NCBI RefSeq assembly: GCF_007559435.1
Contig: NZ_VMBP01000001.1
Coordinates: 993,406 to 1,057,405 of the forward strand
DNA length: 64,000 bases
Source of the DNA: Ancylobacter moscoviensis
Lineage (GTDB): Bacteria; Pseudomonadota; Alphaproteobacteria; Rhizobiales; Xanthobacteraceae
Direction of reading: 5' to 3'
The notes below the pieces were generated by a model that saw only the letters and a program-made list of their open reading frames with translations, ran no database searches and was not told the origin of the DNA. Each line of letters opens with the position of its first letter. The first letter of the stretch is position 1. Shown here piece by piece: positions 1 to 64,000 of the stretch. The translations under genes were made by a program, and so were the position numbers.

Positions 1-1313
1 AAGGTGTGCTCGCCGATGCGGTCGAGCTTGCGCATCTCGCGGATCCAGTTCGGCCGCACTGAGCGCGCGTGATAGTGCGTCGCGCGGCCCACCTTCTCGT
101 CCCACACCAGCCCGTCCAGCATATCGGCGGCGATTTCCTGCGCCTGCTTCCACAGGCTGGGCTCGGTCACCACGTCGCGGATGTTGTCGCAGGCGAAGGT
201 GAACTGGCAGGCGAAGCGGCGATTGGCGTTCTGGTAGACGGCGCGGCAGATGTCGGAGGGGTAGTAGCCGGAGAAGACGCGGTTCATCACCACCTGCGCC
301 ACCGCGACCTGCCCGCGCTTCGGTTCGCCGCGGCTTTCGAAATAGACGGCTTCGGCGAGGCATTTCTCCGCCCGGTCGCGCCGCTTGCCGGAAAGGCCGA
401 GCCGGTCCGCCGGGCTGGGTCCGCGTGCGAGGCGGGGGGCGTCCTCGTCCCCCGGCTCGGCATCCGACTTGGCCGCCGTGGTGGTGCCGCTCTCGCCCGG
501 AAGGGGCGCTCGCTCGCCGGGTGCCCGGTGCAGGAAGGGCTGCGGCGGCAGCGCCGCCTGATCGAGCCCGAAGATGAAGACGTTCTGGCGGTAGAGCGGC
601 AGAGCGGGGTCGAGCTTGTAAGAGGAGCGTCCGGCCGGCTCGCCGTCCTCGCCCAGCGCGGCCAGCGCGCCGTCGCCCGGTACGGATATATCGGTCTCGC
701 CGGCGCCGAGCCCGATGGCCGGGCCGTTGTCCTCGAGCTGGGTGGGATCGCCTGTGGGATCGCCGGCCGGCACGGAATAGAGGCCGTGTGCCTCGATGGC
801 GGCGATGTCGGCGCCCGCCTCGTCGTCGGCATCCTCATAGGGGTCGCTACCCGCACCGGCAAAGACGTCCGTCGCGCCGGTGCCGGCGCCGGTCGTCGCC
901 GTTCCGGTGGCGCCCGTCGCCGGGCTGGCGGTGCCGCTGCCGGCAAGGCTCGCGGGGGTGGGATCGCCCGCGCCGGCCAGCGGATCGGCCTCCAGCCGCT
1001 CGTCGGCGTCGAGGGCGAGACGGTCGGCCTTGGTGTCGCGGTTGATGTCGATGGCGAGGCTGGCCGCCGGAGGGGTGGGGATGGCCGAGCCGGAGAGCAG
1101 GGCGGAAGCCGACGGCCAGGCGAAGGTCGAGGCCTTCAGCGTGTGGAGCGGTCCGCCGAGAATGGAGATGCGCGCGCGCTCGGTGACGTCCGGCTGGCGC
1201 GCCATGCGGCCGAGAATGTCCTGGAAGCCGATGGAGGTGCTGCCGCCCGCCAGCAGGAGCAGCAGGAGCCCGCCTTTCGTCCCCCAGCTTCGAACACGCG
1301 TGGAGATCTGCAT
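1..1313 (-). CDS. SleB-family cell wall hydrolase, C-terminus cut by window edge
   Basis: Likely periplasmic peptidoglycan hydrolase of the SleB/CwlJ-like (Hydrolase_2) family, which in non-sporulating Gram-negatives acts in wall turnover. The 437 visible codons start with a hydrophobic segment (about residues 10-24, signal or anchor), followed by a long low-complexity Ala/Gly/Asp/Thr-rich linker. The conserved domain begins near residue 310 with AEAVYFESRGEP, which carries the family's presumed catalytic Glu, and continues past base 1. The ATG at 1313-1311 is the first in-frame Met before the hydrophobic segment. The gene has no same-strand partner upstream in the window; a short inverted repeat lies about 50 bp upstream. 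The family is clear; the exact bond cleaved is not shown by the sequence. Confidence 0.88.
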   Translation of the reverse strand, partial: MQISTRVRSWGTKGGLLLLLLAGGSTSIGFQDILGRMARQPDVTERARISILGGPLHTLKASTFAWPSASALLSGSAIPTPPAASLAIDINRDTKADRLALDADERLEADPLAGAGDPTPASLAGSGTASPATGATGTATTGAGTGATDVFAGAGSDPYEDADDEAGADIAAIEAHGLYSVPAGDPTGDPTQLEDNGPAIGLGAGETDISVPGDGALAALGEDGEPAGRSSYKLDPALPLYRQNVFIFGLDQAALPPQPFLHRAPGERAPLPGESGTTTAAKSDAEPGDEDAPRLARGPSPADRLGLSGKRRDRAEKCLAEAVYFESRGEPKRGQVAVAQVVMNRVFSGYYPSDICRAVYQNANRRFACQFTFACDNIRDVVTEPSLWKQAQEIAADMLDGLVWDEKVGRATHYHARSVRPNWIREMRKLDRIGEHT

Positions 1314-1364
1314 GTCGACCCGACGCCTACGCAACAACGACACAAACGTTTGGCTGCGGAGTGA

Positions 1365-1379
1365 CCTGTCGGTGACAGG
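1365..1379. promoter_or_regulatory. inverted repeat upstream of the SleB-like gene
   Basis: CCTGTC-GGT-GACAGG, perfect 6-bp arms, lies about 52 bp before the SleB-like start in the 198-bp gap shared with the end of tsaC. The gap also holds two TTAA half-sites (1418-1421 and 1435-1438), 13 bp apart. It could be an operator; no regulator is identified. Confidence 0.25.
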
Positions 1380-1511
1380 CAAGACCTCGCGCGCCCCAGC
1401 TCTATGGTTGTCGCGTATTAACCTTGCCCGAGCGTTAATGACCTACCGTCAGAGCGAGGAAAAACGCAGCGCGACGCCCTTTTACTTGACCGGGCGGCCG
1501 GCCGGAGGTGG

Positions 1512-2504
1512 TCAGCGGGGTGCGGCTGCGCGACGCAGGCGGTCGGCGATGGCCTCGCCGAGCCCGTGGCGCGGCAGCGGCACCACCGCGATGGCGGCGG
1601 CTCCCGCCCGGTCGAGATCGCGCAGATGGGCGAAGAGATTGGCGGCGGCCTCGACCAGATCGCCCGACGGGCTGAGGTCGCGATAGGCCACGGCCTGCTC
1701 GAAGCCCGGCGGATGCGCGCCGGCGAAGGTGAGCAGGGCCTCGCCGGGCTTCACCTCCCGCGCGCCGAGCCGCACGGGGGCGGCGGGAGCGTAATGCGAG
1801 GCGAGCATGCCCGGCGCCAGCGGCGCGGTCTCGCTGCCAGGCCCTTCCGGGGAGCGGATGGCGGGGCTCGCCAGCGGGGCGCCCAGCGCCGCCTCGATCG
1901 CCTCGCGCGGCAGGCCGCCGGGGCGCAGCATCACCGGCACGTCGCCGGTGCAGTCGAGGATGGTCGATTCCACCCCGACCGGGCAGGGCCCGGCATCGAG
2001 GATGAGGTCGATGCGCCCGTCGAGATCGGTCCGCACATGCGCGGCGCTGGTGGGGGAGACATGGCCGGAGCGGTTGGCGCTCGGCGCGGCAATGGGGCGA
2101 CCGGCCGCCCGCAGCACCGCCTGCGCCACCTCATGGGCGGGCACGCGGATGGCGACGCTGGCGAGGCCGGCGCGGGCGAGCGCGCAGGTCGCGCCCTCGA
2201 AGGCCGGCACGACCAGCGTCAGCGGGCCCGGCCAGAAGCGGGCGGCCAGCAGCTCGGCCGCCGGGGTGAGAACGCCGACGCGGCGCGCCGCCTCGACATC
2301 CGGCACATGGGCGATCAGCGGGTTGAAGCTGGGCCGGCCCTTGGCGGCGTAGAGGCTGGCGACGGCGCGCGGGTCGGTGGCGTCGCAGGCGAGGCCGTAG
2401 ACGGTCTCGGTGGGCAGCGCCACCAGCCCGCCGTCGGCCAACACGCGCGCGGCCTCGGCGGTGCCGGCGGGGTCCGCCGCCAGCATCCTTGTGGTGCGCG
2501 TCAT
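1512..2504 (-). CDS. tsaC: L-threonylcarbamoyladenylate synthase, Sua5/YrdC type
   Basis: Makes threonylcarbamoyl-AMP from Thr, bicarbonate and ATP, the first step of the t6A37 tRNA modification. The 330-residue product has the long Sua5 architecture: a YrdC domain (about 1-200) with PTETVYGL, the AKGRP loop and PSANRSG, then a linker ending in SHYAP and a C-terminal Sua5 domain (about 230-330). The ATG at 2504 (MTRTT) fits the family N-terminus. An in-frame GTG eight codons upstream is an alternative, and a longer reading to 2672 has no homology-like sequence. Divergent from the amidohydrolase gene at 2715. Cytoplasmic housekeeping enzyme. Confidence 0.93.
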   Translation of the reverse strand: MTRTTRMLAADPAGTAEAARVLADGGLVALPTETVYGLACDATDPRAVASLYAAKGRPSFNPLIAHVPDVEAARRVGVLTPAAELLAARFWPGPLTLVVPAFEGATCALARAGLASVAIRVPAHEVAQAVLRAAGRPIAAPSANRSGHVSPTSAAHVRTDLDGRIDLILDAGPCPVGVESTILDCTGDVPVMLRPGGLPREAIEAALGAPLASPAIRSPEGPGSETAPLAPGMLASHYAPAAPVRLGAREVKPGEALLTFAGAHPPGFEQAVAYRDLSPSGDLVEAAANLFAHLRDLDRAGAAAIAVVPLPRHGLGEAIADRLRRAAAPR

Positions 2505-2714
2505 GGTCTCGGCCGGATGGCTCACTTGCTTCTCCCGATCAGGCGCGTTCGGATAGGATGTCCGGCCCGGCGGGTCAACGGCGCGGGCGGGCGGGTGGCC
2601 AGCTCGGGAAAACGCCGGTGCCGCGCGCCCCCGCGCTGGCCCCCGGCTGCGGGGTGGCATATCGTCCACCAACGACTAATTAAAAACGAACGACGGAAAG
2701 ACCTAGGGAACGCC

Positions 2715-3644
2715 ATGACCACGCTGCTGATCGCGCATGACGCCTGCCTCGAACACCTCACGCCCGCCGGCCATCCCGAGCGGCCGGACCGGGTGCGGGT
2801 GCTCAACCGCGTCTTCGAGGGCGAGGCCTTCGCCACCCTCGCCCGCGAGCAGGCGCCGCTCGGCGAGCGCGAGGATATCGTGCGCGTGCATCCCGAGGAT
2901 TTCGTCGCAGCGCTGGAAGAGGCGATGCCGAATGAGGGGCTGGTACGCATCGACGGCGACACGGTGTTGTCGCCCGGCACCGGCGAGGCGATCTGGCGCG
3001 GCGTCGGCGGCTCGGTGCTCGGCGTCGACGAGGTGCTGACCGGCAAGGTCGACAACGCCTTCGTCTCCATGCGCCCGCCGGGGCACCATGCCGAGACCCG
3101 CACGCCGATGGGCTTCTGCCTGTTCAACAACGTCGCCATCGCGGCCCGCCACGCGCAGAAGGTGCACGGCATCGGGCGCGTCGCCATCGTCGATTTCGAC
3201 GTGCATCACGGCAACGGCACGCAGGAGATCTTCTGGTCGGACCCGAGCGTGCTCTACGCCTCGACGCACCAGATGCCGCTCTTTCCCGGCACTGGCTCGG
3301 TCGGCGAGCGCGGCACCACCGACAACGTCGTCAACGCGCCGCTGCGCTCGGGCGATGCCGGCGAGCATTTCCGCGAGGCGTTCGAGAGCCGCATCCTGCC
3401 GCGCCTCAACGCCTTCGGGCCGGAACTGCTGATCATCTCCGCCGGCTTCGACGCGCATGCGCGCGACCCGCTCGCCAACATCAACCTGCTGGAAGACGAT
3501 TTCACCTGGGTCACGCGCAAGCTGATGGACGTCGCCGACAAGCATTGCGGCGGCAGGATCGTCTCGGTGCTGGAAGGCGGCTACGACCTCGAAGGGCTGG
3601 CGCGCTCCGCCTCCGCCCATGTCATGGCGTTGATGCGCGGCTGA
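2715..3644 (+). CDS. histone deacetylase-like amidohydrolase (AcuC/HDAC class II type)
   Basis: Zn-dependent deacetylase of the arginase/deacetylase fold, 309 residues, close to the usual bacterial length. Visible site residues: paired His124-His125 in PPGHH, metal ligands Asp160/Asp162/His164 in the [10 protein letters not shown] block, Asp246 in SAGFDAH and the transition-state Tyr290 in EGGY. Bacterial relatives act on acetylpolyamines, acetoin-related targets or acetyl-lysine; the substrate is not predictable here. ATG at 2715 follows an AGGGAA-like ribosome site. It heads the same-strand run with xseB. The last 24 bases are partly duplicated just after the stop. Confidence 0.92.
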
Positions 3645-3673
3645 CGCCGCTCATGGCGCTGATGCGCGGCTGA
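3621..3673 (+). repeat. partial tandem duplication of the 3' end of the deacetylase gene
   Basis: Bases 3621-3644 (the last codons, MALMRG, and stop) recur at 3650-3673 with two differences, separated by five bases. The second copy also ends in TGA, so it looks like a non-coding relic of a short duplication or an older shifted stop. Confidence 0.8.
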
Positions 3674-3729
3674 GGGGTGAGACGGCGCGCTCCAGCCTGT
3701 ATAAGGGGCGCGACTCATGGGAGAACGCG

Positions 3730-3975
3730 ATGACCGATGTGGCCGACGTGAACGCGCTGAGCTTCGAGAAGGCGCTGGCCGAGCTTGAAGCCATCGTCGC
3801 CAAGCTCGAGGGCGGCAATGTCCCGCTGGAGGAGTCGATCTCGCTCTACGCCCGCGGCGAGGCGCTGAAGGCGCGCTGCGACGCGCTGCTGAAGGACGCC
3901 GAGGCGCGGGTGGAGAAGATCACCCTCGGCGCCGACGGCCGCCCGGCCGGCACCCAGCCGCTCGACGGCGAATAG
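3730..3975 (+). CDS. xseB: exodeoxyribonuclease VII small subunit
   Basis: Small subunit of ExoVII, which degrades single-stranded DNA together with the catalytic XseA subunit (not in this window). At 81 residues it has the typical length and the family pattern: [42 protein letters not shown]. Two helices form the coiled-coil hairpin that binds XseA. The ATG follows a GGGAGAACGCG stretch that can act as ribosome site. The gene sits between the deacetylase-like gene and, further on, dxs and tlyA, an order common in Rhizobiales. Confidence 0.95.
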
Positions 3976-4027
3976 CCGCCTGCGCCGCCACGCCCGCTCA
4001 TGACGCCCTGCTCATGACGGTTCGCGC

Positions 4028-4450
4028 ATGACGATACGCCTGCGCGCCCACCATCTGCTCTGCCTGCTGACCTTCATAGGCAAGGGCTACACACCCGCCT
4101 TCACCGCCAATTACCGGCGCATCGTCGCGCGGCTGAATGCCGGCGAGGCGGCGGAGCTGGTGGAGGGGCCGGACGACATCTGCGCCCCGATGCTGGGCGA
4201 GCCCGGCCACCACTGCCGCAACGCCAGTGTCCGCGAGCGAGACATGCAGGCATTGGCCGATGTCGCGGCGCTGCTCGGCCGGCCGCTGGCGTCGGGCGAG
4301 AGCTTCACGCTCGATCCCGTCCGCGTGGCGGCGCTGCGCGCGGCCTTCGCCGCCGGGGTGATCCGCACGGCCTGTCAGGGGTGCCAGTGGTCGGGCCTGT
4401 GCACGGATATCGCGGCCGGCGGGTTCACCGGCGTGCGTCTGTGCGGATGA
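4028..4450 (+). CDS. DUF1284 domain protein, cysteine-rich
   Basis: 140-residue protein of the DUF1284 family, function unknown. The family start RAHHLLC is at residues 6-12. It has seven Cys (12, 52, 63, 116, 119, 125, 139); the C116-x2-C119-x5-C125 group with C139 resembles a metal or Fe-S site, and family members have been annotated as putative iron-sulfur proteins. No signal peptide or membrane helix, so probably cytoplasmic. It lies 52 bp after xseB on the same strand and converges with the next gene at a 12-bp gap. It interrupts the usual xseB-dxs neighbourhood. Confidence 0.85.
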   Translation: MTIRLRAHHLLCLLTFIGKGYTPAFTANYRRIVARLNAGEAAELVEGPDDICAPMLGEPGHHCRNASVRERDMQALADVAALLGRPLASGESFTLDPVRVAALRAAFAAGVIRTACQGCQWSGLCTDIAAGGFTGVRLCG

Positions 4451-4462
4451 TGTCGGCCCGCC

Positions 4463-5050
4463 TTAGTACACGCCGGGTATGAGGCGGGCGGTGCGGGCGC
4501 TGTAGGCGCGGTATTCCTCGCCGAAGGTGTCGAGCATCATCTTCTCCTCCCGCCCGACGCGGAAGGCATAGAGGATGCCGAAGCCGACGAAGCCGGCCGG
4601 GCCGGCGATCCAGTTGGGGATCAGGATGAGCTGCGCCAGCGCCCACAGGAAGAAGGCCGAGTACATCGGGTGGCGCACATGGCGGTACACGCCCTCGGTG
4701 ATCAGCTTGTGCTTGTCCTTGATCTCCAGCGTCACCGACCAGTTCTTGCCGAGGTCCTTGTGGGTGCGGCGGAACAGCCAGAGCGCGGCGGCGAAGGTGA
4801 GGGTGCCGAGGGCGAACTGCACCACCGAATAGGGGTAGTTCGCGAAGTCGAACAGCTTCGAGGTCGCCCAGAACAGCGGCACGATGCCGAGGCCGAGCGT
4901 CGAGCAGGAGAGCAGCACCAGCTCGCGCACGCGGTCGCGCACGTCGACGACGCGCTCGCGCTTCACCTTGCGCTCGAACGGGATGCGGATGACGTACCAG
5001 CCGACGGTGCCCACGGCCCAGACGATCTTGGCGGCGACGAGAAGGTTCAT
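4463..5050 (-). CDS. ICMT/PEMT-like integral membrane methyltransferase
   Basis: 195-residue membrane protein with about five hydrophobic segments and the signature of the isoprenylcysteine carboxyl methyltransferase/phospholipid methyltransferase superfamily: EGVYRHVRHPMY at 119-130 followed by the C-terminal EEKMML...FGEEYRAY helix that helps hold S-adenosylmethionine. Bacterial members methylate unknown lipids, isoprenoid or quinone-like compounds. Its start overlaps the end of the upstream hydrolase gene by 4 bp (ATGA), implying translational coupling and a shared job at the membrane. The substrate is unknown. Confidence 0.85.
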   Translation of the reverse strand: MNLLVAAKIVWAVGTVGWYVIRIPFERKVKRERVVDVRDRVRELVLLSCSTLGLGIVPLFWATSKLFDFANYPYSVVQFALGTLTFAAALWLFRRTHKDLGKNWSVTLEIKDKHKLITEGVYRHVRHPMYSAFFLWALAQLILIPNWIAGPAGFVGFGILYAFRVGREEKMMLDTFGEEYRAYSARTARLIPGVY

Positions 5051-6348
5051 GAAGCGTCCGTGGGTTGCTCGACCGGGGGTTCGGGCACGAGGGAGCCGTC
5101 CGGCGCGAAGCGGACCATGGGCCCTTCCGGCCGCGAGGTGATCTCGGCGAAGGGCAGCGGGCCGAGGATGAACATGAAGTAGTCGTAGGGAGCCCGCCGC
5201 TCATTGGCGAGCAGGAACTGGTAGTGCAGGCGCATCGCCTTCCAGCGCAGCCGGTGCAGCTTCTCCGGCGACAGCATCTCCTTGAGATTGGCGTTGCGTA
5301 GCTGCGGCTCGCGCGGCTCCGGCGCCTCGAAGGCGGTGGGCTGGAGCGTGACCGGGTGGAACTTGTAGAAATTGATGCTGTCGTGCCGCGCCTGGTACTC
5401 CGCCCAGCGCAGCTCGGGCAGCGCGGAGATGCGCTCGGCCTGCCGGCGCACCTTGGCGCCCCGCGCGTGCAAGGCGAGCTTGGGAATGGTCGCGCCGCAG
5501 GTCAGCAGGCCGATGCGCGTGCGTCCGGCGGCGAAAGCGGGATCGCGGTCGAGCGCCCGGTCGAGCACGCCGAGGATCAGCGTCGCGCCGAGGCTGTGGC
5601 CGACGAGCAGGATCTCGTCATGCGCGCCGGAGCGGGCCTCTTCCAGCAGCACCTCGGCGAAGCGGTCGAGCCGCGCGTCGAGCTCGGGCGTGTCGTCGTG
5701 CAGGTAATCCCGCGCGAGGTCCCAGTCGTCGAGCGCCTGATGGAGGCGCCAGTCGCGCCCGGGCCGGTGGAACAGCCCGAAGAAGACGCCGACGCCGACC
5801 GCGAGGCCGAGCGCCCAGGCGAGGACCGACGGCAGGATATGCCCCGCCGCCCAGCCGGCCCCCCAGCCGGCGAGCCCCCCCGCGACCGCGAACAGCCCGA
5901 CGATGACATAGGGAAAGAAGAAGAACAGGCCGTAGCGCGGGCTGGCGCGGAAATAGCCGCGCGCCGCGCCGCCGCGCAGGAAATCCCACAGCCCGCCGAA
6001 ACCCTGCCACAGCCGCACCGGGTCGGGCCGCTCGTCGAGCTCGACCACGATGTCCTCCCAGCGCAGCAGGCGATAGTCGGTGTGGGTCGCCCAGTTGGCG
6101 CCGAGGCTGTCGACCTCCCAGCGGGCATAGGGCTGGCGGTCGTCGTCGAGGCGGCCCGTCACCTTCGTGCCGACGGACCAGAGATCGCCGAACAGCTTGG
6201 CCTGATAGGCGAAGCGGGCGTGGTGGTAGTTCATGTCGGTCGGGTCGTGACCGGGAAAGAACATCACCAGCCGCCGCCAGGCCGGCCCGGCGGCCGTGCG
6301 GTTTTCCTCTTGGCTTTCCTCGGTCACGATGGTCGGCGCCAGATTCAT
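5047..6348 (-). CDS. membrane-anchored alpha/beta-hydrolase (lipase-like)
   Basis: 433-residue protein with two membrane helices (about 139-161 and 171-193) in the middle and a soluble C-terminal half bearing the nucleophile elbow VGHSLGATL (Ser252), as in lipases and esterases. An N-terminal soluble block carries FPGHDP near residues 31-36. I chose ATG 6348 (MNLAPTIV); longer in-frame readings have no coding character. The last 4 bp overlap the ICMT-like gene, so the two form one transcription unit, divergent from dxs. No named family is obvious to me; esterase or lipase activity is inferred only from the elbow. Confidence 0.75.
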   Translation of the reverse strand: MNLAPTIVTEESQEENRTAAGPAWRRLVMFFPGHDPTDMNYHHARFAYQAKLFGDLWSVGTKVTGRLDDDRQPYARWEVDSLGANWATHTDYRLLRWEDIVVELDERPDPVRLWQGFGGLWDFLRGGAARGYFRASPRYGLFFFFPYVIVGLFAVAGGLAGWGAGWAAGHILPSVLAWALGLAVGVGVFFGLFHRPGRDWRLHQALDDWDLARDYLHDDTPELDARLDRFAEVLLEEARSGAHDEILLVGHSLGATLILGVLDRALDRDPAFAAGRTRIGLLTCGATIPKLALHARGAKVRRQAERISALPELRWAEYQARHDSINFYKFHPVTLQPTAFEAPEPREPQLRNANLKEMLSPEKLHRLRWKAMRLHYQFLLANERRAPYDYFMFILGPLPFAEITSRPEGPMVRFAPDGSLVPEPPVEQPTDAS

Positions 6349-6464
6349 GCTGGCGTTTCTAATGGAAGCCGCGCCGGGAGGCCAATCCTCGTGCAGGCGG
6401 GGGCGCGGGTCTCCACATTCTGTTGCGCCGGGCATCACATTGGCGCGCGGGGAACGGGCTTTCG

Positions 6465-6493
6465 TTGCACCGCCTGCGACCTTTGTGTATGCC
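6465..6493 (+). promoter_or_regulatory. candidate sigma70-type promoter for dxs
   Basis: TTGCAC (6465-6470), a 17-bp spacer and TATGCC (6488-6493) lie about 100 bp before the dxs start in the 247-bp divergent gap. Spacing is ideal but the elements are only partial matches. Confidence 0.3.
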
Positions 6494-6595
6494 GTTGAAC
6501 TTCGCCCCGGGCACGATCGTTGCACAGGAGCAGGGTGCACCTGATCGCGTTGCGCATGATCGTCGCTTCCGGCGAATGAGTTTTCGGAGCCGTTC

Positions 6596-8518
6596 TTGAC
6601 CCGCCCCTCGACGCCGCTACTCGACACGATCCGCGAGCCTGCCGATCTGCGTCGGTTGCCCGAGGACCAGCTTCCCCAGCTCGCCGCGGAATTGCGCGAG
6701 GAGATGATCGACGCGGTGTCCGTCACCGGCGGCCATCTCGGCGCCGGGCTCGGCGTGGTCGAGCTGACCGTGGCCCTGCACCATGTCTTCGATACGCCGA
6801 ACGACCGGCTGATCTGGGACGTCGGGCACCAGTGCTACCCGCACAAGATTCTCACCGGCCGGCGCGAGCGCATCCGCACGCTGCGCCAGGGCGGCGGGCT
6901 GTCCGGCTTCACCAACCGCGCCGAGAGCGCGTACGACCCCTTCGGCGCCGGCCACTCCTCCACCTCCATCTCGGCCGGGCTCGGCATGGCGGTGGCGCGC
7001 GACCTCGCCGGCACCCAGCGCAACGTGGTCTGCGTCATCGGCGACGGCGCCATGTCCGCCGGCATGGCCTATGAGGCGATGAACAATGCCGGGGCGATGG
7101 ATTCCCGCCTCATCGTCATCCTCAACGACAACGACATGTCGATCGCCCCGCCGGTGGGCGCCATGTCGGCCTATCTCGCCCGGCTGATCTCCGGCCCGAC
7201 CTACCGCACGCTGCGCGAGAGCGCCAAGCAGCTCACCCGCGCCTTGCCGCGCTTCCTCGGCAAGAAGGCGGCGCAGGCGGAGGAGTTCGCGCGCGGCTTC
7301 TGGACCGGCGGCACGCTGTTCGAGGAGCTCGGCTTCTACTATGTCGGGCCGATCGACGGGCACAATCTCGACCACCTGCTGCCCGTGCTGCGCAATGTGC
7401 GCGACGCGCCGACCGGCCCGGTGCTGGTGCATGTCGTCACCCAGAAGGGCAAGGGCTATCCGCCGGCGGAAGCCTCGGCCGACAAATATCACGGCGTGCA
7501 GCGCTTCGACGTCGCCACCGGCACGCAGAAGAAGGCCGCCTCCAACGCGCCGAGCTACACCAGCGTCTTCGCCGAGAGCCTGATCGACGAGGCGCGGCGG
7601 GACGAGCGCATCGTCGCCATCAACGCCGCCATGCCGGCGGGCACCGGGCTCGACCTGTTCGGTCAGGTCTTCCCCGCGCGCACCTTTGACGTCGGCATCG
7701 CCGAGCAGCACGCCGTGACCTTCGCGGCGGGCCTCGCAACGGAAGGCTTCAAGCCGTTCTGCGCGATCTACTCGACCTTCCTGCAGCGCGCCTACGACCA
7801 GATCGTCCATGACGTGGCGATCCAGCGCCTGCCGGTGCGCTTCGCCATCGACCGCGCGGGACTGGTGGGCGCGGACGGCGCCACCCATGTCGGCGCCTTC
7901 GACGTGCCGATGCTCGCCACATTGCCGGGCATGGTGGTGATGGCCGCCGCCGACGAGGCCGAGCTGGTGCACATGGTGGCGACCGCCGCCGCCTATGACG
8001 AGGGCCCCATCGCCTTCCGCTATCCGCGCGGCGAGGGCGTCGGCGTCGAACGGCCCGAGCGCGGCGTGCCGCTGGAGATCGGGCGCGGGCGCATCGTGCG
8101 CGAGGGTTCGAAGATCGCGCTGCTGTCGCTCGGCACCCGGCTCGCCCCCTGCCTTGTCGCCGCCGAGCAGCTGGCCGGCTTCGGCCTGTCGACCACGGTC
8201 GCCGATGCGCGCTTCGCCAAACCGATCGACCGCGAGCTGGTGCTGCGGCTGGCGCGCGAGCACGAGGTGCTGGTGGTGGTCGAGGAAGGCGCGGTCGGCG
8301 GCTTCGGCAGCCATGTGCTGACGCTGCTCGCCGAGGCCGGCGCGCTCGACCGGGGGCTGAAGGTGCGCGTGCTGGCGCTGCCCGACCGCTTCATCGAGCA
8401 GGACGCGCCGTCCGCCCAGCTGAGCGAGGCGGGCCTCGACGTCGAGGGCATCGTACGCGGGGTGTTCGGCGCGCTGGGGCGCGAGGAAGACGCCGCTCTC
8501 GCCCTGCGCCGCGGCTGA
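6596..8518 (+). CDS. dxs: 1-deoxy-D-xylulose-5-phosphate synthase
   Basis: Condenses pyruvate and glyceraldehyde 3-phosphate to DXP, the entry step of the MEP isoprenoid pathway and a feeder of thiamine and pyridoxal synthesis. The 640 residues carry the family blocks: GGHLGAGLG (His47), the ThDP site GDGA (149-152) followed by EAMNNAG and NDND, the central transketolase part with GIAEQHAV, and [10 protein letters not shown]. The start is TTG: family N-termini read TPLLDTI near residue 6, the only nearby ATG (6577) runs into a stop, and a CGGAGC ribosome site sits just upstream. tlyA follows after 16 bp. Confidence 0.97.
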
Positions 8519-8534
8519 GCCGCCGGACGCGGCG

Positions 8535-9320
8535 ATGAAGGCCGACCGTTCGAAATCCGCGGCGGGGCCGTCCGGCGCCCGCGAGCGCCCCGCCCGCGAG
8601 CGTGCCGACCGCGTGCTGGTCGAGCGCGGGCTGTTCGACAGCCGCGCGCGGGCGCAGGCCGCCATCGCCGCCGGTCTGGTGACGGCGGACGGGCGACGGG
8701 TCGCCAAGCCCTCCGAGACGATTTCCACCGAGGCGGTGATCGAGGCGCGCGAAGCCTATGAATGGGTCTCCCGCGCCGGCCTCAAGCTGGAAGCCGCGCT
8801 CGACGCGGCGGGTCTTTCCGTGGCCGGGCTGGAGGCGCTCGACGTGGGGTCGTCCACCGGCGGCTTCACGCAGGTGCTGCTGGCGCGCGGCGCTGCGCGG
8901 GTGCATGCGGTCGATGTCGGGCGCGACCAGCTCCATGCGCGGCTGCGCGCCGATCCGCGCGTCGTCTCGCGCGAGGCGACGGACATCCGCGACGTTGCGC
9001 CCGGCGAGGTGCCGCCGGCCGGCATCGTCACCATCGACGTGTCCTTCATCTCGCTGGATCAGGTGCTGCCGGCCGCGCTCGCCCATGCGGCGCCGGGCGC
9101 GCATCTGGTGGCGCTGGTGAAGCCGCAGTTCGAGGTCGGCCGCGACCGGCTCTCAAAGGGGGGCATCGTGAAGGACGCCGCCGCGCGGGAAGAGGCGGCC
9201 GGGCGCGTCGCGGGGCTGCTCGCAGCACGGGGCTGGCGGGTGACGCACCGGCTCGTCTCGCCCATTCTCGGCGGCGACGGCAATGAGGAGAGCCTGATCG
9301 TGGCGACGCGGGCGGAGTAG
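8535..9320 (+). CDS. tlyA: TlyA-family rRNA 2'-O-methyltransferase
   Basis: Product is a 261-residue S4-domain (about 24-85) plus Rossmann SAM methyltransferase. Motif I is DVGSSTGGFT near residue 100; further blocks are DVSFISLD and KPQFE with the downstream KGGIVKD. TlyA proteins 2'-O-methylate 16S and/or 23S rRNA cytidines; older annotation calls them hemolysin A. The gene starts 16 bp after dxs and is probably co-transcribed, the usual arrangement in alphaproteobacteria. Cytoplasmic. Confidence 0.94.
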   Translation: MKADRSKSAAGPSGARERPARERADRVLVERGLFDSRARAQAAIAAGLVTADGRRVAKPSETISTEAVIEAREAYEWVSRAGLKLEAALDAAGLSVAGLEALDVGSSTGGFTQVLLARGAARVHAVDVGRDQLHARLRADPRVVSREATDIRDVAPGEVPPAGIVTIDVSFISLDQVLPAALAHAAPGAHLVALVKPQFEVGRDRLSKGGIVKDAAAREEAAGRVAGLLAARGWRVTHRLVSPILGGDGNEESLIVATRAE

Positions 9321-9358
9321 GGCCGCCCGCGTCGTATTCGCCGTCGCTCCCGCGCCGC

Positions 9359-9895
9359 TCAGGCGGCGTGGCGCGTGTGGCCGCTGGCGACTAGCGCGCC
9401 GGCGACCTTCTCCGAGACGTAGCCGAAGGCGCCGCCGACGATCATCGACAGGATGATGGTCACCAGCGGATTGCCGACGCTCGCGGCGGTGAGGCTGGCC
9501 AGCCCGTCGGTGGCCAGCAGCGCGTAGCCGGCCGTGGCGGCGAAGCCGTAGACCAGCGCCGGAATGGCGGCGAAGGCCGGTATGTTGGCGAGCAGGATCA
9601 TCACCAGCACGCCGACGCCGACGCAGATGCCGGCCCAGAGCGGCAGGCCGAGGCTTTCGCCGAGGCCGCCGCGACTGACCGCGAGCAGCGTCAGCCATGC
9701 CATGACGGCGCCGGCGATGTTGGCCATGACGGTGGCCTTCAGTCCGGCTTCCTTGCCGCCGCAGTGGAAGAAGCAGGCCCAGGCGATGAACGCGGCCCAG
9801 ATCTGCAGGCCCCCGGCCAGAGGGCCGAGGAAGAGCCAGGTGGCGACGCCCCCCAGGACGCCGACACTGATTGCAAGTGCCGAGATAAGCGACAT
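9359..9895 (-). CDS. DUF1097 inner-membrane protein
   Basis: 178-residue, strongly hydrophobic protein with about five membrane segments, matching the DUF1097 family (E. coli YcdZ/YahC-like), whose function is unknown. A short GGKEAGL block follows helix two, as in family members. The gene is alone on its strand between tlyA and the methyltransferase gene, with an unusually AT-rich 5' flank (9896-10108), so it may be a later insertion into a conserved cluster. Confidence 0.82.
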   Translation of the reverse strand: MSLISALAISVGVLGGVATWLFLGPLAGGLQIWAAFIAWACFFHCGGKEAGLKATVMANIAGAVMAWLTLLAVSRGGLGESLGLPLWAGICVGVGVLVMILLANIPAFAAIPALVYGFAATAGYALLATDGLASLTAASVGNPLVTIILSMIVGGAFGYVSEKVAGALVASGHTRHAA

Positions 9896-10108
9896 CCATT
9901 TCCCCTTTGCGTGTGCTGCGCAACTTATTATTATGTGCGCTTGCTAAGTAAATGAGGCTGACTATTTTAAGAATCGGAATCAGCCGCGGGAACGATACAG
10001 CAATTCGATGTGGGAATCAGGTTTCCTTCAGAAGGTAGATGAATTGAACGGAAGAAATATTTCGACAATACATAATATTGCATGGCGCATGGCAGGAGCG
10101 TGCCGCCG
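9896..10108. other. AT-rich divergent intergenic patch
   Basis: This 213-bp gap between divergent genes has clearly lower GC than its surroundings. It contains the palindrome GAAATATTTC (10054-10063) directly followed by CAATA-N5-TATTG (10066-10080), and several TATTAT/TAATAT stretches that could be promoters for either side. No gene or known RNA is recognised. It may be a promoter region or a scar of acquired DNA. Confidence 0.6.
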
Positions 10109-11359
10109 ATGAGCGCGACGCTGCTCACCATCGACCATCTCGGCCATCGCGGCGACGGCATTGCCGAGACGCCGCAGGGGCCGGTCTATGTGCCGCTGAC
10201 GCTGGCCGGCGAAGTGGTGGAGGCCGAGCGCCAGAACGACCGTGGGCGGCTCGTGGAGGTGGTGACGCCGAGCCCGGAGCGGATCGAGCCGGTCTGCCGG
10301 CATTTCGGCGTCTGCGGCGGCTGCGCGCTTCAGCACTGGGCCGCCGCGCCCTATCAGGTCTGGAAGCGCGAGCTGGTCGTGGACGCGCTTGCGCGCGTCG
10401 GGCTCGCGCCGCCGGTCGCTCCGCTCGTGCCCGCCCATGGCGAGGGGCGGCGGCGCGCGGTGTTCCATGCGCGCGGCACCGGCGGCAATGCGCCGAAGGG
10501 GCGCGACCTGCTCGCCGTGGGCTATGCGGGGCGCCGCAGCCACGCCATCGTCGCCATCGACGCCTGCCCGATCCTCGCGCCCGGCCTCGACGGCGCGCTC
10601 AAGGCGTCCTGGGCGGTGGCGCAGGTGCTGGCGCCGCTCGCCAAGCCGCTCGACATTCAGGTGACGGCGACCGAGACCGGCCTCGACATGGACGTGCGCG
10701 GCAGCGGTCCCCTGAAGCCGGACCGCATCGCCGCGCTGGCCGAGGTCGCCGGCCAGCACCGTCTCGCCCGACTCACCCGGCACGGCGAACTGGTGCTGCA
10801 GCGCGAGCCGCCGCTCGTCACCATGGGCCGCGCCCGCGTCGTGCTGCCGCCGGGCTCCTTCCTGCAGGCGACGGCGGCGGGTGAGGCGGCCCTGGCGGCG
10901 CTGGTGACGGAGGCGCTGTCCGGCGCCGGCCGGATCGCCGACCTGTTCTCGGGCGTCGGCACCTTCGGGCTGCGCCTCGCCGAGCGGGCGCGGGTCGCGG
11001 CTTACGAATCCTCCGCTCCCGCGGTCGAAGCGCTCCTCAAGGCGACGCGCGGCGTGGCCGGGCTGAAGCCGGTGACGGCGGAGGTGCGCGACCTGTTCCG
11101 CCGCCCGCTGCTGGCGCAGGAGATGAAGGGCCTCGACGCGGCGGTGTTCGATCCGCCGCGGCAGGGCGCGGAGGCGCAGGCGCGCCAGCTCGCCGCCAGC
11201 GCCGTGCCGCTGGTGGTCGGCGTCTCCTGCGATCCCGTCACCTTCGCCCGCGACGCCGCGATCCTGACCGAGGGCGGCTACCGGCTGGAGCATGTGACGC
11301 CGGTCGACCAGTTCCTCTATTCCGCCCATGTGGAGCTGGTCGGTGTGTTCCGGCGCTAG
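10109..11359 (+). CDS. TrmA/RlmD-type 23S rRNA (uracil-C5) methyltransferase
   Basis: SAM-dependent RNA 5-methyluridine methyltransferase, 416 residues. An N-terminal TRAM-like domain (about 1-55) precedes the Fe4S4 ligands Cys63, Cys69, Cys72 and Cys153. The Rossmann domain has [10 protein letters not shown], then FDPPRQGA, and the catalytic Cys374 in [10 protein letters not shown]. The Fe-S cysteines point to the RlmC/RlmD branch rather than TrmA. ATG 10109 is preceded by AGGAG at 10 bp; an in-frame ATG at 10082 would add nine unconserved residues. It converges with the DUF1194 gene at a 3-bp gap. Confidence 0.93.
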
Positions 11360-11362
11360 GGT

Positions 11363-12166
11363 TCAGTTCCCCCAGCGCTCCATCCACATGCGCTCGCCGA
11401 CCGCGCAGGAGACGCGGGCGGCGTCGGCGGCGCGGTGGACGAGCTGCGGTTTGGGCGGCACCACGCCGGCGATCTCCAGCACCAGCTTGGTCTTGATGGC
11501 GTCGGCGAATTCATGTGGGCCGCGCACCGGGATGACGAAGGCGCCGGGGCCGCCGATCACGCAGTCCTCGTAATAGATGTCGAGCTGGTCGATATCGAGC
11601 ATCGAGCCCGCCGCTTCCTTCAGCATCAAGGGCAGGCCGTTGATGGTGATGCCGCGCCCGACCACGTCGTCGCGGGTGGCGTCGACCAGCGGACCCTGGT
11701 TGTTGGTGCCGTCGCCGGAAATGTCGATGACGCGGCGCAGGCCCCTGATCGCGTTGTGCTCGATCAGCCCAGCGCTGAACTCCATCGCCCCGGAGATCGA
11801 GGTGCGATAGACGCGGCGCAGCGGCGCGCCGCCGATCGCCCGGGCGAAGGCTTCCGCGTCCTTCGGGCCGCTGATGAAGGTCCAGTCGACCACCAGCTTC
11901 TGCTCCTCGACGCCCGCCCATTCGACATAGGCGATGGCGACGCGGCCATTGGGGCCGAGCTTCAGCGCGTTGAGGAACTCGGGGGAGGTGACGGCCTTCA
12001 TGTAGCCCTCGCGCTGGAGCGCGAGCTCGTCGAGGTCCATCGAGTAGGAAACGTCGACCGCCAGCACCAGCTCGACGTCGACCTGATCGTCGGCCCAGGC
12101 ACGTCCACCCGCCGGCACCGCCAACAGCAACGCGGCCAGCGCCAGCCACACACGCACACACGACAT
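11363..12166 (-). CDS. DUF1194 von Willebrand factor A-like exported protein
   Basis: 267 residues with a signal peptide (1-25, cleavage after AWA), then a VWA-type domain with the metal-binding D38-V-S40-Y-S42 (MIDAS) and the later DISGDGTNN block. This is the DUF1194 family, common in alphaproteobacteria and of unknown role, presumably binding a partner protein or metal in the periplasm. It lies downstream of ribB on the same strand, but a 279-bp gap full of inverted repeats separates them, so it may be transcribed on its own. Confidence 0.88.
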   Translation of the reverse strand: MSCVRVWLALAALLLAVPAGGRAWADDQVDVELVLAVDVSYSMDLDELALQREGYMKAVTSPEFLNALKLGPNGRVAIAYVEWAGVEEQKLVVDWTFISGPKDAEAFARAIGGAPLRRVYRTSISGAMEFSAGLIEHNAIRGLRRVIDISGDGTNNQGPLVDATRDDVVGRGITINGLPLMLKEAAGSMLDIDQLDIYYEDCVIGGPGAFVIPVRGPHEFADAIKTKLVLEIAGVVPPKPQLVHRAADAARVSCAVGERMWMERWGN

Positions 12167-12196
12167 CGCGACCTCCGTCGGTGACGGGACCTCGAG

Positions 12197-12235
12197 TCCT
12201 TATCGATCAGGTGAAAATCACCTGATCGATAAGGA
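12197..12235. repeat. perfect 18-bp inverted repeat
   Basis: Arms 12197-12214 and 12218-12235 are perfect reverse complements (TCCTTATCGATCAGGTGA and mate) around the loop AAA. It lies between ribB and the DUF1194 gene, 30 bp upstream of the latter's start. No T-run follows on either strand, so it is not a classic terminator. Nearby, AAGCATGCT occurs twice (around 12260-12281), and GTCAC...GTGAC near 12300. Candidate operator, mRNA hairpin or repetitive extragenic palindrome. Confidence 0.9.
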
Positions 12236-12445
12236 GGTGCTCTCGGTTCAAAGATCCGAAGCATGCTTGGCGAAGCATGCTCTCGACGTGTCAGAGACGC
12301 GTCACATTCATGGTGACACGGCCGGCGGGGGGCCTGAAGTCGAAATTGCGGGCAGGTGCGCCCACGCAATGCCATTCGCGTGAGCGGATTTCCTCAAGGG
12401 AAGGGGCTGGGAAGATGCCGGCAAGGGGGCCGGCAAGGTGCCGGA

Positions 12446-13750
12446 TCAGACGTCCAGCGTCTCGGTGCCGGTGATCTCGATGCCGAAGCCGGCGACGCCG
12501 ACATAGGTGCGCGCGCGGGAGGCGAGCAGGCGGATCGAGGAGATGCCGAGGTCGCGCAGGATCTGCGCGCCGAGGCCGACCTCGCGCCAGTTCTGGTCGC
12601 GCAGCTTGGCGCTCTCGATCTTCTCCTCGTCGCCGACGGTGGAGGCCGGAACGCCCGTGGTGCCGTCGCGCAGATAGACCAGCACGCCGCGCCCTTCCGC
12701 CTTGATGCGCTCCAGCGAGGCGCGGATCGCCTTGCCGCCGGTGAACACGTCGGCGATCGGGTCGGCGCGGTGCAGGCGCACCAGCACGTCGCGCCCGTCG
12801 CCGATCTTCCCGTGCACCAGCGCGATGTGGTTCACCGGCTCGAAGGGCGTGACATAGGAGATGCCGTGCATCTCGCCGACCACGGTGGGGGCGGCGAATT
12901 CGGCGGTGCGGCTGACCAGCTTCTCGCGCAGCTGGCGGTAGGCGATGAGGTCGGCCACCGAGATGCGGGTGAGCTTGTGGGTGCTCGCGAACTCGGCGAC
13001 CCGCGGGCCGCGCATCACCGTGCCGTCGTCGTTGACAAGCTCGCAGATGACGCCGACCGGCTCCATGTTGGCGAGCTTGCAGAGGTCGACGGCCGCCTCG
13101 GTGTGGCCCGAGCGCATGAGCACGCCGCCTTCCTTGGCGATCAGCGGGAAGATGTGGCCGGGGCGGACGAAATCGGCGGCGCCGGCATTGGGATTGGCGA
13201 GCGCCCGCACGGTGGCGGTGCGGTCCTCGGCCGAGATGCCGGTGGTGGTGCCGTGGCGATAGTCCACCGAGATGGTGAAGGCGGTCGAATGCGGGGCGTC
13301 GTTGTCCGTCACCATCGGGTTGAGCCGCAGCCGCTTGGCGTGCTCGGCACTGAGCGGGGTGCAGACGATGCCGGAGGTGTGGCGCACGATGAAGGCGAGC
13401 TTCTCGGGCGTCGCGTGGCTGGCGGCGAGGATGAGGTCGCCCTCGTTCTCGCGGTCGTCGTCGTCGGTGACGACCAGCATCTCGCCGCGGGCGAAGGCTT
13501 CGATGGCCTCTTCGACGCGGGCCTGCAGATTGTCGCTCATGAATGCCACCTCCACGCTATCGAGCCCGAGAAAGTCGTTCGGCGTCACCGCGCCGCCGGT
13601 GGCGGCCGCGATGCGCGCGCCCGCTTCCCGGGAGACCCAGGCCGTTTCGTCCTTGCACAGCGCGGTGATGCTGGCGGGCGACAGGCCGGCGGCGCGCGCG
13701 AAGGCGCTGCGCGTCGTGCCGGTCGTGGCGAGCCAGTCCGCGAGTTTCAT
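12446..13750 (-). CDS. ribB: RibBX-type 3,4-dihydroxy-2-butanone-4-phosphate synthase with N-terminal HTH
   Basis: Converts ribulose 5-phosphate to DHBP for riboflavin. Domains in the 434-residue reading: an XRE-like HTH (1-68, recognition region near 14-34), a DHBP synthase domain (71-280) with the DDDDRENEGDL acid loop, RPGHIFPL and HTEAAVDL, and a C-terminal GTP-cyclohydrolase-II-like domain (about 285-430). That last domain has no Cys at all, so the Zn ligands of RibA are gone, as in the RibBX variant known in Proteobacteria. An internal ATG at 13540 (MSDNL, the usual RibB start) has GGAGG eight bases upstream, while the ATG at 13750 has no good ribosome site. Two products are possible. 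Follows aroC on the same strand. Confidence 0.9.
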   Translation of the reverse strand: MKLADWLATTGTTRSAFARAAGLSPASITALCKDETAWVSREAGARIAAATGGAVTPNDFLGLDSVEVAFMSDNLQARVEEAIEAFARGEMLVVTDDDDRENEGDLILAASHATPEKLAFIVRHTSGIVCTPLSAEHAKRLRLNPMVTDNDAPHSTAFTISVDYRHGTTTGISAEDRTATVRALANPNAGAADFVRPGHIFPLIAKEGGVLMRSGHTEAAVDLCKLANMEPVGVICELVNDDGTVMRGPRVAEFASTHKLTRISVADLIAYRQLREKLVSRTAEFAAPTVVGEMHGISYVTPFEPVNHIALVHGKIGDGRDVLVRLHRADPIADVFTGGKAIRASLERIKAEGRGVLVYLRDGTTGVPASTVGDEEKIESAKLRDQNWREVGLGAQILRDLGISSIRLLASRARTYVGVAGFGIEITGTETLDV

Positions 13751-13801
13751 GACGGGACGATAGGACGAGGTTTATTCAGTGGCAATGAAATTCGTCGCGC
13801 A

Positions 13802-13818
13802 TTTCAGCAATACTGAAA
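13802..13818. promoter_or_regulatory. inverted repeat in the aroC-ribB gap, possible operator
   Basis: TTTCAG-CAATA-CTGAAA lies 52 bp before the upstream ribB start, inside a larger imperfect hairpin (13793-13826) just after the aroC stop. A half-site ATTCAG occurs at 13775-13780. It could be a binding site for the HTH fused to RibB, or part of an aroC terminator without a real T-run. No FMN riboswitch fits in the 81-bp gap. Confidence 0.35.
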
Positions 13819-13831
13819 ATGCGACGGGGGC

Positions 13832-14944
13832 TCAGCGCGGGAACGGCCATGCCGGCGGGGTGCCGACCTGCCCGCGATGGCGCAGGAAATGGTCCGCCAG
13901 CACGCAGGCGACCATGGCCTCGCCCACCGGCACGGCGCGGATGCCCACGCACGGGTCGTGCCGGCCCTTGGTGACGATCTCCGCGTCCTCGCCGTGGCGC
14001 GTCACCGTGCGGCGGGGCGTGAGGATGGAGGAGGTCGGCTTCACCGCGAAGCGCGCCACCACCGGCTGGCCGGTGGAGATGCCCCCGAGGATGCCGCCGG
14101 CATGGTTGGCGAGGAAGACGGGGCGGCCGTCATTGCCCATGCGCATCTCGTCGGCGTTGTCCTCGCCGGTCAGCGTGGCGCTGGCGAAGCCTTCGCCGAT
14201 CTCCACGCCCTTCACCGCGTTGATGCTCATCAGCGCGCTCGCGAGGTCGGCGTCGAGCTTGCCGTAGATCGGCGCGCCGAGGCCCGGCGGCACGCCCTCG
14301 GCCACCACCTCGACGACCGCGCCGACCGAGGAGCCCGCCTTGCGGATGCCGTCGAGATAGTCGGCCATGCGCGCGGCCGCCTTCGCGTCCGGGCAGAAGA
14401 ACGGGTTGCGGCCGATCTCGGCGTCGTCCCAGTTCGCCCGGTCGATGCCGATCTCGCCCATCTGCACCAGCGCGCCGGTGATGATGACGCCGGGCAGCAC
14501 CCGGGCGGCGATGGCGCCGGCGGCGACGCGCACCGCGGTCTCGCGCGCCGAGGAGCGCCCGCCGCCGCGATGATCGCGCAGGCCGTACTTCACGTCATAG
14601 GCATAGTCCGCATGGCCGGGGCGGTAGCTTTCGGAGATCGCCGAATAGTCCTTGGAGCGCTGGTCGACATTCTCGATCAGCAGGGCGATCGGCGTGCCGG
14701 TGGAGACGAGCGTGCCGTCCTCCTCCGCCAGCGTGCCGGAGAGGATCTTCACCTCGTCCGGCTCGCGCCGCTGGGTGGTGAAGCGCGACTGGCCGGGACG
14801 CCGCCGGTCGAGCGCCGCCTGCACGTCTTCCAGCCGGAAGCGCAGGCCGGGCGGGCAGCCGTCGATCACGCCGCCGATGGCCGGGCCGTGGCTCTCGCCG
14901 AAGGTCGTCACCCGGAAAAGATGGCCGAAAGTATTGAAGGACAT
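13832..14944 (-). CDS. aroC: chorismate synthase
   Basis: Last enzyme of the shikimate pathway: EPSP to chorismate, using reduced FMN. At 370 residues it has the standard length, with the family signatures [14 protein letters not shown] near residue 16, [10 protein letters not shown], the [10 protein letters not shown] block near residue 125, and SITGEDN-like and FAVKPTSSI blocks. The start codon gives [20 protein letters not shown], the normal N-terminus. Divergent from the CNNM gene at 15103; ribB follows after 81 bp on the same strand. Confidence 0.97.
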
Positions 14945-15102
14945 CGCAGCTCGCCGGCGGAAGGGACGGGTTTCCGGCGCTTCTAGGCGCCTGCGCGACG
15001 GGCGTCAAACCGGGGCCCGGTCACGGCGCGCGAGGGGCAATGTGGAGAATGGCGGCATCCGTGCTACATAATACCGGACAAGAGGATATTCCCCCGTCAC
15101 CC

Positions 15103-16422
15103 ATGCCCCTGTTTGAAATCGCTGTCGTTATCCTGCTCGTGCTGATCAACGGCGTTCTCGCCATGGCCGAGCTCTCCGTCGTTTCCGCCCGTCCCGCCCG
15201 TCTGCGCGCCATGGCCGACAACGGCTCGCGCGGCGCCCGAATCGCGCTGGGGCTCGCCGCCGATCCCGGCCGCTTCCTGTCCACCGTGCAGATCGGCATC
15301 ACGCTGATCGGCATCCTCGCCGGCGCCTTCTCCGGCGCCACGCTCGGCGAGATGCTGGGCCAGTGGCTGCAGGGGCGCGGCGTGGCGCCGGGCCTCGCGG
15401 GCGGCCTCGGCTATTCCATCGTGGTGGCGGCGATCACCTATGTCTCGCTGATCATTGGCGAGCTGATCCCCAAGCGCCTGGCGCTGCAGAGCCCGGAGAG
15501 GCTGGCGAGCCTCGTCGCGCCGGGCATGATGCTGCTCTCGCGCATCGCCGCGCCGGCCGTGTGGCTGCTCGACATCTCCTCGCGCGTCGTGCTGCGCCTG
15601 CTCGGCGAGCACGGCAAGGGCGACGAGAACAACGTCACCGACGAGGAGATCCGCGCCATCGTCGCCGAGGCGGAGACCGCCGGCGTGATCGACCCGGACG
15701 AGCGCCGGATGATCGCCGGCGTCATGCGCCTCGCCGACCGTCCGGTGCGCGCGGTGATGACGCCGCGCACCGATGTCGACTGGATCGACCTCACCGACGA
15801 TCCCGACGAGGTGCGCCGGACCATCCGCGAGACCGGCCACACCCGCATGCCGGCCTGCGAGGGCACGCCGGAGGAGAGCGTCGGCGTCATCGACATCCGC
15901 GACCTGCTGGAAGCCTATCTCGACGGCGAGACGCCGGACCCCCGCCGCTTCGTGAAGCCGGCGGCGGTGCTGGTGGAGACCGCCGGCGCGCTCGACGCGA
16001 TGAAGGTGCTGCGCCACGCGGAGTCGCCGCTGGCACTGGTGGTCGACGAATATGGCTCGATGGTCGGCATCCTCACCCCGGCCGACCTGCTCGACGCCAT
16101 CGCCGGCTCGGTGGTGCTCGACGAGGCGGGACACGCCAAGCCCGACATGGTGGAGCGTACCGACGGCAGCTATCTGGTCGCCGGCTCGACGCCGATCGAC
16201 GAGCTGGCGGACGCGCTCGGCATCCGCATCCCGCACGATGCCGGCTTCCACACCGCGGCGGGCTTCGTGCTGCACGAGCTGAAGGCGCTGCCGGAGGAGG
16301 GCGCCGTCTTCGAGGCCCTGGGCTGGCGCTTCGAAGTGGTCGACATGGATGGAAGGCGCGTGGACAAGCTGCTGGTCTCGCGCGCCGTGGTCCCGAGGCG
16401 CCGCGCGCCCCTCATGGGCTGA
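15103..16422 (+). CDS. CNNM/CBS-domain membrane protein (hemolysin C/CorC family, YfjD-like)
   Basis: 439-residue integral membrane protein. A DUF21/CNNM transmembrane domain (about 1-190, with MAELSVVSARPARL near residue 20 and GELIPKRLAL) is followed by a CBS pair (about 205-330, VMTPRTDVDW and a DEYGSMVGI block) and a C-terminal CorC_HlyC domain (about 345-430). Relatives are linked to Mg2+/Co2+ efflux or resistance. I chose ATG 15103 (MPLFEIAVV), which matches family N-termini; an in-frame ATG at 15040 adds 21 residues without homology-like character. Its stop abuts the next, opposite-strand gene. Confidence 0.92.
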   Translation: MPLFEIAVVILLVLINGVLAMAELSVVSARPARLRAMADNGSRGARIALGLAADPGRFLSTVQIGITLIGILAGAFSGATLGEMLGQWLQGRGVAPGLAGGLGYSIVVAAITYVSLIIGELIPKRLALQSPERLASLVAPGMMLLSRIAAPAVWLLDISSRVVLRLLGEHGKGDENNVTDEEIRAIVAEAETAGVIDPDERRMIAGVMRLADRPVRAVMTPRTDVDWIDLTDDPDEVRRTIRETGHTRMPACEGTPEESVGVIDIRDLLEAYLDGETPDPRRFVKPAAVLVETAGALDAMKVLRHAESPLALVVDEYGSMVGILTPADLLDAIAGSVVLDEAGHAKPDMVERTDGSYLVAGSTPIDELADALGIRIPHDAGFHTAAGFVLHELKALPEEGAVFEALGWRFEVVDMDGRRVDKLLVSRAVVPRRRAPLMG

Positions 16423-16665
16423 TCAGCGCAGCGCCGCCTCGGTGGCGGTGATCGGGTTGGCGGCCGGCACGCTGCCATAGCGCGTGCCGACGCCGACCAC
16501 GACCGTGACGATGGCGACCGCGAGGGCGGCGGCGATGAGGCCGTATTCGAGGCCGGTGCCGTGCGAGCGGCGGGCAACGGCAGCGCGGCGCCGCGACGCC
16601 AGCTCCCGGCCGACCAGTTCCCGTTCCACCATCTCTCTCATGGCCATATCTCTGCTTGGTATCAT
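16423..16665 (-). CDS. Flp-type (type IVb) pilin-like small protein
   Basis: 80-residue protein with a charged Arg/Glu-rich N-terminus (1-35), the GTGLEYGLIAAALAV segment (36-50) and a single hydrophobic helix (42-60), then a short tail. This is the Flp/Fap pilin pattern of Gly cleavage site, Glu-Tyr and helix. The Gly36-Glu40 distance is one residue shorter than the usual spacing. No tad/cpa secretion genes are nearby, so it is an orphan. An internal start at 16647 (MAMREM) is equally plausible. The 166-bp 5' flank holds several TTAA motifs. Confidence 0.72.
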   Translation of the reverse strand: MIPSRDMAMREMVERELVGRELASRRRAAVARRSHGTGLEYGLIAAALAVAIVTVVVGVGTRYGSVPAANPITATEAALR

Positions 16666-16831
16666 CCGCAGGACATCTGTCTGATGACAGATTTTATTAT
16701 GCGGACACCTTGCGCCGCAGACCTTGCCTGCACGTTAAAGCAGAGGCGAGGCGCGGGAACTCTTGGCCTGTGGTTAATGTTTGCCGCCGCAAGATGGTTA
16801 ATACTTTGCGGCCGGCGGCGCTCGGATCCGT

Positions 16832-19327
16832 TCAGCCGCGCGGCTTGGCCCGGCGCGTCGGCGCGGCGCTGGCGGGGTCTTCCGGCCAGGGATGCTTGGG
16901 GTAGCGCCCGCGCATGTCGGCGCGCACGTCCCGCCACGAACCGCTCCAGAAGGACGGCAGGTCGCGGGTGAGCTGGATCGGCCGGTGCGCCGGCGAGAGC
17001 AGCGCGAGCACCAGCGGCACGCGCCCGCCGGCGATGGCGGGGTGGGTGGTGAGGCCGAACAGCTCCTGCACCCGCACGCTCAGGGTCGGCCCGCCCTCGG
17101 CGGCGTAGTCGATGGGCAGGCGCGAGCCGGTCGGCACCTCGAAATGGCTCGGCGCCTCCTGTTCCATGCGCCGTGTCAGCTCCCACGGCAGAAGGCCGCC
17201 GAGCGCGCGGCCGAGCACGTCGGCATTGATCTGGCCGAGCGCGGTCAGCCCGTCGAGCTGCGGTGCCAGCCACTCTTCGACCGTTTCCGCGAGCGTGGCC
17301 CATGCCAGGTCCGGCCAGATGTCCGGCGCGCTGGCGTGCAGGAAGCGGGCGCGGTCGAGCCATTGCCGCTGCGCATCGGACCAGGCGAGCCGCTCCAGCC
17401 CGCGCGCGGCGGCGGCGCGGGCGAGCGCGCGGGCCGTCTCCGGCCCCGGCTTCAGCGCGGCGGTGCGTTCGGCGAGGACGAGGCTGCCGAGCCGGCGCAC
17501 ATGGCGTGCGCGCAGGGCGCCGGAGGCGGCGTCGAAGCCGGTCTCCACCCCTTCGGTGATCGCCTCGCCGAACTCCGCCTCGATCTCGGCCTCGGTCAGT
17601 TCGGCGGCGAGCAGGATGCGCGCCTCGTCCGCCGTGCCGGTAAGCTCGGCGACGGCGAGGAAACGCGCGCGGGCGAGCGCCGAGGTGGGATCGAGCGCCG
17701 CCCCGCGCCCGTTCGCCAGCACGAAGCGGCGCCCGTCGCCGCGCCCGCGCGCGATGCGGTCGGGGAAGGCCAGCGCCAGCAGTACGGCGGGGGAGGGCGG
17801 CGGTCCGGCGGTCGTCCGGTCGTCCGCCGCCAGCCGCTCGGCCTCGCGCGCCCAGCGCTCCGCCAGCCTTTGGGCCTCCTCGGCGCGGCGGGAGCGGTCG
17901 CGGGCGAGGTCCGCCAGCCGGTGGGCGAGGTCGGGCGCGTCGCCGCCGAGCCCGCGCTCGGAGACGATGGCGGCGATCAGCGCGGCTTGCTCTCCCGCCC
18001 CACGCCTGGCGCCCTCGATCACCATGCGGGCGAGGCGCGGCTCCAGCGGCAGGCGGGCCATGGCGCGGCCCGGCGCCGTCACCTGCCCGTCCGCGTCCAG
18101 CGCGCCGAGGGCGGCGAGCAGCGCTTTCGCCTCCTTCACCGCCGGCTCGGGCGGCGGGTCGAGGAAGGCGAGCGAAGAGGGGTCGCGCACGCCCCACATG
18201 GCGAGGTCGAGCACGAGCCGCGTCAGGTCGGCGGCGAGCATCTCGGGCACGGCGAAGGCGGGCAGGCTCGCCGTCTCCGGCTCGTTCCACAGACGGATGC
18301 AGATTCCCGGCTCCTTGCGCCCGGCGCGGCCGCGCCGCTGGTCGGCCGCCGCGCGCGATACCCGCACCGTCTCCAGCCGCGTCAGCCCGACGCCGGGCTC
18401 GAAGCGCGGCACGCGGGCGAGGCCGCTGTCGACGACGAGACGCACGCCCTCGATGGTCAGGCTGGTCTCGGCGATGGAGGTGGCGAGCACCACCTTGCGC
18501 CGTCCGGCCGGAGCGGGGGAGATGGCGCGGTCCTGCTCGCGCGGGTCCAGCGCGCCATAGAGCGGGTCGATGTCGACGACGGGATCGGTGATCGCCTCGC
18601 GCAGCGCCCGCTCGGTGCGGCGGATCTCGGCGGCGCCGGGCAGGAAGGCGAGGATGGAACCCTTCTCCGCCGCCAGCGCCCGCCGGATCGCCTCGGCCAT
18701 CTGCCGCTCGATCGGGCTGCGCGGATCGCGGCCGGCATAGCGGGTCTCGACCGGAAAGGCGCGCCCGAGGCTCTCGATCACCGGCGCCTCGCCCAGCAGC
18801 CTGGCCACGCGGGCGCCGTCGAGGGTGGCGGACATGACGAGAAGCCGCAGGTCCTCGCGCAGCGCGCCCTGCGCGTCGAGCGCCAGCGCAAGGCCGAGAT
18901 CGGCGTCGAGGCTGCGCTCGTGAAACTCGTCGAACAGCACCGCGGCGACGCCGGAAAGCTCGGGGTCGTCGAGCATCATGCGGGTGAAGATGCCCTCGGT
19001 GATCACCTCGATCCGCGTGTTGCGCCCGACCTTCGAGCCGAAGCGGGCGCGGTAGCCGACCGTGCCGCCGGCGCTCTCGCCCAGCGTCGCCGCCATGCGC
19101 TCGGCGGCGGCGCGCGCGGCGATGCGGCGCGGCTCCAGCACGAGGATGCGCCGGCCCCCGACCCATGGCGCGTCGAGCAGCGCCAGCGGCACGCGGGTCG
19201 TCTTTCCCGCTCCGGGCGGGGCGACCAGCACGGCGCGCGTGCCGGCGCGCAGCGCGGCGGTGAGCGCCGGCAGGGCGTCGTCGATAGGCAAGGGCGCCGC
19301 AAAGGGCGTGGCGAAGGGCGCGGGCAT
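16832..19327 (-). CDS. hrpB: ATP-dependent helicase HrpB
   Basis: 831-residue DExH-box helicase of the HrpA/HrpB branch: Walker A GAGKT (39-43), EPRRIAARAAAERMA, DEFH (133-136), MSATLD, then the QRRGRAGR motif VI, an HA2 domain and the HrpB-specific C-terminal domain (PSFWxGSWRDVRADMRGRYPKHPWPE region at the end). Its physiological RNA target is unknown; a role in RNA metabolism is presumed. ATG 19327 gives MPAPFATPF, with PIDDALPAL as in relatives. No partner gene on its strand. Confidence 0.95.
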   Translation of the reverse strand: MPAPFATPFAAPLPIDDALPALTAALRAGTRAVLVAPPGAGKTTRVPLALLDAPWVGGRRILVLEPRRIAARAAAERMAATLGESAGGTVGYRARFGSKVGRNTRIEVITEGIFTRMMLDDPELSGVAAVLFDEFHERSLDADLGLALALDAQGALREDLRLLVMSATLDGARVARLLGEAPVIESLGRAFPVETRYAGRDPRSPIERQMAEAIRRALAAEKGSILAFLPGAAEIRRTERALREAITDPVVDIDPLYGALDPREQDRAISPAPAGRRKVVLATSIAETSLTIEGVRLVVDSGLARVPRFEPGVGLTRLETVRVSRAAADQRRGRAGRKEPGICIRLWNEPETASLPAFAVPEMLAADLTRLVLDLAMWGVRDPSSLAFLDPPPEPAVKEAKALLAALGALDADGQVTAPGRAMARLPLEPRLARMVIEGARRGAGEQAALIAAIVSERGLGGDAPDLAHRLADLARDRSRRAEEAQRLAERWAREAERLAADDRTTAGPPPSPAVLLALAFPDRIARGRGDGRRFVLANGRGAALDPTSALARARFLAVAELTGTADEARILLAAELTEAEIEAEFGEAITEGVETGFDAASGALRARHVRRLGSLVLAERTAALKPGPETARALARAAAARGLERLAWSDAQRQWLDRARFLHASAPDIWPDLAWATLAETVEEWLAPQLDGLTALGQINADVLGRALGGLLPWELTRRMEQEAPSHFEVPTGSRLPIDYAAEGGPTLSVRVQELFGLTTHPAIAGGRVPLVLALLSPAHRPIQLTRDLPSFWSGSWRDVRADMRGRYPKHPWPEDPASAAPTRRAKPRG

Positions 19328-19516
19328 CGGGCGATGGCTATACAGCCGGTTGCCGATGGCGGGAACAACCCCGAGGGCGCCGCATAGACGACGTCAACCT
19401 GAGAGGCCCGGCCAAAGGCCGCCGGCGGCACCCCGGGATGACCTGCATCGTAGCGGGAGAACGCTCGCGGATATTGCCGACGGCGATTCCGGGAAGACGA
19501 TCGAATTCCCGTGCGA

Positions 19517-19601
19517 CGTCATCCCCGGCCTCGAGCCGGGGATCCACGCCTGTCTTCCGCGCCGAAGCCGTGGATGGCCGGGTCGAGCCCGGCCATGATG
19601 G
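19517..19601. repeat. paired-palindrome intergenic repeat, copy 1
   Basis: Two hairpins, 19517-19550 (CGTCATCCCCGGCC...CCGGGGAT core) and 19570-19601 (TGGATGGCCGGG...CCCGGCCATGATG), head-to-head around a short spacer. It lies in the 310-bp gap (19328-19637) between hrpB and the transaminase gene. Nothing else is recognised there; the hrpB promoter must lie in its right part, upstream of 19327. Confidence 0.85.
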
Positions 19602-19637
19602 TATGTTGCGGGATGATCTGGCGGAGGGTGTCCCCGC

Positions 19638-20987
19638 TCAGAAGATCTTGTCGAGCACCCGGCCGAGCTTGTCGACCACCTCGCCGATCTGGCTCTCGTT
19701 GATGATCAGCGGCGGGCTGACGGCGAAGGTGTCGCCGGCGGTGCGCACCATGATGCCTTCCTCGTGGAAGGCGCGCTCCATGCCCTCATAGGCGCGCCGG
19801 CCGACGCCGTCCTCGCGCGACTCGAAGTCCACCGCGCCGACGAGGCCGACGGTGCGGATGTCGAGCACGCCCTTCTTGGCGCGCAGCGTGTGGAAGGCGT
19901 CCGCCCAGATCGGCTCGATCTCCCGCACGCGCTCGAACAGCCCTTCCTCGCGGTAGAGGTCGAGCGTGGCGAGCGAGGCGGCGCAGGCGAGAGGATGCGC
20001 CGAATAGGTGTAGCCATGGAACAGGTCGATGACCGGATCGTCGCTCTTCACGAAGGTGTCGTAGATGTGCTTGCGCACCAGCACGCCGCCCATCGGCACC
20101 GCGCCGGAGGTCACGCCCTTGGCGAAGGTGATCATATCAGGCACCACGCCGTAGCGCTCGGCGGCGAAGGCATAGCCGAGGCGCCCGAAGCCGGTGATCA
20201 CCTCGTCGAAGATCAAGAGGATGCCGTACTTGTCGCAGATCTCGCGCAGCCGCTTGAGATAGCCCTTCGGCGCGGGAATGGCGCCGGTGGAGCCGGACAT
20301 CGGCTCGACGATGACGGCGGCGAGGGTGGAGGCGTCGTGCAGGGTGACGAGACCCTCCAGCGCCTCGGCGCGCTCGGCGCCCCATTCCGGCTCGCCCTTC
20401 GAGAAGGCCTGCTTCTCGCGGTTATAGGTGTGCGGCAGGTGGTCGATGCCCGGCAGCAGCGAGCCGAACAGCTTGCGGTTGGGCGACATGCCGCCGACCG
20501 AGATGCCGCCGAAGCCGACGCCGTGATAGCCGCGCTCGCGGCCGATGAGGCGGGTGCGCGTCGCGTTGCCGCGGGTGGCGTGGTAGGCGAGCGCGATCTT
20601 CAGCGCGGTGTCGCCCGCTTCCGAGCCGGAATTGCACAGGAACACGTGGTCGAGGTCGCCCGGCGCCAGCGCGGCGATGCGGGCGGAGACGGCGAAGGCC
20701 TTGGGGTGGCCGTACTGGAAGGGCGGGGCGAAATCCATCTCCGCCGCCTGCTTCTGAATGGCCTCGACGATCGGGTCGCGGTTGTGGCCGGCATTGGCGC
20801 ACCACAGGCCGGCGGTGGCGTCGAGGATCGGCCGGCCTTCCGGCGTGTAGTAGTGCATGTCCTTCGAACGCGACACCAGGCGCGGTCGCGCCTTGAACGC
20901 CCGGTTGGGCGTGAAGGGCATGAAGAAGGCCTCGAGGTCGTTCGGGTTGGCTCCGGCAGTGGAGTCGACATCGTAAGCGACAGACAT
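19638..20987 (-). CDS. class III omega-amino acid:pyruvate transaminase
   Basis: PLP enzyme of 449 residues, fold type I class III. The DEVITGFGRLGYAF block holds Asp261 (PLP N1 partner) and AKGVTSG holds the Schiff-base Lys290; GYHGVGFGGISVGGMSPN and NSGSEAGDTALK are also typical. The sequence strongly resembles bacterial beta-alanine:pyruvate/omega-amino-acid transaminases, which use pyruvate as amino acceptor. It is the only gene on its strand here and is divergent from the winged-helix/TPR gene. A link to the aminophosphonate genes downstream is possible but unproven. Confidence 0.9.
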   Translation of the reverse strand: MSVAYDVDSTAGANPNDLEAFFMPFTPNRAFKARPRLVSRSKDMHYYTPEGRPILDATAGLWCANAGHNRDPIVEAIQKQAAEMDFAPPFQYGHPKAFAVSARIAALAPGDLDHVFLCNSGSEAGDTALKIALAYHATRGNATRTRLIGRERGYHGVGFGGISVGGMSPNRKLFGSLLPGIDHLPHTYNREKQAFSKGEPEWGAERAEALEGLVTLHDASTLAAVIVEPMSGSTGAIPAPKGYLKRLREICDKYGILLIFDEVITGFGRLGYAFAAERYGVVPDMITFAKGVTSGAVPMGGVLVRKHIYDTFVKSDDPVIDLFHGYTYSAHPLACAASLATLDLYREEGLFERVREIEPIWADAFHTLRAKKGVLDIRTVGLVGAVDFESREDGVGRRAYEGMERAFHEEGIMVRTAGDTFAVSPPLIINESQIGEVVDKLGRVLDKIF

Positions 20988-21250
20988 GGACAGCTCCGGC
21001 TGGAAGGGCGGGAAGGAAACCGCGCTTTTTTAGTCATGTATAATGGGTGGGCAGCGCGCGCTCACGAGAAATAATGATGATGTGATCAGCTTCCTTTCTG
21101 CCGCGCCAGCCTTCGGCTTGACCCCGGTACCCCATCGCGGCCATCAACTCGCCGCAAGGCATGGTAGAGTCACCTTGCGTCAAGCGTTCCCACCCTAGGG
21201 GTGTCGCCGCCGGTCCGCTCGCGGATCGGCCTTGAGAGTAGGACTGCGCG

Positions 21251-23194
21251 GTGCCCGAGAGCACGATAGCTGAGACGGCCGACGCCGGCCTGGAGGCGGA
21301 GGCCGGGCCGGCCGGCGTCGCCGCCGAGGCGGTACGGCAGGCGCTCGCGCATGTGCTCGAATCGGAGGAGCTGCGCTCCTCGCCGCAGCTCTCCAACATC
21401 CTGCGCTTCGTCGTGGAGGCCACGCTCGACGGCCGGAGCGAGGCCATCAAGGGCTACACCATCGCCGTCGAGGCGCTGGGGCGCGACGCGTCCTTCGATC
21501 CGCAGGCCGATCCCATCGTCCGGGTCGAGGCGACGCGGCTGCGCCGGGCGCTGGAGCGCTATTACGCGGGGGCCGGCGCGGGCGACGAGATCGAGATCGT
21601 GGTGCCGCGCGGCAGCTATGTGCCGCAATTCCTGCGGCGGGGCGCCGCCGCCTCGGTGCCGGGTGCCGAGCAGGGGCCGGAGGCGGATGCCGCCATTGCG
21701 GACGAGCCGCCTGCCGCGATTCCCGCCGGCGGGCCGGCTTCTCCCGCCCGCCGGCCCCCGCCCGTTGCCGTCGCGCGGCACGGGGCGGGATGGCGCGCGG
21801 CGGTGCTCGGCCTCGCCGTGCTTGCGGTGCTGGTCGTTCTGGCCGGGCTGGCGATCGAGGGCGGCGATCCGGTGGGATGGCGCGCCCTGCTGTCGGGCGC
21901 CGCCTGGCAGCCGATCCAGCGGGCGAACCGCCTGGGCATTCCGATGATCGAGGTCCGCGATTTCGATTCGACCGGCGGCATCCCGCTGCCGCCGAGCGAG
22001 CTGGCGAGCAGCGCCGGCGCCGTGAGCAGCGGCGATTTCACCGCCCAGGCCATCGAGGTGCGGGTGCGCGACGCGCTGGCCCGCTTCGACCTGCTCGACG
22101 TGCTGGCGAGCCCCGATGCCCGTCCGGCGCTCAGATGCAGCGCCGAGGGCACCTCGCCCCATTCCGTCTTCGCGCTGGGCGGGCTGGTGGAGAACCATGA
22201 CGACGGCAGCATCTCGGTGCTGCTGCGCCTGTCCGACCTGTGCGACGGCACCATCGTCTGGTCGCGCGAGTTCGACAGCCTGCGGCGCGGCGGGGATGCC
22301 AGCGCCTCCGAGGTCGCGCTGGTGCGCGACATCATGGCCGCCATCGCCGAGCCTTACGGCATCATCCAGAGCCGCGCCCGCGCCCGCGTCACCGCCGCCG
22401 GCGGGCCGGAAGCCGCCGGGCCCTATGGCTGCGTGCTGACCGCCTATTCCTACTGGCGCTCCTACGTGCCGGCCGAGCACGACGCGGCGCGCGCCTGCCT
22501 CGAAAAGGCGGTGGCGGCGGACAGCACCTTCGCGCTCGGCTATGCGCTGCTCGCCGAGCTCTATCTCGACGAGGTGCGGGCCGGCGCGAATCCGCAGCCC
22601 GGTCCGCCGGCGCTCGCCCGCGCGCTCACCGCCGCCGAGCAGGCGGTGGAGCTCGCGCCGACCAGCGCCTATGCGCGGCGGGTGCTGATGGACGTGCATT
22701 TCTTCCGCGGCGAGCGCGCCGCCACCATCGCGGCCGGCGAGGCGGCGCTGGAGCTCAACCCCTATGACGTCGACGTGCTGGCCGATTTCGGCGGCCGGCT
22801 GGTGGCGCTGGGCGAGATCGCGCGCGGCGAGGCGATGCTGGCCAAGGCCGCGCAGGCGGCGCCGGGCATGCCGCCCTGGGTGGACTATCACCGCGTCGTC
22901 GCCGCCTATCTGAAGGGCGACGGTCCGGCGGCGGCGGCCGCCGCCGACCAGCTCATGGGCGAGGGCTACGCGCCGGGCCTGCTGGCCCGCGCGCTGGCGA
23001 GCCATCTCGTCGGCGAGGACGAGGCGGCGCGCGCGGATGTGCGCAAGCTCGTCGCCCTCGCGCCGGCCTGGGTGAGCGAGCCGGACGTGATGATCCGCCA
23101 TTTCTTCCCCGATCCCGCCATCGCCCGGAAGGTGCGCGCCGATCTGGCCGCCGTGGGCCTGCCGCTGCGCAATTCGGCCGCCGCGGCCAACTGA
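21251..23194 (+). CDS. membrane winged-helix/TPR signalling-type protein
   Basis: 647 residues. An N-terminal winged-helix-like domain (about 40-128: SSPQLSNILRFVVEATL, DPIVRVEATRLRRALERYY, PRGSYVPQF), a Pro/Ala linker, one membrane helix (181-203), a middle domain of the TolB-like/adenylate-cyclase-associated type (about 215-380), and a C-terminal TPR-like helical repeat region (about 390-630). Such proteins are frequent in rhizobia with no defined role; the wHTH suggests a membrane-tethered regulator. The start is GTG with AGTAGGA eight bases upstream. Upstream of the flavoprotein gene on the same strand. Confidence 0.75.
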   Translation: MPESTIAETADAGLEAEAGPAGVAAEAVRQALAHVLESEELRSSPQLSNILRFVVEATLDGRSEAIKGYTIAVEALGRDASFDPQADPIVRVEATRLRRALERYYAGAGAGDEIEIVVPRGSYVPQFLRRGAAASVPGAEQGPEADAAIADEPPAAIPAGGPASPARRPPPVAVARHGAGWRAAVLGLAVLAVLVVLAGLAIEGGDPVGWRALLSGAAWQPIQRANRLGIPMIEVRDFDSTGGIPLPPSELASSAGAVSSGDFTAQAIEVRVRDALARFDLLDVLASPDARPALRCSAEGTSPHSVFALGGLVENHDDGSISVLLRLSDLCDGTIVWSREFDSLRRGGDASASEVALVRDIMAAIAEPYGIIQSRARARVTAAGGPEAAGPYGCVLTAYSYWRSYVPAEHDAARACLEKAVAADSTFALGYALLAELYLDEVRAGANPQPGPPALARALTAAEQAVELAPTSAYARRVLMDVHFFRGERAATIAAGEAALELNPYDVDVLADFGGRLVALGEIARGEAMLAKAAQAAPGMPPWVDYHRVVAAYLKGDGPAAAAAADQLMGEGYAPGLLARALASHLVGEDEAARADVRKLVALAPAWVSEPDVMIRHFFPDPAIARKVRADLAAVGLPLRNSAAAAN

Positions 23195-23312
23195 TCCGGC
23201 GCCGCCGGCTCCTCGCGCGGGGGCACCGCACAAAGGTCGCGTGGCGTCCCACCCGCGAACCGGCTATAGCGCGTGTCGGTCCCTTTCCCGCCCCTCCATC
23301 CGGATCGCTCCC

Positions 23313-24446
23313 ATGTCGAACAGCTTCGATTCGGACAGCTTCGATCTCGCCATCGTCGGTGCGGGCGTCGTCGGCCTCGGCCACGCCATCGCGGCGCGCC
23401 GGCGCGGGCTGAAGACGGTGGTGATCGACCGCGACGCCCGCGCTAACGGCGCCTCGGTGCGCAATTTCGGCTTCGTCACCGTCACCGGCCAGCAGCGGGG
23501 CGAATGCTGGCGCCGGGCCATGCGCTCGCGCGACATCTGGGCCGAGGTGGCCCCGCAGGCCGGCATCGAGGTGGTGCATCGCGGCCTCATGGTCGCCGTG
23601 CGCCGGCCGGAAGCGCTGCCGGTTCTGGAAGCCTTCCGGGCGACGGAGATGGGCGAGGGCTGCGAACTGCTCACCCCGGATCAGGCCCGCGGCCGGCTGC
23701 CGGCGCTGGAAGGCATGCTCTCCGGCGCGCTGTGGAGCCCGCACGACATGCGGGTGGAATCGCGCGAGGCGATCCCGAAGCTCGCCGCCTGGCTGGCCGC
23801 GCAGGGCGTCGCCTTCCGCCGCGAGACGGCGGTGACCGCCATCGAGCCCGGCAAGGTCGTCACCTCTGGCGGCACGATTTCCGCCGCGCGCATCGTGGCG
23901 GCGCCGGGCGACGACTTCCACACCCTGTTCGAGGACCGTTTCGCCTCCTACGGCCTCACCCGCTGCAAGCTGCACATGCTGCGCGTCACCGACCCGAAGG
24001 TCGGGCGGCTGCCGGGCTCGGTGATGACCGATCTCTCGCTCGGCCGTTATCTCGGCTATGCCGAGCTGCCCGAGGCCGAGCCGCTGAAGCGCCTCCTCGA
24101 AGCCGAGCAGGCCGAACACCTGAAGCACGGCGTCCATCTCATCGTGGTGCAGTCGGCGGACGGCTCGCTGGTGGTGGGCGACAGCCACCACTACGCCGCG
24201 ACGCCCGATCCCTTCGCGCCCGATTTCGTGGACGAGCTGATCCTGGACGAATACGCCGCCCTGTTCGGCCGCCGGCCGGAGCAGGTGGTCGAGCGCTGGA
24301 CCGGCACCTATGCCTCCGCCTCCGACCGGCTCGCCTTCATCGACCGGCCGCACGCCACCATCCGACTGGTCGTGGTGACGAGCGGCACCGGCGCCTCCAC
24401 CGGCTTCGCCCTGGCCGAGGAGGCGGTGGCGGAGCTGTTCGACTGA
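23313..24446 (+). CDS. FAD-dependent oxidoreductase, TIGR03364-like, phosphonate-associated
   Basis: 377-residue DAO-type flavoprotein: dinucleotide motif VGAGVVGLGHA (15-25), VVIDRDA at the end of strand two, RNFGFVTVTGQ, and a C-terminal FAD-contact TSGTGASTGFALAEEAV. It resembles the TIGR03364 family, which typically lies next to phosphonate genes and is thought to oxidise 2-aminoethylphosphonate or its N-methyl form to phosphonoacetaldehyde. The next gene is phnX, which supports this. ATG 23313 (MSNSFDSDSFD) is the natural start before the FAD motif. Substrate remains inferred. Confidence 0.85.
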   Translation: MSNSFDSDSFDLAIVGAGVVGLGHAIAARRRGLKTVVIDRDARANGASVRNFGFVTVTGQQRGECWRRAMRSRDIWAEVAPQAGIEVVHRGLMVAVRRPEALPVLEAFRATEMGEGCELLTPDQARGRLPALEGMLSGALWSPHDMRVESREAIPKLAAWLAAQGVAFRRETAVTAIEPGKVVTSGGTISAARIVAAPGDDFHTLFEDRFASYGLTRCKLHMLRVTDPKVGRLPGSVMTDLSLGRYLGYAELPEAEPLKRLLEAEQAEHLKHGVHLIVVQSADGSLVVGDSHHYAATPDPFAPDFVDELILDEYAALFGRRPEQVVERWTGTYASASDRLAFIDRPHATIRLVVVTSGTGASTGFALAEEAVAELFD

Positions 24447-24462
24447 ATTCGACGAAGAACCA

Positions 24463-24554
24463 CGTCATCCCCGGCCTTGTGCCGGGGATCCACGACTTTG
24501 ACCGGGAGCCAGGCCGCGAAGGCGTGGATGGCCGGGACAAGCCCGGCCATGACG
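24463..24554. repeat. paired-palindrome intergenic repeat, copy 2
   Basis: Hairpins 24463-24494 and 24524-24554, same two-part design as copy 1, with the second arm set TGGATGGCCGGGACAAG...CCATGACG. It lies between the flavoprotein and phnX genes, which read in the same direction, and may attenuate or stabilise the shared mRNA. Confidence 0.88.
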
Positions 24555-24598
24555 ACGCTTGGTGTGGTGGCCTCGCACGTAAGCAATGGGGAAGACGG

Positions 24599-25396
24599 AT
24601 GCTCAAGGCGCTCATTCTCGACTGGGCCGGCACGGCGGTCGATTTCGGTTCGCGCGCGCCGATGGGCGCCTTCGTCGAGGCCTTCGCGCAGGTGGGCGTG
24701 ACGATCTCCATCGACGAGGCGCGCGGGCCGATGGGCCTGCCCAAGCGCGACCATGTGGCGGCGCTTCTCTACAGCCCGCCGGTCGCCGCGCGCTGGCAGG
24801 CGGCCCATGGCGCCGCGCCGACGGAAGCGGATGTCGACCGCGTGCTCGCCATCTTCGAGCCCCTGAACGTCGAGGTGATCCCGCGCCACGCGGACCTCAT
24901 CCCCGGCCTTCTCGACGTCGTCGCCGAGGCGCGCCGGCGCGGCATGAGGATCGGCTCCACCACGGGCTATACCCGCCCGATCATGGACAAGCTGATGCCG
25001 CTCGCGGCGAGCGCCGGCTACGCCCCGGACAACGTGGTCTGCGCCGGCGACCTCGCCGCCGGGCGGCCTTCGCCCCTCATGATGTACCGCACCTTCGCCG
25101 ATATCGGGGTGTGGCCGCCCTCGGCCTGCGTGAAGCTGGATGACACCGAGCCCGGCATCGCCGAGGGGCTGGCGGCCGGCACCTGGACGGTGGGCCTCGC
25201 CCTGTCGGGCAACGCGGCCGGCCTGTCCAAGACCGAGCTCGACCACCTGCCGCCCGACGAGCGCGCCGCGCTGCGCAAGCGCGCCTCGGACCGTCTCCAG
25301 GCGGCCGGCGCGCATTTCGTCATCGACACGGTGGCGGACCTGCTCCCGGTGCTGGACGCCATCGAGGCCCGGCTCGCGGCGGGGCTGCGGCCCTGA
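24599..25396 (+). CDS. phnX: phosphonoacetaldehyde hydrolase (phosphonatase)
   Basis: HAD-superfamily enzyme that splits phosphonoacetaldehyde into acetaldehyde and phosphate. 265 residues, normal length. Nucleophile Asp8 in LDWAGTAVDFG, Schiff-base Lys49 in MGLPKRDHV (unique to phosphonatases), Thr/Gly block STTGYTRP, and the acidic motif CVKLDDTEPGIAEG. It follows the FAD oxidoreductase gene by 152 bp, giving a two-step route from an aminophosphonate to phosphate. No phnW class V transaminase or phosphonate transporter is in the window. Confidence 0.94.
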   Translation: MLKALILDWAGTAVDFGSRAPMGAFVEAFAQVGVTISIDEARGPMGLPKRDHVAALLYSPPVAARWQAAHGAAPTEADVDRVLAIFEPLNVEVIPRHADLIPGLLDVVAEARRRGMRIGSTTGYTRPIMDKLMPLAASAGYAPDNVVCAGDLAAGRPSPLMMYRTFADIGVWPPSACVKLDDTEPGIAEGLAAGTWTVGLALSGNAAGLSKTELDHLPPDERAALRKRASDRLQAAGAHFVIDTVADLLPVLDAIEARLAAGLRP

Positions 25397-25476
25397 GGCA
25401 TCGCGCCCCGCCAGTTGCCGCGCCGTCCCCCATCCTCTAAACCCGCGCCATCATTCGTGAAGGACGGCGCCTCACC

Positions 25477-27021
25477 ATGGCCAAGGACAAGCCCAGCAAG
25501 CTCAAGGCGCGCATGCCGCGCGGTTTCGCCGATCGCGGCCCGGCGGAGCTCGCCGCGACGCGGTCCATGCTGGAGACCATCCGCAAGGTCTATGAGCTCT
25601 ACGGCTTCGAGGCGCTGGAGACGCCGTTCATCGAGTACACCGACGCGCTCGGCAAGTTCCTGCCCGATCAGGACCGGCCGAACGAGGGCGTGTTCTCCTT
25701 CCAGGACGACGACGAGCAGTGGCTGTCGCTGCGCTACGACCTGACCGCTCCGCTCGCCCGCCACGTGGCGGAGAATTTCGACCGGCTGCCCAAGCCCTTC
25801 CGCTCCTACCGGGCCGGCTGGGTGTTCCGCAACGAGAAGCCCGGCCCCGGCCGCTTCCGCCAGTTCATGCAGTTCGACGCCGACACGGTGGGCGCCCCCA
25901 CCGTCGCCGCCGACGCCGAGATCTGCATGATGATGGCCGACACGCTGGAGGCGCTGGGCATCGCGCGCGGCGACTATGTGATCAAGGTCAACAACCGCAA
26001 GGTGCTCGACGGCGTGATGGAGGCCATCGGCCTCGGCGGCGAGGAGAATGCCGGCCGCCGGCTGACCGTGCTGCGCGCCATCGACAAGTTCGACAAGGTC
26101 GGCATCGCCGGCGTGCGCGACCTGCTGGGCGAGGGGCGCTGGGAGAACCCGGCGGCCAAGAGCGGCGACTTCACCAAGGGCGCGGGGCTCGACGAGCGGC
26201 AGGCGCGCATCGTGCTCGCCACGCTCGACGGCAATGGCGGCGTCTCCGCCACCGGCGAGGGCGTGCAGGTGGAGATCGCCGGGGATGTCGGCGCGGCGGC
26301 GGCGCTGGTCTCCAGCGATTCCTTCCGCCAGGGCATGGACGAGCTCGCCGAGATCGCTCGGCTGGTGAAGGCCGCCGGCTATGAGGGCCGGGTGAAGGTC
26401 GACCCCTCCGTCGTGCGCGGCCTCGAATACTACACCGGCCCGGTCTTCGAGGCCGAGCTGACCTTCGAGGTGAAGGACGAGAAGGGCCGCCCGGTGCGCT
26501 TCGGCTCGGTCGGCGGCGGCGGGCGCTATGACGGGCTCGTCGGCCGTTTCCGTGGCGAGGCGGTGCCGGCCACGGGCTTTTCCATCGGCGTCTCGCGCCT
26601 CGCCTCCGCTCTGTCCTATCTCAAGAGCGCGGAGCAGCCGGAGTTCGGCCCGGTGGTGGTCGTCGTCATGGATCGCGACGAGGCCGCCCATTACATGGGC
26701 CTCGTCGCGCAGCTCCGGTCGGCGGGCATCCGCTCCGAGATGTATCTCGGCAACCCGAAGAATCTCGGCAACCAGTTCAAATATGCCGACCGCCGCAACA
26801 GCCCCTGCGTCGTCATCCAGGGCTCGGACGAGCGGGCGGCGGGCGAGGTGCAGATCAAGGATCTGATCGAGGGCGCCAAGGCCGCCGCCGCCATCACCGA
26901 CAACGCCGAATGGCGCGAGAGCCGGCCGGCGCAGTTCTCCTGCCGCGAGGCCGAGCTGGTCGCCAAGGTCCGCGAGGTGCTGGATCACCACGGCGTGCCG
27001 CACGGGGCGGCGCTCGGCTGA
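25477..27021 (+). CDS. hisS: histidyl-tRNA synthetase
   Basis: Class II aminoacyl-tRNA synthetase, 514 residues. Motif 2 is [22 protein letters not shown] (about 125-146); the histidine-specific blocks are [14 protein letters not shown] (about 306) and GGGGRYDGL (about 346), with motif 3 at GFSIGVSRL. The C-terminal anticodon-binding domain follows (about 390-510). It is longer than E. coli HisS and shows the divergent alphaproteobacterial form. Start ATG follows GGACGGCG. The next gene is hisZ, a HisS paralogue, after a 638-bp gap. Confidence 0.96.
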
Positions 27022-27659
27022 AGGAGCCCGGCTCCCTCCCGTTCCGGTGAGCCTTTATCGCCCGATTTATCCGCACCCCCCGCGACCTGCGCGATAATCG
27101 CGTCACCTTGTCCCGAGGAGGGGGCGCAACCGGAGCGGCCGGCTCGCGCGGGACAGGGGGCGGTGGCCGTGCGGGGGGATCTAACGCCTCTCTGCGCATG
27201 GCGGCCCAAGCCGTGCGTTCCCGGCCCGCCGTCCGCGGGTCACTGGGGCGGCGCGCGCCGGTTCGCCGGCGGGCGGATGCCCCGCAGCGGAGGATAGCAA
27301 CGGTACGTCCTCCGGGGGCCGCAGGGAGCAAGCCTCAAACACCGCGTGCGGGGCGCCGGCGGCGGCGCGTCGGTTGGTTGACCAAAAGCTTGCACCACTT
27401 TTCTCAACGGTGCAGGCGACCGCCGGAGCGTTGGCACCGGCGCCCCGCACGCCCCTTCCTGCAAGGGGCGGACGACCCGTCCCTCCGTCGCCGCCGGGCG
27501 CCGGAGTTTTTCGTGCTGCCCGCGCGGGACGCCGGGCGCCCGGCCGGGCCGTCCGTGACGGAAACCATGTCATCTCCCGCGCATGGACCCGGCGGGTCCC
27601 CTTTGCTAGAAGCGCGCAGCGTTTCCAGCGCTCCCGAAATAGCAGACCGGACCCGACGC
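27022..27659. other. 638-bp gene-free gap between hisS and hisZ
   Basis: The longest non-coding stretch of the window. Open frames exist on both strands but have Arg/Pro/Gly-rich, non-protein-like translations. Visible structures are GGAG-CCCGG-CTCC right after hisS, the palindrome TTGGT-TG-ACCAA (27374-27385), and TGCACC-N12-GGTGCA (27391-27414) in the one locally AT-richer patch, a reasonable place for the hisZG promoter or an operator. I recognise no known RNA (RNase P, tmRNA, 6S) in it. Confidence 0.6.
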
Positions 27660-28793
27660 ATGCCCGCCGCCCCCAGCCACGCCGAGGAACTGCTCGCGCT
27701 CTATGCGCGTGCCGGCTTCGCGCGCGTCGAGCCGCCGGTGCTTCAGCCCGCCGATGCCTTCCTCGACCTTTCCGGCGAGGAGATGCGGCGCACCATGTTC
27801 ATCACCACCGATCCGGACGGGCGCGAGCTGTGCCTGCGGCCGGACCTCACCCTGCCGGTCTGCCGGCACTACATCGCCGACGGCGCCGCCCAGCCGCGCG
27901 ATTTCGCCTATCTCGGCCCGGTGTTCCGCTCCGACGTCGCGGAGGGCGAGGTGCAGCAGGCGGGCGTCGAATCCTTCGGCCGGCCGGACCGCGAGGCGGC
28001 GGACGCCGAGCTGCTGGCGCTGGGGCTGGAGACGGCGGCGCTGTGGGGCGTGGTCGATCCGACCATCCGCCTGGGCGATGCCGGGCTGTTCGCCACCCTG
28101 CTCGACGCGCTCGACCTGCCGCCCGGCTGGCGGCGGCGGCTGATCAAGGATTTCGCCCGCTCCGGCAATCTCGGCGCCGATCTCGCGACGCTGAAGCAGC
28201 ACCCGGCCGAGGGCGGCGTCACCGCCCATGCCGGCGTGCTCTCGGCGCTCGCCGGCTCCGACCCGGCGGCGGCCCGCGCGCTGGTGACGGACCTGCTCTC
28301 CATCGCCGGCATCTCGACGGTGGGCGGACGCAGCGTCTCCGAGATCGCCGAACGCTTCCTCGAACAGGCGGCCCCCGGTGACGCCGAAGGGCTGTCGGCC
28401 GAGAAGATCGCGGTCATGGAGCGCTACCTCGCCGTCCGGGGCAACCCGGACGTGGCCGCCGCGGCGCTGCGGGCGCTGGCCGACGAGGCGCGCCTCGACC
28501 TCAACGCCGCCCTCGACGCCTTCGAGAGCCGGACCAATTTCATCGCCGCGCAGGGCATCGAGGTGGAGCGCCTGTCCTTCGCCACCGCCTTCGGCCGTCC
28601 GCTCGACTATTACAGCGGCATGGTGTTCGAGCTGCACGAGAACGGCGCGGGAGAAGGCGGGCTTTCCGCGCCGCTGGTGGCCGGCGGGCGCTATGACGGG
28701 CTGCTGGCGCGGCTTGGCGCGGCCGAGCCGATCCCGGCGGTCGGCTTCGCCGTCTGGCTCGCCCGGCTCGATGCGGTGGAGGCCCGCCTATGA
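27660..28793 (+). CDS. hisZ: ATP phosphoribosyltransferase regulatory subunit
   Basis: 377-residue HisS-like protein without synthetase function; it binds HisG and makes the first step of histidine synthesis sensitive to feedback. It keeps the class II core ([51 protein letters not shown]) but is shorter and lacks the anticodon domain of HisS. ATG 27660 ([15 protein letters not shown]) fits the family. The stop overlaps the hisG start (ATGA at 28790-28793), so the two are translationally coupled. Confidence 0.94.
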
Positions 28794-29773
28794 CCAGCAA
28801 CGGCTCGCCCCTCATCGTCGCCGTGCCCTCCAAGGGCCGGCTGCAGGAAAACGCCACCGCCTTCTTCGCCCGCGCCGGCATGGCGATGACGCAGTCGCGC
28901 GGCGTGCGCGACTATCGCGGCACGCTGTCGGGCGTGGAGGGGGTGGAGGTCGCCTATCTCTCCGCCTCCGAGATCGCCAGCCAGCTCGCCTCCGGCGCGG
29001 TGCATCTCGGCGTCACCGGCGAGGATCTGGTGCGGGAGAACATCTCCGACGCCGACACCAAGGTGCTGCTGGTCGAGGGGCTGGGCTTCGGCCACGCCAA
29101 TGTCGTGGTGGCGGTGCCGCAGGCATGGATCGACGTGCGCACCATGCGCGACCTCGACGACGTGGCGACGCATTTCCACGCCACGCGCGGCCGGCGCGTG
29201 CGGGTGGCGACCAAGTATCTGAACCTCACCCGCGCCTTCTTCGCCCGCCACGGCATCGTCGACTACCGCATCGTGGAAAGTCTCGGCGCCACCGAGGGCA
29301 CCCCGGCGGCCGGCACGGCGGAGCTGATCGTCGACATCACCACCACCGGCTCGACGCTCGCCGCCAACGCGCTGAAGGTGATCGACGACGGCGTCATCCT
29401 GCGCTCGGAGGCGAACCTCGTCGCCTCGCTCCACGCCGACTGGAGCGCCGAGGCGAAGGCGTCCGCCCGCGCCCTGCTCGACCGGGTGACGGCAGCCAAG
29501 CGCGCGGCGACGATGCGCGAGGTGAAGACGCGCTTTCCCGCCTGCGACAGCGCGGTCGTCGCCGAGGCGGTGCGCCGCTTCCGCGCCGTGGCGCCCTTCG
29601 GCGCGCCGACCTCCTCGGGCATGGTCACGCTGCACTGCCCGCCGGACACGCTGCACGGGCTGGCGGTCTTCCTGCGCGAGCAGGGCGCGGCGACGGTTTC
29701 CGTCGGTCCGCTGGACTACGTGTTCGCGGCCGAGAACCCGCTCTACGAGAAGCTGGAAGCGAAGATCGGGTAG
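28790..29773 (+). CDS. hisG: ATP phosphoribosyltransferase
   Basis: Condenses ATP and PRPP, first step of histidine biosynthesis. 327 residues: the periplasmic-binding-like catalytic part has [10 protein letters not shown] near residue 11, a PRPP-site block [14 protein letters not shown] near residue 184, and a C-terminal domain (about 230-327, with [16 protein letters not shown]). HisG enzymes that depend on HisZ are commonly the short form of some 210-230 residues, so a long form beside HisZ is notable, though similar lengths occur in Bradyrhizobium relatives. Overlaps hisZ by 4 bp. Confidence 0.94.
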
Positions 29774-29792
29774 GACTTCGCCGCCTTTCGCC

Positions 29793-29823
29793 ACGTCATG
29801 CCCGGACTTGATCCGGGGATGAC
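29793..29823. terminator. intergenic palindrome (copy 3, single hairpin) between convergent genes
   Basis: CGTCATGCCCGGA...TCCGGGGATGACG forms one near-perfect stem of about 13 bp. It equals the first half of the paired repeats found elsewhere in the window and lies between the hisG and cysG stops. It can serve as a bidirectional terminator although no long T-run follows. Confidence 0.6.
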
Positions 29824-29835
29824 GGTGAATGGGGT

Positions 29836-31350
29836 TTAGCCCCGCGCCGCCTGCGCCTCGTCCCCGACCTCCGCCGCGAACACTGCCGCCTCGCCCATGG
29901 CGTGGCCGAACAGGATCAGGCAGGGGCCGACGGCCTTCCCCGCCGCCGACTTATCCGCCACCGCCGTATCGAGCTTATCCTTGAGCGTCGAGACGGTGGC
30001 GACCACCCGGAACTCTTCGGGCCGGGTGGCGGAGAAGACGGCGAGGGCAGGCACATGAGGATCCAGGCCGGCGGCCATCGCTCTTTCCGCCAGTTCGCCC
30101 CAGGTGCGCTGGGGCATGTAGACCACGGTGGTGGCGGCGGGATCGGCCAGCGCCTGCCAGTCGAGGTCGCGCGGCAGCTTGCCGTCGCGGGCATGCGCGG
30201 TGATGAACTGCAGCCGCCGGGCATGGTCGCGATGGGTCAGCGAGACGGCGAGCCGGCTGGCGGCGCCCTGCGCGGCGCTGATGCCCGGCACCACCTCGAC
30301 CGGGATTCCGGCGGCGCGGGCGGCGGAGATCTCCTCGCCGGCACGGCCGAACACCATCGGGTCGCCGCCCTTCAGCCGCACCACGCGCTTGCCCTGCTTC
30401 GCCAGCGACACCATCAGCGCGTTGATGTCGTCCTGCTTGCAGGAAGGCTTGTAGCCGGTCTTGCCGACCAGCATCTTTTTCGCCTCGCGGCGGGCGACGT
30501 CCAGCACCGCCGGGGCGACGAGATCGTCATAGAGCACCACGTCCGCCGACTGCAGCACGCGCACCGCTTTCAGGGTGAGCAGTTCCGGATCGCCCGGCCC
30601 GGCGCCGACCAGCGCCACCGAGCCGCGCGGCGCCTCCACGCGCTCGGCCTCGGCGCGGGCGAGCAGGTCCTCGCGCAATTCCGGCGACGGCCCGGCCTCC
30701 GGGGTCTCCAGCGCGGCCTCGGTGAAGCGTTCCCAGAAGCGGCGGCGGCCCTGATGGGACAGGGCGAGCGCGGCGACCGCCGGGCGCCAGCCGCGCGCGG
30801 CCTCGGCCCAGCGCCGGAAGCCCTGCGGGATCACCGCCTCGATCTTGGCCCGCACCGCCTGGCCGAACACCGGCGCGGCGCCGTCGGTCGAGATGCCGAC
30901 GACCAGCGGCGAGCGGTTGACGATGGCGCCGAAGGCAAAGTCGCAGAAGGCCGGCTTGTCGACGACATTGACCGGCACGCCCCGGTCGCGGGCGGCCCGC
31001 GCGAAGCGCTCGCCCTCCGCATCGTCCTCGATGGCGCCGATGGCGAGCGCGGCGCCGGCGAGATCGTCCGGCGTCCAGCCGCGGGCGACCAGCCGGATCG
31101 GCCCGGCCGGCGGCGCGGCGGCGAGGGCGGCGAGGTCCTCGCAGGGCTCGGGGGCGAACACCACCACCTCGGCGCCGGCGGCGGAGAGCAGCTCCGCTTT
31201 CCACGCCGCCGCTTCGGACCCGCCCGCCAGCGCGACGCGCCGGCCCTGCAGGGCGAAGAACACCGGCAGCCGGGCGAGCGCGGACATGCGCGCGCCGGTG
31301 GTTCGGGCGCGGCGCTCGGCGGGGCTGGGGGCGGATTCGTCCTCGGTCAT
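29836..31350 (-). CDS. cysG: siroheme synthase (uroporphyrinogen III methyltransferase/precorrin-2 dehydrogenase)
   Basis: Fused enzyme of about 504 residues making siroheme for sulfite and nitrite reductases. The N-terminal half (about 20-220) is the NAD-binding dehydrogenase/ferrochelatase part (GRRVALAGGSEAA, then NVVDKPAFCDF and STDGAAPVFGQ). The C-terminal half is the SAM uroporphyrinogen methyltransferase: VGAGPGDPELLT, YDDLV, RLKGGDPMVFGRAGEE, and the conserved SLTHRDHA. The start is uncertain: ATGs at 31350 and 31359 and a TTG at 31371 are in frame. A perfect inverted repeat lies about 53 bp upstream of 31350. No sulfite reductase gene adjoins it. Confidence 0.93.
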   Translation of the reverse strand: MTEDESAPSPAERRARTTGARMSALARLPVFFALQGRRVALAGGSEAAAWKAELLSAAGAEVVVFAPEPCEDLAALAAAPPAGPIRLVARGWTPDDLAGAALAIGAIEDDAEGERFARAARDRGVPVNVVDKPAFCDFAFGAIVNRSPLVVGISTDGAAPVFGQAVRAKIEAVIPQGFRRWAEAARGWRPAVAALALSHQGRRRFWERFTEAALETPEAGPSPELREDLLARAEAERVEAPRGSVALVGAGPGDPELLTLKAVRVLQSADVVLYDDLVAPAVLDVARREAKKMLVGKTGYKPSCKQDDINALMVSLAKQGKRVVRLKGGDPMVFGRAGEEISAARAAGIPVEVVPGISAAQGAASRLAVSLTHRDHARRLQFITAHARDGKLPRDLDWQALADPAATTVVYMPQRTWGELAERAMAAGLDPHVPALAVFSATRPEEFRVVATVSTLKDKLDTAVADKSAAGKAVGPCLILFGHAMGEAAVFAAEVGDEAQAARG

Positions 31351-31402
31351 GCGTCCCATCGGCGGTGACAAGATGGTCGGCTTATTACACGTACTCCGCG
31401 TT

Positions 31403-31416
31403 TATTGAAGTCAATA
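31403..31416. promoter_or_regulatory. perfect inverted repeat upstream of cysG
   Basis: TATTGA-AG-TCAATA, 6-bp arms, in the AT-richer 88-bp gap before cysG. It resembles a dimeric regulator site, but the spacing does not match the FixK/FNR consensus TTGAT-N4-ATCAA seen before ccoN. Confidence 0.35.
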
Positions 31417-31438
31417 CCGGATATCAGGTGGAAATATG

Positions 31439-31936
31439 TCAGTGGCTCTTTTCCGACAGCCTGTCGGTCCAGGCCAGCACGATGCCGGAGATGACGAAGA
31501 CGATGTGGATGATGACCAGCCAGGTCAGCTCCTTCTCGTCCACCCCGCGGTCGAGATTCATGAACGCCTTGAGCAGGGCGATGGCGGAGATGGCGACGAT
31601 GGAGGCCAGCAGCTTCTGCTTGAGGCCGGAGAAGTCGACCTTGGTCATCCATTCCGGCCAGTCGGCATGGCCCTCGGCGTCGATCTTGGAGACGAAGTTC
31701 TCGTAGCCGGAGAAGATGACGATGATGACGAGGCTGCCGGTGAAGGTGAGGTCGACCAGCGCGAGGATGCCGAGGATGGTGTCGCTCTCGTCGAAGGCGC
31801 TGGCGTGGCTGACGAAGTGCCACAGCTCGATGCCGAACTTGTACAGCAGCACCATCAGCGCGATGACGAGGCCGAGATAGAACGGCGCCATCAGCCAGCG
31901 GCTGAGAAAGATGAAGCGTTCGATGAACTTTTCCAT
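31439..31936 (-). CDS. UPF0114 (YqhA-like) inner-membrane protein
   Basis: 165-residue membrane protein of the TIGR00645/UPF0114 family with three to four helices; the family start pattern MEKFIERFIFLSRWLMAPFY is clear, with YENFVSKID and VDFSGLKQKLLASIVAISAI further on. Function unknown. ATG 31936 was chosen over the 14-codon longer reading because relatives begin exactly there and an AGAGGAG stretch lies upstream. Same strand as cysG but separated by 88 bp. Confidence 0.9.
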   Translation of the reverse strand: MEKFIERFIFLSRWLMAPFYLGLVIALMVLLYKFGIELWHFVSHASAFDESDTILGILALVDLTFTGSLVIIVIFSGYENFVSKIDAEGHADWPEWMTKVDFSGLKQKLLASIVAISAIALLKAFMNLDRGVDEKELTWLVIIHIVFVISGIVLAWTDRLSEKSH

Positions 31937-32030
31937 GCGCCGGGACGGCTCCTCTCGCTGATGCGAGATGGGTGCCATGGCGTGGGGGCGGTGGGCAAGA
32001 GGGAAGAGGGAAGAGGGGCAACCCGCGCGC

Positions 32031-32136
32031 CGTCATGCCCGGCCTTGGGCCGGGCATTCACGACTTGGCTGCCGCAGGTCGGAAAAGTCGGAAAAGAAGG
32101 AAGACGTGGATGGCCGGGACAAGCCCGGCCATGACG
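32031..32136. repeat. paired-palindrome intergenic repeat, copy 4
   Basis: Hairpins 32031-32062 and 32106-32136, with the same core CCCGGCC...GGCCGGG and TGGATGGCCGGGACAAG. The spacer holds a short direct repeat (CGGAAAAG twice). It lies between msrA and the UPF0114 gene, both on the minus strand. Confidence 0.88.
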
Positions 32137-32162
32137 TCGTGTTTGTCAGGCGGCGGGAGACG

Positions 32163-32816
32163 TTACGCCGCCACGCCCGTGCCGATGGGGCAGGAGACGC
32201 CGGTGCCGCCGAGGCCGCAATAGCCGTTCGGGTTCTTGGCGAGGTACTGCTGGTGGTAGTCCTCGGCGAAGTAGAAGGTCGGCGCGTCGACGATCTCGGT
32301 GGTGATCGCCGGGAAGCCCTTGGCCTTCAGCACGGCCTCATAGGCGGCCTTGCTGGCCTCGGCGGCGGTGCGCTGGGCGGGCGAGGTCGGGTAGATGCCG
32401 GAGCGATAGGTCGTGCCGACATCGTTGCCCTGCCGCATGCCCTGCGTCGGGTCGTGGCTTTCCCAGAACAGCTTCAGCAGTTGCTCGTAGGAGACCTTGG
32501 CGGGGTCGTAGACCACCAGCACCGCTTCGGCATGGCCGGTGAGGCCGGTGCAGGTCTCCTCATAGGTCGGGTTCGGCGTGATGCCGTTGATGTAGCCGAC
32601 GGCCGTGACCCAGACGCCGGGCGTCTGCCAGAACTTGCGCTCCGCGCCCCAGAAGCAGCCGAGCCCGAAGATCGCGGTCCCGAAGCCCTGCGGATAGGGG
32701 CCCTTGAGCGGGTTCTTCGAGAGGAAGTGGCGTTCGGCGGTGGGCAGCGCGGTGGGACGGCCGGGCAGGGCCTGCTCCGGCGTGGGCAGGTCGAGACTCT
32801 TCTTGAAGAAGAACAT
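32163..32816 (-). CDS. msrA: peptide-methionine (S)-S-oxide reductase
   Basis: Repairs oxidised methionine in proteins. 217 residues with catalytic Cys54 in GLGCFWGAE, then [23 protein letters not shown] and the C-terminal resolving cysteines in [14 protein letters not shown] 32816 (MFFFKKSL) has GAGGG nine bases upstream and matches related N-termini; a reading from 32855 adds 13 unlikely residues. No signal peptide, so cytoplasmic. It lies a little upstream of the oxidase genes on the opposite strand. Confidence 0.95.
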
Positions 32817-32931
32817 GGGGAACATCCCTCGTTTGGTTGACCCCAATGTAGGCATTGCGGGCCGGTCTTTCGAGGGGCGCGCCCGTTCACGCCGTCGCGT
32901 TCGGGCCGGTCAGGCTGCTGCCCGCCGCCAA

Positions 32932-33231
32932 TTACACCGCCCTGGGGCGGCCGATGAGCATGAGCAGCAGGCCGAGCACGCCCGCCACCACGAAGAGAGG
33001 GGCGCCGAGCACCGGCACGACGAGCGTTTCCCAGACACCCGCCGACACCCGCGTCTCCACGAAGGACTGGAAGCGCGTCAGCGAGTCCGGGCTGGTGGCG
33101 AGCCAGGTGACGCCGAGCGGCGTGGTGACGATCTCCGAGGAGGCGATGGAGCGCACCCCGTCCAGCACCAGCGCGACGAAGGCGCCGGCGAGAATCCAAA
33201 GACCCACGAAGCGGAAGAGGAAACGGATCAT
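32932..33231 (-). CDS. small two-helix membrane protein, unknown function
   Basis: 99 residues: helix 6-24, a polar loop with TTPLGVTW and a Phe/Arg-rich part, and helix 72-94. I recognise similar small alphaproteobacterial hypothetical proteins but no assigned role. ATG 33231 begins MIRFLFRFVGLW; a longer frame up to 33576 overlaps the FixK box region and is rejected. It is divergent from ccoN across the 292-bp gap that contains the FixK box, so it may also feel oxygen control. Purely positional inference. Confidence 0.68.
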   Translation of the reverse strand: MIRFLFRFVGLWILAGAFVALVLDGVRSIASSEIVTTPLGVTWLATSPDSLTRFQSFVETRVSAGVWETLVVPVLGAPLFVVAGVLGLLLMLIGRPRAV

Positions 33232-33427
33232 GCGCCGGCCTTGTCCCCGGGGCGCCGGAACACGGCGCCACTGTCCCCTCTTAGACGCCATCGCCGAGGC
33301 GCCGCAAGGCCGTATCCGGTCCGCGCGCCCTCCGGTGCCCGCCGCCGGGCGCGGAAGGCAGGATCGCCGGAGGCGTGCCGCCGCGTCATTCAGCCGCCGC
33401 CTCGCGTGTCCGTGAAGACCCTTAGCC

Positions 33428-33441
33428 TTGATTTGAATCAA
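33428..33441. promoter_or_regulatory. FixK/FNR-type box upstream of ccoN
   Basis: TTGAT-TTGA-ATCAA is a perfect match to the FNR/FixK palindrome TTGAT-N4-ATCAA and ends 82 bp before the ccoN start. It implies low-oxygen activation of the oxidase operon. It sits in the 292-bp gap 33232-33523, which is otherwise without recognised features. Confidence 0.92.
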
Positions 33442-33523
33442 GGTTGCGGCGCCCGCGCGGCGCAAAAGCTCGGCCCGAATATGGAGTCGTTCCAGATCAC
33501 CCGATCGGAACCTGGAGGGTCGC

Positions 33524-35248
33524 ATGAGCCAGCTAAACAGCTCCGACGGGCAAGAGGTCAGCGGTTCGGGCGCCACCGAGCCGGGCGTCGATCAGTCGGG
33601 CCGCAAGAAGATGACGTTCGGCGAGGGCGGCCTTGCCATCGTCTTCGCCATCCTCGCGCTGTCGTGCATCACGATCGCGGCCAAGGCGCAGGATACGGCT
33701 TATGCCTTCCACGCCTATCTCTCGGCCTTCGCCAGCATCGCGGCGGTGTTCGTCATCCTGAACCGCTATGTCGACCGTCCGGCGGCGCTGCCGCCGCTCG
33801 AGATCGACGGCAAGCCGAACTACAATTTCGGCCCGGTGAAGTTCGCCACCATCGCGGCGGTGTTCTGGGGCATCGCCGGCTTCACGATCGGCGTGATCAT
33901 CGCCTTCCAGCTCGCCTTCCCGGCGCTCAACTTCGACCTGCCCTGGACGGCGTTCGGCCGGCTGCGCCCGCTGCACACTTCGGCGGTGATCTTCGCCTTC
34001 GGCGGCAACGTGCTGATCGGCACCTCGTTCTACGTGGTGCAGCGCACCTCGCGCGCCCGGCTCGCCGGCTATCTGGCGCCATGGTTCGTGGTGCTGGGCT
34101 ACAACTTCTTCATCGTCATCGCCGGCACGGGCTATCTGCTGGGCATCACCCAGTCGAAGGAATATGCCGAGCCCGAATGGTACGCCGACCTGTGGCTGAC
34201 CGTCGTGTGGGTGGCCTACCTGCTCGTGTTCCTGGCTACCATCTGGCGCCGCCGGGAGCCGCACATCTACGTGGCGAACTGGTTCTACCTGGCGTTCATC
34301 GTCACCATCGCCATGCTGCACCTCGGCAACAACGCCAGCATCCCGGTGTCGGTGTTCTCGCCCAAGTCCTACATCGTCTGGTCGGGCGTGCAGGACGCGA
34401 TGGTGCAGTGGTGGTACGGCCACAACGCGGTGGGCTTCTTCCTCACCGCCGGCTTCCTCGCCATCATGTACTACTTCATCCCCAAGCGGGCGGACCGGCC
34501 GGTCTATTCCTACCGGCTCTCCATCGTCCACTTCTGGGCGCTGATCTTCATCTACATCTGGGCCGGTCCCCACCACCTGCACTACACGGCGCTGCCGGAC
34601 TGGGCGCAGACGCTGGGCATGACCTTCTCGATCATCCTGTGGATGCCGAGCTGGGGCGGCATGATCAACGGCCTGATGACGCTCTCCGGCGCCTGGGACA
34701 AGCTGCGCACCGACCCCGTGCTGCGCATGATGGTGGTGTCGGTCGCCTTCTACGGCATGTCGACCTTCGAAGGCCCGATGATGTCGGTGAAGGCGGTGAA
34801 CTCGCTGTCCCACTACACCGACTGGACCATCGGCCACGTGCATTCCGGTGCGCTGGGCTGGGTCGCCTACATCTCCTTCGGCGCCGTCTACTGCCTGGTG
34901 CCGTGGCTGTGGAACAAGAAGCAGCTCTACTCGCTCAAGCTGGTGAACTGGCACTTCTGGATCTCCACCATCGGCATCGTCTTCTACATCTCGGCGATGT
35001 GGGTGGCGGGCATCCTGCAGGGCCTGATGTGGCGGGCCTACACCTCGCTCGGTTTCCTCGAATACTCCTTCATCGAGACCGTCGAGGCGATGCACCCCTT
35101 CTACATCATCCGCGCGGTGGGCGGCGTGCTGTTCCTGATCGGCGCCCTGCTGATGGCCTTCAACATCTACATGACCATCCGCGAGCCTGAGACGGCTGAG
35201 GCCGATACCGGCGTGCGGGCCAATCCTTCCCTCGTGCCGGCTGAGTGA
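33524..35248 (+). CDS. ccoN: cbb3-type cytochrome c oxidase subunit I
   Basis: Catalytic subunit with heme b and the heme b3-CuB centre; reduces oxygen to water with high affinity. 574 residues, some 12 or more membrane helices; [15 protein letters not shown] holds a heme ligand His, [17 protein letters not shown] the CuB His and [15 protein letters not shown] the paired His. The N-terminus is a little longer and more polar than in many relatives (35 residues before helix one). ATG 33524 follows GGAGGG. First gene of ccoNOQP, with a FixK box 82 bp upstream. Confidence 0.98.
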
Positions 35249-35259
35249 GGACCAACACC

Positions 35260-36015
35260 ATGGCTGAGGCAGCCGCACCCAAGAAGTCGATCTGGGCCAA
35301 GCACGCCTTCCTCGAGAAGAACTCGATCTGGCTGCTGATCGGCATCCTGATCGTGGTCGCGATCGGCGGCCTCGTCGAGATCGTGCCGCTCTTCTACCTG
35401 AAGAGCACCATCGAGAAGGTCTCCGGCGTGCGTCCCTGGACGCCGCTGGAGCTGGCCGGGCGCAACATCTACATCCGCGAGGGCTGCTACAACTGCCACT
35501 CGCAGATGATCCGCCCGCTCCGCGACGAGGTCGAGCGCTACGGCCACTACTCGCTGGCGGCCGAGAGCATGTACGACCGGCCGTTCCAGTGGGGCTCCAA
35601 GCGCACCGGGCCGGATCTCGCCCGCGTCGGCAACAAATATTCCGACGAGTGGCAGCGCCAGCATCTCGCCGATCCGCGCTCGGTGGTGCCGGGCTCGATC
35701 ATGCCCGGCTATCCTTTCCTGGCGCAGACCCGGCTGAAGGCCGACCACATCGGCGAGGATCTCAAGGTCAACGCCGTGCTCGGCGTGCCCTACACCGAGG
35801 AGATGATCGCCGGCGCGCTCACCGACCTACGCCTGCAGGCGACGCCCGACGGCGACGTGGCCGAATTGCAGAAGCGCTATCCGGGCGCGCAGGTACGCGA
35901 CTTCGACGGCAATCCGCGGGAGCTGACCGAGGCCGACGCCCTGATCGCCTATCTGCAGGCGCTCGGCACGATGGTCGACTTCAAGCTCTACGACGACAAG
36001 GCAAACATCCGCTGA
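35260..36015 (+). CDS. ccoO: cbb3-type oxidase subunit II (membrane mono-heme cytochrome c)
   Basis: 251 residues: one N-terminal membrane helix (22-42) and a periplasmic cytochrome c domain with heme motif C76-Y-N-C79-H80, followed by [14 protein letters not shown] and the distal Met region [10 protein letters not shown]. Passes electrons from CcoP to CcoN. ATG 35260 ([10 protein letters not shown]) was preferred to an upstream frame that overlaps the ccoN stop. Eleven bases after ccoN, ten before ccoQ. Confidence 0.97.
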
Positions 36016-36025
36016 GGAGGCCGGG

Positions 36026-36181
36026 ATGAACGAGACCTATCGCGCCCTCGCCGAGTTCGCCCAGACCTGGGGGCTTCTGTACTTCGTCGGCATCTTCCTC
36101 TGCGTCGTCGCCTACGCGCTGTCTCCCAGGCGCAAGAAGCAGTTCGAGGAAGCCGCCCGCATGCCTTTGCGCGAGGACTGA
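36026..36181 (+). CDS. ccoQ: cbb3-type oxidase subunit IV (CcoQ)
   Basis: Short 51-residue protein with one membrane helix (about 14-32, LLYFVGIFLCVVAYAL), followed by PRRKKQFEEAARMPL, the standard CcoQ pattern. It stabilises the oxidase complex. A strong GAGGAGG ribosome site precedes the ATG. Located exactly between ccoO and ccoP (2-bp gap to ccoP). Confidence 0.95.
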   Translation: MNETYRALAEFAQTWGLLYFVGIFLCVVAYALSPRRKKQFEEAARMPLRED

Positions 36182-36183
36182 TC

Positions 36184-37068
36184 ATGGCCGACATTCACAA
36201 GAACGAGGTGGACGCGGTCAGCGGCGTCTCGACGACCGGCCACGAGTGGGACGGCATTCGCGAGCTGAACAACCCGCTGCCGCGCTGGTGGCTCTGGACC
36301 TTCTACGCCTGCATCGTCTGGGCGGTCCTGTACTGGATCGCCTATCCGGCTTGGCCGCTGGTGAGCAGCTACACCTACGGCGTGCTCGGCTGGAAGTCGC
36401 GCGACGCGGTGCAGGTGCAGCTTGCCGACCTGCGCGCCCAGCGCGCGGTGTTCGCCGACAAGCTGGCGGCGGCCTCGCTGACGGAGATCGAGAGCAATCC
36501 CGAGCTGCTGTCCTTCGCCCGCGCCCAGGGCCGCGCCGCCTTCGGCGACAACTGCGCGCCCTGCCACGGCTCGGGCGCGGCCGGCTCGCCGGGCTATCCG
36601 AACCTGAACGACGACGACTGGTTGTGGGGCGGCTCGCTGGAGCAGATCCAGCAGACCATCCTGCACGGCATCCGCTCGACCGATCCGGACGCGCATGTCG
36701 GCGACATGATGGCCTTCGGGCGCGACGGCATCCTCCCGCGGCCGGAGGTCGTGGCGGTGGCCGACTATGTCCGCTCGCTCTCGAACCTGCCGGTGCCGCA
36801 GGGCGTGACGCCGGACCTCGCCAAGGGCAAGGAGGTCTTCGACGCCAACTGCGCCGCCTGCCACGGGCCGGACGGCAAGGGGAACCCGGAGCTCGGCGCC
36901 CCCAACCTGACGGACGGCATCTGGCTCTACGGTTCGGGCCGCGACAACGTGATCGCGTCCATCACCAACGGTCGCGCCGGCATCATGCCGGCCTGGGCCG
37001 GACGCCTCGACCCGACGACGGTCAAGGCGCTCACCGTCTACGTACATTCGCTCGGGGGCGGCAGGTAG
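36184..37068 (+). CDS. ccoP: cbb3-type oxidase subunit III (membrane di-heme cytochrome c)
   Basis: 294 residues. N-terminal hydrophobic part (about 36-67) with NPLPRWW before the helix, then two periplasmic cytochrome c domains with heme motifs C124-A-P-C127-H128 and C223-A-A-C226-H227. Accepts electrons from soluble or membrane cytochrome c and passes them to CcoO. Last gene of ccoNOQP; a strong hairpin plus T-run follows. Confidence 0.97.
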   Translation: MADIHKNEVDAVSGVSTTGHEWDGIRELNNPLPRWWLWTFYACIVWAVLYWIAYPAWPLVSSYTYGVLGWKSRDAVQVQLADLRAQRAVFADKLAAASLTEIESNPELLSFARAQGRAAFGDNCAPCHGSGAAGSPGYPNLNDDDWLWGGSLEQIQQTILHGIRSTDPDAHVGDMMAFGRDGILPRPEVVAVADYVRSLSNLPVPQGVTPDLAKGKEVFDANCAACHGPDGKGNPELGAPNLTDGIWLYGSGRDNVIASITNGRAGIMPAWAGRLDPTTVKALTVYVHSLGGGR

Positions 37069-37091
37069 CGGGTGCGCGGGGCGGTTGAGGC

Positions 37092-37137
37092 TATGCGGCG
37101 GGGCGTCCCAGCGACGTCCCGCCGCATAAGCATTTTT
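37092..37137 (+). terminator. rho-independent terminator after ccoP
   Basis: TATGCGGCGGG (37092-37102) pairs with CCCGCCGCATA (37118-37128); GCGTC and GACGT extend the stem to about 16 bp with one G-U pair and a small loop. A run of five T follows at 37133-37137. It separates ccoNOQP from ccoG. Confidence 0.82.
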
Positions 37138-37227
37138 CCGCCCGGCAAGCCCCGGATGAACGCTTCCGGCCGCCGGGTTTAGAAAACCTACAGGCAGGCG
37201 TCGGCAGGCGAGACGTCGGGGACGGAC

Positions 37228-38697
37228 ATGAACGTGGCGACCAAGGTGCAGAAGCTCGAAGCCGACGGGGGCGTCGACGACGCCCCGCTCTACGAAGCCC
37301 GGCGCAAGATCTACCCGATCGCCGTGCACGGCACGTTCCGGCGCATCAAGTGGGCGCTGCTCGTCATCACGCTGGGCATCTACTACCTGCTGCCCTTCGT
37401 GCGCTGGGACCGCGGGCCGAACGCGCCGTCGCAGGCTGTGCTCGTCGACCTCGCCAACGGCCGGTTCTACTTCTTCTTCATCGAGATCTGGCCGCAGGAA
37501 ATCTACTACGTCACCGGCCTGCTCATCCTCGCCGCGCTGGTCCTGTTCCTGATGAACGCGGTCGCCGGGCGCCTGTGGTGTGGCTATCTCTGCCCGCAGA
37601 CCGTGTGGACGGACCTCTTCCAGGCGATTGAGCGCATGGTCGAGGGCGATCCGCGCGAGCGCCGCGAGAAGCAGAAGAACGCCTCGAAGGCGCAGCGGGC
37701 GTTCGAGGCCGCCTCCAAGCACTTCCTCTGGCTGATGGTGGCGTGGTGGACCGGCGGCGCCTGGGTGCTCTACTTCGCCGACGCGCCCACCCTGGTCTGG
37801 CAGCTCTTCACCGGCACCGCGCCGCTGGTCGCCTATGCGTGGATCGGCATCCTCACCTTCACCACCTATGTGCTCGCCGGCCACATGCGCGAGCAGGTGT
37901 GCACCTATATGTGCCCGTGGCCGCGCATCCAGGCCGCGCTGACCGACGAATACGCCTTCAACGTCACCTATCGCTACGACCGGGGCGAGCCGCGCAACTC
38001 CTTCAAGAAGGCCGAGGCGCTTAAGCTGCAGGGCCTGCCCGCCGGCGACTGCGTGGATTGCCGCCAGTGTGTCGCCGCCTGCCCGACCGGGGTCGATATC
38101 CGGCTCGGCAGCCAGCTCGACTGCATCCAGTGCGGCCTGTGCATCGACGCCTGCGACACGGTGATGAAGAAGGTCGGCCGCCCGGCCGGCCTGATCGCCT
38201 ACGACACCGAGATGAACGTCCAGCGCCGGCAGAAGGGCCTGCCGCCGGTGCGCAAGCTGTTCCGCGCCCGCACCGTGCTCTACACCGCGCTGATCGCCGT
38301 GGTCGGCGGCATCATGGTGGCGGCGCTGGCGACGCGCGGCTCGGAAGGCGTGTCCGTGATCCACGACCGCAACCCGCTCTTCGTCCAGCTTTCCGACGGC
38401 TCGATCCGCAACGCCTACACGCTGCGCATCGTCAACAAGCAGCCGATGCCGCGCCGCTTCGCCATCTCGGTCGAGGGCGTGCCGGAGGCCCGGCTGGAGA
38501 TTGCCGGCGGCATCGCCGAGACCGAGAATGGCCAGCCGGTGGTCGAGGTCGGCCCCGACCAGACCTACGAGCTGCGCGCCCTCGTCTCCACCCACGCCAG
38601 GCTGCCGGCCAACGCGTCGCTCGACGTCACCTTCCACATCGCCGATGTGGCCGGCGGCGAGACCAGCTCGGCTCCCGACCATTTCAAGGGCCCCTGA
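37228..38697 (+). CDS. ccoG: cbb3 oxidase assembly ferredoxin-like protein CcoG (FixG/RdxA)
   Basis: 489-residue membrane protein with about five helices and two 4Fe-4S motifs near residues 275-310 (CVDCRQCVAACP and CIQCGLCIDACD), plus the conserved WCGYLCPQTVW and CTYMCPWPR blocks. CcoG reduces Cu(II) to Cu(I) for oxidase maturation in characterised relatives. The C-terminal 120 residues form the Ig-like FixG domain. First gene of the assembly block ccoGHIS; about 90 bp after the ccoP terminator with no FixK box visible in front. Confidence 0.96.
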   Translation: MNVATKVQKLEADGGVDDAPLYEARRKIYPIAVHGTFRRIKWALLVITLGIYYLLPFVRWDRGPNAPSQAVLVDLANGRFYFFFIEIWPQEIYYVTGLLILAALVLFLMNAVAGRLWCGYLCPQTVWTDLFQAIERMVEGDPRERREKQKNASKAQRAFEAASKHFLWLMVAWWTGGAWVLYFADAPTLVWQLFTGTAPLVAYAWIGILTFTTYVLAGHMREQVCTYMCPWPRIQAALTDEYAFNVTYRYDRGEPRNSFKKAEALKLQGLPAGDCVDCRQCVAACPTGVDIRLGSQLDCIQCGLCIDACDTVMKKVGRPAGLIAYDTEMNVQRRQKGLPPVRKLFRARTVLYTALIAVVGGIMVAALATRGSEGVSVIHDRNPLFVQLSDGSIRNAYTLRIVNKQPMPRRFAISVEGVPEARLEIAGGIAETENGQPVVEVGPDQTYELRALVSTHARLPANASLDVTFHIADVAGGETSSAPDHFKGP

Positions 38698-38718
38698 GGC
38701 CCCTCCGGAGGAAGACCC

Positions 38719-39213
38719 ATGGCATCGCGCGCGACTTCCCCCGATGGCAGCGGACGGCCTCTCACGGGCCGTACCGTGCTGATCTTCTTCATCGCCTTCT
38801 TCGGCGTGGTGTTCGGCGCCAACTTCCTGCTGGTGCGCGCCGCCGTGACCAGCTTCGGCGGGGTGGAAACCGAGAGCGCCTATAAGGCCGGTCTCGCCTT
38901 CCGGCAGGAAAGCGAGGCCGCGGCCGCGCAGGACGCCCGCAACTGGAAGGTCGAGGCGCATGTCGAGCCGGGCCGGCTCGACGTCGCCGCACGCGACGCG
39001 CAGGGGCGCCCGCTCGCCGATGTCGCGCTCACCGCCGTCCTCCAACACCCGACCGATCGGCGGCTCGACGTGACGCTCGATCCGGTGCCGGTGAGCGCCG
39101 GCCTGTGGCGGGCGAGCGACGAGGTGACGGCGGGCCAGTGGGAACTGGTGATCGAGTTCAGCCGCGACGGCGAGCGCCTGTTCCGCTCCACCAACCGCGT
39201 CATCGTCCGCTAG
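38719..39213 (+). CDS. ccoH: cbb3 oxidase assembly protein CcoH (FixH)
   Basis: 164 residues: one N-terminal helix (about 19-39) with FFGVVFGANFLLVRAAVTSF and the family block ESAYKAGLAFRQE, followed by a periplasmic beta-rich domain. Needed for oxidase maturation and partner of CcoG/CcoI. Strong GGAGG ribosome site. 21 bp after ccoG, 11 bp before ccoI. Confidence 0.95.
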   Translation: MASRATSPDGSGRPLTGRTVLIFFIAFFGVVFGANFLLVRAAVTSFGGVETESAYKAGLAFRQESEAAAAQDARNWKVEAHVEPGRLDVAARDAQGRPLADVALTAVLQHPTDRRLDVTLDPVPVSAGLWRASDEVTAGQWELVIEFSRDGERLFRSTNRVIVR

Positions 39214-39224
39214 GAACGCGCGAG

Positions 39225-41573
39225 ATGGGCGCGCAGGTCATCTCCTTCCCCGCCGCCGGGCGATCGGTTCCGTCAGGCGGAGCCGTGCCGCAGGCGGCGC
39301 CCGGGCCGGACGACGCCAGGGATTCCGCCCCGGATTACTCGCTGTTCCTGCGCCATGATCCGGGCGGACAGGCGGAAATGGCCTTCGCCGTCGAGGGCAT
39401 CGACTGCGCCGCCTGCATCGACGAGATCGAGGATGCCGCCGAGGCGCTGCCCGGCGTCGCGCGGGCGCGGCTGAACTACACGACGCACCGCCTGACCGTC
39501 GGCTGGGACGCCGATGCCGAACCGCGCCCCGACGTGGTGCTGCAGGCGCTGGCGAAGACCGGCTACCGCGCCTATCCCTTCGAGGCCGACCGGCTCGAGG
39601 AGATCGAGAACCGGACCTCGCGCCACCTGCTGCGCTGCCTCGCCGTGGCCGGCTTCGCCATGATGAACATCATGCTGCTGTCGGTGTCGGTGTGGTCGGG
39701 CAACGTCACCGACATCACGCCGGAGACGCGCGACCTCTTCCACTGGCTCTCGGCGCTGATCGCGCTGCCGGCCGCCGCCTATGCCGGCCAGCCCTTCTTT
39801 CAGAGCGCCCTGCGGGCGCTGAGATCGCGCTCGCTCAACATGGACGTGCCGATCTCGCTCGGCGTGCTGCTGGCGCTCGGCGTGTCGGTGTTCGAGACGC
39901 TGCATCACGGCGAGCACGCCTATTTCGACTCGGCGGTGATGCTGCTCTTCTTCCTGCTCACCGGCCGCTATCTCGACCACGCCATGCGCCGCAAGACGCG
40001 GGCGGAGGCCGGCAATCTCGCCGCGTTGAAGGCGATGACCGCTAATCGCGTCGAGCCGGACGGGCGGTTGGTCACCGTGCCCGCCGCCGCCGTGAAGCCC
40101 GGCGACGAGGTGATGCTGCGCGCTGGCGAACGCGCGCCGGTCGACGGCGTGGTGATCTCCGGCACCGCCTCGGTCGACGACAGCCTGGTGACCGGCGAGA
40201 CGCTGCCGCGTGCGGTGGCCGCCGGCGAGACCGTGCACGCCGGCAGCCTGATCCATGACGGCGTGCTGCGCCTGCGGACCACGGCGGTGGGCGAGGACAC
40301 CTTCCTCGACGAGATCGAGCGGCTGCTCGACAAGGCCTCGACGGCGCGCGGTCGCTACATCCGCCTTGCCGACCGCGCGGCGCGGCTCTACGCGCCGATG
40401 GTGCACACCACCGCGCTGCTGTCGCTCGTCGGCTGGCTGCTCGTCGGCGCCTCGGTGCATCAGGCGGTGCTCATCGCCGTGGCGGTGCTCATCATCACCT
40501 GCCCCTGTGCGCTGGCGCTGGCCGTGCCGGCGGTGCAGGTGGTGGCCGCCGGCACGCTGATGCGCAACGGCGTGCTGATCAATTCCGGTGACACCTTCGA
40601 GCGGCTGGCCGAGATCGACACCGTCGCCTTCGACAAGACCGGCACGCTCACCCTTCCCGAGCCGCGTCTGGCGGATGAAGCCGCGGTGCCCCCGGCGCTG
40701 CTGGCCGCTGCCGCCCGGCTCGCGCTCGCCAGCACCCATCCGCTGGCGCGGGCGATCGCCGCCGCCCATCCCGGCGCCGTGCCGCCGGAGGATGCCCGCG
40801 AGGTGTCCGGGGCGGGTGTCGAGGCGCAGATCGACGGCGTGGCGGCCCGGCTGGGCAGTCCCTCCTTCTGCGGCTGCGAGAATCTTGCCGCCGCCGCGGC
40901 GGCCGAGGCGCCCGACGCCTCCTTCGTGGCCGTGCGGCTGGGCGATCGATGCGCGGTGCTGAAGGTGCGGCAGGCGCTGCGGCCGGACGCGCGGGCGGTG
41001 ATCGACGAGCTGCGGCGCGCCGGCAAGCAGGTCGTGCTGCTCTCGGGCGACCGCCGCGCGGCGGTAGCGCCGGTGGCAGCCGCGCTCGGCATCGCCGACT
41101 GGTGGGCCGAGGCGCGTCCCGGCGACAAGATCGCGGTGCTGGAAAGCCTCGCCGCCAAGCGCCGGCGCGTGCTGATGGTCGGTGACGGCATCAACGACGC
41201 GCCCTCGCTCGCCGCCGCCCATGTCTCGCTGTCGCCGATCACCGCAGCGGACGTGACCCGCGCCCATGCCGATGCGGTGTTCCTCGGCGAGAAGCTGGGC
41301 CCGGTCGCCACCGCGCTCCACGTAGCCGCCAAGGCGCGCCACCTGATGCGGCAGAACCTGTTGATCGCCGTGGTCTACAATCTCATCGCCGTGCCGCTGG
41401 CCATCGCCGGCTATGTGACGCCGCTGGTCGCGGCCCTCGCCATGTCCGGCTCGTCTGTTATCGTCACGGTCAACGCGCTGCGGGCGCGCAGCGGCGCGAC
41501 GTCCGCCGGCGCACGCGCCGCGTCCGCCGCCGCCGTCAGCAGCGCCCCGCTCGGGGCTGGGGAGGTGGCATGA
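39225..41573 (+). CDS. ccoI: copper-exporting P-type ATPase CcoI (FixI)
   Basis: P1B-type ATPase that supplies Cu for the CuB centre via the periplasm. 782 residues: HMA domain with C61-A-A-C64, eight helices, actuator TGE motif in DDSLVTGETLP, membrane copper motif TCPCALALAVP, phosphorylation DKTGTL, and the hinge GDGINDAPSLA. The DPGGQAEM and GIDCAACI lines are typical of FixI. ATG 39225 follows AGGAA; longer readings overlap ccoH. The C-terminal Ala-rich tail ends 4 bp into ccoS. Confidence 0.97.
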   Translation: MGAQVISFPAAGRSVPSGGAVPQAAPGPDDARDSAPDYSLFLRHDPGGQAEMAFAVEGIDCAACIDEIEDAAEALPGVARARLNYTTHRLTVGWDADAEPRPDVVLQALAKTGYRAYPFEADRLEEIENRTSRHLLRCLAVAGFAMMNIMLLSVSVWSGNVTDITPETRDLFHWLSALIALPAAAYAGQPFFQSALRALRSRSLNMDVPISLGVLLALGVSVFETLHHGEHAYFDSAVMLLFFLLTGRYLDHAMRRKTRAEAGNLAALKAMTANRVEPDGRLVTVPAAAVKPGDEVMLRAGERAPVDGVVISGTASVDDSLVTGETLPRAVAAGETVHAGSLIHDGVLRLRTTAVGEDTFLDEIERLLDKASTARGRYIRLADRAARLYAPMVHTTALLSLVGWLLVGASVHQAVLIAVAVLIITCPCALALAVPAVQVVAAGTLMRNGVLINSGDTFERLAEIDTVAFDKTGTLTLPEPRLADEAAVPPALLAAAARLALASTHPLARAIAAAHPGAVPPEDAREVSGAGVEAQIDGVAARLGSPSFCGCENLAAAAAAEAPDASFVAVRLGDRCAVLKVRQALRPDARAVIDELRRAGKQVVLLSGDRRAAVAPVAAALGIADWWAEARPGDKIAVLESLAAKRRRVLMVGDGINDAPSLAAAHVSLSPITAADVTRAHADAVFLGEKLGPVATALHVAAKARHLMRQNLLIAVVYNLIAVPLAIAGYVTPLVAALAMSGSSVIVTVNALRARSGATSAGARAASAAAVSSAPLGAGEVA

Positions 41574-41761
41574 GCGTGCTTCTCTATCTCGTGCCGGCGG
41601 CGCTGAGCCTCGGCTTCCTCGGCCTCGCCGCCTTCCTGTGGTCGCTGCGCGCCGGCCAGTATGACGATCTGGAAGGCGCCGCCGTCCGCGTGCTTGCCGA
41701 CGACGATCTGCGCGAGGACGATGCCTCCGGGTCCCCGCGCGGCAGAGGCGCGCGGGGATGA
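41570..41761 (+). CDS. ccoS: cbb3 oxidase assembly protein CcoS
   Basis: 63 residues: one membrane helix (about 4-26) followed by SLRAGQYDDLEGAAVRVL, the CcoS signature. Required for cofactor insertion into CcoN in relatives. It overlaps ccoI (ATGA, 41570-41573) and the next gene (41758-41761), so the three are translationally coupled. Confidence 0.95.
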   Translation: MSVLLYLVPAALSLGFLGLAAFLWSLRAGQYDDLEGAAVRVLADDDLREDDASGSPRGRGARG

Positions 41762-42921
41762 GCGGGGCCGACCTCCTCGCCGTCGAGAGCGAGGCCGCGC
41801 GGGCCGGGCGGCTCGGCTGCGCCTGCCCGGAAGATGCGCCGCGCGCGCTGCGCCGCTCGCTCGGTTCCGGCCGCCTCGCCGCCGGCTTCGCGCTGGTGGT
41901 GCTGGCGCAGGCGCTGACGCTCGGGGCGCTGCCGCTGGCCGGCGCCATGCTGGCGCCGCTGGAAAGCGCCGGTTCCCTCCCGCTCGCTTCCCTGCCGCTC
42001 GCCGCCTTCCTGCTCGGCGCGGCGCTCGCCAGCCTGCCGGCGAGTTTCCTGCTCGACACTTTCGGCCGTCGCGCCGGCTTCGCGCTCGGGGCGAGCCTCG
42101 GCGTCGCCGGCGGGCTGCTCGCGGCCTATGCGATGATGCTCGCGGCCTTCCCGATGCTGGTGCTCGGGGCGCTCTGGCTCGGTGCCGCGCAGGGCTTCGG
42201 CATGTTCTACCGCCACGCGGCGGCCTTCGGCGCGGGGAGCGATGGGCGGGGCGCTGCCGTGGCGCGGCTCATCGGCGCCGGTGCGCTGGCCGGCCTCATC
42301 GGCCCGCTGCTGGCCGGGACGGCGGAGGAGCTGTTCCTGCCCTACACCTTCGCCGGCACGCTGGTGCTGGCGGCCCTCGCCCAGCTCGGCGCGCTGGCCT
42401 TCGCGGTGGCGTTGCCGGAAGCGCGCTTCTCCCATGCCGAGCTGACCGTCGAGGCGATGCAGGCCGCGCCGGTTTCCACGCCGCTGGCCTGGCGGGCTCT
42501 GGTCCTGCCGACCCTGCTCGGCGCGCTCGCCTGGGGCGCCATGACCAGCGCCATGGCCGGCGCGCCCCTGTCGCTGGCCGGCTGCGGGGTCGGCGTGCCG
42601 CTGATCTCCGGCGTCGTCGCCTGGCACGTGGTGGCGATGTACGCCCCGGCGCTGGCTGGCGGTGCCCTGGCGCGCAGGATCGGCGCGACGCCGCTGGCGG
42701 CCGGCGCGCTGCTCCTGTGCGTCGGCGCGGCGGTCGTGGCGGCACAGGCTAGCGAGGCGGGCCTGATCGCGGCCGCCTTCCTCGCGGTGGGCGCCGGCTG
42801 GTCGCTGGCCACTCTCGGCGCGACGCTGATGCTGCATGCCGCCGGCACGCCCTCGCGCCTCCAGCTCGCCGCGCATGACGGCCTGCTGCTGACGGCGGCG
42901 CTCGTCGGGACCTTCGTCTGA
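41758..42921 (+). CDS. ccoA: CcoA-like MFS copper importer for cbb3 oxidase
   Basis: 387-residue major facilitator protein with about 12 helices. Helix 7/8 region carries M262-TSA-M266 and H290-VVA-M294: the MxxxM and HxxxM pair, 28 residues apart, that in the characterised copper importer CcoA of Rhodobacter capsulatus binds copper. It is coupled by a 4-bp overlap to ccoS at the end of the assembly operon, where copper import makes sense. A Cys-x-Cys (C21, C23) near the N-terminus is extra. Function is inferred from motif and context. Confidence 0.82.
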   Translation: MSGADLLAVESEAARAGRLGCACPEDAPRALRRSLGSGRLAAGFALVVLAQALTLGALPLAGAMLAPLESAGSLPLASLPLAAFLLGAALASLPASFLLDTFGRRAGFALGASLGVAGGLLAAYAMMLAAFPMLVLGALWLGAAQGFGMFYRHAAAFGAGSDGRGAAVARLIGAGALAGLIGPLLAGTAEELFLPYTFAGTLVLAALAQLGALAFAVALPEARFSHAELTVEAMQAAPVSTPLAWRALVLPTLLGALAWGAMTSAMAGAPLSLAGCGVGVPLISGVVAWHVVAMYAPALAGGALARRIGATPLAAGALLLCVGAAVVAAQASEAGLIAAAFLAVGAGWSLATLGATLMLHAAGTPSRLQLAAHDGLLLTAALVGTFV

Positions 42922-43011
42922 CGCGCCCGCCCGCTTCCTCCTGAACGCGCCGATTCCCGGCATGTCCGCGCGCGCCGGCTCGCTTGCTTGACCGGCCGCC
43001 GCATTTATGTA

Positions 43012-43025
43012 AGTGATCGTTCACT
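43012..43025. promoter_or_regulatory. probable TetR operator before the acyltransferase operon
   Basis: AGTGA-TCGT-TCACT, with outer GT/AC bases extending the symmetry to 43009-43028, lies 27 bp before the acyltransferase start. Such palindromes are typical of TetR-family sites, and the TetR gene is the second gene of this unit. Confidence 0.6.
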
Positions 43026-43052
43026 GACAAAAACGAATCGGGAGGATCGGCG

Positions 43053-46000
43053 ATGTTCACGCGGCTCATGACGGCCCGGCGTTTCGCTCCGCTGTTCTGG
43101 TGCCAGTTCTTCGCCGCGTTCAACGACAACTTCGTGAAGAACGCGATGGCGCTGCTGATCCTCTATGGCATCGCCCATGTGAATGGCGGTGCGCTGGTGA
43201 CGCTGGCGGGTGGGGTGTTCATCCTGCCCTTCTTCCTGTTTTCGAGCCTCGGGGGCCAGCTCGCCGACCGTTACGACAAGTCGCGGATCGCCCGGCGGGT
43301 GAAGTTCGCCGAGATCTGGATCGTGCTGGTCGCCAGCGCCGGCTTCGTGATGCAGTCGATCCCCGTCCTGTTCGTCGGTCTGTTCCTGATGGGCACGCTC
43401 AGCGCGCTGTTCGGGCCGGTGAAGTACGGCATCCTGCCGGATCACCTCGCCGAGGACGAGCTCGTCGCCGGCAACGCGCTGATCGAGACCGCCACCTTCG
43501 CCGCCATCCTCGGCGGCACGGTCGGCGGCGCGCTCGCCATCACCCATACCGGCGACTGGGCGGTCGCCGGCTTCACCTTCGTGCTGGCGGTGATCGCCTG
43601 GCTGTCGGCCCGCGCCATCCCGCGCACCCTGCCGGGCGACCCGAATCTGAAGATCGACCGCAACATCTGGCGCAGCACGATGACGCTGCTGGCCGAGCTC
43701 AGGTCCGAACCGCCGATCTGGCGCGGCGCGCTGATCGTCTCCTGGTTCTGGCTCGTCGGCGCCGTCGTGCTGTCGCTGCTGCCGACGCTGGTGAAGGAGA
43801 GTGTCGGCGGGCTGGAAAGCGTGGTGACGCTGTTCCTCGTGCTCTTCACCATCGGCGTCGCCATCGGCTCGACACTCGCCGCCCGGCTGTCGGAAGGGCG
43901 CATCATGCTCGCCATCGTGCCGGCTGCCGGCTTGCTGATGGGCGTCTTCGCCTTCTACGTCGCAGGGCTGATGGGCTCGCTGACGCCGGGCGCCGCGCCG
44001 GTCGGCTGGTACGAATTCCTCACCTCGGGGCCGGGCATCCACGCCGCCATCGGGCTCATCGGCCTCGCCGCGTCCGGCGGCGCCTTCGTGGTCCCGACCT
44101 TCGCCTATATCCAGGCCGAGGCCGGCGAGGACCGCCGTGCCCGGGTGATCGCCGGCAACAACGTGCTCAACGCCGCTTTCATGGTGGCAGGCGCGGTGGT
44201 GGTGGCGGGCCTGCAGATCGCCGGCCTCGGCGCCCCCGCGCTGATCGCCATCATCGGCGGCGCCAGCCTCGTCGTCGCGGTGATGGTGGGGCGCGCCTTC
44301 CAGGGGCAGGTGCTGCGCGACCTCATCAAGCTGGTGTTCCGGGTGCTGTTCCGCGTCGAGGTGACGGGGGCCGAGCATCTCAAGGCCGCCGGCCCCGGCT
44401 CGGTGATCGCCATCAACCATGTGAGCTTCCTCGACGCGCCGCTGATCATGGCGCTGCTCGACAACGATCCCGTCTTCGCGGTCGATCGCGGCATCGCCGA
44501 GCGCTGGTGGGTGAAGCCTTTCCTCAAGCTGGTGCGGGCCTTTCCGCTTGACCCGACCAAGCCGCTGGCGACGCGCGACCTCATCCGCCTCGTCCAGCAG
44601 GGCGAGCAGCTGGTCATCTTCCCGGAAGGGCGGATCACCGTCACCGGCTCGATCATGAAGATCTATGACGGCTCGGCCCTCGTCGCCGACAAGGCGGATG
44701 CATCCGTTGTACCGGTGCGCATCGAGGGGCTGGAGCAGACCTATTTCTCGCGGCTGGACAGTCACCAGACCCGCAAGCGGCTGTTCCCCAAGGTGCGAGT
44801 CACCATCCTCCCGCCGCGCAAGCTCAAGGTCGATCCCGAGCTGTTCGGCCGCAAGCGCCGGCGCATGGCCGGCGCGGCGCTCTACGACGTGATGAGCGAC
44901 CTCGTCTTCGAGACCAGCCACACCCGCATGAGCGTCTATCAGGCGGTGGAGGAGGCGGCGGTGCGCCTCGGCAAGGGGCGCATCGTGGTCGAGGACCCGC
45001 TCGGCACGGTGCTCACCTATCGCAAGCTGCTGCTCGGCGCGAAGATCCTCGGCGCCAAGCTGGCGGCGCAGACCCAGCCGGGCGAGAAGGTCGGCGTGCT
45101 GCTGCCCAACGCCGCCGGCCTCGCCGTGGTGCTCATGGCCCTGGCCCGCCATGGCCGCGTGCCGGTGATGCTGAACTACACCGCCGGCGCCACCAATCTC
45201 GTCGCCGCCTGCACCGCGGCCGAGGTGAAGCTCGTCGTCGCCTCGCGCGCCTTCATCGAGAAGGCGCGGCTCGAAGCGGACGTCGCCGAGCTGGAGAAGC
45301 ATGTCCGCGTGCTGATGAGCGAGGAGATCCGGGCCAGCGTCACCACCGCCGACAAGCTCGCGGCCATGCTGCCCTCGCGCTCGCCCAGGCCCGCCGATCC
45401 CGACAGCCCGGCCTTCATCCTCTTCACCTCGGGCTCGGAGGGGTCGCCGAAGGGCGTCGTGCTCTCCCACCGCAACGTGCTGACCAACGTCGCGCAGGTG
45501 GCGGCGCGGATCGACTTCTCGCCCGCCGACATCATGTTCAACGTGCTGCCGGTGTTCCATTCCTTCGGGCTCACCGGCGGGCTGATGCTGCCGCTGGTCT
45601 CGGGGCTGAAGTGCTACCTCTACCCTTCGCCGCTGCACTACCGGATCATCCCGGAGCTGGTCTACGCCACCAACGCCACCGCCATCGTCGGCACCGACAC
45701 CTTCCTCATGGGCTATGCCCGCACCGCGAACCCCTATGACTTCCGCTCGTTGCGCTTCGTTGTGGCGGGGGCGGAGCCGGTCAAGGCCGAGACGCGGCGC
45801 GTCTGGATGGAAAAGTTCGGCCACCGCATCCTCGAAGGCTACGGCGTCACCGAATGCTCGCCCGTGCTGGCGGTGAACACGCCGATGTTCAACCGCGTCG
45901 GCACGGTGGGCCGGCTGCTGCCGGGCATCAACCACCATCTGGAGGCCATGCCCGGCATCGAGGATGGCGGCCGGCTGCAGGTGCGCGGGCCGAACGTGAT

Positions 46001-46466
46001 GCTCGGCTATCTGCGCGCCGAGGCGCCCGGCGTGATCGAGCCGCCGGAACATGGCTGGTACGACACCGGCGACATCGTCGCCATTGATGAGGAAGGCTTC
46101 GTCGCCATTCGCGGGCGGGTGAAGCGCTTCGCCAAGATCGCCGGCGAGATGATCTCGCTTGCCGCCGTCGACGCCATGGTGGCGGCGCTCCGTCCCGATG
46201 CCGAGCATGTGGCGGTCGCGGTGCCGGACGCCCGGCGCGGTGAGCGCATCATCCTGATGACCACCGCCCCGGATCTCACCCGCGCGGCCTTGCAGGCGCA
46301 TGGCCGCGAGCGCGGTGTGAGCGAGCTGATGATCCCCGCCGAGATCCTGCCCATGGACGAACTGCCGCTGCTCGGCAGCGGCAAGGTGGACTTTACCAAG
46401 GCCCGCGTCATCGCGCTGGAGACCATCGCCGCGCGCGGCGCCAGGGCGGCGGGAGAAAACGTGTGA
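43053..46466 (+). CDS. Aas-like fused MFS / acyltransferase / acyl-ACP synthetase
   Basis: Large 1137-residue protein with three modules: an MFS lysophospholipid transporter-like part (1-410, NDNFVKNAMALLILYG near the start), a PlsC-type acyltransferase (about 430-630; H456-x4-D461 and FPEGR at 523-527), and an AMP-binding acyl-ACP/CoA synthetase (about 640-1137; TSGSEGSPKG near 792-801, GYGVTECSPV). In E. coli the same activities are split between LplT and Aas, which re-acylate lysophosphatidylethanolamine. Here they form one chain. It overlaps the TetR gene by 4 bp and has a palindromic operator upstream. Confidence 0.92.
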   Translation: MFTRLMTARRFAPLFWCQFFAAFNDNFVKNAMALLILYGIAHVNGGALVTLAGGVFILPFFLFSSLGGQLADRYDKSRIARRVKFAEIWIVLVASAGFVMQSIPVLFVGLFLMGTLSALFGPVKYGILPDHLAEDELVAGNALIETATFAAILGGTVGGALAITHTGDWAVAGFTFVLAVIAWLSARAIPRTLPGDPNLKIDRNIWRSTMTLLAELRSEPPIWRGALIVSWFWLVGAVVLSLLPTLVKESVGGLESVVTLFLVLFTIGVAIGSTLAARLSEGRIMLAIVPAAGLLMGVFAFYVAGLMGSLTPGAAPVGWYEFLTSGPGIHAAIGLIGLAASGGAFVVPTFAYIQAEAGEDRRARVIAGNNVLNAAFMVAGAVVVAGLQIAGLGAPALIAIIGGASLVVAVMVGRAFQGQVLRDLIKLVFRVLFRVEVTGAEHLKAAGPGSVIAINHVSFLDAPLIMALLDNDPVFAVDRGIAERWWVKPFLKLVRAFPLDPTKPLATRDLIRLVQQGEQLVIFPEGRITVTGSIMKIYDGSALVADKADASVVPVRIEGLEQTYFSRLDSHQTRKRLFPKVRVTILPPRKLKVDPELFGRKRRRMAGAALYDVMSDLVFETSHTRMSVYQAVEEAAVRLGKGRIVVEDPLGTVLTYRKLLLGAKILGAKLAAQTQPGEKVGVLLPNAAGLAVVLMALARHGRVPVMLNYTAGATNLVAACTAAEVKLVVASRAFIEKARLEADVAELEKHVRVLMSEEIRASVTTADKLAAMLPSRSPRPADPDSPAFILFTSGSEGSPKGVVLSHRNVLTNVAQVAARIDFSPADIMFNVLPVFHSFGLTGGLMLPLVSGLKCYLYPSPLHYRIIPELVYATNATAIVGTDTFLMGYARTANPYDFRSLRFVVAGAEPVKAETRRVWMEKFGHRILEGYGVTECSPVLAVNTPMFNRVGTVGRLLPGINHHLEAMPGIEDGGRLQVRGPNVMLGYLRAEAPGVIEPPEHGWYDTGDIVAIDEEGFVAIRGRVKRFAKIAGEMISLAAVDAMVAALRPDAEHVAVAVPDARRGERIILMTTAPDLTRAALQAHGRERGVSELMIPAEILPMDELPLLGSGKVDFTKARVIALETIAARGARAAGENV

Positions 46467-47077
46467 ACGCGCCGCGGCGCACCCCTTCGCGCGGCGGCGT
46501 CCGCCGGGGGCGCGACGGTGCCGACACCCGGGCCCGCATCGAGGCGGTGGCGCTGGAGCTGTTCGCCGGCAAGGGCGTGGCGGGCACCTCGGTGCGCGAC
46601 ATCGCCCAGGGGGTGGGGGTGAGCGAGGGGGCGCTCTACCGCCACTTCGCCTCCAAAGAGGAACTGGCGCGCGAATTGTTCCTTACCCGTTACGCGGCGC
46701 TGGCGGCGGAGATCTGCGCCATCGACGACCGCGAGCCGGACCTCGCCTCCCGGCTCGCCGCCGTGGTCGCGCGCGCCTGCGAGCTGTTCGACACCGAGCC
46801 GGCGCTGTTCGCCTATCTGCTCATCCACCAGCACGAGCATCTGGGCTCGGTGCCGGAGGGGCCGGAGGAAAACGTGGTGGAGGCGGTGGCGCGGCTGATG
46901 CGCCGGGCCGGCGTGCCGGCCGCCCGCGCCGGCCTCGTCGGCGCCATGGCGCTGGGTTGCGTCGTGCAGCCGGCGGTGTTCGCGCTCTATGGGCGGATCG
47001 AGGGGCCGCTGTCGGCGCAGGCCGACGCCATCGCCCGCGCCGTCACGGCCATCGTGGAAGGGGCGGGAAAACCCTGA
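46463..47077 (+). CDS. TetR/AcrR family regulator
   Basis: 204 residues, GTG start overlapping the stop of the acyltransferase gene (GTGTGA at 46461-46466). N-terminal HTH (about 20-66: RIEAVALELFAGKGVAGTSV, ...GVSEGALYRHF) and a helical ligand-binding domain (about 75-200). The coupling suggests it represses its own operon through the palindrome at 43012-43025, with a lipid or acyl-CoA as signal. The ligand is unknown. Confidence 0.92.
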   Translation: MNAPRRTPSRGGVRRGRDGADTRARIEAVALELFAGKGVAGTSVRDIAQGVGVSEGALYRHFASKEELARELFLTRYAALAAEICAIDDREPDLASRLAAVVARACELFDTEPALFAYLLIHQHEHLGSVPEGPEENVVEAVARLMRRAGVPAARAGLVGAMALGCVVQPAVFALYGRIEGPLSAQADAIARAVTAIVEGAGKP

Positions 47078-47081
47078 GCGC

Positions 47082-47220
47082 TGTCATGCCCGGCCTTGTG
47101 CCGGGCATCCACGACTTTTCTCACGCCGTCATCCCGGACGGTCCGCAGGACCGATCCGGGATCGTGTGCCGATTGGAGAGCGATCCCGGCTCTGCGGCTT
47201 CGTCTTCGGCCGGGATGACG
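47082..47220. repeat. intergenic palindromic repeats, copy 5 plus a second type
   Basis: 47082-47113 is the familiar CATGCCCGGCC...GGCCGGGCAT hairpin; 47127-47220 is a longer element starting CGTCATCCCGGACGGTCC and ending GGCCGGGATGACG with internal small stems. It lies between the convergent TetR and ybaB stops. Confidence 0.85.
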
Positions 47221-47245
47221 GTCTATGAGGAAGGCGTCGTCGCCC

Positions 47246-47566
47246 TCAGAACAGTTTCATGCCGGGCGGAATGGGCAGGCCGGCGGTCAGGGCCTGCGTC
47301 TTTTCCTGCACGAGACGCTCGCCCTTGGCGCGTGCCTCGGCATGGGCGGCGACCACGAGGTCTTCGAGGATCTCCGCCTCGTCCGGGTTGAGCAGGCTCG
47401 GGTCGATATGGATGGCCTTCAGCGCGCCCTTGGCGGTGAGACGCACCGTGACCATGCCGCCGCCGGCCGCACCGTCGACCTCGACGGAGTCCAGCTCGGC
47501 CTGGAGCTGCTCCATCTTGGACTGCATCTCCTTCACCTTGGACATGATGCCGAGAAGGTCTTTCAT
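47246..47566 (-). CDS. YbaB/EbfC nucleoid-associated protein
   Basis: 106-residue DNA-binding protein; KVKEMQSKMEQLQAELDSVEV near the N-terminus and LKAIHIDPSLLNPDEAEILEDLVVAA are the family hallmarks. Forms dimers that bind DNA and affects nucleoid structure. It lies 13 bp downstream of dnaX, the normal arrangement, but recR, the usual third gene, is absent: a repeat region and the convergent TetR gene follow. Confidence 0.95.
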   Translation of the reverse strand: MKDLLGIMSKVKEMQSKMEQLQAELDSVEVDGAAGGGMVTVRLTAKGALKAIHIDPSLLNPDEAEILEDLVVAAHAEARAKGERLVQEKTQALTAGLPIPPGMKLF

Positions 47567-47579
47567 CCGGAACTCCTTG

Positions 47580-49565
47580 TCAGAACTCGATCTCGTCGTC
47601 CGGCCCCGGCCCGTCGTCGCGGGCGGCCATCAGATCGGAATCGCTTACGAAATCGGTGCCCTGCTCGTCCACCGCCTGCGTGCGTACGTCGACGATGGAG
47701 GCACCGGGGAAGCGCGCCAGCGCGGCGGCGACGAGCGGGTCGGCGCGCACGCCGGTCATCATCGCGTCGCGGGCGGATTTCGCCTGCTCGGCGAGTGTCG
47801 GCTCGCCCTCCTCGCGCGAGAGCGCGACCAGCCAGCGCCGGCCGGTCCATTCGGAGAGCTTGGACTGCAGTTCCTGGATCAGGTTCGGCGAACCACCCGG
47901 CGCTAGCGCCAGTTCCAGCCGGCCATCCTCGAAGGCGACGAGCCGGACATGGTTCTCCAGCGAGAACTTCGTCTTCAGGTCGCGCCTGGCCGCGGCCAGC
48001 GCCACCACTTCGTCGAAAGTGCCGAGCTGCGTGCCCGGCGCGGTTTCGGGCGAGGCGGCGGGGGCAGGGCGGGGCATGCCGCGCGCGGCGACCGAGAGGT
48101 GGCTCGCCACACTGGGGGCGGAAGAGGGCGCGGGTGTGGGGGCGCTGAAGGCGCGGGGCGCCATTGCCGCCATCGCCGACCCGCCGCCGCCAATGCCGCT
48201 CCCCGCGACGCCGCCTCCTGTGGGTCCGCCGGAACCATTGCCGCCCGCCGGCGGCCGGCTGGCCGGCTCGTCCGCTGCGCCCTCGCGCAGTCGGCGCAGC
48301 GCCTCGTCCGGGGTCGGCAGATCGCTGGCATAGGCGAGGCGCACCAGCACCATCTCCGCCGCCTGCATGGGCTTGGCCGCCTGCTGCACCTCGGCGAGGC
48401 CCTTGGTCAGCATCTGCCACGCCCGTGAGAGCACCCGCATGGACAGCGCCTTGGCGAAGTCGCGCCCGCGCGTGCGCTCCGCCTCGACCAGGGCGGGGTC
48501 GTCGCCGGTCTCCGGCAGGATCTTCAGCTTGGTGACGAGATGGGTGAACTCGGCGAGGTCGGTGATGACGACCGCCGGGTCGGCGCCGGAATCGTACTGC
48601 TCGCGCAACTCGGTCAGCGCCTGGGCGATGTCGCCCTTCATGATCTGCTCGAACAGGTCGATCACCCGCCCGCGATCCGCCAGCCCCAGCAGCGCCCGCA
48701 CCTGCTCGCCATGCACGGTGTTGCCGGAGGTCTGTCCGCCCGCATGGGCGATCGCCTGGTCGAGCAGCGAGAGCGCGTCGCGCACCGAGCCCTCGGCGGC
48801 GCGCGCCACGAGGCTCAGCGCCTCGGTGTCGATGCCCACGCCCTCGGCGTCGCAGATGCCGCGCAGGTGCCGCGCCAGCGTGCCGGCCTCGACGCGGCGC
48901 AGGTCGAAGCGCTGGGTGCGCGAGAGCACCGTCACCGGCACCTTGCGGATCTCTGTGGTGGCGAAGATGAACTTCACATGCTCGGGCGGCTCCTCGAGCG
49001 TCTTCAGCAGGCCGTTGAAGGCCGCCGTCGAGAGCATGTGCACTTCGTCGATGATGAAGACCTTGTAGCGCGCCAGCACCGGCTTGTAGCGCGCCGCCTC
49101 GATGATCTCGCGGATATCGCCGATGCCGGTGTTGGAGGCGGCGTCCATCTCCTGCACGTCGACGTGCCGGCTCTCGATGATGTCGCGGCAGTGGCGGCCG
49201 AGCACGGGCATGTCGAGCGTCGGCGCGCCGCCGCCCGCCGGGCCGTCGGCCGGCTCGTAGTTGAGCGCGCGGGCGAGGATGCGGGCGGTGGTGGTCTTTC
49301 CCACGCCGCGCACGCCGGTGAGGATGTAGGCCTGCGCGATGCGGCCGGACGCGAAGGCGTTCTTCAGCGTGCGGACCATCGCCTCCTGGCCGATCAGGTC
49401 GGCGAAGGTCTGCGGACGGTACTTGCGCGCCAGCACGCGGTAGGGCGTGGCGGGGGAGGACGACGGCGCGGCCGCGGCGACGGGCGTGTCGAACCCCAGG
49501 CCCGGGCCATCGTCGGGCATCAGGCCGGTGGTCTCGTCGGACATGTCGGGCGTGTCGGCGCTCAT
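47580..49565 (-). CDS. dnaX: DNA polymerase III subunit gamma/tau
   Basis: Clamp-loader ATPase, 661 residues. A 40-residue Asp/Pro/Ala-rich N-terminus precedes VLARKYRPQTFADLIGQ; Walker A GVGKT (87-91), Walker B DEVH with IIDEVHMLS, sensor SATTEIRKVPVTVLSRTQRFDLRR. The Zn-module cysteines of E. coli DnaX are lost: only one Cys (in GRHCRDI) remains. A Gly/Pro/Ala-rich linker (about 425-510) leads to a tau-like C-terminal domain. The SRP RNA gene lies upstream on the same strand. Confidence 0.96.
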   Translation of the reverse strand: MSADTPDMSDETTGLMPDDGPGLGFDTPVAAAAPSSSPATPYRVLARKYRPQTFADLIGQEAMVRTLKNAFASGRIAQAYILTGVRGVGKTTTARILARALNYEPADGPAGGGAPTLDMPVLGRHCRDIIESRHVDVQEMDAASNTGIGDIREIIEAARYKPVLARYKVFIIDEVHMLSTAAFNGLLKTLEEPPEHVKFIFATTEIRKVPVTVLSRTQRFDLRRVEAGTLARHLRGICDAEGVGIDTEALSLVARAAEGSVRDALSLLDQAIAHAGGQTSGNTVHGEQVRALLGLADRGRVIDLFEQIMKGDIAQALTELREQYDSGADPAVVITDLAEFTHLVTKLKILPETGDDPALVEAERTRGRDFAKALSMRVLSRAWQMLTKGLAEVQQAAKPMQAAEMVLVRLAYASDLPTPDEALRRLREGAADEPASRPPAGGNGSGGPTGGGVAGSGIGGGGSAMAAMAPRAFSAPTPAPSSAPSVASHLSVAARGMPRPAPAASPETAPGTQLGTFDEVVALAAARRDLKTKFSLENHVRLVAFEDGRLELALAPGGSPNLIQELQSKLSEWTGRRWLVALSREEGEPTLAEQAKSARDAMMTGVRADPLVAAALARFPGASIVDVRTQAVDEQGTDFVSDSDLMAARDDGPGPDDEIEF

Positions 49566-49721
49566 CGTCCCTCGCTCATGGCCCCTTCATATCATCGCCG
49601 GTGGCCCATGGGGCAACCGCCGCGGCGCGCGGATGGGGAAAAATCGGGGAAGGGCGCATCGTCGCGGCCGCGCCCGCGCGAAGCGGGAGCACGATTGGCC
49701 GTCGATGCGGGGCAATGAGGT

Positions 49722-49817
49722 GGGAGGCTGGACAGAGACCCGAGACCGGGCTCGTTGGGGCTGCTTCCTTCCGGATCTGACCCGGTTGGCGAGTGGCTCG
49801 TCCACCGCCAACCTCCC
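49722..49817 (-). ncRNA. ffs: signal recognition particle RNA (4.5S, small bacterial type)
   Basis: Read on the minus strand, the conserved core GTCAGATCCGGAAGGAAG with its following CAGCC is present (E. coli GGTCAGGTCCGGAAGGAAGCAGCC, one substitution). The ends GGGAGG and CCTCCC pair, giving a hairpin of about 96 nt. Binds Ffh and guides membrane proteins to the translocon. Located 156 bp upstream of dnaX on the same strand. Exact ends are estimated from pairing. Confidence 0.95.
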
Positions 49818-49883
49818 GCCGCCTATATCGGGCAGATGGGCGGGCGATGCAAGGGGGCCCCGATCTCCCGCATCCGGGGCCGG

Positions 49884-51038
49884 TCACCGCCCCGCCAGCC
49901 CCTCGATCAGCCGGTAGACCGCCTTCACCCGCTCCGCGTTGGGGTAGTTGCGGTTGGCCAGCACGACGATGCCGAGCTTCGACGCCGGCAGCATCACCAC
50001 ATAGGCGCCGAAGCCGTTGGTCGAGCCGGTCTTATTGATCAGCACGTCGGTCTGCGGCGCCAGCGGCGGGGCGAGCCGGGTGAAGGGCTGCGGCTTCAGC
50101 GCCATGTCCATCGAATTGCCGGCGAGCAGGCGGTCGAGGCCGACCGGCCAGGGATACTGCTCCCAGATCATGTCCTGCACGTAGGAGGCGGTCTCGAAAT
50201 AGCCGGTGCGGGTGCGGGCGAGCGCGCGCGCGACCTGCGGCGGCAGCTCGAAGGCGCCGAGATGGGCGTCGAGGAAGCGCAGCATGTCGCGGGCGGTGGA
50301 CTTCACCCCGTAGGCTTCCGGCTCCAGCAGCGTCGGCGTCACCCGCGCCGGGCGGTTCGCCTTGGTGTAGCCCATGGCGTAGCGCGGCATGGCCGCCGGC
50401 GGCACGTTGACGAAGGTGCTCGTCAACCCCAGCAGGGGGAAGAGTTCGTCCTGCGCGGCGGTGGAGAAGCGGGTGCCGAGTGCGCGCGCCGTCGCCAGGC
50501 CGAGCACGCCGATGCTGACATTGGAATAGGAACGGCGCGTCTCCGGCGCCGCCGCCGGGCGCCAGGCGGCCAGCCAGTCGAGCAGCGCCGCCTCGCTGGC
50601 GATGCCGGGCGGCAGCTGCAGCGGCAGGCCGCCGGTGGCGTGGGTGGCGAGGTCGATGGCGGTGAGGGCGCCGAAGGGCGTGTCCTTCAGCCGGGGCAGA
50701 TAGGTCGAGACCGGGGCGTCGAGCACCATCTCGCCGCGCTCGGCGGCCAGCGCCGCGAGGGCGACGTTGAAGGTCTTGCTGACCGAGCCGAGTTCGAACA
50801 GCGTGTCGCCGTCCACCGGCGCGCCGCCCTTCCGCGCCGTCTGTCCGAGGGCGTAGATCGCGTGCTGGCCGTTCCGCGTGACGCCGACGACGAGGCCGGG
50901 AATGTCGTTGGCCCTGGCGAGCGGGCGGAAGATGCCGTCGGCGAGGCGCCGGAAATCGGCGTCTTCCTGCGCCGCTGCCGGCGTGGCGAGCGCGATCAGG
51001 GCGAGGAGCATCGGCAGGGCGCGGCGGGAGACGTGCAT
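49884..51038 (-). CDS. ampC: class C beta-lactamase (AmpC type)
   Basis: Periplasmic serine beta-lactamase, 384 residues. Signal peptide (1-23, cleavage after AAA/AQ), S85-V-S-K88 in FELGSVSKTF, Y171-S-N173, and K336-T-G338 in INKTGSTNGFGAYV, the full class C set; ANRNYPNAERV near the end is also typical. Start ATG 51038, with an in-frame GTG one codon earlier. No LysR-type ampR adjoins, so control is unclear. Activity range cannot be read from the sequence. Confidence 0.93.
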   Translation of the reverse strand: MHVSRRALPMLLALIALATPAAAQEDADFRRLADGIFRPLARANDIPGLVVGVTRNGQHAIYALGQTARKGGAPVDGDTLFELGSVSKTFNVALAALAAERGEMVLDAPVSTYLPRLKDTPFGALTAIDLATHATGGLPLQLPPGIASEAALLDWLAAWRPAAAPETRRSYSNVSIGVLGLATARALGTRFSTAAQDELFPLLGLTSTFVNVPPAAMPRYAMGYTKANRPARVTPTLLEPEAYGVKSTARDMLRFLDAHLGAFELPPQVARALARTRTGYFETASYVQDMIWEQYPWPVGLDRLLAGNSMDMALKPQPFTRLAPPLAPQTDVLINKTGSTNGFGAYVVMLPASKLGIVVLANRNYPNAERVKAVYRLIEGLAGR

Positions 51039-51162
51039 CACCAGGGTCCGTTGAGTGCAGGGCCGTTGAGTGCGACGGACCTAGCGGGCGAATTTGGCCA
51101 CCGTTGGGAGGCTGGCCGATTTCTTCCCTTTTTCCCCATCCCAGTCGACGCGCCTCAAATAT

Positions 51163-52188
<1,026 letters not shown>

Positions 52189-53286
52189 TCACTTGACCCC
52201 CATGAAGGTGAACGGCGCCGCGTCCGTGAATTTGGCGGTGGCGTCGCCGTCATAGGTGATGTCCTGCCGCGGGCCGAGCTCCAGCTTCTTCACCTTGCCG
52301 GTCTCGGCCGAGAAGTCGATCGAGCCGAGGCTCACCCAGAACACGTTGGGCGTCACCGCCGATTCGAAAAAGTAGAGCTTGCGCCGGTGGTCGACTACCG
52401 AGCGCCAGCGGGTCGAGGAGACGTAGGGCTGCTCGGGCGTGTTGAGGCCGTAGGGCACCGAGACGTTGCGGATGACGCTGAACACGCTGGCGAGGGCGAG
52501 GTTGGGGTCCTTCTCCTTCGGGATGGCGTTCACGTAGAAGGAGGCGCGGGTGAAGCGGTCGGCGGCCCGGTTGGTGCCGGGCAGCATGATCAGCCCGCCG
52601 ATCTGCTCCCAGTAGCTGGAGAGCGCGAGCTGCTGGTCGTAGCTCGGCGAGTTGGTCATCACCTGATACTGCCGGCCGTGGTGGATGATCTGCCGGCCGC
52701 CGATATATTCGATCACCGCGCTGTCGCCGGTCGGGTCGGAAATCGCCATGTGCAGCGTGGCGAGGCGCGAGCCGTCCGGCAGGTCGGCGGAGACGACGGT
52801 GAAAGGCTCCGTCTCCAGCACCGCCACCGCCTCGGCCACGGTGGCGAAATTGTCCAGCACGTATTGCGCCCACAGCGAGATGGCGAGGCCGGGCTTGCTG
52901 CCGTCGAAGGGCGGGTATTCGGATTCGGTGAGCCAGAGCACGTTGGCGGCGAGGCCGGCCTCGTTCACCCCGTCCACCGTCGCCACGTCGAAGCCGGAGG
53001 CGACGACGCTGCCATGCTTCGCCGTCCAGCGGATCGAGTTCGGCCCGGCCTTGCCCTCGCGCGCGATGCCGCGCGGCAGGATCCACAGATTGGTCGGGAT
53101 GTCCGTCGTCCAGTCCATGGAGCGGGCGGTCATGACGTTGCCCTCCGGCCCGAGATAGACGAGGCGGGTGCAGGCGAGCGCCGGGGCGGGACCGGCGGCG
53201 AGAAGGCCGGCGAGCGCGAGGGCGATCAGGCGCCCGGACAGGCGTTCTGCCACGCGGGCGGGGCGACGGATGAAGCGGTGCGGCAT
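52189..53286 (-). CDS. exported Ntn hydrolase, choloylglycine/penicillin V acylase family
   Basis: 365 residues. A cleavable signal ending in ALA exposes Cys39 as mature N-terminal nucleophile (ALA-CTRLVYLG). TARSMDW supplies the conserved Arg and Asp; MTNSPSYDQQL and a late NAIPKEKDPN region fit linear amide C-N hydrolases. Relatives cleave bile salts, penicillin V or N-acylhomoserine lactones; Gram-negative periplasmic members often act on long-chain acyl amides. Substrate unknown here. 92 bp after the MFS gene, 72 bp before pip. Confidence 0.9.
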   Translation of the reverse strand: MPHRFIRRPARVAERLSGRLIALALAGLLAAGPAPALACTRLVYLGPEGNVMTARSMDWTTDIPTNLWILPRGIAREGKAGPNSIRWTAKHGSVVASGFDVATVDGVNEAGLAANVLWLTESEYPPFDGSKPGLAISLWAQYVLDNFATVAEAVAVLETEPFTVVSADLPDGSRLATLHMAISDPTGDSAVIEYIGGRQIIHHGRQYQVMTNSPSYDQQLALSSYWEQIGGLIMLPGTNRAADRFTRASFYVNAIPKEKDPNLALASVFSVIRNVSVPYGLNTPEQPYVSSTRWRSVVDHRRKLYFFESAVTPNVFWVSLGSIDFSAETGKVKKLELGPRQDITYDGDATAKFTDAAPFTFMGVK

Positions 53287-53378
53287 CGGCTTGGCTCCGG
53301 ATGGGTCATGCGCCGCATGGCGACGCGCACATAGGACGGCGCGCGAACGCGTCGCTGCGGGCGGGGAGGGCCCCGGCG

Positions 53379-54578
53379 CTACGAGACCCGTGCGCCGCGC
53401 AGGCTCGGCAGGAACCAGGCGAGCAGGCCGAAGGCCGGCAGGAAGGCGCAGACCTGGTAGATCGTATCGATGCCGTAACGGTCGGCGAACAGGCCGAGCG
53501 CCGCCGCCGCCAGCCCTCCGAGGCCGAAGACCAGCCCGTAGAAGAAGCCGCCGATCAGCCCGATGCGGTTCGGCATCAGCTCGATCGCGTAGATGAGGAT
53601 GGCGGCGAAGGCGCTCGACATGATCAGGTTGATGATCACCGTCAGCACGCCGGTCCAGACGAGGCCGACATGGGGCAGCATCAGGGTGAAGGGCAGGGCG
53701 CCGAGGATCGAGAACCAGATGATCTTGTTGCGGCCGATGCGGTCGCCCAGCATGCCGCCGAACAGCACGCCCGCCGCCGAGGAGACGAGGAAGAGGAACA
53801 GCATCACCTGCGAGGTCTGCACCGACACCTCGAAGCGCTCGATGAGGTAGAAGGTGTAGAAGGAGGTGAAGCTCGCCGTATAGGCGGTCTTCGAGCACAG
53901 CAGCGCGATCAGGATCGCCAGCGGGAAGGCGACCTGCCGCAGGCCGGGCGCCGGCGTCTCCTCGCTCGCATGGCTGGCCTTGCGGGCCGGCGTCGAGAGG
54001 GCATGGTGCCCGGCGGTCCAGCCGAGCAGCGGCATGGCGAGGAGCGCGGCGGCCGAGAACCAGGCGAGGCTCGCCTGCCCGTTCGGCACGATGATGAAGG
54101 CGGCGAGCAGCGGGCCGATGGCGCCACCGGCCTGCCCGCCGACCTGGAACAGGCCCTGCGCGAAGCCGTGCCGGCCGCCGGAGGCCTTGCGGGCCATGCG
54201 CGTGGCTTCCGGGTGGAAGATCGACGAGCCGATGCCCACGCAGGCCGCCGCGAGCAGCAGCAGTGCATAGCTGCCGGCATAGGCGAGCCCGACCAGCCCC
54301 ACCAGCGTGAAGCCCATGCCGGCGACGGTGGAATAGGGCAGCGGGTAGCGGTCGGTGTACAGGCCGATCAGCGGCTGCAGCAGCGAGGCGGAGATCTGGA
54401 AGGTCAGGGTGATGATGCCGATCTGGCCGAAATCCAGCGCATAGGCGGTCTTGATGATCGGATAGACCGCCGGGATCAGCGACTGGATCATGTCGTTGAG
54501 GAAATGCGCCGCGCTGAGCGCGACCAGCACGGGCATGGCGGCACGGCGCACGGCGTCGGCCGGGACATTCACGGTCAT
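53379..54578 (-). CDS. MFS efflux protein, fosmidomycin-resistance (Fsr) type
   Basis: 399 residues, 12 helices. SAAHFLNDMIQSLIPAVYP opening, DRYPLPY loop, GSSIFHPEATRMARKAS and GDRIGRNKIIWFS loops are characteristic of the Fsr family, drug:proton antiporters. ATG 54578 gives MTVNVPADAV. First gene of a minus-strand run leading to the Ntn hydrolase gene; divergent from the HIT gene. Actual substrate unknown. Confidence 0.88.
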   Translation of the reverse strand: MTVNVPADAVRRAAMPVLVALSAAHFLNDMIQSLIPAVYPIIKTAYALDFGQIGIITLTFQISASLLQPLIGLYTDRYPLPYSTVAGMGFTLVGLVGLAYAGSYALLLLAAACVGIGSSIFHPEATRMARKASGGRHGFAQGLFQVGGQAGGAIGPLLAAFIIVPNGQASLAWFSAAALLAMPLLGWTAGHHALSTPARKASHASEETPAPGLRQVAFPLAILIALLCSKTAYTASFTSFYTFYLIERFEVSVQTSQVMLFLFLVSSAAGVLFGGMLGDRIGRNKIIWFSILGALPFTLMLPHVGLVWTGVLTVIINLIMSSAFAAILIYAIELMPNRIGLIGGFFYGLVFGLGGLAAAALGLFADRYGIDTIYQVCAFLPAFGLLAWFLPSLRGARVS

Positions 54579-54777
54579 GACACTTCGCTTCGAATTCGCG
54601 GCCGAGCCATGACCGCCCGGCGCCCTGCCTTTCAGTAGAACAAAGCGGCGCGCGGAACAAATGCGGCGGTCTGCCCCGCCGCTTCGCCATGGCGGGCGGC
54701 GAGCCGGGCGGCTATAGCTGGGCCGCGCCCGCAGTTCGGCCGGGCAGTGCGAGCGGCACGGGAGCCCGACCGCGACG

Positions 54778-55197
54778 ATGAGCGACGCCAGCTTTTCCCT
54801 CGATCCGCGCCTCGAAGCCGATACCTTCCCGGTGCTCGACCTGCCGCTCGCCACCGTGCGGCTGATGGACGATTCCCGCTTTCCCTGGCTGATCCTGGTA
54901 CCGCGCCGGCCCGGCCTCGCCGAGCTCATCGAGCTGGAGGGCGACGACCGCGCGGCGCTGACCGCCGAGATCGATCAGGCAAGCCGGGCGCTGAAGACGC
55001 TGACCGGCTGCGACAAGCTCAACGTCGCCGCGCTCGGCAACATGGTGCGCCAGCTCCACATCCACGTCATCGCCCGCTTCGAGGGCGATGTGGCCTGGCC
55101 CGGCCCGGTCTGGGGCGTTGGCGAGCGCCGGACCTATGCGTCGCCGCAGGCCATGCTGCTGGTGGCGCGGCTGCGCGCGGCGCTGGGCGGTGCATGA
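54778..55197 (+). CDS. HIT-family nucleotide-binding protein
   Basis: 139 residues of histidine-triad fold. The triad reads Q92-L-H94-I-H96-V, so the first His is Gln; the middle catalytic His is kept. PWLILVPRRPGLAELIEL is the normal upstream block. Likely a nucleotide hydrolase or transferase on dinucleoside or AMP-conjugates. It overlaps nudC by 4 bp (ATGA), which suggests a joint role in nucleotide clean-up. Confidence 0.88.
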   Translation: MSDASFSLDPRLEADTFPVLDLPLATVRLMDDSRFPWLILVPRRPGLAELIELEGDDRAALTAEIDQASRALKTLTGCDKLNVAALGNMVRQLHIHVIARFEGDVAWPGPVWGVGERRTYASPQAMLLVARLRAALGGA

Positions 55198-56159
55198 TGG
55201 AAGCGGCGCTGCTGGGGGAATGGCCCCATCTCGGCTATGTCGGCTCGCGGCTCGACCGCGGCAGCCTTCGGCGCGGCGAGGTCGCGGCCCTGCTCGCCGA
55301 TCCGCGCGCCCGTGCCTGCCTCGTCGCCGGCGAGAGCATCGTGCTGAAGCGCCGGCCGGGCATGGCGGACGGGCCCGGCGCCTTCGAGGCGCTGTTCGCG
55401 CTTGAGGAGGCGGCGGCCCTCGGCGGCCGCACCGGCGAGGCCTGCCTGCTGGGGCTCGACGGCGCGGTGCCGCATTTCGTGCTGCCGCTGCACGCGGCGG
55501 CGCTCGCGGTGCTGGCGGAGCGGCCGGACCTCTTCGTCATCGACCTGCGCTCCATCGCCGTGCAGGAGCTGGTGAGCGCGGAGGAGATCGGCCAGCTCGC
55601 CACCGCCAAGGCGATGACCGCCTGGCACGCCCGGCGCAGCTTCTGCTCCAATTGCGGCGAGCGCCTCGTCGTCGCCGAGGCCGGCTGGCGGCGCGAATGC
55701 CCGAGCTGCGGCGCGCAGCATTTCCCGCGCACCGACCCGGTGGTGATCATGCTTACCGTTGACGGCGACGAATGCCTGCTCGGCCGCTCCGCCCGTTTCG
55801 CGCCGGGCATGTGGTCGTGCCTCGCCGGCTTCGTCGAGCCCGGCGAGACCTTCGAGCAGGCGGTGCGGCGCGAGACCATGGAGGAAGCCGGCATCCACAC
55901 CGGCGCGGTGCGCTATCTCGCCTGCCAGCCCTGGCCGTTCCCGATGTCGGTGATGATCGGCATGCACGCGCAGGCCCTGTCGCGCGACATCACCATCGAT
56001 CCGAACGAGCTGGAAGGGGCGCGCTGGTTCCACCGCGACGAGGTGGCCCTGCTGCTCGCCCGCACCCATCCCGAGGGCCTCACCGCGCCCCCGCGCATGG
56101 CGATCGCGCATCACCTGATAAGGGCGTTCGTGGAAGGGCGCGACCCGCCGCGGGGGTGA
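55194..56159 (+). CDS. nudC: NADH pyrophosphatase / RNA NAD-decapping hydrolase
   Basis: 321 residues. N-terminal domain, zinc ribbon near 150-175 (FCSNCGERL and ECPSCGAQ), the Nudix box beginning GFVEPGETFEQA with EEAGI, and the NudC-specific QPWPFPMSVM. Hydrolyses NADH and removes NAD caps from RNA in characterised members. The ATG overlaps the HIT stop. Converges with dcd; a paired repeat fills the gap. Confidence 0.95.
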   Translation: MMEAALLGEWPHLGYVGSRLDRGSLRRGEVAALLADPRARACLVAGESIVLKRRPGMADGPGAFEALFALEEAAALGGRTGEACLLGLDGAVPHFVLPLHAAALAVLAERPDLFVIDLRSIAVQELVSAEEIGQLATAKAMTAWHARRSFCSNCGERLVVAEAGWRRECPSCGAQHFPRTDPVVIMLTVDGDECLLGRSARFAPGMWSCLAGFVEPGETFEQAVRRETMEEAGIHTGAVRYLACQPWPFPMSVMIGMHAQALSRDITIDPNELEGARWFHRDEVALLLARTHPEGLTAPPRMAIAHHLIRAFVEGRDPPRG

Positions 56160-56173
56160 AGGCAGGTAGACGA

Positions 56174-56265
56174 CGTCATGCCCGGGCTTGGCCTGGGCAT
56201 CCACGACTTGGGACCGGGTGCAGGCGGGAAGGACGTGGATGGGCGGGACAAGCCCGGCCATGACG
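56174..56265. repeat. paired-palindrome intergenic repeat, copy 6
   Basis: Hairpins 56174-56205 and 56235-56265, same layout as copies 2 and 4, between the convergent nudC and dcd stops. Confidence 0.88.
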
Positions 56266-56293
56266 GCGTTTTGGCGGGGAGGGCGTTCCGGCC

Positions 56294-57412
56294 TCAGTCC
56301 CGCGTCCACGGGCGGAAATGCTTGGACAGCTTCAGCCCCTGCGCCTGATAGTTGGAGCCCAGCCCCTCGCCATAGAGCGTCGTCGGGTGCTCCAGCATCC
56401 GCTCATAGACGAGGCGGCCGACGATCTGGCCGTCCTCGAGGATGAACGGCACCTCGCGCGAGCGCACCTCCAGCACGGCGCGGGCGCCTCGTCCTCCCGC
56501 CGCGTCATGGCCGAAGCCGGGGTCGAAGAAGCCGGCATAGTGCACGCGGAATTCGCCCACCAGCGGATCGAAGGGCACCATCTCCGCCGCGTGGCTGGGC
56601 GGCACGTGCACGGCCTCCTTGGAGGCGAGGATGTAGAAGGCGTCGGGATCGAGCACCAGCTCGCGCCGGCCGCGCGTGACCAGCGGCTCCCAATAGTCCT
56701 CGACCTCGCAGGCGGCGCGGCGGTCGACGTCGATCAGGCCGGTATGGCGCTTGGCGCGGAAGCCGAGCAGCCCGCCGAAGCCCTCGCCGGAGAGATCGAC
56801 GCTCACCGCGATGCCGCCGCCGGCGATGTCCGCCGCCGGCGCGTCGACCAGCTTCTGCGCGCGGTTCAGTGCCCCCAGCGCCGCCTCGTCGAGCCGGGCG
56901 TCGCCGCGCCGGAAACGGATCTGCGACAGGCGCGAGCCGCGCCGTACGAGGATCGGGAAGGTGCGCGGGCTGATTTCGAGATAGAGCTTGCCCTCATAGC
57001 CGGCGGGCACGATGTCGAAGGCGCGCGAGCGGTCGGCGATGACGCGGGTGAACACGTCGAGCCGCCCGGTGGAGCTTTTCGGGTTGGCCGAGGCGGCGAT
57101 GTCGCCCGGCAGCGCCAGCGCTTCCTCCAGTTCGACGAGATAGACGCAGCCTGTCTCCAGCACCTCGCCGTCGGTCAGGTCCAGCCGGTGCAGGGCCAGC
57201 CGTTCCAGCCGGTCCGCCACGGTCTCCGCCGGGCCGGGCAGGAAGCTCGCCCGGATGCGCCAGGCGGTGGGGCCGAGCCGCAGGTCGAGGCTCGCCGGCT
57301 GTACCTGGTCGGTGTCGAAGGGGCGCGCGGTCAGGATGGCGCGGCGCTCGGCCAGCGCCTGAATCGCATGGCCGGGCAGGATGCCCTCGCCGGTCAGACC
57401 CGAATCCGCCAC
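56294..57412 (-). CDS. dcd: dCTP deaminase, double-length alphaproteobacterial form
   Basis: Deaminates dCTP to dUTP for thymidylate synthesis. 372 residues, about twice the E. coli Dcd, matching the alphaproteobacterial DCD family of tandem dUTPase-like halves: LDLRLG and ANPKSSTGRLDVFTRV in the first half, DPLVGEFRVHYAGFFDPGFG and the late EGLGSNYQAQGLKLSKHF in the second. I chose the GTG at 57412, which has GGAG eight bases upstream; a GTG at 57493 would add 27 unconserved residues. Divergent from the riboswitch-metZ unit. Confidence 0.92.
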   Translation of the reverse strand: MADSGLTGEGILPGHAIQALAERRAILTARPFDTDQVQPASLDLRLGPTAWRIRASFLPGPAETVADRLERLALHRLDLTDGEVLETGCVYLVELEEALALPGDIAASANPKSSTGRLDVFTRVIADRSRAFDIVPAGYEGKLYLEISPRTFPILVRRGSRLSQIRFRRGDARLDEAALGALNRAQKLVDAPAADIAGGGIAVSVDLSGEGFGGLLGFRAKRHTGLIDVDRRAACEVEDYWEPLVTRGRRELVLDPDAFYILASKEAVHVPPSHAAEMVPFDPLVGEFRVHYAGFFDPGFGHDAAGGRGARAVLEVRSREVPFILEDGQIVGRLVYERMLEHPTTLYGEGLGSNYQAQGLKLSKHFRPWTRD

Positions 57413-57515
57413 GCTCGTCGCTCCGCTGATGATCGCTTTCCCAGTCGCACCGTTCGCTTTACCGGACGCGCCCCTTGACGCCAAGTCCGGCACGGGAGTA
57501 AGCCCGGCTTCCGAA

Positions 57516-57573
57516 CGTGGTCATTTGAGCCGGCCGGCTTGCCGCCACGCTAAACAAGGTTGCTAAAAAGGCC
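57516..57573 (+). promoter_or_regulatory. SAM-II riboswitch controlling metZ
   Basis: Stem CGTGG (57516-57520) with CCACG (57545-57549), the TCATTTGAGCCGGCC loop, the TAAACAAGG joint and the end GCTAAAAAGGCC match the alphaproteobacterial metA-element (SAM-II) consensus almost base for base. It ends 60 bp before the metZ start; a GCGCAG-CACT-GCGC hairpin follows. Excess S-adenosylmethionine should lower metZ expression. Confidence 0.95.
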
Positions 57574-57633
57574 GGGGCCGCGCAGCACTGCGCGTGAGCG
57601 ACCCCGGTAAGGCATATGATACCGGAGCCGCCG

Positions 57634-58842
57634 ATGACCGAGAACGTGAAGCTTTCCCCCGCCGAGATCGCCCAGCTGCGGCCCGACACCCGCCTCGTGC
57701 AGGGCGGCATCCTGCGCTCGCCCTTCGGCGAGACGGCGGAGGCGCTCTATCTGACGCAGGGCTATGTCTACGACACCGCCGAGCAGGCGGAGGCCCGCTT
57801 CAAGGGCGACGATCCCGGCTTCATCTACACCCGCTATTCCAACCCCACGGCGGCGATGTTCGAGACCCGCCTCGCGCTGCTGGAAGGCGCCGAGGTGGCC
57901 CGTGCCACGGCCTCCGGCATGGCGGCGGTCACGGCGGCGCTGCTCTGCCAGCTCAAGGCCGGCGACCACGTGGTGGCGGCCCGCGCGCTGTTCGGTTCCT
58001 GCCGCTATGTGGTGGAGGAATTGCTGCCGCGCTTCGGCATCGCCTCGACGCTGGTCGACGGCACCGACCTCGCGGCGTGGAAGGCGGCGGTGCGGCCGGA
58101 AACCCGGGTGTTCTTCCTGGAGAGCCCGACCAACCCGACGCTGGAGCTGGTGGACATCGCGGCGGTGGCGGAGATCTCCAAGGCGGCCGGCGCCTGCCTC
58201 GTCGTCGACAACGTGTTCGCCACGCCGATGCTGCAGAGCCCGCTGGCGTTGGGCGCCGACGTGGTGGTCTACTCCGCCACCAAGCACATTGACGGGCAGG
58301 GCCGGTGCCTGGCCGGTGTGGTGCTGTGCTCGGAGAAGTTCCTCACCGACCATCTCCAGACCTTCCTGCGCCAGACCGGCCCCTCGGTCTCACCCTTCAA
58401 CGCCTGGGTGATGCTCAAGGGGCTGGAGACGCTGCCGCTGCGCGTCGAGCGCGCGCAGGCAAGCGCCGGCACCCTCGCCGACCGGCTCGCCGCGCTGCCC
58501 GGCGTCTCCAAGGTCATCTATCCCTGGCGCGCCGACCATCCCCAGCACGCGCTGGCCAGGCGCCAGATGCGGGGCGGCGGCACGCTCGTCACCTTCGAGG
58601 TCGCCGGCGGCAAGGCCGGCGCCTTCCGCTTCCTCAACGAGCTGAAGGTGGTGCGCATCTCCAACAATCTCGGCGACGCCAAGAGCCTGATCACCCATCC
58701 CGCGACCACGACGCACCAGCGCTTCACTCCCGAGGCACGGGCGGAGATGGGCATTTCCGACGGCATGGTGCGCCTCTCGGTCGGCCTGGAGCATGTCGAC
58801 GACCTGACCGACGACGTCGTCCGCGCGTTGAAGGCGGTGTGA
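57634..58842 (+). CDS. metZ: O-succinylhomoserine sulfhydrylase
   Basis: PLP enzyme of the Cys/Met metabolism family, makes homocysteine from O-succinylhomoserine and sulfide (direct sulfhydrylation). 402 residues: YTRYSNPT (66-72), ESPTNPTLELVDI, Asp192 and the Schiff-base Lys217 in YSATKHIDGQGR; RISNNLGDAKSLITHPATTTH near the end. The QGRCLAG run favours MetZ over cystathionine lyases. ATG 57634 has GGAG seven bases upstream; an in-frame ATG at 57616 is less likely. A SAM-II riboswitch precedes it. Confidence 0.94.
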   Translation: MTENVKLSPAEIAQLRPDTRLVQGGILRSPFGETAEALYLTQGYVYDTAEQAEARFKGDDPGFIYTRYSNPTAAMFETRLALLEGAEVARATASGMAAVTAALLCQLKAGDHVVAARALFGSCRYVVEELLPRFGIASTLVDGTDLAAWKAAVRPETRVFFLESPTNPTLELVDIAAVAEISKAAGACLVVDNVFATPMLQSPLALGADVVVYSATKHIDGQGRCLAGVVLCSEKFLTDHLQTFLRQTGPSVSPFNAWVMLKGLETLPLRVERAQASAGTLADRLAALPGVSKVIYPWRADHPQHALARRQMRGGGTLVTFEVAGGKAGAFRFLNELKVVRISNNLGDAKSLITHPATTTHQRFTPEARAEMGISDGMVRLSVGLEHVDDLTDDVVRALKAV

Positions 58843-59048
58843 GGCAGGAAACCCCGGAGTAACCCCCCCTGCCCCTCGCTCCGGCGGAGGGCCGGGGCCC
58901 CTCCGCTGCCCGCTCGCCTGACGTCTGGCAGCTGTCCCCAGAAGGATCGCCGCAAAACGTCCTCGTGATACCTCCGGCCTTGCCCTGAGGGGGTGAAAGC
59001 CCTTCATTAGCAGCGGGGACGAAGCGGGAGGCGACAGGAGGCAGGCGC

Positions 59049-59441
59049 ATGTACCGGGCGACGACGAGGGGCGTGCAGGTGACGGTGACACCGCGCTTCG
59101 CGCCGGAGCGCTCGGACCCGGAGCGCGGCCAGTATTTCTGGGCCTACACCATCGAGATCGTGAATCTCGGCGCCGATACGGTGCAGCTCAAGTCCCGCCA
59201 CTGGATCATCACCGATGCGCTCGGCCGGGTGCAGGAGGTGCGCGGTGCCGGCGTCGTCGGCGAGCAGCCGGTGCTGCCGCCGGGGGCGCATTTCGAGTAC
59301 ACCAGCGGGGTGCCGCTGCCGACCTCCACCGGCATCATGGAAGGCAGCTACAACTTCACCACCCGCGGCGGCGATGCCTTCGACGCCGAGGTGCCGGCCT
59401 TCTCTCTGGACATGCCGGGCGAGACGCGCACCCTGAACTAG
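59049..59441 (+). CDS. apaG: ApaG protein
   Basis: 130-residue beta-sandwich protein. YRATTRGVQVTVTPRF, NLGADTVQLKSRHWIITDA, GEQPVLPPGAHFEYTSGVPL and MEGSYNF are the family blocks. Linked to Co/Mg resistance in enterobacteria and binds pyrophosphate-like ligands; precise role unknown. It stands alone 206 bp after metZ; that gap has no recognised feature except GC-rich short stems. Confidence 0.95.
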   Translation: MYRATTRGVQVTVTPRFAPERSDPERGQYFWAYTIEIVNLGADTVQLKSRHWIITDALGRVQEVRGAGVVGEQPVLPPGAHFEYTSGVPLPTSTGIMEGSYNFTTRGGDAFDAEVPAFSLDMPGETRTLN

Positions 59442-59559
59442 CGGGCGACGGCTCCCGCTTCCGGCCGTCCGGCGAAGCAGCTATGGTGGACCGAGCCTCC
59501 GGGCGCCCCTGAAGTCATGCCACCGAGCGTCCCGCCGTGCTGAACGGTTCCTGCATCCC

Positions 59560-61011
59560 GTGATCGACCTGCGCCCGATCGCTGCCATTCTCGGCGTGCT
59601 GCTCGCCGTCCTCGGCACGACCATGATGATTCCGGCGCTGGTCGACCTGATCGCCGGCCAGCGCGACGTCGTCATCTACGCCGCCGCCGCCGTCATCACC
59701 GCCTTCGTCGGGCTGTCGCTCTGGCTCGCCGGCCGGTCGGGCGAGGTGGAGCGGCTGGACCTGCGGCAGGCTTTCGTGCTGACCACGGCGAGCTGGGTGG
59801 TGCTGTCCGGCTTCGCCGCCATCCCCTTCATGTGGACGGAGACCGACCTCTCCTTCACCGATGCCTATTTCGAGGCGATGTCGGGGCTCACCACCACCGG
59901 GGCGACGGTGATCGCCGGCCTCGACAACCGGCCGCCGGGCATCCTGATGTGGCGCGCCTTCCTGCACTGGTACGGCGGCATCGGCATCATCGTCATGGCC
60001 ATCGCGCTGCTGCCGATGATGCAGATCGGCGGCATGCAGCTCTTTCGCGCCGAGTCCTCGGACAAGCAGGAGAAGATGCTGCCGCGCGCGGCGCAGATGG
60101 CCAAGGGCATCCTCGGCACCTACCTCGTGCTCACCTTCGCCTGCGCCGTCGCCTATGCCTTCCTCGGCATGAGCGTGTTCGACGCCATCACCCACGCCAT
60201 GTCGACCATCTCGACGGGCGGCTTTTCCACCCACGACGCCTCGATCGGCTACTTCAAGAGCCCGGCCATCGAGTATGCGGCGATCTTCTTCATGCTCGCC
60301 GGCTCGCTGCCCTTCGTGCTCTATGTGCGCGTGCTGGCGGGCGATTTCAGCCGCCTGCTGGCCAATGCCGAGGTGCGGCTGTTCTTCTCGCTGGTGGTGC
60401 TGTTCAGCCTGGTGTCGATGGTGGAGCAGGTGCGCGGCGGCATCGCCCAGGGCGAGACGGCGCTGCGGCAGGCGCTGTTCAACGTGGTGTCGATCATGTC
60501 CACCACCGGCTTCGTGGCGGCGGACTTCACCCATTGGGGCCCGCCGACCGACGCGCTTTACTTCATCCTGCTGTTCCTCGGCGCCTGCACCGGCTCGACG
60601 GCGGGCGGCATGAAGACCTTCCGCATCGCCATCCTCGGCTCGGCACTGGCGCAGCACCTCAAGCGGGTGATCTATCCGAACGGCGTGTTCCCGGTGCTCT
60701 ACGGGGGCAAGCCGATCGGCGACGACGTGGTGGCCTCGGTGCTCTCCTTCGCCTTCCTCTATCTGGCGAGCTTCATGGCGATCGGCATCGTCCTCAACTC
60801 GCTCGGCTTCGACATGGTGACGGCCTTCTCCGCCTCCATCACGGCGGTGGCGAATGTCGGCCCGGGGCTGGGGACGGTGGTCGGGCCGGCGCAGAATTTC
60901 GCCAGCCTGCCCGAGCAGGTCGTCTGGCTGCTGTCCTTCGGCATGCTGATGGGCCGCCTGGAGCTGTTCACCGTCCTCGTGCTGTTCCTGCCGAGCTTCT
61001 GGCGCCGCTGA
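59560..61011 (+). CDS. trkH: TrkH-family potassium uptake protein
   Basis: 483-residue membrane subunit of the Trk K+ uptake system. Four pore loops are visible: MSGLTTTGATV (about 107), STISTGGFSTHD (about 216), SIMSTTGFVAADF (about 311) and ANVGPGLGTV (about 430). GACTGSTAGGMKTFR is the conserved loop after pore 3. The start is GTG at 59560. It needs a TrkA partner, which is not in the window. Confidence 0.94.
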   Translation: MIDLRPIAAILGVLLAVLGTTMMIPALVDLIAGQRDVVIYAAAAVITAFVGLSLWLAGRSGEVERLDLRQAFVLTTASWVVLSGFAAIPFMWTETDLSFTDAYFEAMSGLTTTGATVIAGLDNRPPGILMWRAFLHWYGGIGIIVMAIALLPMMQIGGMQLFRAESSDKQEKMLPRAAQMAKGILGTYLVLTFACAVAYAFLGMSVFDAITHAMSTISTGGFSTHDASIGYFKSPAIEYAAIFFMLAGSLPFVLYVRVLAGDFSRLLANAEVRLFFSLVVLFSLVSMVEQVRGGIAQGETALRQALFNVVSIMSTTGFVAADFTHWGPPTDALYFILLFLGACTGSTAGGMKTFRIAILGSALAQHLKRVIYPNGVFPVLYGGKPIGDDVVASVLSFAFLYLASFMAIGIVLNSLGFDMVTAFSASITAVANVGPGLGTVVGPAQNFASLPEQVVWLLSFGMLMGRLELFTVLVLFLPSFWRR

Positions 61012-61126
61012 CGGCCCCTCGCACCGACGGAAAAGAGCTCTGGATTCAACGATCTGGCGCATTCTCCAGTTGGGCGACGCGGCAGAAGCCTCTATGCTGG
61101 GCGCCTGAGCGAAACGGGGACCCATC

Positions 61127-62290
61127 ATGCTGGCCGGACGAACGACGACCGAGGAACTGCTTGCCTATCTGGTCGCCTTCGACACCACGAGCCGCAACTC
61201 CAACCTCGAGCTGATCGCCTTCGTGCGCGACTATCTCGCCGCCTTCGGCATCGAGAGCGTTGTGGTGCCCAGCGAGGCCGGCGACAAGGCGAGCCTGTTC
61301 GCCACCATCGGCCCTTCCGGCGTCGGCGGCGTCTGCCTGTCCGGCCATTCGGACGTGGTGCCGGTGGACGGCCAGCCCTGGACCTCCGATCCCTTCACCC
61401 TGACGCCGAAGGACGACCGGCTCTATGGGCGCGGCTCCTGCGACATGAAGGGCTTCATCGCCGCCTGCCTCGCCATGGTGCCGGACATGGCGGCCGGCCG
61501 GCTCTCCACCCCCATCCACCTGCTGGTCTCCTATGACGAGGAGGTCGGCTGCACCGGCGTGGTGCCGGCGGTGCGCCGGCTGGGGGTCGATCTTCCCTTG
61601 CCCCGCGCCTGCATCGTCGGCGAGCCGACCTCGATGCGGGTGGTGGACGCCCACAAGTCCGGCATCGCCTATGTGACGACGGTGACCGGCCGCGAGGCGC
61701 ATTCCTCCATGCCGCAGCTCGGCGCCAACGCCATCTTCGCCGCCGCCGAGCTGGTCGGCGAGCTCGACCGCTACCGCGCCGAGCTGGTCGCCGCCGGCGA
61801 TCCCTCGGGCCGCTTCGACCCGCCGAATACCACGGTGCAGGTTACGGTCATCCAGGGCGGCACCGCCGGCAACATCGTGCCGCGCGACTGCGCGATCCGC
61901 TGGAACGTGCGCGGCCTGCCGGGCTTCGACGAGGACGCGCTGCTCGACCGCTTCGAGCGCTTCGGCCGCGAGGTGGTGCTGCCGAAGCTGCGGGAGACCG
62001 CGCCGGAGGCCGCCATCACCACCGACTTCATCTACAAGGTGCCGCCGCTGGCGCCGCAGACCGGCTCGGAGGCCGAGCTGCTGGCGCTGCGCCTCGCCGG
62101 GCAGAACCGCACCTACACGGTCGCCTACGGCACCGAGGGCGGGCACTTCCAGGCGCAGGGCATTCCCACCATCGTCTGCGGGCCCGGCTCGATCGACCAG
62201 GCGCACAAGCCGGACGAGTTCATCGAGGTGGCGCAGTTGCGGGCCTGCGAGCGCTTCCTCAAGGGCCTGATCGCCGAGTGCGCGGGGTAG
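61127..62290 (+). CDS. argE: acetylornithine deacetylase
   Basis: M20 metallopeptidase-family enzyme, 387 residues, removes acetate from N-acetylornithine. Metal ligands lie in LSGHSDVVPVDGQPW (His near 80), GRGSCDMKGF (Asp), and DEEVGCTG (catalytic Glu-Glu near 145); the dimerisation domain carries KSGIAYVTTVTGREAHSSMP. N-terminal TTEELLAYLVAFDTTSRNSN fits ArgE. Its partner argF lies 1.4 kb away on the other strand. Confidence 0.92.
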   Translation: MLAGRTTTEELLAYLVAFDTTSRNSNLELIAFVRDYLAAFGIESVVVPSEAGDKASLFATIGPSGVGGVCLSGHSDVVPVDGQPWTSDPFTLTPKDDRLYGRGSCDMKGFIAACLAMVPDMAAGRLSTPIHLLVSYDEEVGCTGVVPAVRRLGVDLPLPRACIVGEPTSMRVVDAHKSGIAYVTTVTGREAHSSMPQLGANAIFAAAELVGELDRYRAELVAAGDPSGRFDPPNTTVQVTVIQGGTAGNIVPRDCAIRWNVRGLPGFDEDALLDRFERFGREVVLPKLRETAPEAAITTDFIYKVPPLAPQTGSEAELLALRLAGQNRTYTVAYGTEGGHFQAQGIPTIVCGPGSIDQAHKPDEFIEVAQLRACERFLKGLIAECAG

Positions 62291-62314
62291 GGCCGACGGC
62301 CACCGGCAGAACGC

Positions 62315-62403
62315 CGTCATGCCCGGACCTGATCCGGGCATCCACGCCTTGGACGCAGGCGGAAAGACGCGGGCGGCAGGGACGAGGCCGGCCATCCACG
62401 TCG
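62315..62403. repeat. paired-palindrome intergenic repeat, copy 7 (second half decayed)
   Basis: First hairpin 62315-62346 is intact (CATGCCCGGA...TCCGGGCAT); the second half (about 62366-62403) keeps GGACGAGGCCGGCCAT but lost its symmetry. Located between the convergent argE and hslO stops. Confidence 0.8.
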
Positions 62404-62450
62404 TGCAAAATGGCGTCGCGTAAGACGACGTCGCGCGAGCGGAGGGGCGC

Positions 62451-63482
62451 TTACGCCCCGGCTTCCGCCTCGGGCTCGTCCCCGCCCACGATCTCCTCGG
62501 CCTTGAAGTCGTAGGTGCGCCCGCAGAACTCGCAGGTCACCGAGACCTTGCCGTCCTCCACGAGGCTCTCGCGCTCCTCGCGGGAGAAGCTGCCGAGCAC
62601 GCCCACCACCCGCTCGCGCGAGCAGGAGCATTTGGCGACGACGCTCTCGGCGTCGAAGACGCGCACGCCGCGCTCGTGGAACAGGCGGAACAGCAGCCGC
62701 TCGCTCGACAGGTCGGCGTCGACCAGCTCGATGTCCTCCAGCGTGCCGATCAGCGACTGCGTCTCCACCCAGGCGTCGTCCTCGACCGCCTCGGGAATCT
62801 CGGTGCCCTCCGGGGCGTCGCCCGGATGCAGGTCGGCCGGGCGCACGCGCCCGCCCTCGGTCGGCAGGAACTGCACCATCAGCCCGCCGGCGCGCCAGCT
62901 CGAGGCGGCGCCGCCCGGGCGCACCTCCTCGGCGACGGCGAGCCGCACGCGGGTGGGGATCTGCTCGGACTGGGCGAAATACTGGTGCGCGGCCGCCTCC
63001 AGCCCCTCGCCCTCCAGAGCCACCACGCCCTGATAGCGGTTGACGCTCAGGCCCTGGTCGATGGTCATGGCGAGATGGCCGTGCCCGAGCAGCGCGCCGC
63101 TGTCGAAGCCGGCGCCGGCCGCCAGCCCCTTCTGCATCTCGGCCAGCTTGTCGGCGTCGAAGCGGGCATAGGCGCGCACGTCCTGCGGGGCGGAGAAGTC
63201 CACCACCAGCAGGTCGACCGGCCCGTCCGTGCGAGTCTGCAGGATGAAGCGGCCGCTGATCTTCAGGGTCGAGCCCAGAAGCACGGTCAGCGCCACCGCC
63301 TCGCCGAGCAGGCGCTTCACCGGCGCGGGGTAGTCGTGGTGGGCCAGCACCGCGTCGAGGCTCGTGCCGAGGCGCACGAGGCGCCCGCGCACGTCGAGCG
63401 CATCGACGTGGAAGGGGGTGACGCGGTCGTCCACCGCATGCGTGGCGGGCGAGCGGCTCTGGGTTTCTGTCTGTGATGTCAT
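62451..63482 (-). CDS. hslO: Hsp33 redox-regulated chaperone
   Basis: 343-residue holdase activated by oxidation. The Zn/redox switch has C285-x-C287 and C317-x2-C320 at the C-terminus, the canonical spacing; the N-terminal core has LLGEAVALTVLLGSTLKISGRF and GHGHLAMTIDQG. The acidic tail is typical for alphaproteobacteria. It follows argF on the same strand (argF-hslO is a common order). The 201-bp gap to argF holds no clear signal. Confidence 0.96.
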   Translation of the reverse strand: MTSQTETQSRSPATHAVDDRVTPFHVDALDVRGRLVRLGTSLDAVLAHHDYPAPVKRLLGEAVALTVLLGSTLKISGRFILQTRTDGPVDLLVVDFSAPQDVRAYARFDADKLAEMQKGLAAGAGFDSGALLGHGHLAMTIDQGLSVNRYQGVVALEGEGLEAAAHQYFAQSEQIPTRVRLAVAEEVRPGGAASSWRAGGLMVQFLPTEGGRVRPADLHPGDAPEGTEIPEAVEDDAWVETQSLIGTLEDIELVDADLSSERLLFRLFHERGVRVFDAESVVAKCSCSRERVVGVLGSFSREERESLVEDGKVSVTCEFCGRTYDFKAEEIVGGDEPEAEAGA

Positions 63483-63683
63483 GTCGGCTCCGTCCGCCCA
63501 TATAGGAGCGCGTTGGGAACTCTGCGAGGGGCCAGGCCTCCCCCGCCGCCGTCATCGGCGGCAGGGCGTTGCTGCAGTACGCGGCCGCCGCGCGTGGGCC
63601 GCGGGACGCGGCGCCGCCGGCTCTCCGCCCGTTTCGCCGCGTCCCGGAAGGAGCCGCGCTCCGGGGTGGAGCGCGGGGTCGGG

Positions 63684-64000
<317 letters not shown>

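Follow-up and report, generated by a model that had tools for sequence, protein, structure and literature searches.

A shortened CcoA-like (CalT) copper transporter gene conserved directly behind ccoGHIS in Ancylobacter moscoviensis and related bacteria

The cco cluster of Ancylobacter moscoviensis lies within a stretch of 64,000 nucleotides (hereafter the window) and consists of ccoNOQP, the assembly genes ccoGHIS and an MFS gene, here called calT, that follows ccoS (Table 1). Successive gaps between ccoG, ccoH, ccoI, ccoS and calT measure 21, 11, -4 and -4 bp, the ATG of calT lying within the stop of ccoS, and the ccoP-ccoG gap is 159 bp long and contains a strong terminator-like hairpin. 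From the overlaps and short gaps, ccoG-ccoH-ccoI-ccoS-calT is likely to form one transcription unit; given the hairpin, ccoNOQP may be coupled to it only in part. A single transcript bearing genes for copper import, reduction and export, as proposed in the initial annotation, is plausible for ccoGHIS-calT only. Ahead of ccoN sits a palindrome, TTGATTTGAATCAA, which we take to be of the FNR/FixK type. An acyl-ACP phospholipid acyltransferase gene (43053) begins 131 bp after calT, which therefore looks like the final gene of the cluster. Between the two, a second palindrome, AGTGATCGTTCACT (43012-43025), was found by eye; since a TetR-family gene (46463-47077, PF00440) overlaps the end of the acyltransferase gene, this palindrome may be the operator of that regulator.

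Table 1. Coordinates of the cco cluster and of calT features, numbered from the first nucleotide of the window.
Feature	Position	Strand	Basis or remark
Presumed FNR/FixK-type palindrome TTGATTTGAATCAA	33428..33441	.	upstream of ccoN; sole match to three patterns within 30001-47000
ccoN	33524..35248	+	NCBIfam TIGR00780
ccoO	35245..36015	+	TIGR00781
ccoQ (51 aa)	36026..36181	+	PF05545 FixQ
ccoP	36184..37068	+	TIGR00782
Terminator-like hairpin, ccoP/ccoG gap	37092..37128	+	16 bp stem, T-rich tail; consensus match only
ccoG (cupric reductase family)	37228..38697	+	TIGR02745
ccoH	38719..39213	+	PF05751 FixH; start codon chosen from ORF list
ccoI, Cu-exporting P1B ATPase	39225..41573	+	TIGR01511, PF00403; CxxC kept (CAAC 61-64)
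ccoS	41570..41761	+	TIGR00847, PF03597; only FixS match of the genome
calT	41758..42921	+	387 aa; shortened copper transporter of the CcoA-like kind with 11 helices predicted; group '11B' (cco-linked)
C21-x-C23 motif codons (RxGxLxCxC)	41818..41826	+	invariant in 45/45 aligned; absent from 85 distinct unlinked CalT/CcoA
MTSAM (MxxxM, residues 262-266, helix 7)	42541..42555	+	motif position and model
C276, equivalent of CcoA C247	42583..42585	+	45/45 aligned; same column as C247
HVVAM (HxxxM, residues 290-294, helix 8)	42625..42639	+	motif position and model

ORF coordinates and translation confirmed two observations of the initial annotation, namely an MFS gene overlapping ccoS by 4 bp and a motif pair 28 residues apart. 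MTSAM and HVVAM are the only MxxxM/HxxxM words in the protein, and the spacing runs from the first M of MTSAM to the H of HVVAM. The protein scores 41.8 bits with PF07690 (MFS_1), above the cut-off of 33.4, and Foldseek matched its MFS fold to MFS structures. No NCBIfam profile was found for it at E<=0.001, and a sequence search of solved structures returned GLUT3 matches only, all weak. A chance origin of the motif pair was ruled out: among the loci of 30 of the 38 PF07690 matches of this genome only calT has the exact spacing, which was met again in these loci only as calT itself, the neighbour in L225. In its own genome calT is the sole CalT match (E<=0.001).

The residues M, M, H and M are present at the motif columns in 32/32 cco-linked and 26/26 unlinked homologues, the best hits of order and family searches that were not keyed to the motif. 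A further 20 family CalT hits outside the linked group all have the motif pair and are all full length. Exceptions occur among the named loci of a species collection (the best 80 of 126): L144 has I for the second M of MxxxM, and in L157 and L160 the loop is 2 residues shorter; as these loci were retrieved by patterns including part of HxxxM, motif retention among them is biased. R. capsulatus CcoA is reported to need both the His of this motif pair and its first Met (PMC8406296).

AlphaFold2, run on the calT protein together with 44 other cco-linked sequences, gave a model with a mean pLDDT of 85.6 and a pTM of 0.86. Besides the window's protein, this alignment takes in 44 sequences from the 76 complete named loci; L144 and L160 are among those it omits. 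Eleven membrane helices can be counted, the last ending at residue 386 of 387; helix 7 (246-275) contains MTSAM, and HVVAM is part of helix 8 (280-308), which has a break at 296. Helix 12 is missing from the model, with about 40 residues fewer after HxxxM, and the median number of residues beyond that motif is 97 in cco-linked proteins versus 136 in other CalT and 141 in CcoA-type proteins. Residues 1-30 have very low model confidence and are probably disordered. The idea that a small gene further downstream supplies the missing helix was rejected, as no short hydrophobic ORF consistently follows calT in 23 representative loci scanned on the + strand by hydropathy only; single loci with such an ORF are L151, L155 and L156.

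An IQ-TREE phylogeny of 84 rows separates CalT overall from 13 MFS proteins of the same genome (100/99), groups the 33 cco-linked rows as one clade (100/99) and places 11 CcoA-type rows in a separate clade (100/100). Other CalT plus CcoA form the sister group of the cco-linked clade (99/93), which stands on a branch of length 1.79; because this branch is long, rate effects may have influenced the exact branching. A warning of odd composition was given for several rows, among them that of the window. CcoA-type rows were picked not by name but by the C49, C247 and C367 spacing published for R. capsulatus CcoA (PMC8406296), which is present in 31/32 CcoA-type loci (31 distinct, L089 and L169 being one locus); their assignment to Rhodobacterales is presumed. 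Cysteines of the calT protein stand at positions 21, 23, 276 and 321, of which one occupies the C247 column, and equivalents of C49 and C367 are missing. A CcoA orthologue is thus ruled out by tree position and by these two missing cysteines.

The initial annotation had called the gene 'CcoA-like' and had named placement outside the CcoA clade as grounds for giving that up. The calT protein does fall outside the CcoA-type clade, which disposes of orthology and leaves membership of CalT standing: motif, sequence, fold and tree agree on the latter, whereas tree, cysteines and helix 12 speak against CcoA itself. On the strength of its sequence, the protein belongs to CalT, the CcoA-like copper transporters, and is not a CcoA orthologue. 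It shares with Rhodobacter CcoA (cluster 1) the copper motif pair and its spacing, the C247 equivalent and a presumed role in cbb3 copper supply. However, CcoA-type proteins form their own clade, are full length, possess C49 and C367 and lack the N-terminal CxC tail described below, and their loci have no ccoS within 1.5 kb flanks.

With the RfnT-like CalT (CalT-O, -R and -A) the protein has the motif and the MFS fold in common. Copper import in E. coli is shown for these three, full-length CalT from as many species, yet a ccoA mutant of Rhodobacter is not rescued by the RfnT-like CalT (PMC6362234), so that family membership does not by itself give a physiological role. The 26 unlinked CalT retrieved from the order are 30-36% identical to the calT protein but are full length and without the CxC tail. 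One genome of the window's genus (G248) has a second, full-length CalT (L251), in which a loop HH replaces the C247-equivalent Cys. Homologues were formerly annotated as riboflavin transporters, which would speak for another activity of the product: export by an MFS protein, or transport of a different substrate, for example the riboflavin of the older RfnT annotation. We consider this very improbable for calT, since those homologues did not transport riboflavin efficiently (PMC6362234), the copper motif is kept and no riboflavin gene occurs among the annotated genes of the cco cluster.

Gene order bears out the coupling to the cco assembly genes that the initial annotation had proposed. Among the named loci (best 80 of 126), ccoS lies directly upstream of calT in 77/79, the remaining 2 being contig-cut, and in 61 of these 77 the script-chosen start of calT overlaps ccoS by 4 bp; genera represented in this set include Ancylobacter, Xanthobacter, Azorhizobium, Aquabacter, Rhodoblastus, Methylocella, Chelatococcus and Microvirga. 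Close calT homologues were surveyed at two levels. An even draw of 150 genomes of the order yielded FixS/CcoS in 120, of which 4 (G000, G077, G095 and G120) have a close calT homologue (45% identity or more), with ccoS just upstream in all. At the family level FixS was found in 132/198 genomes and a linked CalT in 34 of these 132; in 34/34 it adjoins FixS on the same strand, with 18-117 bp between the matched stretches. Absence of linked CalT from the other 98 ccoS-bearing family genomes implies that cbb3 assembly has no general need of it.

Within the window's genus all 12 genomes, the window's own included, carry linked CalT, and the protein of G077 is identical to that of Ancylobacter polymorphus (L103). 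Five genomes of this genus (G077, G296, G310, G331 and G340) have two FixS/ccoS genes and one CalT hit, so that in these this CalT follows only one cco copy; the window's genome has one ccoS. None of 86 other CalT/CcoA-type loci has a ccoS match in its 1.5 kb flanks, and the linked subgroup is the only CalT, among the loci examined, that is physically tied to assembly genes. This bears on a further reading, in which calT would import copper for other cuproproteins and its cco linkage would be merely historical. We judge this to be quite unlikely: 37/153 family genomes with a CalT-like hit have no FixS match, but the subgroup itself has ccoS as its neighbour in each of the 34 family genomes where it occurs and in all 77 named loci (best 80 of 126) that are not contig-cut.

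The arrangement behind ccoGHIS is not new and is already in print for related bacteria. Rhizobiales CcoA-like proteins with both motifs and without helix 12, encoded right downstream of ccoNOQP and ccoGHIS, are described in PMC5829832, where a joint function with the assembly proteins is suggested. Twelve such sequences form cluster 11B in the tree of PMC6362234; its nearest neighbour there is cluster 11 rather than cluster 1, the home of the experimentally supported CcoA. The gene studied here agrees with cluster 11B in gene position, in MxxxM/HxxxM, in the missing helix 12 and in its kinship to CalT but not to cluster 1; its place directly behind ccoGHIS and the lack of helix 12 are matched by the published description, and nothing essential differs. 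The remark in the initial annotation that such importers are usually encoded apart from the cco genes thus holds for Rhodobacter CcoA and fails for this Rhizobiales group. We conclude that calT is a real and conserved gene of the CcoA-like (CalT) family, and that its arrangement has been published before. The available parts of the CalT/CcoA literature covered report no experimental test of the truncated cco-linked group.

The N-terminus of the linked proteins has a feature of its own. R15, G17, C21 and C23 are invariant across the aligned proteins, most neighbouring residues being variable, and CxC occurs in 86/87 distinct cco-linked proteins (the exception is L160), in 0/54 other CalT and in 0/31 distinct CcoA-type proteins. 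Dropped from the CalT set were L031, which duplicates the window, L165, which has an open end, and the contig-cut loci L152 and L161; the 108 linked loci that stayed encode these 87 proteins. A CxC flag in L251 was discarded, because its Cys belong to read-through sequence a long way ahead of the protein body. In typical MFS proteins the N- and the C-terminus are both on the inner side (PMC8406296), so that the two Cys would face the cytosol as a thiol pair immediately ahead of helix 1; by this analogy the tail is presumably located in the cytosol. The available main text of PMC5829832, PMC6362234 and PMC8406296 makes no mention of a CxC tail, and the cco-linked group is absent from what the review PMC7558416, in its available part, says of CalT. 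The N-terminal CxC therefore seems to be undescribed in print as a feature of the subgroup.

Changes in CcoI run alongside. Its N-terminal CxxC is lost in 10/71 loci with linked CalT, one of which (L130) keeps a single Cys, versus 3/79 without, a difference that gives Fisher p = 0.04, uncorrected and from counts that are not independent. One CxxC per CcoI is the rule with and without linked CalT, loss alone differing, and the transmembrane motif CPC is present in 150/150 loci; the N-terminus was unreadable in 9 CalT loci and in L324. On a FastTree phylogeny of CcoI the CxxC losses amount to 6 changes and CalT linkage to only 3, which makes the linked operons nearly one lineage, and a test on independent pairs had 1 usable pair, putting significance out of reach. 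The losses fit, weakly, a direct handover of copper from CalT to CcoI. Three loci of one family (L277, L278 and L291; family code f23) have a CcoI without the N-terminal CxxC and no linked CalT, which counts against handover; L291 comes from a genome (G022) in which one of the closest unlinked CalT is encoded on a different contig. In R. capsulatus the N-terminal sites of CcoI are important but not essential (PMC8475189).

Loss of CxxC, together with the missing helix 12, the near-universal CxC and the tight linkage to ccoI-ccoS, is also what one would expect if the product were no free transporter but an 11-helix copper-binding membrane partner, docked on CcoI/CcoS and passing copper to CcoI via CxC. 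We think this unlikely. The transport motif is kept, 61/71 linked operons, the window's included, retain the CcoI CxxC, the difference in CxxC loss has the limits just given, and no in-frame ccoS-calT fusion was found among the loci checked. Linked CalT goes with a scarcity of other CalT: among ccoS-bearing family genomes another CalT hit occurs in at most 11/34 with linked CalT, and in fewer if there are fragments among these hits, versus 82/98 without (p 6e-8; E-value hits, of which 20 were read, with kinship ignored). Neither this scarcity nor the CcoI losses are mentioned for cluster 11B in the available parts of the publications.

It is probable, in our view, that calT is a cco-linked, shortened CalT ('cluster 11B') that imports periplasmic copper near CcoG and CcoI for cbb3 assembly, and a copper-import role of the protein is in itself likely. 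Periplasmic copper would pass into the cytoplasm via a site made up of M262/M266 in helix 7 and H290/M294 in helix 8, would arrive near CcoG for reduction and near CcoI for re-export towards the CuB site of CcoN, and the means of copper supply would be made jointly with the assembly proteins. What the DNA itself shows is membership of the family, the motif, the order of the genes, the conserved linkage, the absent helix 12 and the CxC; transport, its direction, co-transcription and use for the cbb3 oxidase are what we infer. The route of copper to the CuB site of cbb3 oxidases is called unresolved in PMC5829832.

A more far-reaching version, which we regard as doubtful, makes the importer an integral part of the export machinery around CcoI: the CxC would receive the imported copper and take it straight on to CcoI, and the gap left by helix 12 would dock CcoS or CcoI. 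The CxC tail is the part most deserving follow-up, as its restriction to the subgroup turns handover from importer to CcoI into a concrete, testable idea. Were the built-in importer true, a soluble chaperone would be dispensable and so, in some lineages, would even the CxxC domain of CcoI itself.
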